Shown here: positions 1 through 64,000 of the stretch, one piece after another | Numbering within the stretch: the stretch's first letter is position 1 | Layout: each line of letters opens with the position of its first letter | NCBI RefSeq assembly: GCF_963678975.1 | Contig: NC_089276.1 | Span: forward strand, 32,380,368 to 32,444,367 | Length of the DNA stretch: 64,000 bases | From: Dysidea avara | Lineage: Eukaryota > Porifera > Demospongiae > Dictyoceratida > Dysideidae | Direction of reading: 5' to 3' | The notes under the pieces: generated by a model | Told to the model about the DNA's origin: nothing | The model's database searches: none | What the model saw: only the letters and a program-made list of their open reading frames with translations | Translations under genes and position numbers: made by a program

Positions 1-545
1 ACAAGGATTCTTAACCTAGTACTGCATAACAAATGGAGTTTTAATGACAATAATGTACAGGCATGGTATCACGATAGTTAATAATAACAAAATATCGCAA
101 TATCGATACTTTCAAAATATTGCGATATATCACCAAAATGATAATATCTCTCAGCCTTACTTAATATATGATACAGTAGACATGGATTCACCAGTCATAA
201 TAATGTTACAAAAAAGCAAAGAAGTGTAAGAAATCTTAAGTTTGATTAGGGATCATAGAAAAAGGTAAGCAAACAAGGGAGGTCACCTACACCTTTAGGT
301 ATACTAGTGGACATTTAATCCCTAATTCAGTTTATAATTCTGGTTAATTAAATATTCAAATTCAAAGCTCCTTCATTTTACTGCAAGCATGCAAAAAACA
401 TTGAGTACAGATTATCCACTAGTAATTTCTAGTTCCTTCACCTGACAACACTTGGACTAGAGGTTTTACCAGTTACATGTAATGGAGTTTTAAAATGTCT
501 AAAATACAGCTAAGACATAACTTTCTTTTTATCATTGATCACACA
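1..545. other. AT-rich DNA without a gene
   Basis: No convincing coding sequence. Around 90-140 there are short inverted runs built on ATCGCAATATCGAT and its complement, the look of a decayed MITE end. From about 420 the sequence resembles the stretch at 11100-11212, which leads into a copy of the core repeat. Confidence 0.5.
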
Positions 546-617
546 AAACACTCACTAGTGTGGGACTAGTTTGAATTAAACATTGTATTGTGTATTCAAG
601 GCTCATTGGAGCCTGCC
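546..617 (+). repeat. Core repeat, copy a
   Basis: Conserved block with two small hairpins, ACTAGT-gtggg-ACTAGT and AGGCTC-attg-GAGCCT. A spacer of about 40 bp unlike that of other copies follows, then the conserved TGTTAGTCAAG and a TGTACAAACTGATT segment running to about 820. At least eleven copies lie in the window. Confidence 0.85.
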
Positions 618-2644
618 AAAAATTATACAACAAATCAAATGCACAGGGTTGCTCACCTGTTAGTCAAGTTTTACTCACTACTTATATAGTAATACATGTA
701 CAAACTGATTATGGGTTTTAGTTTTACTACTAAGTTGTCCTAATAACTCAGTTATTCACTATTTGGTAAGTTAGAACTACACATACCAACAGAAGACACA
801 TTACCAAATGATAGAAAGTGATATGTGAGCAACACAGAAGTTTCCTATTCAAAAAGAGACTACAACAAAAGTATCTTCAGTGGCGTAGGAAGTACGGGTG
901 CTGGAGCACCCCACAAATTTGTCTGCGTGCGCCGCAAAGTAATTAAATAGATCACGGGATTTTGACGGTCACAATGATGATTACCTTGACGATTACCTCG
1001 ACGATTCCAATGTTGCAGCTCACCACAACTCTCCATTGGCTAGCTGTTTAACACTAGTATTGTTTGTGATTCAGAAGAAGTATAGAAAACAATGGATTCA
1101 CAATCCAACACAATGTCACATGTCTCCCACGTGCAGAGATGAATAGGATTGGAGTACAAGATTCCAATTAACATATTCCAGTTATAAAGTTTACCGAAGT
1201 GACGAAGGTGAAGGTGATCACACAGCAATCACCGTTAGTAGCAGTAATAATGTGGATAATATGATGATAATTTTTTTTGAAAAATACACATGACAACAAA
1301 TGCTATAAATAGAATCATAGATTATATAGGGACCAGGATTGGCAACCAAGGTGATCGACACCAATCAACAGATTCACTCAGTGTTGCACTATAATAATTG
1401 GAAATCCGTTACACTATTTCGGATTCTTCTAGATGGCAGTGCTAGCAGTAGCGCATGAATCTCGTTATGTGTAGACTTTAACATGGCGCGCGCCCGATCA
1501 CATGAGCTGAGTGCCTTATGGTCAACCATGTTTTTCCGTGTAACAAAATATTACGATTGAGTGACCTTTAGTACCATGGCTAGGATCAGAGGATATAGCT
1601 ACCGTATTTATACCTGGTGATTGTTTTAAGTTGCCAGATAAAGTGCATATAGTCACTGAACTAGTGGATAGCTTCAATACTCACTTCAATGTGGAAGGTA
1701 TAAACTTGTCTATGTACACCAATAAGCTTGTGTATACATAGGGCTGAATGTCTGGTAACTCCATGAAAAGAAATTTCATCAGGTCTTAACACATGTACAT
1801 ATTAAGCAGATTGTTTCCAGTGTGTTTTTACCAGAAATTTTGCTCTGTTAAAGTATTGAGTGCACCTATCAGTGTCACACCCAATCTACCAAATTACTTC
1901 AGGTCAGACCGTGGTGAAGAATTGCAATAGTTTTTAGATCATTCTCCACCACTGGGAACAACTTCCTGTTACAAATCTCTATGATAAGCCTTGACTTTTG
2001 CACTTGACCAAATTTTAGTCAATTTACGTTCTTATTGTTATGCTAAAAGTATTGATCGTGGTATACACTTTATAAACTGTGCTTGTCCTTTGATCAACTG
2101 CAAAATGCTAGCTTGGCTTTGCTTTTACTTTTACTGAGGACGAAGATTGGAGTGCTAAGGCTATTATTATACTTAAAGTTCAGCCTAACAGCCCCAGCTG
2201 GATTACAGCCACCACAAACTTCCGGAACCTGAAACCCGCTCTGAATATTTCTAGCCACTGCCAATACAATTGCAGAAATGTGTTACACACACTGCCTATG
2301 CATGCATGTGCATGCAAACACACACACACAAAACACTACACAGAAAGCAAAGCCTTAATTTGGCTACAGCAGTTGGTAATAACCAACTACTGTTAGTTAC
2401 TTTGGCTACAGTAGTAGATGATAAATCGTCCTCCTCAGGTGATTTAGAGCATAGGACTAATAGAGGAAACTTTGATTTTAGAATTTGTTATAGCTTGACT
2501 CTATTTAAAACACACCACAGTACATTGTCCATTAAATGTATACATGTCCACATCAGACAATATAAAGCTTACTTCATGGTTTTCATACCTCCATATGTAC
2601 CAGTCAGGTAACAAGTGTATTATATAGTTTGAATTTTATATAGG

Positions 2645-2876
2645 TACCTCTGCAACATCAGAAGATATTCTAGTTAACGCACTTAGAACAGTTTTGGAAG
2701 ATGATTCATTAAAAATCAAGACACCAGCATTGATTCAAACCAGACAGTTAGCTGAAAAGTTGCTAGAGTGGTGTTTACAAGTGCCTAATAATGATCAAGT
2801 CAAAAAGTTTGGCAAAAGATTGACTCAGGACTTGCAAGGTGTGATACTTGCTTCAATTAAAAACTCTCTCGATAAT
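2645..2876 (+). other. Exon-like open stretch, unknown product
   Basis: An acceptor-like TTTATATAG precedes about 77 open codons of hydrophilic, helix-like composition (ending ...IKNSLDNH), with a possible GT donor after AATCAC. It looks more like coding sequence than its surroundings, but I recognise no family. It lies inside the 878-3800 relic, so it may be a remnant of that element's protein or a captured exon. The open frame runs a little further, into the retroelement scrap on the opposite strand. Confidence 0.3.
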
Positions 2877-3052
2877 CACGTGAACTGTCATCAAAAGAGG
2901 CACGTTGCTCTTTAAGAACTCCTGGATGGTCTTGTAATAAGGCATGATGAAGGATGTTAACTAAGGCATCATGGAAACGGATTCTCATAGGACCATGGGA
3001 ACAGCCTAAAAGATGGTCACCAAAGCAATCTATGGAAGAGAGGCATGTACAC
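2877..3052 (-). pseudogene. Fragment of retroelement reverse-transcriptase C-terminus
   Basis: The minus strand encodes a cysteine/histidine-rich segment containing the residues FGDHLLGCSHGP followed by RIRFHDAL and HALLQD, ending ...EQRASFDDSSR. This matches, from memory of the family, the conserved region downstream of the polymerase domain in retroelement proteins common in sponges and cnidarians (C-x-FGDH-x-LGC-x-HGP, then R-x-HDAL). Only about 58 residues survive. The polymerase motifs are absent, and the frame departs from the family right after DDSSR. It is a dead scrap inserted in or captured by the surrounding hAT-like relic. Confidence 0.6.
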
Positions 3053-3805
3053 AATGGGGAAATGGAAAACAGAGAAACTCCAAGCCATGCATAGACACAA
3101 ACCAACAATGAACTCTGGACCTGGGATAGCTAAACCAAGAGAGGTTGAAGGAATAGCTTTAAGCTAGCCACTACTGGTGCCAGAAGAGTGAGAAAGGGCA
3201 GTCAACCGAGCACAGTCCCGAATACTGCAAGATGTGGATAATATTGAATAAGAAGGTGTGTACTTGTGTGTCAGTACCCAAGTACGTGTGTTGGGTGTAC
3301 CCCTCCTCCCTGTTTATCGATGGTAACTGTTACAGTTACAACAACAGAGAGACCCTCCTCTAGTGTACAAGTGTTAAGTAGTCTGGGAGCGCATATTAAC
3401 TGAACAACTTGTTGCTTCAGAACAGAATTGATGATTTAATTGTTAAAACATTCACATTTAAAATTAGGAATTAAATCAAATTGATATGTTACTAAATGGT
3501 GATTTTTATATAATTTGGCCAAGGCTGTTCTTCTATTCTAGAGTATACACATAATATAATACATACTGAGACATTTATACCAGTACAATATTATTGTAAT
3601 ACAATGTTATAGGGTTTTAATCCATATTTGTAATTTAGGTAGCTACTGTACTATGTGCATGTATGTGATCATTGTTTTGTCCATAAATATGTAATTTCCA
3701 ATGATTTGAATCACACAATTCTAAAAATGTTGTCAGCATCTGCGGATGAGTCTGCCTTCCACCTCAGCACCCCTGCCTGAAATATCTTCCTACGCCTCTG
3801 ATCTT

Positions 3806-5051
3806 AGTTAACCACACTAAGTTAATTAGTTATTACTATGTACACAAGAGATTATTATTAACCACTGAAAATTGTCAACAAAACAACAGCACAATCAATG
3901 TAGCTAGCTAGTGTTCTTCATCACACTATACTGGTGAGTTTAACTGCTGAGCTATGGCATCTTTATTCATAGAAAACTAAGTGGCCAACTGCTATGGCTT
4001 TGACTTTGTTTTCACTTCTTCTAATTTCAATCAAGTGGTAAATGCAGGGTGAAACAATCGAGTCGCTGAGTTTTGTCGTGGTTGTTCTTGACTTGTACAA
4101 ACTGATTGTGGGTTTTAGTTTTATTCTAATAATTGTCCTAATAACTCAGTTATTCACTATTTGGAAGGTTACAAATACACATACAACAGTAGACACTTAG
4201 TAAATGTAATCAGGCTATTTAGGACATACTTTTAGGGACATAAAACTCTAATAGAGTAACAACTTTTATGTTGCAACATTACATTAAAACACATAATCAC
4301 AACTTATGTGGAGCAAGAAGTAAAACAAATTCAATGGTAGGGCTCCTTCAGAAGGATACAACTCAACTTCTGGTGATTTATTCTACATGAAACTTACACA
4401 GTACATACAATAGGTGTTAGGAAAGATGATGAAAAATGTTACGTATTTGGGTTGGTTTTACCTAGGTTACAAGGATAAAACAGCTGTTTTGGGTGCTACT
4501 TAAGAAGGGGATTGTCACCAAACAACACTTCAGTAAGAAAGAATAAACAATAATGAGCTACAACATGTTGATTTGTTGATATAAACATTGTGGGACTCTT
4601 CTATTGTACCTTTCAAAGTGCCTAATTCCTTGTCCGTACACAATTTTGCCAATTATCAGCTGTAACTCACCCATGATGGATCAGCATTACTTAAATATCT
4701 CTTATACTATTTTCGTATTTGCTCCTGACAACATGGCCACATTTACACAAACAAACCTGAGGAGAAGTGAACTTGTGCTCCAAATAGCATGTGTGCAATT
4801 TCTACCCCACAAAGTGATTACATAACTAATATGATGTCAGGCGTTACCACTCTATACTCCACCTTATTTCCTGATATACTCCATGCCTCTGGGCACAATA
4901 TAACAAATACACGACATCATAAAAGTAAGAAATTTTAACCACAAAGACTATTACTATATACCACCTATATATTCTGCAGACTGGAGTAATGGATTGAGCT
5001 AATAGCAATAAACTAGTCATACTCTAGACACTATCATACATCACATGATCT
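3806..5051. other. Repeat-derived DNA without a gene
   Basis: The stretch 3830-3960 resembles 14450-14620 and 31130-31290 (GCTAGCTAGTGTTCTTCATC region). The part 4090-4200 resembles the second conserved half of the core repeat. The remainder to 5051 shows no coding signal. The last bases before 5052 match the flank of a repeat module at about 15640, which identifies the host sequence of the next insertion. Confidence 0.55.
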
Positions 5052-5179
5052 CAGTGTTGGGACAATTACTTTTTAAAAGTAACTCATTACATATTACTAT
5101 TTCTTACAACTAAAACTATTTAGTTACAGTTACATAATACCAATAAAATAAAGTAACTGTTTAACAATATTACATATTA

Positions 5180-5998
5180 TCAAGACACACGGTAGTGTGT
5201 CGTGCGGCCCAAGAAGCCGGCGTGCCACCCGTGAGTATATTAACAGGAAGAAAGAAAACGCAATATTCACACCTATGTAGCTCTGTGATCCCTTATCCGA
5301 TTGGAACCAAATTTGCTAGAGAGGTGCTGGCCAGCAAGGGGAGTCTACACACCAAATTTGAAGAACATCGCTCCAGCCATTTCCGAGATACGAGCGAATG
5401 TCGTTTTAATTTCTTCGTTTTTTTCTTCTTCTACTTCTTCATTTCGCACATTTCGCACAATCCGCCATAAAACACGAATGTGTGCTCGGATCGGGCTGAA
5501 ATTTGGCACACTTAAAGGGCTCATTAAGGCGGATCTCTGTACCAACTTTGGTAGGAATCCGATGAACATTCACGGAGTTATTACCGATTATTTGCGTAAA
5601 ATAAGGTCGAAGGTCTGTCACGCCTACAGGGTAAACTCCTTTGAGGAATCAGTTGCAAATTGCTATGTAGATGGAGCAACCATCGTAGGAGTGCCTTTTT
5701 GTGGTTTGAAAGGAATCGGGATAAAGACCACGGAGATATGACACAAAACCCGACCTGTGTCTAAATTACGCGAATGATTTTTATGAATAAAAATACTATT
5801 AGTTTTCGTGTCTATCAGGCAAACCGCTTAGAGCAATGAGCTGAAAATCAGTGTGTAGCTGGAATAATCATCATAGAAAGTCCTTGCAGTAGTACAGAAG
5901 AATCGGATTACAAACCACTGAGTTATGATTCGAAAGGCAACTACGTGTAGCAAATGCGAGATCGAGATACTCTAATAGAACAGTCACCCTAATAGAGC
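5180..5998 (+). repeat. Head region of copy 1
   Basis: Begins with a hairpin GACACAC-ggta-GTGTGTC, then a GC-richer stretch GCCCAAGAAGCCGG shared by all four copies. The rest seems to be diverged subunits of roughly 180-200 bp, each ending in a GAGTTATGAC or GAGATATGAC motif and containing a 'gcctac...ggtaaaccgctt' motif. A 146-codon open frame runs 5301-5741 and stays partly open in copies 2 and 3, but it shows no known domain. The head ends with the palindrome CTCTAATAGAG and runs into the satellite. Confidence 0.7.
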
Positions 5999-8900
5999 AT
6001 TCAGCTACGTTTATAACTTACTCCATTACAGAATTATATTACATTGCAGGATATTCTGTACGGAATTCAGCTACAAACAGTTAATCTGATAGACAATTCA
6101 GCTACATGCAAGTCACCCTGTAGAGAGTTCATCTAGAAACAAGTCACCCTGTATCAGCTAGAAGAAGTCACCTTGTAGAGAGTTCAGCTACAAAGAAACC
6201 ATCATGTAGAGAGTTCAGCTGCAAACCAATCACAACTCAGCTACAAACAAACATGCCCTGTAAAAAGATCAGCTAAAAGAAGTTACCTTGTAGAGAGTTC
6301 AGCTACAAAGAAATCACCATGTAGAGAGTTAAACTGCAAACAAATCACCCAGTAGAAAGTTCAGCTATGAATAGATCACCCTGTTGAGAGTTCAGTTAGG
6401 AAAAAGTAATCCTGTAGAGAGATGAGCTAGAAGTATCACCTTGTAGAAAGTTCAGCTACAAACAAATCATCTGTAGAGAGTTCAGCTACAAACAAATCAC
6501 CCTGCAGAGAGATCAGCTAGAAGAAGTCACCTTGTAGAGAGTTCAGCTATAAAGAAACCACCATGTAGAAAGTTCAGCTGCAAACAAATCCCCTGTAGAG
6601 AGATCAGCCAGAAACAAGTCATCCTGTAGAGAGTTCAGCTAGAAGAAGTCACATTGTAGAGAGTTCAGCTACAAAGAAACTACCATGTAGAGAGTTCAGC
6701 TGCAAACAAATCACCCTGTAGAGAACTCAGCTACGAACAAATCGCCCTGTAGAAAGATCAGCTAGAAGAAGTTACTATGTAGGGAGTTCAGCTACGAACA
6801 GATCACCCTGTAGAGAGTTCAGCTACAAACAAATCACCCTGTAGAGAGTTCAGTTACAAAGAAACCACCATGTAGAGAGTTCAGCTGCAAAAAAATCAAT
6901 CACTCTGTAGAGAGTTCAGCTAGAAGAAGTCACCTTGTAGAGAGTTCAGCTGCAAATAAATCACCCTGTAGAGAATTCAGCTACAAACAAATCACCCTGT
7001 AGAAAGATCAGCTAGAAGAAGTTACCTTGTAGAGAGTTCAGCTACAAAGAAACCACCACGTAGAGTGTTCAGCTGCAAACAAATCACCTGTAGAGAGTTC
7101 AGCTAGAAACAAGTCACCTTGTAGAGAGATCAGCTAGAAACAAGTCACCCTGTAGAGAGTTCAGCTAGAAGAAGTCACATTGTAGAGAGTTCAGCTACAA
7201 AGAAACTACCATGTAGAGAGTTCAGCTGCAAACAAACACCCGGTAGAGAACTCAGCTACAAACAAATCGCCCTGTAGATAGATCAGCTAGAAGAAGTTAC
7301 CTTGTAGGGAGTTCAGCTAAAAAGAAATCATCATGTAGAGAGTTCAGCTGCAAACAAATCATCCTGTAGAGAGTTCAGCTATGAAAATATCACCCTGTAG
7401 AGAGTTCAGCTAGAAGAAGTCACCTATTAGAGAGTTCAGCTACAAAGCAACCACCATGTAGAGAGTTCAGCTGCAAAAAAAATCAATCACTCTGTAGAGA
7501 GTTCAGCTAGAAGAAGTCACCTTGTAGAGAGTTCAGCTGCAAATAAATCACCCTGTAGAGAATTCAGCTACAAACAAATCACCCTGTAGCAAGATCAGCT
7601 AGAAGAAGTTACCTTGTAGAGAGTTCAGCTACAAAGAAACCACCATGTAGAGAGTTCAGCTGCAAACAAATCACCTGTAGAGAGTTCAGCTAGAAACAAG
7701 TCACCCTGTAGAGAGATCATCTAGAAGAAGTCACCATGTAGAGAGTTCAGCTACAAAGAAACCGCCATGTAGAGAGTTCAGCTGCAAACAAATCAGCCTG
7801 TACAGAGTTCAGATACAAACAAATCACAGATCAGCTGGAAACAAGTTGCATTGTAGAGAGATCAGGTAGTATAAGTTACCTTGTAGAGAGTTCAGCTACA
7901 AAGAAACCACCATGTAGAGAGTTTAGTTGCAAACAAATCACCCAGTAGAAAGTTCAGCTATGAACAGATCACCCTGTTGAGAGTACAGTTAGAAACAAGT
8001 CATCCTGTAGAGAGATCACCTAGAAGTATCACCTTGTAGAGAGTTCAGCTACAAACAAATCACCCTGTAGATAGATCAGCTAGAAGAAGTTACCTTGTAG
8101 GGAGTTCAGCTACAAAGAAATCACCCTGTAGAGAGTTCAGCTACAAAGAAATCATCATGTAGAGAGTTCAGCTGCAAACAAGTCATCCTGTAGAGAGTTC
8201 AGCTATGAAAAGATCACACTGTAGAGAGTTTAGCTAGAAGAAGTCACCTATTAGAGAGTTCAGCTACAAAGCAACCACCATGTAGAGAGTTCAGCTGCAA
8301 AAAAAATCAATCAGTCTGTAGAGAGCTCAGCTAGAAGAAGTCACCTTGTAGAGAGTTCAGCTGCAAATAAATCACCCTGTAGAGAATTCAGCTACAAACA
8401 AATCACCCTGTAGCAAGATCAGCTAGAAGAAGTTACCTTGTAGAGAGTTCAGCTACAAAGAAACCACCATGTAGAGAGTTCAGCTGCAAACAAATCACCT
8501 GTAGAGAGTTCAGCTAGAAACAAGTCACCTTGTAGAGAGATCATCTAGAAGAAGTCACCATGTAGAGAGTTCAGCTACAAAGAAACCGCCATGTAGAGAG
8601 TTCAGCTGCAAACAAATCAGCCTGTACAGAGTTCAGATACAAACAAATCACAGATCAGCTAGAAACAAGTTGCATTGTAGAGAGATCAGGTAGTATAAGT
8701 TACCTTGTAGAGAGTTCAGCAACAAAGAAACCACCATGTAGAGAGTTTAGCTGCAAACAAATCACCCAGTAGAAAGTTCAGCTATGAACAGATCACCCTG
8801 TTGAGAGTTCAGTTAGAAACAAGTCATCCTGTAGAGAGATCACCTAGAAGGATCACCTTGTAGAAAGTTCAGCTACAAACAAATCACCTGTAGAGAGTTC

Positions 8901-9435
8901 AGCTACAAACAAATCGCCCTGTAGATAGATCAGCTAGAAGAAGTTACCTTGTAGGGAGTTCAGCTACAAAGAAATCACCCTGTAGAGAGTTCAGCTACAA
9001 AGAAATCATCATGTAGAGAGTTCAGCTGCAAACAAATCATCCTGTAGAGAGTTCAGCTATGAAAAGATCACACTTTAGAGAGTTCAGCTTGAAGAAGTCA
9101 CCTTTTATAGAGTTCATCTACAAAATAACCACCATGTAGAGAATTCAGCTACAAACAAATCGTCCTGTAGAGAGACTAGCTAGAAACAAGTCACCCTGTA
9201 GACAGATCAGCTAGAAGAAGTTACCTTGTAGAGAGTTCAGCTGCAAACAAATCACCCTGTAGAGAATTCAACTACAAACAGATAACCCTGCAGAGAGTTC
9301 AGCTAGAGTCAAGTCACCCTGTAGAGAGAATCCTGTAAAGAGTTCATCCACGTACAAGCAGATCACCCTGTAGAGATTTCAGCTACATTTCAAGTCACCC
9401 AGTAGAGAGATCAGCTGCAAATTATCCTGTGGGGA
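5999..9435 (+). repeat. 30-31-bp satellite array, copy 1
   Basis: Tandem monomers of the type GTAGAGAGTTCAGCTACAAA followed by CAAATCACCCT. At least four recurring monomer variants occur (ACAAAC, AGAAGAAGTTACCTT, ACAAAGAAACCACCAT, GCAAAC endings), arranged in mixed order. There are no unique spacers. The first monomers intergrade with the end of the head, whose last bases (AGTCACCCTAATAGAGCATT) already look like a monomer. Confidence 0.92.
7350..9110 (+). repeat. Higher-order duplication inside the satellite
   Basis: A block of about 820-855 bp is repeated in tandem. The rare phrase AATCAGCCTGTACAGAG occurs at 7791 and 8615, exactly 824 bp apart, with the same irregular monomers around it. 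The second block carries one extra monomer near 8890. This points to a recent unequal exchange or slippage within the array. Confidence 0.8.
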
Positions 9436-9610
9436 TTAATTGACATGTAATAAATATATGCTCTCTTTTTATATTATGAACTCTTGATATATGCATTATA
9501 TATATAATTTGTACATTTACTGATAAAATCAGAATGAGTTAAAGTGTTTATAAAATCTGCTTCATCTTTTTCTTTTTCCTGTGGTAAAGAAAAATATATA
9601 GGTTAAAAAG

Positions 9611-9641
9611 CCCCAAAGCTAGCCATAGGCCATCTTTGGGG
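9611..9641 (+). other. Tail hairpin, copy 1
   Basis: A small stem-loop with CCCCAAAG pairing with CTTTGGGG, and GCC-ata-GGC in the middle. It lies just upstream of the terminal foldback. Equivalent hairpins lie at 35844-35880 and 60328-60358, with changed bases on both sides of the stem. Confidence 0.7.
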
Positions 9642-9666
9642 TATACAAATACAAAAAGAAGTGAAA

Positions 9667-9996
9667 TCTAATCAAAAACAGCCAAGCTGTAAAAAAAGGA
9701 GTGCGGCCTTTAAAAAGGCTATAGTGAAAAAAGATGTGAAATCCAAGGTGGCGGCCAAGAAATGGCTGTGATGGTAGGTTAATGGTAAAAATTTTAATAA
9801 CGACAATTCAGGTGAATTTTGTGCCAATTGACCAAGCGGCACCAAATTCACCTGAATTGTTGTTATTAAAATTTTTACCATTAACCTACCATCACAGCCA
9901 TTTCTTGGCCGCCACCTTGGATTTCACATCTTTTTTCACCATAGCCTTTTCAAGGGCCGCACTCCTTTTTTTACAGCTTGGCTGTTTTTGATTAGA
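9667..9996. repeat. Terminal foldback hairpin, copy 1
   Basis: A near-perfect inverted repeat: TCTAATCAAAAACAGCC on the left is mirrored by its complement ending at 9996. Arms are about 150 bp with a short loop near 9830. Both strands contain nearly the same meaningless open frame because of the palindrome. Confidence 0.92.
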
Positions 9997-10355
9997 TAAT
10001 ACTTTGTGTCCATCACCTTAAGCTGTCACATGTGCAACTACCACCTTATCACGTGACATGATTGCATTGTCGGACAATGTGTAAATCTTAGCTATAATTG
10101 TACTCAAGGTGGGCTTCGTTACTTCATTGTGGCTAGGCGTTCCTCAGTGGATTAGTAACTAGCTTAGTAACTTCGTTACTTGTAGTAATGAAATTATTTA
10201 ATATTAAATTCATTACAGTAACTTTACTACTTAGGTAACACCATTTTATTTGTAAGTAAAGTAACTTGAGTCATATTACTAGCATATTTCATCATTACTT
10301 AGTTACCACAAAAGTACGTAACTCGTTACATAAGTATCGCATTACCCTAACACTG

Positions 10356-10830
10356 CATGATCCATAGAGACCAAAGGAAACTAGACTATAACACTACAAC
10401 TTGAACCATTCAGTAGATGGTGAGATGTCTGATATACAGAGTTGAGATTTAACATGATACAATTATTAACAAGCTACATGAGATTTGCTTACTACATACA
10501 CAACACAAACACACACTATACACTACATATTACACTACACACATGTACACATACACAACACATTATAATACACTACTCACTTTGGTCTTGGTCTGTCTAT
10601 TTGAGCATAGTAATCCACAAAGACTAAACTGAACCCTCTTGTACATGTCACATTGTAGGCAGTCTAAAATGATAGAGTACAAACAAGAGTTGTTATGTAA
10701 TGAAACTGGTTCATACACACTATTAACAATACATCATTTACTAGAGGATGAGTGGGTAGTGGGTAGGATGGATGATGGCATCAATATATCCTTCTTTCAA
10801 ATATGCATCCAAACATTAGAATAATTATAC
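10356..10830 (+). repeat. Repeat module J, copy 1
   Basis: Starts in the host sequence split by the hAT MITE and continues through an ACACTACA-rich stretch to TACAAACAAGAGTTGTTATG near 10680. The same module recurs at 15640-16200 and 32390-32940, and reversed at 51040-51260. Short open frames in it are not conserved. Confidence 0.75.
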
Positions 10831-11212
10831 TAGTGTACCACTAATAATAGAAGGTTTTCACAAGTAGCTGGTAGTTCACACATTAATACAGCTCCATACT
10901 GGATCATTAGTAGGACTACAAGATTTATGTGGAAGAGAAGTGTACAATGGAACTACTACAACTTCCATAGATTGTGTTTTATAATAATTTCCATTAGTAG
11001 TCATCACCATCACAATCAGCCTATTATACTAGTTATTATACTTTTTGTTTCCCATTATACAAGTTAAAACACTGTACTCAGCTACTATACACACTGATAA
11101 TGTCTGGAAAACAATCCTTCACCTAACAACATTTGGGAATAGAGATATTACCAGTTACATGTGATGGAGTAAAATACAATAGGAAAATATCTAAAATGTA
11201 TGGACCAGCAAA
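10831..11212. other. Repeat-like DNA without a gene
   Basis: No coding signal. The last part (11090-11212) resembles 400-545 and leads into the next core repeat. Confidence 0.45.
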
Positions 11213-11282
11213 ACACTCACTAGTGTGGGACTAGTTTGAATTAAACATTGTATTGTGTATTCAAGGCTCATTGGAGACTGCC
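11213..11282 (+). repeat. Core repeat, copy b
   Basis: Both hairpins are present, the second spoiled by a change (GGAGACTG for GGAGCCTG). Its spacer reads through TAATGTAATTGTTTTG before TTAATCAAG, unlike other copies. Confidence 0.85.
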
Positions 11283-14200
11283 AAAAATTCTGCATAATGT
11301 AATTGTTTTGATTTACCTCTTAATCAAGTTTCATTCGCTATTACTTATATAGTAACACATGTACAAATTGATTGTGGGTATTAGTTTTATTACTAATGGT
11401 TGTCCTATTAAGTCAGTTATTCACTATTTGGAAAGTTTCAAACTATAGATATTGAAGTTTTCCTGTGTATTGGGTAAACAATAGTGACATGGCTAATACT
11501 ATGCACATCTGGAATGTATTGAGTTTTTGTTTCAAAAGCCGAGATGGAACAGAGCTTAACAACAGAGCTGCTGCTTATAAAACTATTCATCAAGGAAGGT
11601 AAAATAGAAATTTTAAGTTTGAATAGTGGTCAGGCTTAATATACTGAACAGGAATTGTTGGAGACAATGGAGAATAGTTAGCCGGAGGGAACATTAAGCT
11701 ATCTGCACGGGAATTAGTTCATGTTAAAGAGAGTAGACAGTTGCTATGACATCGTGTACTAGGACAAAATCCCAGGATAACTAGCAGGAAAAGTGAAATA
11801 GTATAATATGGCCTGGATTTTAGAGGACAGTTTGTAATGATGTATATAGTGGAATATGACGATTAGTGTTAAACTGAGGTACTAAAATGTATGCAACACG
11901 CTGCTTTGTCAGTGGCAATAATCAAAGGTATAGTATCTCACAAGACGAAAATTTAATTTTTACAATTTTGTGCTCCATACAAAGAACTGGATGACATTTG
12001 CTACCCACATTCAGAGTTGCTGTGGTAAGTATGTACCGCAATAAGTAAATAATTCACTGAGTACCTGGCACAGGGTTACTTATTTGTGACTGGATCTACG
12101 AAAACCGTTCTTATCGCCCAAGACAGGAAGTTTGATTTTTTCACACAAACACAAAGCTTAATGAATGCGCTATCAAGTTTCACCACCACAGTCGACCAGA
12201 GTAAAGTGGTCTGCTTTTGCTGGCTGCTTTTTTAGAGCACAGTGGCGAGCCGCACGAGTGGTCTGGGGTCTTGATGGATCCCTGGCCAACCAGGAGATGG
12301 CTGTGTGTGGCTGTACAGCTCCGTGGCGTTGGACAATAACCTGTGCTGTAAATTTCCTTTCATTTTAGCCAGTTCTGAGCCCTGAATGGCCTATAACTTG
12401 GCCTAATTCATCCCAGCACGTTTCTTTTCAATTTTTGAACACCATCTTGCCCTCCTTCCAGGGCCCCCGCCTCCCACCCTTCTGGAGCTCGCCTGATACA
12501 GACAACCTCGGTTTAAAAACTACCTAAATGGCGGGAAACTTAGCTGTTAACTACTTCTTCAGTAGATGATCAGGAAGGTAAGAAATTGTTGTGAAACGTG
12601 TGAAAATTTGGTATGCGTAGCTACCACCATTGGCCAGCTACAACACACTGAATATTTAAAACTGATGTTTCTCGATACTTTTAAATGGGCAATAAGACCG
12701 ATTTTCCCAGAGACAGTCACATCTGAAAAAACAGACTGAGAATTATCAATTTTCAATTTCAAACTGCCCTACCACCGAGGAGCAACCCTACCTCATAGTG
12801 TTTTCGGATGCATAGTCTGTCTATGCTGTTAGTATGGAAACATCTGAACTTCTCACCATCTGGGTGATGGGTGTCAAAATTTTCTGCAGCCTTAATGAAT
12901 TATATCAAGCTTTCTAGCCATTTCCAGTCATCAGTCCCTGAATGTTTGTTACCAGCAGTTGTCAATTATTATTTCATCCACAACTTCAAAGTATTGTTCT
13001 AAGCTACGTATGCACCACGGGAGGAAGCTATAATTGTCAAAATTTGAATTTGCCACTCATGTTCCACAGCAGCTTAAAAGTTTTTACTAGATCACCCTAC
13101 AACACCATCATGTTGAAATATACAAAAAACACAAACCAAAAAAGCATAAATTATTTCATTTTTGACTGCTGGTACACTACATCATGTAAAATCACAACTG
13201 TATTACTACCAATAACTTTGTATGGACCATTAAAATTAGGTGACCAGTGTGGTATCAGAAGTACTGGAAAGGATTTTTGCACCATTGAGAAAATCCTGTG
13301 GGAAAATTTTGACACTCTTTACCCAGATGGTGAAAAGTCTCAGATACTTTCCAGACTAACAACATAGACTTACTATGCATCTAACCTTATCACATCACTA
13401 TGAGGAAGAGTTGGCTTTTCTAGTTTTGGCTGGTAGGGCAGCTTGAATTCAGAAATTTGTGTTTTGTTTCCTGATATTTAAAAGAAAGCAACTCTGTGTA
13501 GGAACCAGGTGAATCATTTGCTTATTACTTTTAAACTGCAATCGCTTTAGTTAGAAAAATGGTATGCATAAATGTTTTGATATTTGGAAGATAATGAGTT
13601 CTTTAAAATCCACTAAAAGATCTGCTAGCAGGTTCTTAAAATAGTTTTTAATACACTGCTAGCAAAAAGTTCTCAAGCATTGCAAATCTCACTTTCGATC
13701 ATTGATTTGCTATGCTCTCCCAAGCATATTACAGGCTAATAGCCTGCTGTGGGCAAAGTCACCCAAGCAAACAAGAGTTTGACTACCTCATTCTTTTTAA
13801 AAGCATCCCTAATTATGTGAGGTGTCGTTTAACATCGTAGCTAAGTTTGTCAGGATCAATGGAGAAATCTGATATCATGGAAAACAGTTAAGCTCTTACT
13901 GCTACACTTCAACACTTGCTTCTACCAGCTATCACACACTAGTAACTGCCTGAATTTATTAGAGTCATGAGGTGTAAAATGATGTGAGCTTAAAACAGCA
14001 CTTAACTTTTTAAATTTCTTTTGGTGATAGATAACTAACAAAGTTGAGGAAGGTTCGCTAAAGTAGATTATTTCAAGGTAGATTTTTGGGGTGGAGTCTT
14101 TTGTCAATAATAAATTCGGGCAGTTACTCGTGCATGACAGCTGGCATAAGCAAGTGTAGCAAATAGTTTTGTAGTGATTATGTAGCAAAGTGTATTAGAA

Positions 14201-14929
14201 AGTAGTTTAGCTTAGTTATTTATTCTAGAGTGGTTAGTTTTGTGTATTCTATTTAAAGATCACTCTGAGGATCGACTTAGTGCTGCCTGTCATCGAGATT
14301 GCATTCCTGGTGGAATTGCTACAAGGTGAGTATTGTATAAATGTTATAGATGGTATAAATAATTGTAAAATGTTAAAAGAATGCTTATTCCATAATTCCG
14401 CTGTTCCGTTATTCTGTATTCCGGGTTTTAATGAATCTCTATGCTTAACCCACATAAGTTAATTTGTTGTTACTATGCACACAAGAATTTATTATTAAAT
14501 GCTAAAATATTGTCAACAAAACAATAGCACAACCAACATAGCTAGCTAGTGTTCTTCATCACACTTTACTGGTGAGTTTAACTGCTACCAAGGGAGGTAG
14601 CTATTAGCATCTTTATTTAGTTTTGACTTTGCTTTGACTTCTTCTAACTGGCAAGTACAGAGTGAAACAAATCACTGAGTCTTGCTTGTAGTTGTTGTGA
14701 CTTGTACAAACTGATTGTGGGTTTTTGTTTTATTACTAATAGTTGTCCTAATAACTCAGGGGGTACAACAAGACCATGTGAATGTGTAATAGTGACGTGA
14801 ACATGTAATAATGTTGCACAAATACTGAAAGTATTACACATGAGCTGAATAGACCCTGTACAAAAAGGAGACGAAGGGGCTCAATAGGGCTTGATACATC
14901 TTTTAGTTCTATTTAGCTCAGGTATCAAT

Positions 14930-15620
14930 TAATGACTCGAAAGTGAAATAGCCATTATACTTCCTATCAGCTATGTTCATTCAGTTATAAAGTGCTATAA
15001 CAAAGAACAGTAGGAAAAGCACATCTGCAATCAATCCAGTCTCCACAAATACAGTATATGGATGATTCACAAGCCCCAACTACTCAAGATTGAATGGTGG
15101 CAATTACACTTTGCTTTCGCCTGTAACACAGCTTTACAAATGAAGAACAGTACAAGAAGCATCTCTGCAATCAATCACACAGAAAATATGGGTGAGATAC
15201 CAACATGGCCACAGGGAAGCTGCATTGCACTGTTGCAAATTGACACCTTGCATTGTCAGCAAAAATTACTAGAACACAAAGGAGGACAAACGCAAGTCCA
15301 TGATGCATGCATAGTATGTACTGCAGTTGGTGAAAAAGCACACCTCAGGATGAAGCAACATCAAACAGTGAAGAAATCAAGCCCATAACTATATCCATTG
15401 TTGAGCTGAAGGTATCAGTTAGTTAGTTAAAATTCTGACAAATAGAAAACTTTTAAATTTCCATAGAAACTTTTTGGAAGGGTTTGGGATTGGTCTGAAG
15501 ATATTTTTGAGCTTGGCTGCGCCTAACCAATACTGCCAAGTTACCATAAAGGAAAATTGAGGCTGGATTTTGGGTAATATTTTTGCCTGGACAAGCCCAG
15601 TTCTGCATGATCCCTAATAC
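14930..15620 (+). repeat. Repeat module R2, copy 1
   Basis: A dispersed repeat containing two internal variants of GAACAGTA...AGCATCTCTGCAATCAATC and ending near GGCTGGATTTTGGGTAAT. Other copies: 25845-26415 (more diverged and GC-richer), 31680-32345, and reversed at 51270-51940. Open frames such as 15062-15388 are broken in the other copies. Confidence 0.65.
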
Positions 15621-15639
15621 AGTCATACGACAGACACTG

Positions 15640-16200
15640 TCATACACCACATGATCCATGGGGAGCAAAGGAAAACTAGACTGCAACACTATAACTTGAA
15701 CCATTCAGTACATGGTGAGCTGTCTGATATACAGAGTTGAGATTTAACATGATACAATTATTAACAAGCTACATGAGATTTGCTTACTAAATACACAACA
15801 CAAACACACACTATACACTACACACATGTAAACATACACAACACATTATAATTCACTACTCGCTTTGGTCTTGGTCTGTCTATTTGAGCATAGTAATCCA
15901 CAAAGACTAAACTGAACCCTCTTGTACATGTCACATTGTAGGTAGTCTAAAATGATAGAATACAAACAAGAGTTGTTATGTAATGACACTGGTTCATACC
16001 CACTATTAACAATACATCATTTAGAGGTTTACCAGTTACATGAGACAGCAGAGGAGGGTGGGAGTGGTTAATGCACCGTTAAAATGAATTATGCTAATTG
16101 TGATGAACTAAAATGTGTGAATTATGTGACAAAGTTTGACATCATTGTTATGTTAAGAGTATACATACTTGTCTAGTACTAGAATTACTACTATACATGT
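15640..16200 (+). repeat. Repeat module J, copy 2
   Basis: Collinear with 10356-10830 and 32390-32940. Its start supplies the empty target site of the hAT MITE at 5052-10355. Confidence 0.75.
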
Positions 16201-16460
16201 GACAATATTTCATTAGTTTTGTATAGAAAACTAAGAGATTTTATATAACAAAGTACATCATCTGAATCCTCATACAAAGTGTAATCAAATGAGCTAACAA
16301 TCTTCAGTGATCCCCACCATTTTTTGGTCATGTATTTCAACTATTGGGGTTCATATGATATTTCAAACTAAACTATGTAAATTATGTAACACAAGTAGTG
16401 CCTAAAATGCTGATGTCCTCCTCTGATGGAGTAAAATATATTAGGAAAATGTCTATAATG

Positions 16461-16518
16461 TGTGACTACTTTGAATTAAACATTGTATTGTGTATTCAAG
16501 GCTCATTGGAGCCTGCCA
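16461..16518 (+). repeat. Core repeat, copy c (5' deleted)
   Basis: The first hairpin (ACTAGT...ACTAGT) is lost, while AGGCTCATTGGAGCCT is intact. The spacer begins TTTTTTATCGAAGAAC. Confidence 0.75.
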
Positions 16519-18088
16519 AAATTTTTTATCGAAGAACTTCTTTCTATGGCTGTTAGTCAAGTTTCACTCACTTTTTATATAGTAATACATGTACAAACTG
16601 ATTGTGGGTTTTAGTTTTATTACTAATAGTTGTCTAAATAACTCAGTTATTTACTAATTGGAAAGTTACAACTACACATACAAACAGTAGACACTTTATA
16701 AATGTATAAAAAGTGATGTGTGAGCAATGATGACAGCAGATTTGATTTTTCACTTATAACACAAAGCCACATAAATCTGCTAGACTTAAGTGGTCTACTT
16801 TCACTGGCTGCTTTTCCCAAGCACAGTAGTGATCTATTTCAGCTGTCTGGGGCTCTAATGGAGTTCTGCCAGTCTGAGAATGGCTGTATGTGACTATACA
16901 GTGCCATGGTGTTGAATAAAGACCTGTGCTGTAAATGTCCTTTCATTTTAGCCAGTTTTGAAATATGAGTGGACCATAACTTCGCGTGGTTCATCCCTAC
17001 ACCTTCCTCTTTAAGATTGGCAGCCTCTGACCCTCCTACAGGCCCCTCCCTGCCTCCCACCCCCTAAGAGCTTCCCTGATACAGTCAACCCTGTGTTATA
17101 AACTATCTAGTGTTATAAACTATCTAACATGGCAGGAATGTCTTCTGTTGGCTACTTGTGCAGTGGGTGTTCTGGAAGAAAAGTAATTGGTGTAAACTTG
17201 TGAAGAATTGGTGCATGTGCAAAGTTTCAATGATTGACAAGCTACAACTCTCTAATACTTAAAACTGGAATTTCTCAATACTTTTTGAATAGGCAATAAT
17301 ACTAGTTTTCAGAGATGCAGTCACCAATGTTCTATTGTACACCTGAGTAGCAAAGGAGATTATGTAATGCATTTTTTGGATTTAAATGGAACGTTGTCAT
17401 TAAAAAGCTGTGTTTACCTTACCAACGGATGTTTACAAGTAATATCTCTTGTTACTAGCCTTGTATGTTAATAACCCACACTTAAACACTCACTAGTGTG
17501 GGTTCTATACAAAAAAACACTCACTACTTATACACTCACTCACTACTTTCACAGCTAGTTTGATTTTGGTCCACTTTGGTTTTAGGTGAATTTGTAATAA
17601 ACGCTAGTAAGATGTGCATATTTTCATGAGTTTTATAAACTGATCTTGGCATGACAAAGTTTAATATAATAATCAGAAGTATGGCTGGCTCCTCCACAAG
17701 GTGGGGGGAGGGGGGATTTGCCCCAAATTCCCCATCCTGGATCCGTCATTGCAGTTACATGAGACAGCAGAGAAGGATGGGAGTGATTTATGCACTCTTT
17801 AAATGAGTTATGCAAATTGTGATGGACTAAAATGTGTGAATTATGTGACAAAGGTTGGCATCATTGTTATGTTAAGAGTATACATACTTGTCTAGTACTA
17901 GAATTGCTACTATACATGTGAAAATGTTTCATTAGTTTTACACCCTGTTCACACTACAATAAACAACCGTGCTAGCGCGGTTCATCCCGGTTTGGTTCAG
18001 TTCACGTTGACAGTGTAAACAGGAAGCGAACCACACTACTACAACCATGCTCAGTGCACCAAGAACTGCCGTGCCAGCTCGGTTCAGT

Positions 18089-18096
18089 TATAAATA
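18089..18096 (+). promoter_or_regulatory. Probable TATA box of the Myb-like gene
   Basis: TATAAATA lies 37 bp before the start codon at 18133, a sensible distance for a short leader. The upstream stretch 17941-18080 carries repeated GGTTCA/GGTTTGG words that may be transposase-binding subterminal motifs. Confidence 0.45.
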
Positions 18097-18132
18097 TCCG
18101 GATCATGATTTGTTTTACTGAGTAGAAACAAA

Positions 18133-18948
18133 ATGGCGTCGTCGTCGTCTGTGTGGAAAGACGAAGAGGTGTACAAGCTTATTGAGCTTTGGGGAGATGA
18201 CGTTATTCAAAGCCAATTAGAAGGATGTAAACATAACAGAGAAGTGTATGAGAAGATCTCCAAATCCATGAAAGAAGCTGGTTTCAACAAAACCAGTGAC
18301 CAATGTCGAGATAAAGCTAAAAAGCTAAAGGCAGATTATCGTAAGACGAAAGATAAGAACAAACAGACAGGTAACAAAAGAAAAACATGTAAATATGGAG
18401 AAGCATTAGCAGAAGTGCTGGCTCATAGACCGGCTACAAAACCACCGTTAGTTATTGACACATCATGTGAAGGTATATACGACACTGATGGTGAAGGTAC
18501 TACTGGCAATGGCTGTAACGGTAGACCTGTAGATGTGCCAGTAGATGGCACTGAAACAAGTGATGATACAGCATCTATTGCTGCCACGGATGTGTCAAGT
18601 GTTCCAGCAGATGAGTCAAGTGAAGGAAAAGCTAAAGTAGAAATCAAAACAGCAAAGAAGGTTCCAAAAAAGCGTGGAAGAGAGGACAGATTGCAAACCA
18701 TCATGGGTGGAATCGTTACCCAGATTATCGACTCTCAGTTGCAAAGTGATGAGCGTTACTTGGAATTAGAAGAGAAGCGGATGCGACTTGAGGAGGAAAA
18801 TAAAAAGAGAGAAGAAAGAATGAGAAAGGACGAAATGGATTTTCAGTTACGTATGATGTCCATGTTGGTCCAGTCTCAGAGTTCTGGTTATCCTTTTCCT
18901 ACACCATACAATGGATCATTCTATGGACATGACAGTCATGATCAGTAG
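18133..18948 (+). CDS. Harbinger Myb/SANT-like DNA-binding protein
   Basis: A 271-residue accessory protein of the Harbinger transposon. In this superfamily such Myb-like proteins bind the transposon ends and help bring the transposase to DNA and to the nucleus. Residues about 7-98 form a trihelix/Myb-type domain: W8 and W20 in the first helix, then KHNREVYEKISKSM and TSDQCRDKAKKLKADYRK as later helices. A low-complexity acidic/serine-rich linker follows (about 105-165), then a basic KKVPKKRGRE stretch (about 174-183) that could be a nuclear-localisation signal. A highly charged coiled coil (about 205-235) probably mediates multimerisation. The start is the first ATG after a TATA box, in a good context (AAAATGG). 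It converges with the transposase gene, with 82 bp between stops. Function is inferred from the family. Confidence 0.9.
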   Translation: MASSSSVWKDEEVYKLIELWGDDVIQSQLEGCKHNREVYEKISKSMKEAGFNKTSDQCRDKAKKLKADYRKTKDKNKQTGNKRKTCKYGEALAEVLAHRPATKPPLVIDTSCEGIYDTDGEGTTGNGCNGRPVDVPVDGTETSDDTASIAATDVSSVPADESSEGKAKVEIKTAKKVPKKRGREDRLQTIMGGIVTQIIDSQLQSDERYLELEEKRMRLEEENKKREERMRKDEMDFQLRMMSMLVQSQSSGYPFPTPYNGSFYGHDSHDQ

Positions 18949-19030
18949 TACTGAACTTGGGTACGTTTTGTTTTGTGTTATTGATTTAACATGTATGTGT
19001 TTCATTACATAATAACAATCTCTATACATG

Positions 19031-20485
19031 CTATTCAGGTACTGGGTTGTTTTGACAATAATTAATTAATGCCTGTCTGATATTATCTGTGCTTGAAGCA
19101 GTTGACGGCCGATCCTCTATGTCTGCCTCATCATTTGTCATTACACCTTGAAGCCAATCTTCATCAATATCACTTCCATGTATCTCACATATGTTGTGCA
19201 GAACACAACAAGCAGCTATGACTTCAGAAATGTTTTCTGGCCACATTTCATTTGCTTTCAACAGACGGCGCCATCGAGCTTTTAATCGACCAAATGCTAT
19301 CTCTGAAACTATCCTGGTTCTTGACAGTCGATAATTGAAACATTTCTGATCTGCAGATAACGCTGAATGATAAGGATATGGTTTTAACAACCATGGAAGC
19401 AATGGATAGCCAGCATCTCCAACTAAAAACACTGGTACATCTACTCCATTGATAGATCGTGGGTGTCCTTGCAATAAAGTCCCATTATAAACCTTATGAT
19501 AAAGTTCTGAGTTACAAAACACACGTGCATCATGCACACTTCCAGGCCATCCTACATTAATGTCTCGGAATAGGTAGTCACTGTCTACAACAGCCTGAAT
19601 CAGGATGGAGTACCACCCCTTTCGATTATAGTAGTCCGTATGGTTTAATTTTGGAGCCTGAATTGGAATGTGACTCCCATCAATTGCCCCAGCACACTGT
19701 GGAAAATTACACTTATCTTCAAATCCTTGAATGACATTTTGTAAATGACTACCAATTGGAAAACTTATGTACTTCTTCAATAGTACCTTTATTATTGCAC
19801 GTACTGTTTCATGTATTATACAACACACAGTACTACGTCTAATCCCAAACAAATGAGAAATTGTTCGGTACTCAGATGGAGTAGCTAAAAACCACAGCGT
19901 TACTGCTACCCTCTTCCTTACTGTAATGGATTTACGCATTGCTGTGTCTGAGTGTTGTATTTCTGGATGCAGCTGTTCACAGATGTACAAGAATGTTGAT
20001 TTATTCATTCTGAAATTCTGCATAAAATCTTGTTCATTAAATGTCTCTAGCACCACAAAATCCCACCAATATTGAGATCTGCACAAAAAAATCAAACACA
20101 AAGTTAACAGCAGATCTGTACACTATACATCTTTACAATTATAATAAAGTGAATGCATCACATACGGTGTATGGTGGTGGCAAGTGTGTCTAGCTAGTTG
20201 TCATAATAATATTACAGCAATTAACAACCTTGGACGGACCCAAGATAGTTTTGGGGAAGGTAGAGTTGCTAAAAACAATAAATTAGACACTAGAATAAGC
20301 AGCTGTGCACGCTGTGAACTCTTACGCCGTCGATACTCCCGTAACGATCGATTTATCCGCTGGCTCGTGTGCTGGTGTCTCCTTTTCTTCATCTGCAGGC
20401 TTTGATTCAACTGATAAAAATGAAACCTCGCTATGTTATTCATTATTAATACGAGCTCTGTAAAAACAGTGACAAGAGGCTGCAC
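19031..20485 (-). CDS. Harbinger DDE transposase (two exons)
   Basis: The main exon (19031-20078) encodes a HARBI1-like nuclease that would cut and join the transposon ends. By residues of the unspliced 356-codon frame, a helix-turn-helix region lies about 57-100 and the DDE triad is D141 (GAIDGSHIP), D229 (VGDAGYPL) and E267 (SEIAFGRLKARWR). LHNIC near 301-305 is also typical. That frame opens without a proper N-terminus. A 150-bp GT-AG intron (20079-20228, acceptor TTTTTTTGTGCAG) joins it in frame to an upstream exon ending at 20229, giving WVRPRSQYWWDF, which matches the WVRP motif expected there. With the ATG at 20485 the protein is 434 residues; the ATG at 20443 would give 420. Exon 1 is basic and arginine-rich. 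I see no stop or frameshift. Confidence 0.88.
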
Positions 20486-20924
20486 GTGACATAAGGTTGT
20501 TACGCACGTGACACAATATTGCTGTCATGGTTCAGTTGATATGGATTTTCGTGTGAACGCGGACGATTATTGGAGCGGTTTGATTTTCTTCCAACATAGA
20601 TCGGTTCGGTTGTTGTCGTGTGAACAGGGTGTTAGTATAGAAAACTAAGAGCTTTAGAAATACATAAACAACATATGGTGGGGATCACTGAAGATTGTTA
20701 GCTCATTTGATTACACTTTGTGTGAGGATTCAAATGATGTACTTTGTTTTCAACTATTGGGGTTCATATGATATTCCAAACTAAACTATGTAAATTATGT
20801 AACACAAGTAGTGCCTAAAATGCTGATGTAGTGATGTCCTCCTTTGATGGAGCAAAATACAATAGAAAATGTCTAAAATGTATAGATCAGCAAAGACATA
20901 ACTTTTTGTGTATCATTGATCACA

Positions 20925-20998
20925 CAAAACACTCACTAGTGTGGGACTAGTTTGAATTAAACATTGTATTGTGTATTCAAGGCTCATTGGAGCCTGCC
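20925..20998 (+). repeat. Core repeat, copy d
   Basis: Both hairpins intact. Spacer CAAACATTACACATATTTTG, then TGTTAGTCAAG. Its partner in the other block is copy h (41431-41504), whose spacer carries an internal duplication. Confidence 0.85.
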
Positions 20999-22509
20999 AA
21001 AAATTCTGCAAACATTACACATATTTTGCTTTGTCACTGTTAGTCAAGTTTCACTCACTGATTTTATAGTAATACATGTACCAACTGATTGTGGGTTTTA
21101 GTTTTATTACTAATAATTGTCATAAAAACTCAGTTTTTTACTACATACTTATAACTACACATACAAACGGTAGACACTTTATAATTAATGATGTATGAAC
21201 AATGCAGAAATTTCTTATTCACAAAGAGACTCTAACAAAAGTCTCTTAATACTAAGGGACTTGTTAACCACATGTACGTATATCAGTTATTACACGAGAA
21301 TTTTATTATTAAGAAACATTAGGAATTTGAAGTTGGATTAAGGATCAAAAACAAGTAGTGAAACAAGGGAATAGCTAAAAAGCGGTGAAACAAGTGAGGT
21401 TGCTACACCTACAGAGTGGATGTTAAATCCCTAAACTTCAGTGTATAACCATGATTAAATTAGGGATTAACCCTTAAACACATATAAGGCATTTACGTAT
21501 TGCCCTTGAAAATACATAAGCCTATATGTGACTGTGTCTAAAAAAACTGGTATTATTGCCTCCATGACAGCAGATTTGATTATTCACCTGACCAATAACA
21601 CAAAGCCACATGAATTAAACTATACAAAATCTGCTAGACTTAAGTGTTCTGCTTTCACTGGCTGCTTTTCCCAAGCACAGTGGTTATCCATTCCAGCTAT
21701 GTATCTGGGGCCCTAATGGAGTTCTGATCAGCCTGAGGGTGGCTATATGTGGCTGTACAGTGCCATGGTGTTGAATAAAGACCTGTGCTGTAAATGTCCT
21801 TAGCCAGTTTTGAGACCTGAGTGGACCATAACTTGGTGTGGTTCATCCCTACACCTTCCTCTTTAAGATTTGTAAATAGCCACTGACCCTCCTATGGGCT
21901 CCTGCCTCCCACCCCTTTTAGAGCTTCCCAGATATAGTCAACCTTGTTTTATAAAGTAACTAAAATAACAGGAAATTTTTTCTGTTGGCTACTTGTACAG
22001 TGGATGTTCTGGAAGAAAAGTAATTGGTATAAACATGTGATAAATTGGTACATGTACAAAGCTTCAACCATTGACGAGCTACAATACTCTAAATACTTAA
22101 AACCATCATTTCTCAATATTTTTTCAATAGGCAATAATACTAGTTTTCACAGACGCAGTCACCTATGCTCTACTGTACACCTGATAAGTAAGGGACACAT
22201 TTATGTAATGCAATTTTTTGGGTTTATCCAAATGAATTATGCAAACCCTCAGTTTGGGATAAGCTTGAATTATGTGACAAAGTTTGGCATCGTTGTTATG
22301 CTAAGGGTACACAGTAGAGTGTGGTTGTTAGGTACATGCGTCTAGTGAAAGTCCGTGAAAAAATATTGTGATTAACATGCGTATAGTTATTAAGCATATG
22401 TACCAAATAAATGAACCTTGTGATCATTATGGATTCACTCTCTTGGGGTGGTGTGAATTGCAGTCATTACATGTACCAATATTTTAAGTCCAGTTGTTGT
22501 GCACTGAAT

Positions 22510-23266
22510 TAGGGCTCTCAGTCTTGATCAATCATCGATTACTAAATCGATTAATTGACTAATCTATATTTAGTGAACACCATGCACATCAGCCATACTT
22601 ATTCACCACCCAAAATAGCATTGTAGTGGTAAAAAGAGAGTTGAAGGAATGGCAGCAGTTGATAGGTAGTTACAATTGGTAGAACTTACAGGTTGCAATA
22701 TGGCATGTTTGTGAGTTTATGAACTCAGAATCTGTCATGGATGTGGTGAGTCAAATAGCTAGCTAGAGGTGTACTGTAGCATTGAGAAAAGAGAAGTGAT
22801 GTAACTTTGCTATAAAGCACAACAATACCCGGTTACCTATGGTGGGGTGGTCTCTATTACACAACCCAGATAATTAGGCACCACAAATATTTTTTATACA
22901 TACTTCTTGTCTGCATTACTCCGTGTTTTGATTAGTTGTCAAGATGGCTGCTATACAAAGAATATCAGATTTTTCCTTTGATGCAGTTCTTTTTTCTTAA
23001 AGTATAAGTTTTCAGAATATCTGGGTAAGAATATTTTAACACTAGTAGCATTACTTACGTGCAGTTGTATGGCTTCTCATAACTTCGTACTTTATTGAAT
23101 AGTCACAGAGGCTTTCTATTTGTTGTAGTGAGTAAAGAGGCTTTTCACTTAGAATTTTTATTGATGACGTGTATACTACACGATTAATCGATTACAAAAT
23201 AAAAATTGATTATACTGTATATTTTCATCGAATAATTGATGTTATCGATTAATAGTGAGAGTCCTA
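22510..23266. mobile_element. hAT MITE (TAGGGCTCTCA ends), copy 1
   Basis: Starts TAGGGCTCTCA and ends TGAGAGTCCTA, with ATCGATTAA-rich subterminal sequence on both sides. Flanked by the perfect 8-bp duplication CACTGAAT (22502-22509, 23267-23274). No coding capacity seen in 757 bp. The same insertion, same target, is in the second block at 43025-43784, so it predates the block duplication. Confidence 0.88.
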
Positions 23267-23837
23267 CACTGAATCCTTCATGTGGAGCACACTACAGAAG
23301 ACCACTTCAGTAAAGGCACGTATTTTGGATTTGTACTTCGTGAAATTTGGCGCTATACACTATTAGCAAACCTCTAGCATTTCTTCTCTTGTATAGCTTC
23401 ATCTCATGTTGGAGCTTTGTGTTCGTCCACATGCACCTATCAAACATAATTAAGTAGGAGAATACTTAAGTATTAGAAATGGGTATGCGCTTAACAGGTA
23501 ATATGCATTTAAAAACACCTTCACCGTCAAATTTGTAGAGGCCTCCAATCAACTGCTTCTTTAAAGGCATACCCAACACTCCAGTTCTAGCACTACAGCT
23601 AGATTTTACTATAGAAACATTTAAACATTTGTTGTTTACGTGCAAGGTGGCCTCTGGCTCTCCTGCGCCTCGTAGTTTTCGAGAACATTAATTATTAATT
23701 CATTATTTATTTATTTATAACATAATTTTAACCGCATTTCTTATTATTCTTAGTACTTGGTTGTATAATTAAAAAGTTATTTACATGTATTATTAATGGT
23801 TACATTGAGTGTGCTCTTTTTTGGGAGCTTTTTTCAG

Positions 23838-23913
23838 GTAATGCAGTGAGTTCCAAGTGCCATGCCACATGCCATGTTCCAGTGGACACGCTCCGTGTGA
23901 TGAACAAGATTAA
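23838..23913 (+). other. Exon-like segment, unknown gene
   Basis: A 76-bp stretch between a good acceptor (CTTTTTTCAG) and a good donor (GTATGTTT). One frame reads NAVSSKCHATCHVPVDTLR and continues openly to the donor. This is suggestive of a real internal exon, but I found no neighbouring exons and recognise no family. It lies in DNA absent from the second block. Confidence 0.25.
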
Positions 23914-24397
23914 GTATGTTTTCATGTTATCATGTTTGTTCGTCATGTATTTGTATTTTGTATACCTTTACCTAGCCTGCTAGCTGAATTATTTCCATCT
24001 CCGGTGTTCAGTGTCTATAATACATTGCTGCATACAGTTCTATGGTAAAAACTGCATCTCCTGTATGTTGTACAGTATTGTGTTACACATTATTATGCCA
24101 TTGCTACACCATTAATGTACTGGCACTCAGCTAACAGTAGTTTTGCATTGGGCCTGGCAGGCCATTGTGCGGAGAATGCTGGCACAGTTTTCAGCTGATA
24201 AGTTTACATGTGAAATTCCATAGCTCTCAACCTGAAGCCTTTTAGTGCCAGGAGTGAGATCACTTTGTCACAGAAGCACAGTACCTCTTACAACCAGACA
24301 CTTTCCTGGATGTGCTGTGCTTTGTCATTTTCACTGTTATGTTCTGCTGTACTGGCCATTCATGGGAGTAGAAAGCTATAGTCAAAATAGCTCCCTG

Positions 24398-24715
24398 CAG
24401 GGTGTACGCAGGAATTTTGAAAAGGGTTTCCACTACAGTTAAGTGACTGTTATATTAGAGTAGTTTATATTGCTCGACTGCTTTATTAGAGTATCTCAAT
24501 CTTTTCACCAAAATCTAATTCAGAACAATGCTATAAGTGTTGCTATCATGTAAGCAACTATTATTTAACTAAAAGTTTAAAATGTGTCCTGTTCCATGAC
24601 AGATTCCAGATTTTGGAAACCTGAAGTTTCAATTTTTAAATGTTTCAAGTACTGTGTAAAATCCAAAGGGGTTTCCTGAAACCCCTGGAAACCCCCTCAG
24701 TATGCCTCTACCCTG
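24398..24715. mobile_element. Candidate hAT-like MITE
   Basis: CAGGGTGTACGCAGG at the left is mirrored by the complement CAGGGTAGAGGCATA from the right end. Further in, the GGGTTTCC word is also mirrored. A clear 8-bp target duplication is not visible, so ends are approximate. The interior holds two copies of the GACTG...TATTAGAG motif shared with other elements here. Confidence 0.45.
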
Positions 24716-25844
24716 CTGTCTCCACTGAGCTGTGTTATAGTGGAAAGCCATATTCTTGCTGATTAGAACAATTGTGGTTTTGTTTCATTTCATTTTAATT
24801 TGTTGTTTTCACCATTATTTTACTTTGAGACGGAAACTATATAAACACTGCCATAATTACATCCAATACAACCTGATTTAACAAACACTACATACACAAA
24901 ACATGCCCTTAGGCTGATAATTGCTGTGTGGTTGTGCTTGCTGCTGTTTATTTACGTACGTACCTACACACTGTAAACTATATTATTGTGTCTATACATA
25001 GTTACAGTCTGCAATGCTACCACACAATGGAATTGTACTTTATCTTGGTGGCATATCCATTATTTTCTGGTATCGGATTTTTATCATATTGAAGGTACCG
25101 CCATCTTTCACAGTGATCAGCTGCAAGCAGCTGTTTGTTCTCCAAAAATTTTCATCTTGTGTTATCATTTTACAACAAAAAAAAACAACTCAGATAACAG
25201 TTTCTAGTAAAATAATCTGCTTCTTTTATCACTGAGGTCTGCTCTAGGAATCTTCAACAACCATGTCTTAATTCAGTACCCTGATTCATCCTCATTAAAC
25301 ATTGTAATTTTAACATGAGGACTAAATTTTATGGACTGTTTAATGGATGTTTAAGCTTCATTGCTTGCAGACATGAGATTCAGTACCATAGATATGAGAG
25401 CATGCACTTGCACATCAACTTGTGAGAATCATGCTTATGTGGTCCTCCACAGTCGGGTATTCAATACAATGTAATAGTAGTAGGCCCTCACAATTGTAAT
25501 TGCATATAGCTATCACTTACATTTACTCTATGTGCATCTTTTCCATCCACACATACTGTGCTGGTCATACACTGTTGTACATGCCCCATTTATAAATTGC
25601 CCCATTGGTGGTTGTACTTGGTTGTATGTGCTCAGGGCCTAGAAAATAAATAAATAAAATTAAAAATGTGCATCCATTGTATCTGTATTCCTTCTTGTTA
25701 GCAGTACAGTATTGTATGAAACAAGCTTGTATGCTAATAAATAAATAAGATAAAAAGAAATATAAAAATAGTGCTAAGGAATGGCCACAGCCTACTGTGC
25801 TATTAAAAGGGCCACAATCATATTAATTATCATCTGAAAATTGA
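24716..25844. other. Stretch without a recognised gene
   Basis: Several short open frames (for example 24986-25235 in two overlapping frames) show no domain and no codon bias. 25655-25790 is shared with 44185-44335 in the second block. Confidence 0.45.
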
Positions 25845-26415
25845 AGTATCCATTACGCTTCGCTGTAGGCTATGTTCAACCCGTTACATAGCAGTATGAA
25901 TCAAGAACTGTTTGAAAAGCACCTCTGCAATCAAAATAGCCACGATGAAAAATACAGACGATTTCCGTTTCGAAGGGAAGCCATCACGTGCTTGCGCCAA
26001 ATCGACACCTTGTCCTGTCAGCAAAGATGAATGGGACACAAAGGAGGAAACTGGTAAGTCCATGAAGAATGCATTGTACGTACTGCGGTATGCCAAAAGG
26101 CACCTGTCGGGCCGAAGTGACGTTGAACAGTGAAAAATCAAGCCGGTAGCCTTAGCCGTTATCGAGTTACACTTGTCTGAAGGCATCAGTCAGTTACTTA
26201 CTTACTCAGTCAGTCAGTAGAAAATTCCGTTGAATAAAAAAAATTTTAATTTCCGTAGCAACTTGTTGAAAACGTTCTGGGTCGATCTGAAAGCTTGGTT
26301 TGGCTTAGTTTTACCTCACCAATACTGCCTCATCGTCGTAAGGGAAAATTGAGGCTGGTTTTTGGGTGATATTATTTCGTGGGCCACGCCTACTCCTTTG
26401 TGGTCCCTACTATAC
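25845..26415 (+). repeat. Repeat module R2, diverged copy
   Basis: Parallels 15120-15620 (CTCTGCAATCAA, TGTCAGCAAA, CAATACTGCC landmarks) but is more diverged and richer in CpG. The 73-codon frame 25912-26133 corresponds to frames that are interrupted in the other copies, so I do not call it a gene. Confidence 0.55.
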
Positions 26416-26504
26416 AGTTACTATCATATTGTATGATCATTTTTAATGTACTAGTTGGCTTAAAGATATCATAGCATATGGGATTTTGACATGGTCAGCT
26501 TTTA

Positions 26505-26880
26505 TAGTATGTTCACGTTGAGCTGAATCCTGAAAAACAGCTAAAAATTAAAAGTGGATTTTTTCTCAACAGAGTTAACATTTCAGCCAACCAGATGATT
26601 ATTGGTAACAGCAAAGGAGTCAACAACAGACACGTACGATTTGGCTCCAATGCAAGTTCGGAAAAGGGCTGTAATGGACACTATACTTATATGGCTTCCC
26701 CATAGGAAATGTATTGTGAAAATTTTGATTGGCCATAAATATTATGTCAAACATTTGAACAAAAAGATTTTGAAATATTTTTAGCGGGTCAAGCAGCAGA
26801 GGCAAATTTCAAGATCGTGTGTAATTGCATCCATGAGTTATTAAATGTTTTTGAGGGTTCAGCTCAACGCGAACGTACTA
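26505..26880. mobile_element. Tc1/mariner-type MITE
   Basis: Terminal inverted repeats of about 35 bp share the word CGTTGAGCTGAA near each end (TAGTATGTTCACGTTGAGC at the left and its near-complement at the right). TA flanks both sides (26503-26504, 26881-26882). No coding sequence. TA duplication and size suggest a mariner-type non-autonomous element. Confidence 0.7.
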
Positions 26881-26882
26881 TA

Positions 26883-27576
26883 GTCGAAGCCATCTGTTAC
26901 TTTGCTTTACCAAAGTGTTAACAGGATTTAAAAGGTATCCTATTTGCTGACTCTTTTTTTTTTGAATATCTTGGGACTGGGTATGTCAGCTAAGAAGAAA
27001 GTTTCAGTTGTTCCCAATCACTATGAAGCACCAGAAACCTTGCCAGCAGGCTGAGTACAAAAGACTTTCTAGGGGTTTCATCTTCCTTTGTGCCTGTTGA
27101 GACTCATTAGTATTGTAGGAAAGGCATTTACTCCCAAAAGATGTCACCTTACCAATGGCAGACTTGCGCAGCTTATGTTTATTAGGTGAAGCCAAAGCTA
27201 CATAATGCATTCGTGAACAGTTTATGCGTAAGCATAGTCAATAGTCAATCATAACTGCTTTGTAAATATGTACTTGTACTCAAATACTTTCAAAAGTGCT
27301 TGGATTTTACTTAAGTACTTCGCTTAAAATAATGTCATGTACTTATAATTGTACTTCAACAAATGTCAAAGTACTTGTAGTTTACTTAAGTATTTTCACA
27401 TGTACTTCACCCCATAAATGCTTGGGTGGAACACAACCACACACGTTTTTATTACGAAAACAATTTCAATAAACCAGGCGCACACCCCAAGCTGGCTGTG
27501 GGAGCATGACTGGTTTAAAAATGTCTAAAGTGTGTGGACCAGCAAAGATATAACATATTATGTACCACTGATCACA
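26883..27576. other. Stretch without a gene
   Basis: 27260-27415 is a TACTTAAGTACTT-rich segment resembling the ends of common animal hAT MITEs, without clear borders. From about 27410 the sequence matches 48040 onward, the start of the homology with the third block. Confidence 0.5.
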
Positions 27577-27650
27577 GAAAACACTCACTGATGTGGGAAT
27601 AGTTAAAATTAATATTGTATTGTGTATTCAAGGCTCATCGGAGCCTGGCA
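27577..27650 (+). repeat. Core repeat, copy e
   Basis: A diverged copy (the first hairpin is weakened, CACTGATGTGGGAATAGT). The spacer GCAAGTTTTCGTACGCAG nearly matches only copy i at 48209, its partner in the third block. Confidence 0.8.
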
Positions 27651-27741
27651 AAAATTTGCAAGTTTTCGTACGCAGTTACTGTTAGTCAAGTTTCAATATA
27701 GTACAAACTGATTATAGGTTTTACTTTTATCACTATTATAG

Positions 27742-28460
27742 AACTTTGTGTGGGCAAGATCAAAGGGAAAAGTGTACTTTAAAGTCCATAAAGTACACTC
27801 TCAGCCGGCCAACAGTGCTTCATCGACCACAAAGAGTGCTTTATTGAACGAATAAAGCACTCTTTATGGTGCAAAACAAATAAAGCACTCTTTGTGGTAC
27901 AATAAAGCACTCTTTGTGGGCAATAAAGCACATTTGCCCACGTGCTCTAGTGCAGGCTAATAGCCTGCGGGGCTCGCGCCAGTATAACTAATCACCCAAA
28001 CCGGTGAAGGCTGATAGCCTCGCCACGCTGAGTGATCAATCACCCCAGCCAATACGAGTTCTACCACTGGATTGCTTTTATAGACATACCTAAATGCTTC
28101 GATGATGGGTGGGAGAAGGTAACGTTGCTGTTATGTTTGTTAATGTAAACGGACAAGTTCTGGAGATATCACAGAAATATTTCACTATGTGACTCACAAT
28201 AGAATCGATTGTGGGTTGCAAGCAAAACCTGCCAAAATATGCGATGAACGTCTACCATGCCAAACTATGGTGAAATACGCGTGAGTTACTCCGTTAAACT
28301 AGTTTGTGTGAGTTCAGGCTGCTAATAGTTTGTGCAACACGTGTTAATTACGAGTCCTAGTGTATAGTGAAGCTACACGACTAGAAAGTTCCATAAATCA
28401 TTTAAAGCTCGTGCTATATGAAAAATAAAGCACTCGGCACTTGGCCTCGATGCTAATAAC
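27742..28460 (+). mobile_element. 719-bp element with TTATAG duplication
   Basis: Flanked by TTATAG on both sides (27736-27741, 28461-28466). The uninterrupted site is visible at about 48365-48390 in the third block. The interior contains repeated inverted words around AAAGCACTCTTTATT and TAAAGTACACTC, giving strong secondary structure. No terminal inverted repeat and no gene is obvious. Related DNA in reverse orientation lies at 47148-48025 and, more diverged, about 46600-46960. The class is unknown. Confidence 0.65.
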
Positions 28461-28567
28461 TTATAGTTTGCTAACAACACTATTTGGAAAACTACAACTA
28501 CACAAAGTGAATATGTGAGGAATGTGTAGGTTTCCTATTCACAAAAACACTCCAACAATGGTCTCCA

Positions 28568-28641
28568 CAAAACACTCACTAGTGTGGGACTAGTTTGAAT
28601 TAAACATTGTATTGAGTATTCAAGGCTCATTGGAGCCTTCC
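28568..28641 (+). repeat. Core repeat, copy f
   Basis: Both hairpins present, the second ending CCTTCC. The spacer reads TGTAAGGATGCTTAACAAC, then TGTTAGTCAAG. Confidence 0.85.
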
Positions 28642-31600
28642 AAAAATTCTGTAAGGATGCTTAACAACTATTTCTATGGTGACTGTTAGTCAAGTTTCAC
28701 TCACTACTTATATAGTAATACATGTACAAACTGATTGTGGGTTTAAGTTTTAATAGTAATAGTTCTCCTCTTACCTCAGCTATTCACTATCTGGAAAGTT
28801 ACAAACTACGCATACTGAAGTTTTCCTGTGTATTGAGTAAACAATAGTGACATGCCTAATACTTTGTACACCTGGAATGCATTGGGTTTTAGTTTCAAAA
28901 TCCGAGACAAAGCAGAGCTTAATGACAAAGCTGCTTATAAAACTATTCATCAAGGTTTTAAGTTTGAATGGTTGCTAGGCTTAATATAGTGAATAGGAAT
29001 TACTGGAGACAATGGAGAGTAGTTAGCTGGAGGAAACATTAAACCGTCACGTGCACAGAGATTAGTGCATGTTAAAGAGAGACATCGTGTACTTGGAAAA
29101 ATCCTAGGATAATTAGCAGGATAAGTGAAATAGTATATGGACTAGATTTTAGAGGACAGTTTGTAATGATTTATATAGTGGAGTATGACGATTAGTGTTA
29201 AACTGAGGTACTAAAATGTATGCAACATGCTGCTTTGTCAGTGGCAATAATCAAAGGTATAGTATCTCACAAGAAGAAAGTTTATTTTTTACAATTTTGT
29301 GCTCGATGAAATTTGTTACTCACATCCAGAGTTGCTGTGGTAAGTATGTACAGCAATAAGTAAATAATTTACTGAGTACCTGTTACTTATTTGAAAAAAA
29401 CAGATTGAGAATTATCAATTTTCAATTTCAAACTGCCCTACTACCAAGGAGCAACTCTACCTCATAGTGTTTTCAATAAGTTTGGATGTATAGTCTGTCT
29501 ATGCTGTTAGTATGAAAAAATCTGAAGCTTCTCACCATCTGGGTGACGAGTGTCAAAAATTTCTGCAGCATTAATGAATTATATCAAGCTTTCTAGCCAT
29601 TCCAGTCAATGTTTGTTACCATCAGTTGTCAATTATTATTTCATCCACAACTTCAAAGCATTGTCTATATGCACCACAGGAGGAAGCTATAATTGTCCAA
29701 ATTTGAATTTGCCACTCATGCTCCACAGCAGCTTAAAAGTTTTTACTAGATCACCCTACAACACCATCATGTTGTAATATAGCTTAAACACAAACCACAA
29801 AAGCACAAATTATTTCATTTTTGACTACTGGTACACTACATCATGTAAACTCACAACTGTATTACTACCAAGAACTTTGTAAGGACCATTAAAATTAGGT
29901 GACCAGTGTGGTATCAGAAGTACTGGAAAGGATTTTTGCACCATTGAGAAAATCCTGTGGGAAAGTTTTGACACTCTTTACCCAGATGGTGACAAGTCTC
30001 AGATACTTTCCAGACTAACAGCATAGACCTACTATGCATCTAAACCTTATCACATCACTATGAGGAAGAATTGGCTTTTCTAGTTTGGCTGGTAGGGCAG
30101 CTTGAATTCAGAAATTTGTGTTTTGTTTCCTGATATTTAAAAGAAAGCAACTCTGTGTAGGAACCAAGTGAATCATTTGCTTATTACTTTTAAACTACAA
30201 TCGCTTTAGTTAGAAAAATGGTATGCATAAATGCTTTGATATTTGGAAGATAATGAGCTCTTTAAAATCCACTAAGAGATCTGCTAGCAGGTTCTTAAAA
30301 TAGTATTTAAAACTGCTAGCAAAAAGTTCTCAAGCATTGCAAATCTCACTTTCGATCAGTGCTTTGCTATGCTCTCCCAAGCATATTACAGGCTAATAGC
30401 CTGCTGTAGGCAAAGTCACCCAAGCAAACAAGAGTTTGATTACCTCATTCTTTTTAAAAGCATCCCTAAAGCAATTCGATTATGGGAGGTGTCGTTTAAC
30501 ATTGTAGCTATGTTTGTCAGGATCAATGGAGAAATCTGATATCATGGAAAACTGTTAAGTTCTTACTGCTACACTTCAACACTTGCTTCTACTAGATATC
30601 ACACACTAGTAACTGCCTGAATTTATTAGAGTCATGAGGTGTAATATGATGTGAGCTTAAAACAGTACTTATCTTTTTAAATTTCTTTTGGTGATAGATA
30701 ACTAACAAAGTTGAGAAAGGTTCGCTAAAGTAGATTATTTCAAGGTAGATTTTTGGGGTGGAGTCTTTTGTCAATAATAAATTCGGGCAGTTACTCGTGC
30801 ATGATAGCTGGCATATACAAGTGTAACAAATAGTTTTGTAGTGATTATGTAGCAAAGTGTATTAGAAAGTAGTTTAGCTTAGTTAGTTTATTCTAGAGTG
30901 GTTGGTTTTGTGTGTATTCTATTTAAAGATCACCCTGAGGATCAACTTAGTGCTGCCTGTCATCGTGATTGCATTCCCGGTGGAATTGCTACGAGGTGAG
31001 TATTGTATAAATGTTATAGATGGTATAAATAATTGTAAAATGTTAAGAATACTTATTCTATAATTCTGCTGTTCCGTTATTCCATTTTCCGGAGTTAATG
31101 AATCACTATGCTTAACCCACATAAGTTAATTTGTTGTTACTATGCACACAAGAATTTATTACTAAATGCTAAAATATTGTCAACAAAACAATAGCACAAC
31201 CAACATAGCTAGCTAGTGTTCTTCATCACACTTTACTGGTGAGTTTAACTGCTACCAAGGGAGGTAGCTATTAGCATCTTTATTCCTAGAAAACTAAGTG
31301 GCCAACTGCTATAGTTTTGACTCTACTTTCACTTCTTCTAATTTCAATCGTGGCCAGTGCAGGGTGAAACAAACAAATCACTAAGTCTTGCTTGTGGTTG
31401 TTCTTGACCTGTACAAACTGATTGTGGGATTTAGTTTTATTACTAGTAGTTGTCCTAATAACTCAGGAGGTACATGAACATGTAATAGTGACGTGAACGT
31501 GTAATAATGCGTGAACGTGTAATAATGCGTGAACGTGTAATAATGTTGCACAAGTACTGAAAGTATTACACATGAGCTGAATAGACCCTGTACAAAAAGG

Positions 31601-31679
31601 AGACGAGGGGCTCAACAGGGCTTGATACATATTTTAGTTCTATTTAGCTCAGGTATCAATTATTAACTCGAAAGTGAAA

Positions 31680-32345
31680 TAGCCATTATACTTCCTATCA
31701 GCAATGTTCATTCAGTTATAAAGTGCTATAAACAAAGAACAGTAGGAAAAGCACATCTGCAATCAATCCAGTCTCCACAAAATACATTGTATGGACGATT
31801 CACGAGCCCCAACTATTCAAGATTGAATGATGGCAATTACACTTTGCTTTTGCCTGTAACACAGCTTTACAAGTGAAGAACAGTACAAGAAGCATCTCTG
31901 CAATCAATCCATTCACACAGAAAATATGGGTGAGATACTAACATGGCCACAGGGAAGCTGCATCGTACTGTTGCAAATTGACCCCTTGCATTGTCAGCAA
32001 AAATAACTACTAAAACACAAAGGAGGACAAAGACAAGTCCATGATGCATGCATTGTATGTACTGCGGCTGGTGAAAACGTACATCTCAGGATGAAGCAAG
32101 AAGCAAACAGTGAAGAAATCAAGCCCATAACTATATCCATTGTTGCGCTGAAGGCATCACTTATTTAGTTAAAATTCTGTAAAATAGAAAACTTTTAAAT
32201 TTCCATAGAAACTTTTTGGAAGGGTTTGGGGTTGGTGTGAAGATATTTTTGAGCTTGGCTGCGCCTAACCAATACTGCCAAGTTGTCATAAAGGGGAATT
32301 GAGGCTGGATTTTGGGTAAGACTTTTACCTGGAAAAGCCCAGTTC
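31680..32345 (+). repeat. Repeat module R2, copy in block 2
   Basis: Collinear with 14930-15620. Just upstream, 31490-31540 holds a short tandem of GCGTGAACGTGTAATAAT not present at the same length in block 1. Confidence 0.65.
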
Positions 32346-32389
32346 TGCATGATCCTAATACAGTCATACGACAGACACTGTCATGCATC

Positions 32390-32940
32390 ACATGATCCAT
32401 AGGGAGCAAAGGAAAACTAGACTGCAACACTACAACTTGAACCATTCAGTACATGGTGAGCTGTCTGATATACAGAGTTGAAATTTAACATGATACAATT
32501 ATTAGCAAGCTGCATGAGATTTAATTACTAAATACACAACACAAACAAACACTATACACTACATATTACACTACACACATGTACACATACACAACACATT
32601 ATAATACACTACTCACTTTGGTCTTGGTCTATCTATTTGAGCATAGTAATCCACAAAGGCTGAACTGAACCCTCTTGTACATGTCACATTGTAGGCAGTC
32701 TAAAATGATAGAATACAAACAAGAGTTGTTATGTAATGACACTGGTTCATATACACTATTAACAATACATCATTTAGAGGTTTACCAGTTACATGAGACA
32801 GCAGAGGAGGGTGGGAGTGGTTCATGTACTGTTAAAATGAATTATGCAAATTGGGATGAACTAAAATGTGTGAATTATGTGACAAAGGTTGGCATCATTG
32901 TTATGTTAAGAGTATACATACTTGTCTAGTACTAGAATTG
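32390..32940 (+). repeat. Repeat module J, copy 3
   Basis: Matches 15640-16200 closely. It continues into the sequence interrupted at 32991/32992 by the next element. Confidence 0.75.
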
Positions 32941-32991
32941 CTACTATACATGTGAAAATATTTCAATAGTTTTGTATAGAAAACTAAGAGA

Positions 32992-33830
32992 TCAAGACAC
33001 ATGATAGTGTGTCGTGCGGCCCAAGAAGCCGGCATGCACACCATGGGTATATTGACAGGGGTATATTGACAGGAAGAAAGAAAACATCATTTTCACACTT
33101 TTGTATCTTGGTGATCCCTTATCCGATTGGAACCAAATTTGCTACAGCGTTGCCCGCCAGCCAGGGGAGTCTACATACCAAATTTGAAGGAAATTGCTCC
33201 TGCTATTTCCGAGATACGAGCTGTCAAATTTTCGCTTTTTATTCGTCTTTTTTTATTCTTCGTGTTATTGCACACTTGCAAAAATTGCTATAAAACACGA
33301 ACTCGTGCTCCAATCGCCTTGAAATGTGGCACACAGAAAGGGAGTCCAAAGGCGAATCCTAGCATCAAATGTGGTACAAATCCAATGAATGGTTCGGGAG
33401 TTATGACTGATTATTCGGGTAAAACAAGATCGATTTTTTGTCATGCCTACAGGGTAAACCGCTTCATGGAATGAGTTGACAATTGCTATGTACATGAAGT
33501 AACCATCGTAGGAGTGCCTTTTGGTGGTTTGAAAGGAATCGAGATAAAGACCACGGAGATATGACACAAAATCCAACCTGTGTCACAATTACGCGATCGA
33601 TTTTTATGAATAAAAAAAGTATTAGTTTTTACGCCTACTAGGCAAACCGCTTAGAGCAATGAGCTGAAACTCGGTGTATAGCTGGAATAATCTTCATAGA
33701 AAGTCCTTGCAGTAGTACAGAAGGATCGGATTACAAACCACTGATTTATGATTCGAAAGCCAACTCCGTGTAGCAAATGCGAGATCGAGATACTCTAATA
33801 GAACAGTCACCCTAATAGAGCATTCAGCTA
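32992..33830 (+). repeat. Head region of copy 2
   Basis: Same layout as the head of copy 1, with a short internal duplication of GGTATATTGACAGG near 33045-33070. The open frame corresponding to 5301-5741 runs 33127-33474 and then stops. The head ends with CTCTAATAGAACAGTCACCC and passes into satellite monomers. Confidence 0.75.
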
Positions 33831-35720
33831 ATTTATTTACTCCATTATAGAATTCTGTTACATTACAAGGTATTCTGTAGGGGGTTCAGCTGCAAACAGT
33901 TAGTCTTATAGACAGTTCAGCAAGAAGCAAGTCACCCTATAGAGAGTTCAGCTACGAATATATTGCTGTAGTGATTCAGAATATTACAAGTCACACTGAA
34001 GAGAGTTCAGCTATAAACAAGTCATGCACCCTGTAGAGAGTTCAGCTACAAACAATCCACTCTGTAGAAATTCTGCTACAAACAAGTCTTCATGCAGAGA
34101 GTTTAACAACCAAAATCCACCATGTAAAGACTTCAGCTTTACTAACAAGTTACTCTGTAGAGAGATCAGCTAGAAAGAAGAGAGAGCTCAGCTAGAAAAC
34201 GTCACCTTGTAGAGAGTTCAGCTACCAATAAATCACATTGTAGAGAGATCAGATAGAAGAAGCCACCTTGTAGAGGGTTCAGCTGTGAAGTGATCACCCT
34301 GGAGAGAGTTCAGCTACAAAATAATCACCCTGTAGAGAGTTCAGCTACAAAGAAACCATCCTGTAGAGAGATCAGCTAGAAACAAATTACCTGTAGCGAC
34401 ATCAGCTACAAAGAAACCATCCTGTAGAGAGTTCAGTTACAAACAAATCACACTGCGGAGAGTTTGGCTACAAAAAATCACCATGTAGAGTATTCAGCTA
34501 CAAACAAAGCACCTTGTAGAGTGTACAACTAGACACAAGTCACCCAGTAGAGAGATCAGCTACAAGAAGTTACATTGTAGAGAGATCAACTAGAAGAAAT
34601 CACCTTGCAGAGAGTTCAGCTACAAAGAAACCATCCTGTACAGAGTTCAACTACAAACAAATCACCCTGTAGAGAGTTCAGCTACAACCACATCAGAGTT
34701 TGGCTACACAGAAACCATCATGTAGAGAGTTCAGCTGCAAACAAATCATCCTGTTGGGAATTCAGCTACAAACAAATCGCCCTGTAGAGAGATCAGCTAG
34801 AAGAAGTCACCTTGTAGAGAGTTCAGCTACAAAAAACCACCCTGTACAGAGTTCAGCTGCAAACAAGTCACCCTGTAGAGAGATCAGGTACAAAGAAACC
34901 ATCCTGCAGAGAGTTCAGCTACAAACAAGTTACCCTATAGAGAGATCAGCTAGAAACAAATTATCTTGTAGAGAGTTCAGCTACAATCAAATCACCCTGT
35001 AGACAGTTCAGCTACGAAAAGATCACTGTGTAGATAGTTCAGCTATAAGAAGTCACCTTGTAGAGAGTTCAGCTACAAACAAATCACCCTGTAGAGAATT
35101 CAGCTACAAATAAACCGCCCTGTAGAAAGATCAGCTAGAAGAAGTTACCTTGTACAGAATTCCGCTACAAAGAAACCATCATGTAGAAAGTTAGACTAAA
35201 AACAAGTCACCTTGTAGAGAGATCAGCTAGAAGAAGTTACCTTGTAGAGAATTCAGCTACAAAGAAACCATGATGTAGAGAGTTCAGCTACAAACAAATC
35301 ACCGTGTAGAAAGATCAGCTAGAAGAAGTTACCTTGTAGAGAATTCAGCTACAAAGAATCTATCAAGTTGAAAATTCAGCTACAAACAAGTCACCCTGTA
35401 AAGAGATCAGCTAGAAGAGGTTACCTCATAGAGAGTTCAGCTACAAAGAAACCATCATGTAGAGAGTTCAGCTACAAACAAATCACCCTGTAGAGAGATC
35501 AGCTACAAAAAAGTTACCCTGTAGAGATATCAGTTACGTAGATACAAGTTACCTTATAGGGATCAGCTACAAACAAATCACCCTGTAAAAATATGTGTTG
35601 GAAACAAATCACCATGTAGAGAGTGCAACTAGAAACAAGTCACCCTGAAAAGAGCTGAGCTACAAACAATGGGAGTTTCAGCTACAGTTCAGTTATGTAT
35701 AAGAAGTCACCTTATTATCT
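33831..35720 (+). repeat. Satellite array, copy 2
   Basis: About 1.9 kb of 30-31-bp GTAGAGAGTTCAGCTACAAA-type monomers, more diverged than in copy 1, especially at both ends. Open frames at 34605-35002 arise only from the monomer period. Confidence 0.9.
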
Positions 35721-35843
35721 ACAGTATGATTTTCTTTCATTGTTAAATATACAAATATTTTTAATCAGACAAAAAACTATAGACAACATTTCTTCCTTTG
35801 TTCCACAGTTCCTGCAGAAAAGAAAAAAAAACAAGTTAAAAGG

Positions 35844-35880
35844 AAGCACCAAAGCCAGTTAATGGCTGGCTTTGTGGCTT
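35844..35880 (+). other. Tail hairpin, copy 2
   Basis: Stem CCAAAGCCAG pairing with CTGGCTTTG around a short loop. Its sequence differs from that of copies 1 and 3, but the pairing is largely kept. Confidence 0.6.
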
Positions 35881-35901
35881 GCAATACAAAAAGAAGTGAT
35901 A

Positions 35902-36228
35902 TCTAAACCAAGCTGTAAAAAAAAAGAGTGTGGCCCCCAAAAAGGCCAGGATGAAAAAAGATGTGAAATCCAAGGTGGCAGCCAAGAAATGGCTGTGATG
36001 GTAGGTTAACGGCAAAAATTTTAATTACGACAATTCAGATGAATTTGCGTTGCCTACTCCACTAGGATTCGGCATCAAATTCTCCTGAATTGTCGTAATT
36101 AAACTTTTCGCCATTAACCTACCATCACAGCCATTTCTTGGCCGCCACCTTGGATTTCACATCTTTTTTCATCCTGGCCTTTTTGGGGGCCGCACTCTTT
36201 TTTTACAGCTTGGCTGTTTTGGTTTAGA
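35902..36228. repeat. Terminal foldback hairpin, copy 2
   Basis: TCTAAACCAAGCTGTAAAA mirrored at the right end ACAGCTTGGCTGTTTTGGTT. Long arms, loop near 36055. Same family as 9667-9996. Confidence 0.9.
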
Positions 36229-36430
36229 TTTTATATAACAAAGTACATCATCTGAATCCTCACACAAAGTGTGATCAAATGAGCTAACAATCTTCAGTGA
36301 TCCCCACCATTTGTTGGTTATGTATTTCAACTATTGGGATTCATATGATATTTCAAACTAAACTATGTAAATTATGTAACACAAGTAGTGCCTAAAATGC
36401 TGATGTCCTCCTTTGATGGAGTAAAATATA

Positions 36431-36748
36431 TCTTATCAAAAACAGCCAAGCTGTAAAAAAAGGAGTGCACCCTTGAAAAAACTATGGTGAAAAGATGTGA
36501 AATCCAAGGTGGCGGCCAAGAAATGGTAGGTTAATAGTAAAAATTTTAATAACGACAATTCCGGTGAATTTGGTGCCGCTTGATCAATTGGCACAAAATT
36601 CACCTGAATTGTCGTTATTAAAATTTTACCATTAACCTACCATCGCAGCCATTTCCTGGCCGCCACCTTGGATTTCACATCTTTTTTCACCATAGCCTTT
36701 TCAAGGGCTGCACTCCTTTTTTTTACAGGTTGGCTGTTTTTGATTAGA
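36431..36748. repeat. Terminal foldback hairpin, copy 4
   Basis: TCTTATCAAAAACAGCC mirrored by GGCTGTTTTTGATTAGA. The left arm lacks a few bases (GCTGTGA in AAATGGCTGTGATGG) that the right arm keeps. It joins the satellite directly. Confidence 0.9.
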
Positions 36749-37675
36749 TTACGAACAGATCACCCTGTAGAGAGTTCAGCTACAAACAAATCACCCTGTA
36801 GAGAGTTCAGTTACAAAGAAACCACCATGTAGAGAGTTCAGCTGCAAAAAAATCAATCACTTCGTAGAGAGTTCAGCTAGAAGAAGTCACCTTGTAGAGA
36901 GTTCAGCTGCAAATAAATCACCTTGTAGAGAATTCAGCTACAAACAAATCACCCTGTAGAAAGATTAGCTAGAAGAAGTTACCTTGTAGAGAGTTCAGCT
37001 ACAAAGAAACCACCATGTAGAGAGTTCAGCTGCAAACAAATCAACTGTAGAGAGTTCAGCTAGAAACAAGTCACCCTGTAGAGAGATCAGCTAGAAACAA
37101 GTCACCCTGTAGAGAGTTCAGCTAGAAGAAGTCACATTTTAGAGAGTTCAGCTACAAAGAAACTACCATGTAGAGAGTTCAGCTGCAAACAAACACCCTG
37201 TAGAGAACTCAGCTACAAACAAATCGCCTGTAGAAAGATTAGCTAGAAGAAGTTACCTTGTAGGGAGTTCAGCTACAAACAAATCACCCTGTAGAGAGTT
37301 CAGCTACAAAGAAATCATCATGTAGAGAGTTCAGCTGCAAACAAATCATCCTGTAGAGAGTTCAGCTTTGAAAAGATCACCCTGTAGAGAGTTCAGCTAG
37401 AAGAAGTCACCTTTTAGAGAGTTCAGCTACAAAGCAACCACCATGTAGAGAGTTCAGCTGCAAAAAAAGCAATCACTCTGTAGAGAGTTCAGCTAGAAGA
37501 AGTCACCTTGTAGAGAGTTCAGCTGCAAATAAATCACCCTGTAGAGAATCCAGCTACAAACAAATCACCCTGTAGAAAGATCAACTAGAAGAAGTTACCT
37601 TGTAGAGAGTTCAGCTACAAAGAAACCACCATGTAGAGAGTTCAGCTGCAAACAAATCACCTGTAGTGAGTTCAG
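36749..37675 (+). repeat. Satellite, copy 4, forward half
   Basis: Monomers in the same orientation as copy 1 and with the same rare variants (AAAAAAATCAATCACT, GCAAATAAATCACC), so this piece is closely related to the copy 1 array. Confidence 0.9.
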
Positions 37676-38160
37676 CTGAACTCTCTACAAGGTAACTTCT
37701 TCTATCTGATCTTTCTACAGAGCATATTTGTTTGTAGCTGAGTTCTCTACAGGGTGATTTGTTTGCAGCTGAACTCTCTACATGGTAGTTTCTTTGTAGT
37801 TTAACTCTCTACAATGTGACTTCTTCTAGCTGATCTCTCTACAAGATGACTTGTTTCTAACTGAACTCTCTACAGTGTCATCTGTTTATAGCGGAACTTT
37901 CTACTGGGTGATTTGTTTGCAGCTGAACTCTTTGCATGATTGTTTCTTTGTAACTGAACTCTCTACAAGGTAACTTCTTCTAGCTATTCTCTTTACAGGG
38001 CAATTTGTTTGAGCTGAACTCTCTACATGATGGTTTCTTTGTAGCTGAACTCTCTATTAGGTACCTTTTCTGGCTGATCTGACTACAGGGTGACTTGTTT
38101 GTAGCTGAATTCCCTACAGAATAACTTGCAATGTAATATAATTGAGTAAATTATAAATGC
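37676..38160 (-). repeat. Satellite, copy 4, reversed half
   Basis: Monomers run in the opposite direction. The switch is centred on the perfect palindrome GAGTTCAGCTGAACTC (37668-37683). Confidence 0.9.
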
Positions 38161-39274
38161 AGCTGAATACTTTATTAGGGTGACTGTTCTATTAGAGTAT
38201 CTCGATCTCGCATTTGTTACACGTAGTTGTCTTTCGAATCATAACTCAGTGATTTGTAATCCGATTCTTCTGTACTACTGCAAGGACTTTCTATGGTGAT
38301 TATTTCAGCTACATACTGATTTTCAGCTCGTTGCTCTCAGCGGTTTGCCTGGTAGACACGAAAACTAATCGTTTTTTTTTAATTCATAAAAATCGATCGC
38401 ATAATTTTGACACAGGTCGGGTTTTGTGTCATATCTCCATGGTCTTTATCCCGATTCCTTTCAAACCACAAAAAGGCACTCCTACGATAGTTGCTCCATC
38501 TACATATCAATTTTCAACTGATTCCTCAAAGAAGTTTACCCTGTAGGCGTGACAGACCTTTGACCTTATTTTACGCAAATAATTGGTCATAACTCCGTGA
38601 ATGTTCATCGGATTCCTACCAAAGTTTTTTTTTCTTTTTTTTTTCCCGGGTTTGATGGACTGCCCTTGCCTACCACCCCCAGCACATAAATGGCCTGTGC
38701 TGGATAAACCGGGACTTTCTTAGTCCACGGCAAACTGAGACTCTGCCCGAATCAGCTCCACGATTGGGGGAGTCTTAACATAGTGACCGATGGATGAGCG
38801 GGCTCCGCGGATGCATTGTATGGAGGACTGCAAGAGAGAGAAAGATAGACAGCACCTTAACCACCCCATGACAACAGAGTAATCATCGCCCCACTAATTT
38901 GAAAGTTGACGAGCCAAGCGTTGATACCTAAGTTGGTACAGGATCCGCCTTAATGTGCCCTTTAAGTGTGCCAAATTTCAGCCCAATCCGAGCACGCATT
39001 CGTGTTTTATGGTGGATTTTGCGAAGTGTGCGAATTGAAGTAGAAGAAATAAACGAAGAAATTAAAACAAAATTTTGTTAGCTAGTATCTCGGAAATGGC
39101 TGGAGCGATGTTCTTCAAATTTGGTGTGTAGACTCCCCTAACTGGCCAGCACACCTGTAGCAAATTTGGTTCCAATCGGATAAGGGATCACAGAGCTACA
39201 AAGGTGTGAAAATTGCGTTTTCTTTGTTCCTGTTAATATACTCACGGGTGGCACGCCGGCTTCTTGGGCCTTGA
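38161..39274 (-). repeat. Head region of copy 4
   Basis: Reverse complement of the head of copy 1, closely similar, with an insertion of about 300 bp at 38627-38928. It starts at 39274 with TCAAGGCCCAAGAAGCCGG, lacking the small GACACAC hairpin. The open frame of the other heads is interrupted here by the insertion. Confidence 0.75.
38627..38928 (-). mobile_element. SINE-like retroposon
   Basis: About 300 bp absent from the other heads. Read on the minus strand it ends in CCCGGG plus a long A-rich tail (A-runs broken by a G), and AAGTT lies on both sides (38622-38626, 38930-38934) as a probable short target duplication. GGTGGTTAAGGTGCTG on the minus strand resembles an A-box-like promoter word, but a B box is not clear. 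No coding capacity. Poly(A), size and duplication suggest a SINE. Confidence 0.6.
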
Positions 39275-39336
39275 TTAGGAAAATGTCTAAAATGTGTGGA
39301 CCAGCAGACATAACTTTTTGTGTATCATTGATCACA

Positions 39337-39410
39337 CAAAACACTCACTAGTGTGGGACTAGTTAGAATTAAAAATCGTATTGTGTACTCAAGGCTGATT
39401 GGAGCCTGCC
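39337..39410 (+). repeat. Core repeat, copy g
   Basis: Both hairpins nearly intact (AGGCTGATTGGAGCCT). Spacer TGTATCCAAGACAAACTTTT. Partner of copy c. Confidence 0.82.
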
Positions 39411-41430
39411 AAAAATTTTGTATCCAAGACAAACTTTTTTTATGGTACTGTTAGTCAAGTTTCACTCACTCTTTATATAGTAATACATGTACAAACTGAT
39501 TGTGGGTTTTAGTTTTATTACTAATAGTTGTCTTAATAACTCAGTTATTTACTAATTAGAAAGTTACAACTACACATACAAACAGTAGACACTTTATAAA
39601 TGTTTAAAAAGTGATGTGTGAGCAATGCAGAAGTTTCTTATTCATAAAGAGACTTCTGGTTAACCACAGGTAAGTATATTAGTTATTATATGAGAATTTT
39701 ATTATTAAGAATTTGAATTCGGAGTAGGGATCGAAGAAAAAGTAGTGAAACAAGGAATAGCTAAAAAGTGGTGAAACAAGTGAGGTTGCTACACCTACAG
39801 AGTGGATGTTCAATCTCTAAACTTCAGTGTATAACCATCATTGAATTAGGGATTAACCCTTAAACACATATAAGGCATTTACGTATTGTCCTTGTAAACG
39901 CATAAGCCTATATGTGACTGTGTCTGGGAAAACTGGCCTTATTGCCTCCATGACAGCAGATTTGATTTTTCACCAATAACACAAACCTACATGAATAAAA
40001 TATACTAGACTTAAGTGGTCTGCTTTCACTGGCTGCTTTTCCCAAGCACAGTAGTGATCTATTTCAGCTGTTTGCTGCTCTAATGGAGTTCTGCCAGTCT
40101 GAGAATGGCTGTATGTGACTATACAGTGCCATGGTGTTGAATAAAGACCTGTGCTGTAAATGTCCTTTCATTTTAGCCAGTTTTGAAATATGAGTGGACC
40201 ATAACTTTGTGTGGTCCATCCCTACATCTTCCTCTTTAAGATTGGCAGCCTTTGACCCTCCTACAGGCCCTTACCTGCCTCCCACCTCCCTGATACAGTC
40301 AACCTTGTGTTATAAACTATCTAGTGTTATAAACTATCTAACATGGCAGGAATGTCTTCTGTTGGCTACTTGTACAGTGGATATTCTGGAATAAAATAAT
40401 TGGTGTAAACTTGTGAAGAATTGGTACATGTACAAAGTTTCAATCATTGACAAGCTACAACACTCTAATACTTAAAAGCGGCATTTCTCAATACTTTTTG
40501 AATAGGCAACAATACTAGTTTCACAGATGCAGTCACCTATGCTCTATTGTACACCTGAGTAGCAAAGGAGATTATGTAATGCATTTTTTTGGATTTAAAT
40601 GGAACGTTGTCATTAAAAAGGTTATGTTGCTGTGTTTACCTTACCAATGGATGTTTACAAGTAATAGCTCTTGTTACTAGCCTTGTATGTTAGTAACCCA
40701 CACTTAAACACTCACTAGTGTGGGTTCTATACAAAAAAAACACTCACTACTTATACACTCACTCACTACTTTCACAGCTAGTTTGATTTTGGTCCACTTT
40801 GGTTTTAGGTGATTTTGTAATAAGTGCTAGTAAGATGCGAATATTTTCATGAGTTTTATAAACTGATCTTGGCATGACAAAGTTTAGTATAATAATCAGA
40901 AGTATGGCTGGCTCCTCCACAAGGTGGGGGAGGAGATGCCCCCTCCTGGATCCGTCATTGCAGTTACATGAGACAGCAGAGGAGGGTGAGAGTGGTTTAT
41001 GCACTCTTTAAATGAGTTATGCAAATTGTGATGAACTAAAATGTGTGAATTATGTGACAAAGGTTGGCATCATTGTTATGTTAAGAGTATACATACTTGT
41101 CTAGTACTAGAATTGCTACTATACATGTGAAATGTTTCATCAGGTTTTGTATAGAAAGCTAAGAGCTTTAGAAATACATAACCAACAAATGGTGGGGATC
41201 ACTGAAGATTGTTAGCTCATTTGATCACACTTTGTGTGAGGATTCAGATGATGTACTTTGTTTTCAACTATTGGGGTTCATATGATATTCCAAACTAAAC
41301 TATGTAAATTATGTAACACAAGTAGTGCCTAAAATGCTGATGTCCTCCTCTGGTGGAATAAAATTCAATAGAAAATGTCTAAAATGTATAGATCAGCAAA
41401 GACATAACTTTTTGTGTATCATTGATCACA

Positions 41431-41504
41431 CAAAACACTCACTAGTGTGGGACTAGTTTGAATTAAACATTGTATTGTGTATTCAAGGCTCATTGGAGCC
41501 TGCC
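41431..41504 (+). repeat. Core repeat, copy h
   Basis: Both hairpins intact. The spacer contains a duplicated CACATTTCATTACACTGTTA phrase relative to copy d, so the variable part expanded after the blocks separated. Confidence 0.85.
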
Positions 41505-43024
41505 AAAAATTCTGCAAACATTACACACATTTCATTACACTGTTACCACATTTCATTACACTGTTAGTCAAGATTCACTCACTAATTTTATAGTAATACA
41601 TGTACCAACTGATTGTGGGTTTTAGTTTTATTACTAATAATTGTCATAAAAACTCAGTTTTTTACTACGTACTTACAACTACACATACAAACGGTAGACA
41701 CTTTATAAATGATGTATGAACAATGCAGAAATTTCTTATTCACAAAAAGACTCTAACAAAAGTCTCTTAATACTAAGGGACTTGTTAACCACACGTAAGT
41801 ATATCAGTTATTACACGAGAATTTTATTATTAAGAAACATTAGGAATTTGAAGTTGGATTAGGGATCAAAAACAAGTAGTGAAACAAGGGAATAGCTAAA
41901 AAGCGGTGAAACAAGTGAGGTTGCTACACCTACAGAGTGGATGTTAAATCCCTAAACTTCAGTGTATAACCATGATTAAATTAGGGATTAACCCTTAAAC
42001 ACATATAAGGCATTACGTATTGCCCTTGAAAATACATAAGCCTATATGTGACTGTGTCTAAAAAAACTGGGTCTTATTGCCCATGACAGCAGATTTGATT
42101 ATTCACCTGACCAATAACACAAAGCCACATGAATTAAACTATACAAAATCTGCTAGACTTAAGTGTTCTGCTTTCACTGGCTGCTTTTCCCAAGCACAGT
42201 GGTTATCCATTCCAGCTATGTATCTGGGGCCCTAATGGAGTTCTGGCCAGCCTGAGGTTGGCTATATGTGGCTGTACAGTGCCATGGTGTTGAATAAAGA
42301 CCTGTGCTGTAAATGTCCATAGCCAGTTTTGAGACCTGAATGGTCCATAACTTGGTGTGGTTCATCCCTACACCTTCCTCTTTAAGATTTGTAAATAGCC
42401 ACTGACCCTCCTATGGGCTCCTGCCTCCCACCCCTTTTAGAGCTTCCCAGATACAGTCAACCTTGTTTCATAAAGTAACTAAAATAACAGGAATTTTTTT
42501 CTGTTGGCTACTTGTACAGTGGATGTTCTGGAAGAAAAGTAATTGGTATAAACATGTGAAAAATTGGTACATGTACGAAGCTTCAACCATTGACGAGCTA
42601 CAATACTCTAAATACTTAAAACCATCATTTCTCAATATTTTTTTCAATAGGCAATAATACTAGTTTTCACAGACGCAGTCACCTATGCTCTACTGTACAC
42701 CTGATAAGTAAGGGACACATTTATGTAATGCAATTTTTTGGGTTTATCCAAATGAATTATGCAAACCCTCAGTTTGGTGTTGAATTATGTGACAAAGTTT
42801 GGCATCGTTGTTATGTTAAGGGTACACAGTAGAGTGTGGTTGTTAGGTACATGCGTCTAATGAAAGTCCATGAAAAAATATTGTGATTAACATGCGTATA
42901 GTTATTAAGCATATGTACCAAATAAATGAACCTTGTGATCATTATGGATTCACTCTCTTGGGGTGGTGTGAATTGCAGTCATTACATGTACCAATATTTT
43001 AAGTCCAGTTGTTGTGCACTGAAT

Positions 43025-43784
43025 TAGGGCTCTCAGTTTTGATTAATCATCGATTACTAAATCGATTAATTGACTAATCTATATTAATGAACACCATGCG
43101 TATCAGCCACACTTATTCACCACCCAAATAGCATTGTAGTGGTAAAAAGAGAGTTGAAGGAATGGCAGCAGTTGATAGGTAGTTACAATTGGTAGAACTT
43201 ACAGGTTGCAATATGGCATGTTTAGGAGTTTCTGAACTCAGAATCTGTCATGGATGTGGTGAGCCAAATAGCTAGCTAGAGGTGTACTGTAGCATTGAAA
43301 AAAGAGAAGTGATGTAACTTTTGCTATAAAGCACAACAATACCTGGTTACCTATGGTGGGGTGGCCTCTATTACACAACCCAGATAATTAGGCACCACAA
43401 ATATTTTTTTCCTTGTCTGGATTACCCCGTGTTTTGATTAGTTGTCAAGATGGCTGCTATACAGAGAATATCAGATTTTTCCTTTGATACAGTTCTTTTT
43501 TCTTAAAAATAACAGCTACTGTTTTCAGAAGATCTGGGTAAGAATATTTTAACACTATATATAGTAGCAGTATTTACATGCAGTTGTATGGCTTCTCGTA
43601 ACTTCATGCTATATTGAATAGTCAGAGACTTTTTATTTGTTGTAGTGAGTAAAGAGGCTTTTCACTTAGAATTTTTATTGATGATGTGTACACTACGTAA
43701 ATGATTATCGGTTACAAAAAAAGCTGATTATACTGCATATTTTCATCGAATAATTGATATTATTGATTAATAGTGAGAGTCCTA
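43025..43784. mobile_element. hAT MITE (TAGGGCTCTCA ends), copy 2
   Basis: Same element and the same CACTGAAT target duplication as 22510-23266, carried along with the block duplication rather than a separate insertion. Confidence 0.88.
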
Positions 43785-44449
43785 CACTGAATCCTTCATG
43801 TGGAGCATACTACAGAAGATTGCTTCAGTAAAGGCACGTGTTTTGGATTTGTACTTCGTGAAATTTGGCGCTATACACTATTAGCAAACCTCTAGCATTT
43901 CTTCTCTTGTATAGCTTCATCTCATGTTGGAGTTTTGTGTTCGTCCACATGTACCTATCAAACATGATTAAGTATGAGAAATGGGTATGCGCTTAACAGG
44001 TAATATGCATTTAAAACACCCTCACCACCAAATTTGTAGAGGCCTCCAATCAACTGCTTCTTTAAAGGCATACCCAACACTCCAGTTCTGGCACTACGGC
44101 TAGATTTTACTACCCAAAAAAGAGCTCAATGTAACCATTTAAAAAATACATGCAAATAAATTTAAAAAAATAAAATAATTAATTTTTTTTTAAATGTGCA
44201 TCCATTGTATCTGTATTCCTTCTTGCTAGCAGTACAGTATTGTATGAAACAAGCTTGTATGCTAATAAATAAATAAGATAAAAAGAAATATAAAAATAGT
44301 GCTAAGGAATGGCCACAGCCTACAGTGCTAATGAAAATTGTGTTGCTGTGCCTGAGTGATTGTAGTTGGCCTATGATGTCTGACATCATTAATGCAGCCT
44401 ACAGAGCTGAGCTTATCTGACTAGTGAACAGGCCTACGGTGCTGGCTAC

Positions 44450-44505
44450 ACCTGGGTTATTGGACTTAGCTCATGTATTGTTGAGCTAAGTCCAATAACC
44501 CAGGT
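44450..44505. repeat. Perfect 24-bp inverted repeat
   Basis: Arms 44450-44473 and 44482-44505 are perfectly complementary (ACCTGGGTTATTGGAC...) around an 8-base loop. Part of the right arm's downstream sequence (GACTTA-CTCATGTATTG) repeats just after it. Confidence 0.85.
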
Positions 44506-44524
44506 GGACTTAACTCATGTATTG

Positions 44525-44785
44525 TTATACTACAGAAGACCGCTTTAGTAAAGGCACGTATTTTGGATTTGTACTTTGTGGAATTTTGCGCTATACACTA
44601 TTAGCAAACCTCTAGCATTTCTTCTCTTGTATATCTTCATCTCATATTGGAGCTTTGTGTTCATCCACATGTGCCTATCAACCATGATTAAATATGAGAA
44701 ATGGGTATGCGCTTAACAGGTAATATGCATTTAAAATCCCCTTCACTGCCAATTTGTAGAGGCCTCCAATCAACTGCTTCTAAAC
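44525..44785 (+). repeat. Second copy of the 43800-44080 segment
   Basis: TACAGAAGACCGCTTTAGTA to AATCAACTGCTTCTA repeats 43808-44062 and 23290-23565. It lies directly downstream of the perfect hairpin, suggesting a local duplication. Confidence 0.75.
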
Positions 44786-46243
44786 TGCTATAACTTACAT
44801 ATCATATAATATAATCCTATAAAATTATATATCAATTTACATGCTGTGGAACAAGGAATTCAATTATCAAGTTGTGGTTTGCACAAGAACAACCACAAAG
44901 CCATTATATAACTTTAAAGCGCAAAAATCTTCCTAAGAGAAACCAAATGAGAAATTTCACTACTTTACAGGCTAGGACTGTTTACAGTTCAATGTCACCA
45001 AGTCTGGGTTTCCAGCAAGTATGCATGCGCATAGAAACACAAGGTCACTGGCATAAAAAAGTAGCAACATGCCACTCCAACTTATATAATCCTTCTCCTT
45101 ACTGTTACTTTTCATTAGTAGTGCCATTATCACTTCAAAGTATTGTCTACAATGCTTGTTATTGGTGTTCCGAAAGTAGGCAATTGCATCATCTAACCAC
45201 GCGATAGTGCGTGAGAGACCAGTTATCCCTGTTCCCATTCACTTAAGGGAGTGGCCACTACAGGATAAGCACAGGAGCTACTAAAACACTTGACTTAAGT
45301 TACAAAATGCTTAGAGTGTGATGCTATGAGCATTTATATATCGAAAACTGCCATATGGTGGTTGTGGCAGTGAGAGGGTCAATATATACATGCACTTAAC
45401 AACCAGACTCTACGGTACATACTTGTCTAGTACTAGAATGGCTACTATACATGTGAAAGTATTTCATCAGTTTTTGTATAGAAAACTAAGAGCTTTATAA
45501 AACAAATCACATCATCTGAATCCTCACACAGTGTAATCAATAAAGCAAACGATCTTCAGATATTCCCACCATTCATTGATAATGTAGAACAGCTATTGGG
45601 GTTCACATGGTATTTACTAAACTGTGCAATTTATGTAACACAAGTAGTGCCTAAAATGCTGCCACCCTCCTCTGATGGAGTAAAATACAATAGAACAAGT
45701 TGATGTTATGTTACTTCTAAAAACCAGATGCCCATGCAGTTATCACTCTCCCATTCTAACTAAGTAGGCATTTAATCAACCATACAATATACAATTTAGT
45801 TTATATCCATGCTATTGCTATTATTTATTCAGCTAGGTAATCATATTACCATTTAGCGTATTTTGTAATTAACGAATTATTTTGTTATTCGGTAATTATG
45901 TTGCTATGCACTGCCAAGGAAGTGTAACTATAACAAACCACTTTAAAATACACACAGAAGTATCTTCTCAATTCATTTATAGTGTATCTATAGTGCTTTC
46001 TCATGCGAATTGTATAGAGACTAAGAAAGCCTTGAAGCTGCCCTTCATTTTCGTTCACATAAGTCCAAGTAACGCTCCCTTTTAACTGGAAGGATATACT
46101 ATCTCTGGTTGCCTAAGAGGCCTTCAATGTTCTTTTAGAGTTATTAAATGTCTATGTATCATGAAGCCACCTAACTTCAAAGGTAAATTTCAGGGCACAT
46201 ACCTCATAAACCCTGGCTTGCCATGGTACATTTAAGTTAAACC
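44786..46243. other. Stretch without a recognised gene
   Basis: Open frames on both strands at 44872-45238 overlap each other and show no domain. 45415-45690 is a diverged fragment of the repeat seen at 16175-16435. The rest is AT-rich and featureless to my reading. Confidence 0.45.
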
Positions 46244-46435
46244 ATGGCCTTGATATCTGGTGACATAATGTTGGCTTGTTTTTATAAGAATCCTGGCAGC
46301 ATTCGATTGTGGGAGTTTGTTACTGCTCACGTGATGAAAACCATGAAGCCGATTTTCCATCCTACAGCACTCAGACAGAGGCAATTCGACTCCCTAATAC
46401 CACCCTATGAGTTGACAAACAAAAGTTCAAGGTAA
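46244..46435 (+). CDS. Candidate first coding exon, unknown product
   Basis: An ATG in a strong context (AAACCATGGCC) is preceded by an in-frame stop. It opens 62-63 codons beginning MALISGDIMLACFYKNPGS and ending ...YELTNKSS, where the frame meets a consensus donor (AAG|GTAAGAA) just before its stop. The composition is protein-like and the stretch is not part of the duplicated blocks. I recognise no family and see no certain second exon, so a chance open frame remains possible. Confidence 0.3.
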   Translation: MALISGDIMLACFYKNPGSIRLWEFVTAHVMKTMKPIFHPTALRQRQFDSLIPPYELTNKSSR

Positions 46436-46800
46436 GAACTAGTGACTGTCATGGGTAATTTACAAGAGCTTGTCAGTGTGTTTGATTACATACCACGCCC
46501 ACTTTTGTATATCACAAGGTAACCACTCTACAGCAAAGCTTACCCCTCTGGATGTTTAGAAAACTGTGTAAACAGTGTTTAAGTGATGTAGCAACTTTGA
46601 AACACTTGCAAAATTGCTAAATTAAGTGTTTCCGTGATATCTGTAGAGTTTTCCAGTTTATGTTAACAAACGTAGTCACAACGTTAGTTGTTGCTGTCCC
46701 ATAATCTAATTTCACAAGATGGTCTACATAATGAATTTGGTGGTCGGTATCGTATTGGTTTGGGTGATTAATCGCCCGCAGGCTCGGCATGGTACATATC

Positions 46801-46960
46801 AGTTGTATCATGTGCCCTGAGACTGCCCTCGTGATTTGCCTGATATGTACATCCACACTCTCTCGGGCCTGACGGCCCTCGAGCTTGGGTGTACATATCA
46901 GGACGGCCCAAGAGTGTGGGTATACATATCAGGCAAATCACTCAGGTACATGATACAACT
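46801..46960. repeat. 160-bp foldback
   Basis: The outer arms AGTTGTATCATG / CATGATACAACT enclose long inner arms starting GTGATTTGCCTGATATGTAC (46831-46860 with 46911-46941). The sequence just upstream (46600-46800) is a diverged relative of 47580-47760, so this is part of the same family as 27742-28460. Confidence 0.8.
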
Positions 46961-47147
46961 ATGAAATAAATCCGAAAGGGAAGACTGTCCATGAAGTATA
47001 TGAAGAGTCACCATACCTGTATTTTAGGCTGCCAAGAAGAAACCATCTCAGAACAAAGTTTATACATGCGGAAATTTAATACAGACTTAATTTAACTCTC
47101 AATTCTTGCATCCCGGTTGCTTTTTGTATAAGTTAAAGCATAGACTT
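46961..47147. other. Short unassigned stretch
   Basis: No gene or repeat recognised. Confidence 0.4.
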
Positions 47148-48025
47148 GCTCGTGCTATATGAAAAATAAAGTACTTGGTGTTTGGCCTCGATGCTAATAA
47201 AGCACGAGGCGAAATAAAGCATATAGCGCTTGGCCTCGATGCTAATAAAGCACAAGGTGAAACCTTGTGCTTTATTAGCATGAAGGCCAAGCGCCGAGCG
47301 CTTTATTTTTCATATGGCATGAGCAAGGCTATGCTTTAAATGATTTATGGAACTTTCTAGTCATGTAGTTTCACCCAATACACTATATAGGACTCATAAT
47401 TAACATGCGTTGCACGAACTATTAGCAGCCTGAATGCACACCAACTAGTTTAACAAAGTAACTCATGCGTAGTTCACCATAGTTCGGTATGAAAGATGTT
47501 CATTGCATATTTTGGCAGGTTTTGCTCGCAACTCACAATTGATTCTATTGTGAGTCACATGGCAAAATATCTCCATGATATCTCCAGGACTTGTCCATTT
47601 ACATTAACAAACGTAACAGCAATGTTACCTTCTCCCACCCATCATCGAAGCATTTAGATATGCCTATAAAAGATATCCAGTGGTAGAACTCGTATTGGCT
47701 GGGGTGATTGATCACTCAGCATGGCGAGGCTATCAGCCTTCATCTACGTGGGTGATTAGTCATACTCGATGAGTCCCGCAGGCTCCCCGCAGGCTCCCCG
47801 CAGGCTATTAGCCTGCACTAAGGCATGTGGGCAACTGTGCTTCATTGCCCACAAAGAGTGCTTTATAGGACTGCAAAGAGTGCTTTATTCGTTCAATAAA
47901 GCACTCTTTGCAGTGCAATAAAGCACTCTTTGTGGTCATGAAGCACTGTTGGCCGGCTGAGAGTGTACTTTATGAACTTTAAAGCACAGTATTTCCTTTG
48001 ATCTCACCCACACAAATGTTTTTGC
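47148..48025 (-). mobile_element. Relative of the TTATAG-flanked element, reversed
   Basis: Reverse complement of much of 27742-28460 (AAGCACTCTTT clusters at 47850-47940, TGAGTCACAT region at 47550-47570). At its left end the terminal part is present in both orientations, forming a foldback (47148-47345) around AAGCACAAGG-tgaaa-CCTTGTGCTT. Exact ends and target duplication are not clear. Confidence 0.6.
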
Positions 48026-48208
48026 TCACATGAGCACATACAGACAAACAGAGGTAGCTGGAACACAACCACACATGGTTTTATTACGAAAATAATTTTA
48101 GTAAACCAGACGCACACCCCAAGCCGGCTGAGGGGGCATGCCTGGTTTTGAAATGTCTAAAGTGCGTGGGCCAGCAAAGACGTAACATATTGGGTACCAC
48201 TGATCACA

Positions 48209-48276
48209 CAAAACACTCACTAGTGTGGGACTAGTTAAACATTGTATTGTGTATTCAAGGCTCATTGGAGCCTGGC
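48209..48276 (+). repeat. Core repeat, copy i
   Basis: Lacks TTGAAT after the first hairpin. Spacer GCATGTTTTCGTATGCAG, as in copy e. Confidence 0.82.
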
Positions 48277-48486
48277 AAAAATTTGCATGTTTTCGTATGC
48301 AGTTACTGTTAGTCAAGTTTCAATATAGTAATACATGTACAAACTGATTGTGGGTTTTACTTTTATCACTAATAGTTTCCTAACAACTAAGTTATTCACT
48401 AATTGGAAGGACAACTACACAAAGTAAATATGTGAGGAATGCATAAGTTTCTTAATCACAAAAAACACTCCAACAAAGGTTTCCTC

Positions 48487-48559
48487 AAAACACTCACTAG
48501 TGTGGGACTAGTTTGAATTAAACATTGTATTGTGTATTCAAGGCTCATTGGAGCCTGCC
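48487..48559 (+). repeat. Core repeat, copy j
   Basis: Both hairpins intact. Spacer TGTAAGGAATTATACATGTG. Confidence 0.85.
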
Positions 48560-49102
48560 AAACATTCTGTAAGGAATTATACATGTGCTAAGAAGCCATT
48601 AGTCAAGTTTCACTCACTAATTATATAGTAATACATATACAAACTGATTGTGGGTTTTGGCTTTATTACTAATAGTCCTATTAACTCAGTTATCTATTAT
48701 TCGCAAAATTTCAAATACTGAAGTTTTCCTGTGTATTGGGTAAACAATAGCGACATGGCTAATACTTTGTACACCTGGAATGCATTGAGTTTTTGTTTCA
48801 AAAGCTGAGATGAAACAGAGCTTAACAACGGAGCTGCTTATAAAACTATTCATCAAGGTAATTAGAATATTTAAGTTTGAATGGTTGCTAGGATTAATAA
48901 AGTGAACAGGAATTGTTGGAGACAATGGAGAGTAGTTAGCTGGAGAGAACATTTAGCTCTCACGTGCATGGGGATTAGTTCTTGTGAAAGAGAGTAGACA
49001 GTTGCTATGACATCGTGTACTAGAACAAAATCCCAGGATAGCTAGCAGGACAAGTGAAATAGTATATGGCCTGGATTTTAGAGAACAGCTTGTAACAATA
49101 TA

Positions 49103-49249
49103 TCTAATCCAAAACAGCCAAGCTGTAAAAAAAGGGTGCGGCCCTCAAAAAGGCTATGGTGAAAAAAGATGTGAAATCCAAGGTGGCGGCCAAGAAATGG
49201 CTGTGATGGTAGGTTAATGGTAAAAATTTTAATAACGACAATTCAGGTG
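49103..49249 (+). repeat. Half of a terminal foldback (torn)
   Basis: One arm only, from A|TCTAATCCAAAACAGCC to ATTCAGGTG. The missing arm is at 60384-60565, near-identical and in the same direction, which is only possible if the DNA between has been inverted. Confidence 0.85.
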
Positions 49250-49799
49250 TATAGTTAAACTCACCAATTGCGACTAAATTCCTTCAACACGAAAAGACAA
49301 GTAATGAGACAACCTAGGAGACAACAGCCACACAAGCCTATTCTGGTGCATTTATTTAGTAGTAATATAAATTTTAAAGGCGTTTATTTACAACAGGACA
49401 TAATTACGCGTCCCTCTATTGTCTCTGTACATACTTGCCTTTTCTTTACTATTCTCATTTCATTTCACAAGATCTCTTGGCAGGGGCGTAGCTTCTTCAC
49501 TTGAATTAGTCAATGCTTGAAGTAGATTGAGATACTCTAATAGAACAGTCACATTTCTACAAGTGCCATATTTTTATATTGTAAAGTGTGTAAGTAGCTA
49601 GTAATTTAAACTTATACAATCTGATGCTAAGCAGAAGTTGTAACTATGCTAAATATTGATTGTTGTGTTACAGCTGTTTTGTGACTGCTCTAATAGAGTA
49701 TTTTGATCGTTTCAATGCAGTACAAGATGAAAGGCAAAGTGTTGTTAAGGGTTTACTAGTTAAAATGGGTGTTAGTTGACTGCAGTTGCATGCCACTAA
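49250..49799. other. Stretch without a gene
   Basis: Contains the GAGATACTCTAATAGAAC motif at 49530-49552 and a GACTGCTCTAATAGAGTA motif at 49682. The frame 49268-49504 shows no domain. Confidence 0.45.
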
Positions 49800-49990
49800 C
49801 AGGGCCGTCCAGAGAAAATAGAGGGCCCAGGGAAAAGAGTTAAAGAGGGGCCCAGGGGCAAGGAAGGGTCTAGATCCTGACTGCTCTATTAGAGTATATC
49901 GATCTTTCTTTAAACAGGTATTCAAGTGGCCCCTTTTGGGCTGTGGTAGGGGGCAAAATACCCCAGTTACCCCCAATGTGGGTGGCCCTG
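49800..49990. mobile_element. 191-bp hAT MITE
   Basis: Ends CAGGGCCGTCC and GGTGGCCCTG, with a perfect 8-bp duplication GCCACTAA (49792-49799, 49991-49998). It contains the CTCTATTAGAGTAT motif near 49883. Confidence 0.85.
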
Positions 49991-50114
49991 GCCACTAAAA
50001 TTACAGTTATATTTTAATATTCTGTCACTGTAATCTGGGGTTTCTGTCAAAACCATGGAAACTCACCTACTGTTATCAACAGTGCATTGCTTATTCTAAC
50101 AAAAAGTATTGAAA

Positions 50115-50743
50115 TCCCATCCAAAAACAGCTTATAGCTGTAAAAAAAGTGCACATCCAAGTAAAGCAGAGTTAACTGCGACAAAAAGTAATGATATCAT
50201 TATGCGGCCATGTGCGAGGTGTGCAAGTTGTAAAATTAATATTAGCTAATCAGATAATACAATGTTATTGTTAAAGTGTTAATGAGAACTATGTGATGCT
50301 GCTAGTTTTTAAGTGTGTGAGCATCTTCATAAATGCCACATAAATTTAATTCTCAATTAAGCAATGTGTATAGATTCTCTGATAGTAATAAATAGTTTGA
50401 GTTTGGCCGCCTTTCCTGTATACAGCAATGCTACGAACAAAGGAAAGGTGGCCAAACTCAAACTATTTATTACTATCAGAGAATCTATACACATTGCTTT
50501 ATTGAGAATTAAATTTATGTGGCATTTATGAAGATGCGCACACACTTAAAAACTAGCAGCATCACATAGTTCTCATTAACACTTTAACAATAACATTGTA
50601 TTATCTGATTAGCTAATATTAATTTTACAACTTGCACACCTCGCACATGGCCGCATTATAATATCATTACTTTTTGTCGCAGTTAACTCTGCTTTACTTG
50701 GACGCACACTTTTTTTACAGCTATAAGCTGTTTTTGGATGGGA
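50115..50743. repeat. Giant foldback, 629 bp
   Basis: Inverted arms of about 300 bp: TCCCATCCAAAAACAGC at the left, its complement at 50743, centre near 50425. Bordered A50114|TC...GA|T50744, the same context as the head-satellite-hairpin elements, and with the same subterminal plan (small ACAGC/AGCTGT stem, then AAAAAAAGTG). It looks like a solo relative of their terminal hairpin. Confidence 0.88.
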
Positions 50744-51039
50744 TAACTGTTTCATTTAAGACTGATAAGCTTTCCAGCAACAAACACTAGAATTGTGCAT
50801 ATTTGTATGGCTTCTCGTAGCGCTTGCTGTAGAGTGAGCAATAAGCCACTGCCACTGAACAGCCACATGGATAACGTAGAAAACCAATATTATAATCCAT
50901 TTATGTACAAACTATTGCTGTATAAATATTGGTATCGATATCAGTCTACCTACTGTTCTGTACCGATGCCGATATTGGCAAAAAATGCCATATTGGTGGC
51001 CAATATTTTGGCCAATCCGATTATCGGTACAGCTCTAGT
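50744..51039. other. Short unassigned stretch with a decayed MITE-like part
   Basis: 50935-51035 has inverted words GTACCGAT...ATCGGTAC and GGCCAATATTTTGGCC, typical of a small foldback MITE. No clear target duplication. Confidence 0.4.
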
Positions 51040-52862
51040 ATGTAGTGGATAGTGTGTGTTTGTGTTGTGTATGTAGTAAGCAAATCTCATGTAGCTTGTT
51101 AATAATTGTATCATGTTAAATCTCAACTCTGTATATCAGACAGCTCACCATGTACTGAATGGTTCAAGTTATAGTGTTGCAGACTAGTTTTCCTTTGGTC
51201 CCTATGGATCATGTGATGCACGACAGTGTCTGTCGTATGACTGTTTTAGGGATCATGCAGAACTGGGCTTGTCCAGGCAAAAATATTACCCAAAATCCAG
51301 CCTCAATTTCCCTTTATGACAACTTGGCAGTATTGGTTAGGCGCAGCCAAGCTCAAAAATATCTTCAGACCAATCCCAAACCCTTCCAATAAGTTTCTAT
51401 GGAAATTTAAAAGTTTTCTATTTGACAGAATTTTATTCTAACTAACTAACTGATACCTTCAGCTCAACAATGGATATAGTTATGGGCTTGATTTCTTCAC
51501 TGTTTGACGTTGCTTCATCCTGAGATGTGCTTTTTCACCAACTGCAGTACATACTATGCATGCATCATGGACTTGCGTTTGTCCTGCTTTGTATTCTAGT
51601 AATTTTTGCTGACAATGCAAGGTGTCAATTTGCAACAGTGCAATGCAGCTTCCCTGTGGCCATGTTGGTATCTCACCCATATTTTCTGTGTGAATGGATT
51701 GATTGCAGAGATGCTTCTTGTACTGTTCTTCATTTGTAAAGCTGTGTTACAGGCGAAAGCAAAGTGTAATTGCCTCCGTTCAATCTTGAGTAGTTGGGGC
51801 TCGTGAATCGTCCATATACTGTATTCCGTGGAGACTGGATTGATTGCAGATGTGCTTTTCCTACTGTTCTTTGTTTATAGCACTTTATAACTGAGTGAAC
51901 ATAGCTGATAGGAAGTATAATGGCTATTTCACTTTCGAGTCATTAATTGATACCTGAGCTAAATAGAACTAAAAGATGTATCAAGCCCTGTTGAGCCCCT
52001 TGTCTGCTTTTTATACAGGGTATATTCAGCTCATGTGTAATACTTTTAGTACTTGTGCAACATTATTACACGTTCACATCACTATTACACGTTTATGTGG
52101 TCTTGTTGTACCCCCTGAGTTATTAGGACAACTATTAGTAATAAAACTAAAACCCACAATCAGTTTGTACAAGTCAAGAACAACCACAAGCAAGACTTAG
52201 TGATTTGTTTGTTTCACCCTGCACTGGCCACTTGATTGAAATTAGAAGAAGTGAAAGCAGAGTCAAAACTATAGCAGTTGGCCACTTAGTTTTCTAGGAA
52301 TAAAGATGCTAATAGCTACCTCCCTTGTTAGCAGTTAAACTCACCAGTATAGTGTGATGAAGAACACTAGCTAGCTATGTTGGTTGCACTATAGTTTTGT
52401 TGACAATACTTTGTTTACAATATTGTAGTGGCTATAATAATAAATTCTTGTGTGCATATAGTAACAACAAACTAACATATGTGTGATTAACCAGATGTCT
52501 GTTAGACTTTTGTTTGAGTTTCTTTGTGAATAGGAAACTCCTGCATTGTTCACATATCACTTTCTAACATTTAGTAAAACTAAGTATCTACTGTTTGTAT
52601 GTGTAGCTGTAATGTTTCGAATAGTGGATAACTTAAGTTTTAGGACAACTACTAATAATAAAACTAAAACCCACGATCAGTTTGTACATGTAAATAAGTA
52701 GTGAGTGAAACTAGAATAACCAGAATCAGTTTGTACATGTATATAAGTAGCGAGTGAAACTAGATTAATGGTTCTTCTCATACTGTCTATTGCATTTATG
52801 CATAATTTTTGGAAGGCTCCAATGAGCCTTGAGTGCGTAATACAATGTTTAATTCAAACTAG
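51040..52862 (-). repeat. Third block, inverted part A
   Basis: Reverse complement of modules J and R2 and of the neighbouring stretch (14400-16000 and 31100-32700). It ends in the first conserved half of a core repeat (52800-52862), which the hAT-like element interrupts. Confidence 0.8.
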
Positions 52863-55800
52863 CAGAGCCTGAAATTACGGTCGGACATCGGACAATTTCC
52901 AGCCATTTTTAGTGTTTGTCAGAACAACTACCGATTTGCGCGGACATAACGTCCGAACCATTAAAAACAACCTATCTTGCAATATTAAACCGCTGCGTGG
53001 CTTCACTGAAAACGTCTTCAACGCTAGCGCGCATCAGAATCGTGAGAGAATCGCCATCAATCGATCGATAACTATATAGCACACGCACGTGAGTAACTGT
53101 GTGCCAATTTTTTACGAACAAATTGTTTTTCCTCGTGGCAGTTAATAGCAGTCGAAAGCTTAGCAAATCCAGTGCAAGTATAGTTTTAGGTACTGCCTAG
53201 TTGTTTTTTCGAGTGAACTTTGTTTGTTTATTGTAAACTAGCTGCGTTTCCTGATATTGCATAAGTTTGTAGCTAACTAATCATATTGCAGCTAATGCAT
53301 GCAGTTATGCTCGCCAAACCGCTTTATTTGTAGTGCCTCTGGAACAAGAAAGCCTAGCATGCTTTGCGTAGTGTTTACAGCTTTTTGTAAAAGGGTTTCT
53401 AGGCCATCAGATGAGTGAAATATAAAATTATGCTTCAAAATTAAAATAATGATTAGCTAGCTAGAGCTAGCTAGCTAAGCCTGGCTTAAAAAAAACAAAC
53501 AGTTTGGCCAGCAAAAACACGTAGCTGCAGCTAGCTGGCTGTTTGTGGTGACTTGCTATGTTAGCGGCTTCACTTTATAGGTTCAACACGCTATCTTTGA
53601 CGGTTAGCTGGGGCGTCTAGTCCTTGGCTAACATGTACACCAATGTCTAAGAGGAGTTACAGAACTAGCTGTGATGGTGACGGAAGTTCCTCTGCAAAGC
53701 ATCGAAAAGTGAAAGTCAGCACCTTTCGGAAATGGCTCAGGGACTATGACCGTGAGTACCAGACTTTAACCTGGCTGGATTCGGAAACATCTTGGGATAA
53801 CGGAGAGAAAATAGTAGAGAAACTAAAGTGTAAAAAATGTACAAAATACAGGGATAGAATAATTAGTAGGAAAAATTTCAGTGGAAAGTGGATCGAAGGA
53901 TCAGAGAGTGTGCGTACAACCAATGTTGTTGATCACGCCAAGTCAGACCAGCACCTTTATGCCATGAAACTTCAGCAACTGGAGGAAGCCCAAAGCTGGG
54001 ATGGAGATACTACTACACTCATGCCAATAGTTCAATCACTTTGTGTTATTTCAGAGGAAGAGCGCCAAAAGCTGAGGATGAAGTTTGACACTGCTTATTT
54101 TGTGGCAACCGAGCATATTGCCTATCAGAAATATCCCAAATTATGTGAGTTACAAATGAAACATGGTGTAAACTTGGGTAGCTCATACTTAAATGAAAAT
54201 GTGGCAAAAGAGTTTGTGAAATATATTGCTGAATCCAAACTCCAGTCGGTGTTATCATTTGTTCAAAATTCCACTTTCTTCTCCCTCCTGATGGATGGGT
54301 CCACCGATGCATCAAACTCGGAGAATGAAGTATTGTTTGTCATGTGGTGTGATGTCAACAGTGATGACCACATGATACACACCAGAATGACTTACCTGTC
54401 AATGCATACACCACTCCACACCAACGCAGAAGGTCTCTTTGAGTCGCTACAGCAAGGGCTCCAATTGTTGGGTATATCATGTGTTACACAAGAAGTGTGC
54501 AGCAATTTGGTAGGAATTGCTACAGATGGAGCATCTTCCAATGTTGCTGCTAATGGTTTGCAGGGATTAGTACAAGAAAAGCTTCCCTGGGTGGTTTGGA
54601 TGTGGTGCCTGGCACATAGAACTGAACTAGCTATCAATAATGCCTTTTCAAGTACCCCTTGTTTCAAGCTTATAGATGACATGCTTCTGCGTTTATTCTA
54701 TCTTTATAAAAAATCTCCGAAAAAGTGCAGAGAATTAGCTAATGTTGTTCCTGATCTTAAGGAAGTTTATCAAATTGATGATCAGGGGGGAACCAAGTCT
54801 ATTCGAGCTTGTGGCACTCGATGGGTGTGCCACAAAGTTAGTGCTATGAAAAGGGTAATGGCCAAATTTGGGGCATATACAGCTCATCTCTGCACTTTGT
54901 CTGAGGATTCATCTATAAAGTCCGTAGATCGCAGCAAATTTATTGGGTATTTACACAAATGGGCTGATGCTAAATATATATTGGGATGTGCAGTGTTTGT
55001 TGATGTTGACCTCCTCTTACCATGTTCCATTTTTTCTAAAAGCATGCAAGCTGATGAGCTGGACATAGTCAGTGCACTTACATACTTACTTAAAACTGTG
55101 AAAGAAATTGACAAACTTAGGAAAAAACCAATATCCAAGTGGCAAATTTATTCTGCAATCCTTAAAAAAATTGTTTATGAAGATGGAAAGCACAAATATC
55201 AAGGGCAAGAAGTGAAGCGATTTTTTGAGGCAAAATCTTACTTTGAAAGCCACTACAAGGAATTTTGTCAGTTAGTAGTAGAGAATTTGCGTACATGACT
55301 ACAGTGGTCTGATATGCAGTTGTTTCGAGATGTGATGGTTGTTTTGGCTACACAAGGATGGGAGAAGATATTACAAGATGAACAAAATGATGTTGTTGAT
55401 ATTGAAGATGCTGGGGATGACGGCAATGATGATTCTCGGTCAGACTCCTTGGATGCAGTTGACAGGTTGGCTAACCACTTCAAGGTACCATTAGAAACTG
55501 CCGGTGCTGACATCAATGAGATACGAGAAGAATTCAAGTCAATGATAGAGTATGCCATTCAATTTATTTCTCTTTCCACAATGGACTACAAGTCAGCATG
55601 GTGGCGATTGTTTAATTGCCCAAATTCTTCGGAGTGGCAAAATGCACTTCTTTTGGCAAAAGTATTGTTTTCTTTGCCAGCTTCTAATGGCAAGCTGGAG
55701 AGAGCTTTTTCACAAGTAAACCTTATCAAAACCAGTAAGAGAAGTTCTCTCTCTCAAAGTAGTTTGAGCAACTTGGTAGCTTTGAATGTGGATAAAACTC

Positions 55801-56486
55801 CACTTGAAGACTTCTCAGCAGATTCCTCAATAGATTTGTGGTGGAAAGGTAAACAGAGAAGACCCTCTCATGCCCCACGGAAGCATTACAAAAAGCGCAG
55901 CTCTAAACGAAAAGAAGTCACAGCAGATAGCTTGGGGTATCAGTCATCAAGCACGTCAGCAGTGATTTTAACTCAGCCAGAAGATGATGTGGTAATCGTA
56001 GATGATGATGATGAGGCTGAAGAAGTTGAATATTATGGTGACGAAGAGGAGGATGATGAACAAGGGAAGTTTCTGCTTGATAATTGGGATGATTGGGTTT
56101 TGTAATTGACTTTCATTTTCACTTACTTGGTAAATAATATTTTTGTTGTTTAGTGCATTTGATGTACTGTTGTGTACAATTGTGATTTATCATTTATTGT
56201 TAAGTGATGTACTATCTACACTATTATTAATACTTTGTATATCATAATGTGTGATGTACTGTTACAGTGATAGATGCTAACTATACTATTATTTTGTCTG
56301 TCTGATGTACTGTTTATACAGTGTACAATGTATTATCTATACTATGATTTTGTGAGTGTAACCGCACTGTTTACAATGTAACAGATTGTGATGGTAATGT
56401 CAGACCAAGTATAAGAATGTCTGAACAGTTTTGGGTTTGTTCAGACACTTTGTCAGGACACTTTTAAAAAGTAATTTCAGACACTG
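52863..56486 (+). mobile_element. hAT-like autonomous transposon, nearly intact
   Basis: 3,624 bp. Ends CAGAGCCTGAAATTAC and, from the other side, CAGTGTCTGAAATTAC. Flanked by AACTAG (52857-52862, 56487-56492). The interrupted target is the ACTAGTGTGGGACTAGT hairpin of a core repeat, whose other half continues at 56487-56510. The 6-bp duplication is shorter than the usual hAT 8 bp but known in some hAT subgroups; a 2-bp loss is an alternative. It carries one transposase frame with a single stop. The leader of about 780 bp shows no other gene. Confidence 0.8.
53643..56105 (+). pseudogene. hAT-like transposase with one in-frame stop
   Basis: 821 codons in one frame, interrupted only by TGA at codon 552 (55296-55298); a CGA-to-TGA change would explain it. 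Order of parts: lysine-rich N-terminus; zinc finger C63-x2-C66...H98-x5-H104 (BED/TTF-like); RNase-H-like core with D218 (LLMDGSTD) and D295 (IATDGASSN); the C-x2-H signature C322/H325 (WCLAHR); after the stop, a dimerisation region with the conserved acidic residue near position 686 (GKLERAFS); and a strongly acidic tail rich in D/E. This layout is that of the ZNF862/KIAA1586-type hAT relatives. No frameshift is seen, so inactivation is recent, or readthrough is possible. The 551-residue upstream part alone would lack the C-terminal catalytic and dimerisation region. The start is the first ATG of the open frame. Confidence 0.85.
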
Positions 56487-57114
56487 AACTAGTCCTACAT
56501 TAGTGATAACTGATCAATGATAGAGTCTGCAATGCAGATAATTAAAATGACAATTATAGCTTTCTACCGTGATGCATATGTAGCTTAGAACAATGCTTTG
56601 AAGCTGTGGATGAAATAGCAATTGACAACTGCTGGTAACAAACGTTCAGAGACATCAATAATTGATGACTGGAAATGGCTAGAGAGCTTGATATAATTCA
56701 TTAATGCTGCAGAAAGTTTTGACACTCGTCACCCAGATGGTGAGAAGTTTCAGATTTTTCCATACTAACAGCATAGACAGACTATGCATCCAAGCTTATT
56801 GAAAACACTATGAGGTAGAGTTGGTAAGGCGGTCCGAATTGAAAGTTCATAACTCTCAGTCTGTTTTTTTCAAATAAGTAACCCTGTGCCAGGTACTCAG
56901 TGAAATATTTACTTATTGCTGTGCATACTTACCACAGCAACTCTGTATGTGAGTAGCAAATTTCATCCAGTTCTTTGTATGCGGAGGACAAAATTATAAA
57001 AATTGAATGTTCTTCTTGTGAAATACTATACATTCGATTACTGCTACTGACAAAGCAGCATGTTGCATACATTTTAGTACCTCAGTTTAACACTAATCGT
57101 CATATTCCACTATA
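56487..57114 (-). repeat. Third block, inverted part B
   Basis: The first bases complete the split core repeat (AACTAGTCCTACATTAGTG). From about 56620 the sequence is the reverse complement of 11845-13000, including part of the stretch missing from block 2 (12085-12725). It ends CCACTATA, the mirror of the flank at 11845. Confidence 0.78.
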
Positions 57115-57157
57115 TCAAGACGTCGGGCCCAAGAAGCCGGCGCGTAACACCCGTGAG

Positions 57158-57566
57158 AGAGAGAACCATCACTAATAATTGATGAGAAAACATGCATGAT
57201 TACAAACAAATTATATATTATGTGTTATGTGTCCTCGGACAACATGCGACCACATGTCTGACCAACAGTGGACAGCAGTGGGCATGGCAAGGAAAAAAAA
57301 AATTATATTTAAGTACAAAACTAAAGTTACAGCTTAAATTATATACAGATTAAAAACAGTCCGGGTTGATTGTCCATTCTTTAGAGTTCCTACCATAAAA
57401 TATTCTCTGTGAAGCAGAAATTGAGGCACTGGCCATCTTGAACAAAAGATTTCTAGCACTTCCCTTGGAAAATAGGGATACTTGCTGGGTAAAATTTATC
57501 ACATCCTTAATTGCAGCAATAGAACTAGGTTGAAAATGGCCCAAAACACTGACTTCCACAGTTCTG
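57158..57566 (-). other. Foreign 409-bp piece inside the head of copy 3
   Basis: Absent from the other three heads; the head sequence breaks after CACCCGTGAG and resumes at TATTGACAGG. No target duplication or inverted ends are seen. On the minus strand it looks like the last exon and 3' untranslated region of a gene (next entry), so it may be captured host DNA. Confidence 0.55.
57350..57563 (-). pseudogene. Terminal-exon-like fragment, unknown gene
   Basis: On the minus strand, after a CAG acceptor, about 71 codons read TVEVSVLGHFQPSSIAAIKD..., then ...LFKMASASISASQRIFYGR... and finish ...TINPDCF with a TAA stop. Composition is clearly protein-like (mixed helix, no low complexity) in contrast to the surrounding head. 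I do not recognise the family. The acceptor's branch and pyrimidine region would be supplied by the mobile element, so splicing of this fragment is doubtful. Most likely a captured exon of a host gene. Confidence 0.4.
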
Positions 57567-58345
57567 TATTGACAGGAAGAAAGAAAACATAGTTTTCGCA
57601 CCTCCGTAGCTCTGTGCTTCCTTGATGAAACAAGACGATTTTTGCTGTGGAAATGCCCTCCAACTGCAGCACTCCACATTCCAAATTTGAGCGAAATCGC
57701 GTTGCGCGTTCCTGAAATATGCGACTTCAAAAATTGGCTCAGTTTCTTCGTTTTTTTTTCCTTCTTATTTTTCTTTTTCTTGTCGCACACTTACAAAAAC
57801 TGCTATAAAACGCGAACGCCATATCCGATTGCCTTGAAATTTGGCACACAGAAGGGGAATATAAAGGCGCATCTCGGTACCAACTTTGGCTGGAATACGA
57901 TAAACAGGCAAAGAGTTATGAGCGATTATTCACGAAAAATAACACCAATATGTTGTCACGCCTACAAGGTAAACCGCGTATGGAAAGAAGCTGAAAATCG
58001 GTGGGTGAATAGGTTAACTATTGAACCTCAAACCTTTTGTGGTTTGAAAGAAATCGAGCTAAAAACCAGGAAGATACAACGAAAAAACCAACAGTGTGTA
58101 ACAATTACGCAATCGAGATTAGCTAATTAAAAAAACAAACGACTGCTTGCCACACCCACCAGATAAACCGCTTGAGGGTAATGCTTTGAAAATTGCTGTA
58201 CAGATGGAGTAATCATCTTAGAAAGGCTCTTCAATGGTGTAGAAGAATCAGACTTAAAGCCACGGAGTTATAACACGAAATCCAACTTGGTGTAGCAAGT
58301 GCGAGATCGAGATGCTCTAATAGAGCAGTCATCTTAATAGAGCAA
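57567..58345 (+). repeat. Head of copy 3, remaining part
   Basis: The most diverged head. The family frame is open here for 162 codons (57642-58130), with recognisable stretches such as KTRTPYPIALKFGTQKG and CHAYKVNR parallel to copies 1 and 2. It ends with CTCTAATAGAGCAGTCA before the satellite. Confidence 0.7.
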
Positions 58346-60215
58346 TCACCCTGAAGAGAATTCAAAGACCAGCTAGAAACAAGTAACCCTTATAGAGATT
58401 AGCTACAAACAAGTCACCCTGTAGAGAGATCAGCTACAAACAATTCACCCTGTAGAGAGATCAGCTAGAAGTAGGGAGTTCATGAAACTATGGAAAGAGA
58501 TAGTTCAGCTAGAAGAAATCATTCTTTAAAGAGCTCAGCTGCAAACAAATCACCTTTACAGAATTCAGCTACAAACAAATCACCCTGTAGAAAGATCAGC
58601 TAGAAAAAGTTACCTTGTAGAAAGTTCAGTTACAAAGAAACCACCATGCAGAGAATTCAGCTACAAACTAGTGACCCTGTAAAAACATCAGCTAGAAGAA
58701 ATTACCTTGTAGAGAATTCAGCTACAAAGAAACCATTCTTTAAAGAGCTCAGCTGCAAACAAATCACCTTTACAGAATTCAGCTACAAACAAATCACCAT
58801 GTAGAGAGATCAGCTAGAAGAAGTTATCTTGTAGATAGTTCAACTACAAACAAATCACCCTGTAGAGAGATCAGCTAGAAGAAGTTAACTTGTAGAGAGT
58901 TCAGCTACAAAGAAACCATCATTTAGAGAGTTCAGCTTCAAACAAATCACCTGTAGAGAGTTCAGCTACAAATAAATCTCCCTGTAGAGAGATCAGCTAG
59001 AAGAAGTTACCTTGTAGAGAGTTCAGCTACAAACAAATCACCCTGTAGAAAGATCAGCTAGAAGAAGTCACCTTGTAGAAAGTTCAGTTACAAAGAAACC
59101 ATTCTGTAAAGAGCTCAGCTGCAAACAAATCACCTGTACAGAATTCAGCTACAAACAAATCACCCTGTAGAGAGGTCAGCTAGAAGAAGTTACCTTGTAG
59201 ATAGTTCAGCTACAAAGAAACCACCATGTAGAGAGTTCATCTTCAAAGAAATCACCAGTGTTGGGAGTAATGCGTTACATAAGTAACGCGTTACGTAATA
59301 TTATTACTTTTGTGGTAACTAAGTAATATAACGAAATACGCTATAAAAACAGGTAATATAACTCAAGTTACTTTACTTACAAATGTAACGCGTTACCTAA
59401 GTAATATAGTTACTGTAACGAGTCTAATATTACATAATATTATTACTACAAATAATGAAGTTACTAATCTCGTTAGTTATCCTCTGAGTAACGCCTAGCC
59501 ACAACGAAGTAACGAAGCCTTCTGAATGAAGCTTATTCACCAGCTTCTTACTTATAACCAAGATTTGCACATTATCCAACAACGCAATCATGTCACGTGA
59601 TAAGGTGGTAGTTTCACACGTGACAGCTTAAGGCTGTGGACACAAAGTAATATAATATCTAATATTATTATAGTTACTTTATTTTATGAGTAATATGTAA
59701 CTGTAACTAAATAGTTCAGTTGCAAGTAATATGTAACTAGTTACTTTTACAAAGTAACTTGCCCAACACTGGAAATCACCCTGTAGAAAATTCAGCCACA
59801 AACAAAATGCCCTGTAGAAAGATCAGTTAGAAGAAGTTACCTTTTAGAGAGTTCAGCTACAAAGAAACCATTCTGTAAAGAGCTCAGCTGCAAACAAATC
59901 ACCTGTACAGAATTCAGCTACAAACCAACCACCCTGTAGAGAGATCAGCTAGAAAAAGTTACCTTGTAGATCATTCAGCTACAAACAAATCACCCTGTAG
60001 AGAGATCAGCTAGAAGAAGTTACCTTGTAGAGAGTTCAGCTACAAAGAAACCACCATGTAGAGAGTTTAGCTGCAAAGAAATCACCCTGTAGAGAGATCA
60101 GCTAGAAGAAGTTACCTTGTAGATCATTCAGCTACAAATATTTCACCCTGTAGAGAGAGCATCTAGAAGAAGTCACCTTGTAGAGTGTTCAGTTACAAAG
60201 AAACCACCATGGAGA
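58346..60215 (+). repeat. Satellite array, copy 3
   Basis: 30-31-bp monomers as in the other copies, including a local variant with CTGTAAAGAGCTCAGCTGCA seen only here. Split by the MITE at 59256-59771. Confidence 0.9.
59256..59771. mobile_element. hAT MITE inside the satellite
   Basis: 516 bp, ends CAGTGTTGGG and CCCAACACTG, with a perfect 8-bp duplication GAAATCAC (59248-59255, 59772-59779) taken from a satellite monomer. Rich in GTAACGCGTTAC-type palindromes. Full-length relative of the split MITE at 5052-10355. Confidence 0.95.
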
Positions 60216-60327
60216 TTTCTGTAATCAATATATGTATTATATATATAATTTGTACATTTACTGATAAAATATTTAAAGTACATCTACTTCTCTTCCTGTG
60301 GTAAAAAAAAAAGATAGGTTAAAAATG

Positions 60328-60358
60328 TCCCAAAGCTGGCCATAGGCCGGCTTTGGGA
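60328..60358 (+). other. Tail hairpin, copy 3
   Basis: Stem TCCCAAAGCTGGCC with loop ATA and GGCCGGCTTTGGGA. The longest and best-paired of the three tail hairpins. Confidence 0.75.
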
Positions 60359-60383
60359 TATACAAATACAAAAAGAAATGAAA

Positions 60384-60565
60384 TCTAATCCAAAACAGCC
60401 AAGCTGTAAAAAAAGTGTGCGGCCCTCAAAAAGGCTATGGTGAAAAAAGATGTGAAATCCAAGGTGGCGGCCAAGAAATGGCTGTGATGGTAGGTTAATG
60501 GTTACATTTTAATAACAACAATTCAGGTGAATTTGGTGTCAAGACCAAGCGGCACTGAATTCACC
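60384..60565 (+). repeat. Other half of the torn terminal foldback
   Basis: TCTAATCCAAAACAGCC arm plus loop, ending GAATTCACC. It would pair with 49103-49249 if the intervening DNA were turned round. Confidence 0.85.
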
Positions 60566-61639
60566 ATGTATTTGTGTTGCAAAACTTAATTGTAAAAAGG
60601 CGATTAGCACATATCATGATAAACATGTATTTGTCACAGTCGAGAGTCTCTCACGAAGTCAAGATTATTACGAGACATTGGACCAGGGTAAACAATTTAC
60701 TGCTATATTTAGAGGTTGTAGCGTTTGTATATCTTAGTATCTTAATAAATAATCCCCCATGATCACTAATCACTACTAGTACAGTGAAAACTGGTCATTA
60801 TTCAGGCCGTAGGGACAAAATTTTCTGACCTTGCCTTTTAAAGAGGTGGCTGCATTATGCGGCCTTAAAAAAGGTAAGAAGCATGCTGTTCTAACTGGCT
60901 ATAGAGATGGATTTAGTGTATGACAGCGTATGAGACAGTGAGTGCTGGCAGCAAGGGGGCAGCCAATCTGTTAGAGCACCAAAAGCACTGCTTCAGACAT
61001 AGGCAATTGACTGTCAGCTCCAAGTGTAAAAAGTTTCACTATTGGTCCTTATAAGCTCCTGATGAAGAAAGTGATAAAGTCATTATCCGTAGGATATATT
61101 TTTCAGAGTATCCATTTCAGTTCTACAATATAGTAGCCAAGCATAAGATGAACATAACACAGCATTCCAGTAGTTTAGTGGTGACCACAACACTGCCTGA
61201 GTTAAACTGTGGTGAGATTTGAAACTACCAGAAGCCTTGGAATGTCTTCAACACATGAAATACCAAATATCTAATGCCTGGCTTTCATCCACAGTGGACC
61301 TGTCTTGGTGGCCACTTGTACAGAAGGGAAACAGCTGCCACACAGTCTTGCAAGCGAAACAGCTAGTTGCCACACCCCTTAATTATCAATTTGTAAAATC
61401 TTTAGCAAAATTGTGTGTGCGAGCAAGTGCGATGTGGCAGTGCCGTGTATATGGTTGCTGCCTAGCAGTGACACATCACAAGTATTGAAGTCACAATGCG
61501 TTACTGTATCATCCATCTAAATACAATCTCTGAATGTGTCATTTTGTGTAGAGAGCAATCTTCCACAAGAAGTGACCTGCAGGTTTCAGTGTATATTGTT
61601 AACCATTAATATTGTTCACAATATTGTGAACTATATGTA
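60566..61639. other. Stretch without a recognised gene
   Basis: 60779-60870 is a fragment related to the small MITE at 61640 (TACAGTGAAAACTGG start). Frames 60574-60762 and 61219-61488 show no domain. An 18-bp perfect palindrome GTTCACAATATTGTGAAC lies at 61614-61631. Confidence 0.45.
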
Positions 61640-61807
61640 CAGTGAAACCTCACTTAGTGGCCACCTCTTTAATAAGACCACCTCATTATATTGGCCACCT
61701 CTAGTAGGTCCCAAATATAGCTAAGCATTACTCATTAATAAGGCCACCTTGTTATTCAGGCCAAATTTTTTGGTCCCACAGCCTGCCATATTAATAAGGT
61801 TTCATTG
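61640..61807. mobile_element. 168-bp mariner/pogo-type MITE
   Basis: CAGTGAAACCT at the left and AAGGTTTCATTG at the right, with TA on both sides (61638-61639, 61808-61809). Inside are repeated GGCCACCT words. Termini resemble pogo/Tigger-type ends. Confidence 0.75.
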
Positions 61808-61809
61808 TA

Positions 61810-63171
61810 CTTATGTGAATTTTTATTTTTCGTAACTTTTCTTCAGGTTTACTGATGGGCACTATGAAGCATTGTTGACTGGTACGTGTATAATGTGGTG
61901 ACTTGAAATGCTAAAACAGTACGTAGCATGTCTTGTATGTACATGTAATGTGTTGTAATGTGTCCACACATCCACTCATCTTAGAAATAAATATAATTGT
62001 ATTCTCTATAAATAGTCAGTTCCATTGTGCCACTGGGTCATAAGTTGGTTGAGTACGGATCATCCAGGGCACTTGAGTCACATTTTGTCCTGGCCAAGTG
62101 GATCTCATCCACTGACAGAATATACAGGATCAGATCACGTGTATAAATTACGGTGGAACTTGTTTATTGCCACCTTCACTCATTCAGCAGGTAACAGTGT
62201 ATAAATTCTCAATTAGAATTGGCTTTTCAAGAGTGGTTGTCTTTCTATACTAGTGGCCATTAAGACAGGTTGTACTGATAGAGTGTACATACTAGAGATG
62301 CAACAATATCCTCCACTTAGTGTCGTTTGATAGTGATGCAATGGAGACTATGTATTATTGCATTTAAATACTATACTATTATATTGCAACTCTAGCACAT
62401 ATTTATAACAGGAATGTTTGTTAACTGTTTAGACATACTGGAGCCACACCCACTCATCTGGATTCTACAAATGGAGTCATACCAACTTGTTGTCATCATA
62501 CTTACTTGTTACTCCCATTGTGTTTGGATGAATATACATGCCGTCATGTGAGACTTGCTACCATGGCGGGCCACTGGAAAACATTTGCATAGCAGTTATA
62601 TTACAGTCATTATTGTACAATTCTTACATTATTGTTGTGAAAAGTGTTTGGTATTCATGTGTCTCTCTGTATGTTGTAATTACATGTGTAATTGTGTGGG
62701 GGGTGCTATAAAATGCAATAATGCATGGTGACAATTGTATTAGGCGATTTTGCACACTTCCTTTTAAGCTAGCTACATGTGCTAATTACTCACAGCTTGT
62801 GTCAACAACTGGTAACCGCAGTTGTACTCTTGTGCCATTCTTTAAGCCACGCCCTTAGAGGACAAATTATGTGGGGGCGACTAATTTCAAAACGAAGGAT
62901 GGTATGCAGCACCATAGATTATATCTATGGACTATAGTCTATGGCAGCACACTTCTTGGTGGCTATATGTACTGATTAACTACATAGAGCGCCAGTTCAT
63001 CAATGCCCAGTGACCGCAGTTGTGCTCTGCGTCATTCTTTAAATTCCGAGTAAAATTCTTAGAGAGCAAATTATGTGGGGGCGACTAAATTCAAATTTCA
63101 AACTAACCATTCTCGAAAACAAATGTTTCAATCTGAACGAAACTTTTAGAACAGTTTAAAGACACAGTGCC
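61810..63171. other. Stretch without a recognised gene
   Basis: Two direct copies of a roughly 95-bp segment lie at 62812-62900 and 63003-63098 (both with CGCAGTTGT and AATTATGTGGGGGCGACTAA). A short stem CCATAGAT-tat-ATCTATGG lies at 62912-62930. Confidence 0.45.
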
Positions 63172-64000
63172 CTACATGCCAAGCGAGTATTGCGGAAAAC
63201 AACAATCTGGGATTTGTATTTGGCCTCTAGGTCGACTGAGGACGACTGAAACTTCGTTTGGTGCTGAAATCACGACTGTAGGGTAATCATGTATGGTGAA
63301 ATCGATGATGTGAATCTTGAGGTGATTGAGTGAATACTGAAGCGATAACAGGGCGATCAATGTTCGGAATGCACAAAGGAACGCAAGGCATACACCTGCG
63401 GTTGCGTCTAACCGCATGCGATAAAAAAAAAGAAACTTCCCCTTTGATGTCGGCAACCTCGATCACGAAACAATCGGCATGGATTTGCTTCACTGCTTGT
63501 GTGGTAGTTACTAGTGACACGATGAGTTCAACTCTAGAGTTTCAGAGGGATAGCGTAAGTGACGGGTGGATTACAGGAAGGCCGAATTTGACAACATTCG
63601 TTCTTGTAAAATCCTCACGTAGTGGTCGCGTCATTTATTGTCTGCGGCGCGCGTTTCTGCTTTACTGGCCGCGCGACTCACTACCGTGAGTCTTGATTAT
63701 GTATAGTACCTTTGTAATATAAAAGAACAGTCACAGGATAACCAAGGAAACCTACTGTACCAGCCTTCACACAAGCCATAAAATGCGGAGTAATGCAGAA
63801 ATATCCGTTTAAGGCTTCATGAGAGTATGCATAAAATGTTTGTGGGTGCCTAATTGTCTGGAATGCACAACAGAAACCCAAGCCATTATCACCACAGGCA
63901 TAGAGTGAACAATGAATATATCCACAAGTTGTTGTAGAAAGGTAAATGTACACATATGCATAGATTATCTATGACTTTTGTTTGTAATGCAAATATCGGA
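63172..64000. other. CpG-richer end, possible gene start at the window edge
   Basis: 63330-63680 has more CpG than elsewhere, including GCGGCGCGCG and GGCCGCGCGAC. Open frames exist on both strands (63330-63689 +, 63681-63953 -, 63172-63456 -); none shows a known domain. A promoter or first exon of a gene extending beyond the window is possible but unproven. Confidence 0.3.

Follow-up and report, generated by a model that had tools for sequence, protein, structure and literature searches.

Non-coding elements with a giant 3' palindrome in the sponge Dysidea avara, most likely mobile elements of the Helitron kind

A stretch of 64,000 nucleotides from Dysidea avara (contig NC_089276.1, positions 32,380,368 to 32,444,367; hereafter the window) raises the question of what kind of element starts with TCAAG, carries a satellite, ends in a long foldback and lies between A and T. 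Our answer is that these are most likely non-coding mobile elements of the Helitron (rolling-circle) kind, present in two subfamilies that we call type A and type B. A preliminary description had reported four copies. These are real, and the analysis bore out the positions given for them as well as the start at TCAAG, a satellite of 30-31 bp, a foldback of about 330 bp and borders of the form A|TC...GA|T. All four are of type A:

5180..9996, plus strand: copy 1, with head, satellite (6066-9328), unique 3' stretch and foldback, bordered A|TC...GA|T
9667..9996, plus strand: terminal foldback of copy 1, 330 bp
32992..36228, plus strand: copy 2, foldback at about 35902-36228
36431..39274, minus strand: copy 3, foldback (36431-36748) adjoining an inverted satellite, 5' hairpin deleted
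57115..60565, plus strand: larger piece of copy 4, running to the foldback centre
49103..49249, minus strand: leftover outer foldback arm of copy 4, cut off by an inversion

The common layout is found in the four copies, except that copy 3, whose satellite is partly inverted, has no unique stretch between satellite and foldback. The satellite of copy 4 is broken at 59256-59771 by another repeat, a putative hAT MITE as first labelled. Two open reading frames in the head (150 and 185 aa) have no Pfam match, and Rfam gave no match for the whole window at the gathering score or for positions 5100-6100 at E up to 1.

The second subfamily, type B, had been overlooked. Its copy in the window is a fifth element (c5), which lies in two parts:

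60566..63696, minus strand: 5' part of c5, starting A|TCAAGACTCACGGTAGTGAGTCG...
49250..50743, plus strand: 3' part of c5, joined to the 5' part in locus L039
50115..50743, plus strand: terminal foldback of type B, 629 bp, ending GGATGGGA|T
49250..60565: inversion of 11.3 kb, with copy 4 broken close to the centre of its foldback and c5 within its body

The c5 junction (60566 / 49250) is uninterrupted in L039. One and the same inversion broke both c5 and copy 4, and the palindrome at 50115-50743 therefore belongs to type B as its 3' end; its reading as a free-standing MITE was rejected. Its arms are 304 nt long and 97% complementary. The break near the foldback centre of copy 4 means that such a palindrome sits at a rearrangement breakpoint; assemblies may go astray at palindromes of such length. 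Locus L039 has no open reading frame of at least 100 aa and L040 has frames of 121 and 104 aa; together with the lack of a Pfam match in the head frames, the description of the family as non-autonomous and non-coding holds as far as tested. Type B is abundant, as its 5' end has 778 exact matches genome-wide versus none for the reversed control.

The insertion sites can be read from unoccupied relatives of the flanks, which had been claimed for all four type A copies:

59256..59771, minus strand: empty site of copy 1, a more diverged repeat relative
16238..16239: empty site of copy 2
16440..16441: empty site of copy 3
11844..11845: empty site of copy 4

A second empty site for copy 4 lies near 29172. 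The claim is sustained by the alignments, which run through the A|T junction with no insertion or deletion; these empty sites are paralogous, within the window, and three of the five alignments have gaps farther out. At such junctions an insertion without duplication is formally equivalent to a duplication of AT. The same borders occur elsewhere in the genome: among 20 fetched copies, which are matches 2-21 to the head of copy 1 and thus were picked by similarity to the 5' end, A precedes TCAAG in all 20 and T directly follows each of the 19 foldback ends that were found. The 5' TC is likewise present in the window copies and in these 20, picked as they were by similarity to that end. The base before AT is T in 14 and A in 4 of the 20, and within the window an A also precedes the inner borders of the foldbacks. 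At the 3' end, types A and B terminate in TAGA, AAGA or GGGA, and the CTRR of Helitron1 is absent from both.

It had been suggested that an autonomous partner with the same ends should be sought, and this search succeeded in part: the genome holds a RepHel element with the same type of 5' hairpin and a terminal palindrome, but no RepHel element with the TCAAGAC... ends of types A and B was found. The element starts at C13:5645522, and a frame of 1822 aa contains Helitron_like_N, PIF1 and OTU. It also has a satellite and ends in a palindrome of 389 bp in which 182 of 183 arm positions are complementary; it appears to be built like types A and B. Its 5' boundary is backed by a sibling on C3 that is identical at 440 of 440 bases inside and at 10 of 40 outside. 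The 3' border is apparently CTAG|T, this end being known from one copy, and a 701-bp piece at the predicted 3' end of the sibling has no match. There is no endonuclease among the Pfam matches of the 1822-aa frame at E 0.001, and a frame of 387 aa has no match. A comparison by eye covered contig C1 below 61.6 Mb, where 13 PF14214 places were set against the 100 listed type B 5' ends; no pair was closer than 10 kb.

The likeness between the three element types is most apparent in the structures at their ends, which in copy 1 are positioned as follows:

5184..5201, plus strand: 5' hairpin GACACAC-GGTA-GTGTGTC, 4 nt from the 5' end
9611..9641, plus strand: small hairpin, about 25 nt before the foldback
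9973..9985, plus strand: 3' hairpin ACAGC-TTG-GCTGT, after a T-run, 11 nt from the 3' end

Types A and B and the RepHel element all have the loop of the 5' hairpin at nt 12-15. The hairpin stem covaries, i.e. three of the seven pairs are altered on both sides while 35 of 35 cells remain paired; the covariation score was reached by 1 of 500 shuffles and the number of two-sided pairs by 16 of 500. A compensated T...A is seen in 99 of 100 listed places with type B 5' ends, the pattern having permitted nine combinations at the variable pair. Copies 3 and 4 have no intact 5' hairpin, and in L026 one pair is broken. The small hairpin precedes the palindrome by about 25 nt in type A, about 31 nt in type B and about 15-18 nt in the RepHel element (the last two measured by eye), and TGAAA stands immediately before the palindrome in all three. 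The stretches before the foldback have a marginal similarity between types A and B (p = 0.046 in the best case out of eight). The 3' hairpin is 11 nt from the end in type A and 12 nt in type B; this hairpin is 10-12 nt from the end in canonical Helitrons (PMC5148889), and in Helraiser the hairpin 11 nt upstream of the end is the terminator (PMC4778049).

The foldback of copy 1 has a folding energy of -183.4 kcal/mol as opposed to a shuffled mean of -36.8, and none of 100 shuffles was as stable. From copy to copy the two palindrome arms co-vary, i.e. they change in concert. That such a giant terminal hairpin is atypical of Helitrons had been pointed out before, and this agrees with those parts of the literature that we consulted. 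We tentatively speculate that the palindrome might renew itself, the 3' end folding back in each cycle and being copied or repaired arm on arm, as happens at the hairpin ends of linear single-stranded replicons. If true, the palindrome would function in replication and termination and would not be cargo.

Taken together, types A and B are probably non-autonomous members of a Helitron-superfamily lineage with a giant 3' palindrome, moved by RepHel in trans. The RepHel of the lineage (HUH nuclease, PIF1-type helicase and OTU domain) would nick at the 5' TC beside the hairpin, a single strand would be displaced, RepHel would halt at the structured 3' end, i.e. the small hairpin and then the palindrome, and the displaced strand would enter between A and T with no target duplication. 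The ends, the target, the covarying hairpin, the palindrome arms that change in concert and a RepHel element built along similar lines are observed. We infer mobilisation in trans by the RepHel lineage, rolling-circle replication and a role of the palindrome as terminator. Recognition of Helitron ends, termination and the uptake of satellites and new 3' ends are still poorly understood; since the lineage is abundant and has a 3' palindrome with co-evolving arms, the role of the 3' structure can be tested in natural copies.

Originally, the family had been proposed to be either rolling-circle-like or a foldback element that duplicates AT. The former is favoured, given that this genome contains a RepHel element with a 5' hairpin of the same type and with a palindrome at its end; the AT-duplication branch is disfavoured. 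The latter would be a DDE cut-and-paste element of the ISL2EU/PHIS kind with a 2-bp duplication, read as AT|CAAG...TTAG|AT, with the foldback serving as a long inverted-repeat end. The junctions permit such an interpretation, ISL2EU duplicates AT (PMC4482050, section 5), and the A before the inner foldback borders would fit, but we find this reading improbable, as the element ends give no convincing TIRs, the apparent solo palindrome proved to be a type B 3' end and a RepHel element of similar architecture exists. In addition, the starts would be CA, CT or CC rather than the usual GG of ISL2EU TIRs, and A precedes AT in just 4 of 20 copies while the ISL2EU target is A|AT|T. The left-right inverted repeat GTGCGGCCC was rejected as a TIR since it is too weak: with their own right ends, copies 1-4 gave p values of 0.026, 0.010, 0.347 and 0.732, and 8 of 28 comparisons had p <0.05 (mononucleotide shuffles). 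The lack of a convincing TIR and the identical short dinucleotide at both junctions would also suit a tyrosine- or serine-recombinase element (Crypton- or IS607-like) with its crossover at AT; such an origin seems very remote, as it leaves the covarying hairpins and the RepHel relative unexplained.

A further possibility, which is a sub-model of the rolling-circle reading so that their probabilities overlap, is a composite origin in which an older satellite element acquired an independent palindromic element through end bypass at its 3' A|T border, the palindrome now acting as terminator. The small hairpin and the TGAAA before the palindrome in all three element types speak for it, and end bypass is known for Helraiser (PMC4778049). 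On the other hand, three types with different palindrome sequences have one layout, therefore a single recent capture is unlikely; we regard the composite origin as possible but rather doubtful.

It is instructive to compare the presumed rolling-circle elements with known systems. Like Helitron1, types A and B target A|T without duplication and have a 5' TC and a 3' hairpin 11-12 nt from the end, and the RepHel relative has the apparent CTAG|T end; unlike Helitron1, types A and B have a 5' hairpin and a giant 3' palindrome and lack CTRR. The canonical Helitron1 of the same genome (L035/L036) has ends unrelated to theirs. With Helitron2, including FoHeli of Fusarium, types A and B have in common that each end carries a hairpin, that the 5' one shows compensatory changes and that the 5' end is T; FoHeli1/2 start with TCAG and a hairpin. 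They differ in the giant palindrome and in the target, which is A|T and not TTTT|T/C or TNAT. Moreover, the 8-15-bp asymmetric terminal inverted repeat of Helitron2 forms the 5' hairpin, whereas the repeat in types A and B is weak and lies outside it, being a 9-bp match downstream. Helentrons and HINEs (DINE-1, oyster Cg_HINE) are similarly non-coding, with an internal satellite, structured ends and no duplication, and the RepHel relative shares OTU with Helentrons. Their target is TT or T-rich instead of A|T, their 3' palindrome measures 5-10 bp as opposed to 330-629 bp from type A to type B, and the frame of the RepHel relative has no endonuclease among its Pfam matches. ISL2EU and Spy (PHIS superfamily) resemble types A and B in AT-rich targets with AT duplication or none; types A and B differ from ISL2EU in lacking convincing TIRs and GG starts and in a target motif other than A|AT|T, and from Spy in lacking its AAA|TTT target with TIRs.

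Other candidates were considered and rejected. The Harbinger element at 17941-20631, considered as the partner, has a TTA duplication and different TIRs, and L037 (an 801-aa RepHel frame) with its upstream piece L041 gave loose end matches only, with many errors. Three sequence patterns had no match on viral contigs, a fourth had four chance matches there in coding DNA (L001-L004), and one pattern had no match on genome contigs. The canonical Helitron1 in L035 was rejected as the autonomous partner, as it has ends of its own and is nested between A and T in the unique stretch of one element. Finally, L033 contains one loose match resembling the 5' end, at 9346, outside its Helitron.

The preliminary description had reported four copies of a mobile element, here called type A, and all four are borne out in the window by a TCAAG start, a head, a satellite of 30-31-bp units and a terminal foldback, i.e. 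a giant palindrome at the 3' end. They are listed here with a copy of type B, a second non-coding subfamily.

5180-9996, forward strand: type A, copy 1
32992-36228, forward strand: type A, copy 2
36431-39274, reverse strand: type A, copy 3
57115-60565, continued at 49103-49249: type A, copy 4
63696-60566, reverse strand, continued at 49250-50743: type B, foldback at 50115-50743

In the type A layout a unique stretch, about 250 bp long, separates satellite and foldback; the length of the satellite differs greatly among the four copies. In the best alignments that include the head, copy 3 is 91% identical to copy 1 (head only), copy 2 is 78% and copy 4 is 71% identical (both over head and satellite), which indicates that the layout has lasted over time. 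Copy 3 is without the unique stretch and part of its satellite is inverted. In copy 4 the satellite is interrupted by another repeat, the foldback is halved by an inversion, and the head contains roughly 400 extra bases that separate the outer 5' end from a decayed inner head start (57115-57570); this double start recalls FoHeli elements, for which multiple 5' termini are reported in the excerpt cited (PMC5148889).

When the joined flanks were aligned with paralogous empty sites, the junction was without gain or loss of bases in all four window copies. It fits both an insertion between A and T and a duplication of AT, readings that sequence alone cannot separate. The genome (550.8 Mb in 108 contigs) was searched with nucleotides 1-301 of copy 1 as query; the best 40 of 2,034 first-look candidates were scored. 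Of the 42 matches listed, 40 (a count that includes the window itself) are near-complete with 95-100% identity, and two are partial (55 bases at 100%, 54 bases at 94%). Matches 2-21 in listed order, hence the most similar copies, formed a sample of 20 loci. A precedes TCAAG in all of them, and the foldback end, sought without success in L019, was detected in the other 19, T being the next base in every case. T was found at position -2 in 14 of 20 loci and A or T at position +2 in 17 of 17, right-flank counts being made without the composites L016 and L032. In L032 the foldback end found adjoins an inverted neighbour (order head-satellite-foldback-satellite-head), and in the left flank a sequence like a foldback end is fused directly to TCAAG, a junction expected from circle or tandem insertion. 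Of the 20 loci, 19 have an intact 5' hairpin, and in L026 one pair is broken. Foldback lengths, measured in 18 sampled loci, in the further locus L035 and in copy 1, are 327-331 bp in 18 cases, 318 bp in one and 177 bp in L017, where the inner palindrome arm is mostly gone, yet the borders are still A and T.

A loose search revealed a fifth 5' end at 63696 (reverse strand), which has the same hairpin with a base change on both sides, and what follows it is a complete type B element. The sequence piece L039 runs unbroken from a type B 5' end through the 629-bp palindrome (window 50115-50743) and has no ORF of at least 100 aa; in L040, which stops within the element, the longest ORFs are 121 and 104 aa. 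A query of 2,997 bases gave 2,633 candidates; of the best 40, which were scored, 39 span the entire query and one spans 27-2997, at 96-100% identity, window copy included. The window copy is split by the inversion 49250-60565, which also split copy 4, so that one inversion explains both oddities. Its breakpoints (11.3 kb apart) lie near the foldback centre of copy 4 and inside the type B element, L039 being the unbroken junction, and the assembly may be wrong at the palindrome.

A genome search for PF14214 (Helitron_like_N) gave 230 candidates, the best 150 of which were scored and listed; six places and the stretch upstream of a seventh were examined for RepHel, the HUH nuclease and helicase protein of Helitrons. 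Canonical Helitrons ending in CTAG followed by T are present in L033, L034, L036 and, as a nested element, in L035; their TC start is resolved for L035 and L036 by comparing the two, and their ends are unlike those of types A and B. The nested one (L035:2130-8100), a Helitron1 with a 1543-aa RepHel frame, lies between A and T in a type A unique stretch, and L033 has a loose 5'-end-like match (ATCACGGTAGTGAGT) at 9346, about 0.85 kb past its Helitron. The RepHel element of L038 (from C13:5645522) begins with TCATGTACCACGGTAGTGGTACAT, directly preceded by A, and a sibling on contig C3 backs this boundary (440/440 bases identical inside, 10/40 outside). Its 1822-aa frame contains DUF6570, Helitron_like_N, PIF1, Pif1_2B and OTU, its 387-aa frame has no Pfam match, and the element has an HUH-like motif, a satellite with a unit of roughly 50 bp and a palindrome of 389 bp with CACTAG at its outer end, followed by TTT. 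From this one copy we infer that the outer palindrome end is the 3' boundary; the 701-bp piece at the predicted place in the C3 sibling gave no match. Alignment identity between this RepHel and the canonical ones is only 24-28%. By architecture and 5' hairpin the L038 element is a relative of types A and B, not a proven partner.

Type A, type B and the L038 element have the loop of the 5' hairpin at the same place, nt 12-15. The alignment comprised six sequences in which the hairpin is intact, five of them distinct (two type A, two type B, two identical RepHel siblings); copies 3 and 4 have lost it. All 35 pair cells are standard and three of the seven pairs are changed on both sides; the observed values were attained by 1/500 shuffles for the covariation score, 7/500 for pair types and 16/500 for two-sided pairs, and slid versions of the alignment are 9-54% paired. 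With the three window sequences alone the covariation test was not significant (152/500), and a placement test of the changes between copy 1 and the window type B copy gave 0.0097. Among the 100 type B 5' ends listed, under a pattern that admitted nine combinations at the variable pair and excluded A...T, the compensated pair T...A is present in 99 and G...A in one. Of the 13 RepHel places compared with these ends (contig C1 below 61.6 Mb), none, as judged by eye, is within 10 kb of an end. At the 3' end a T-run is followed by a 5-6-bp hairpin and 11-12 nt to the terminus, and the window has 11 occurrences of the strict motif, eight of them being foldback arms (of ten present). Type A has a further small hairpin 25 nt ahead of the foldback with two-sided change at three pairs (equalled by 71/500 shuffles); similar ones, judged by eye, precede the palindrome in type B and in the RepHel element, and TGAAA stands immediately ahead of the palindrome in all three.

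It is instructive to compare these features with known systems, as described in the excerpts cited. Canonical Helitrons start with TC, end with CTRR, carry a hairpin at 10-12 nt and are inserted between A and T; Helitron2 has hairpins at both ends, asymmetric inverted repeats and noted compensatory changes (PMC5148889; PMC3627910). In Helraiser the hairpin is the terminator and end bypass can occur (PMC4778049); HINEs carry satellites and short palindromes and use TT or T-rich sites (PMC4067079; PMC7492417). Types A and B resemble Helitron1 in target and 3' hairpin spacing, Helitron2 in the 5' hairpin and HINEs in the satellites, and they depart from each named subgroup tested in at least one feature. 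Their shared architecture makes them likely members of the Helitron superfamily. We consider it quite probable that they are moved by rolling-circle transposition, for which the palindrome-ended lineage would supply the RepHel in trans. A cut-and-paste element with a DDE transposase would correspond to the reading of the junction as a duplicated AT, and the cited texts describe AT duplication for ISL2EU (PMC4482050) and insertion at AAATTT, with no duplication, for Spy (PMC11304231). The strongest argument for cut-and-paste, a solo palindrome with A and T at its borders, has been removed because 50115-50743 is the 3' end of a whole type B element, and we regard this alternative as rather unlikely. 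The giant 3' palindrome is absent from the cited descriptions of Helitron1, Helitron2, Helraiser, HINE, ISL2EU and Spy as excerpted, and the titles and abstract openings retrieved from open-licence literature mention no Helitron that ends in a palindrome hundreds of bases long, though it may have been catalogued earlier.

In the window copies, seven columns of the foldback (counted by eye) vary between copies while the arms agree within every copy, six of them being private to copy 2. Genome-wide, over 19 copies, the two arms of a copy share a minority state in 13 columns, three of which are gap columns, and in no column is a change seen in at least three copies limited to one arm. The mean distance between the arms of one copy is 0.018, as opposed to 0.030 for inner and 0.024 for outer arms compared from copy to copy. 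It is thus probable that the two arms serve each other as template for copying or correction, be it at every transposition or through gene conversion at a slow rate.

Other mobile elements are also present in the window. A Harbinger element with Myb/SANT-like and DDE_Tnp_4 ORFs and a TTA duplication lies at 17941-20631, with an empty site near 41146, and hAT transposase-like ORFs, the second with a Dimer_Tnp_hAT match, are found at 53601-56105. Two further self-complementary palindromic repeats, different in sequence, occupy 47133-47339 and 47829-47954.
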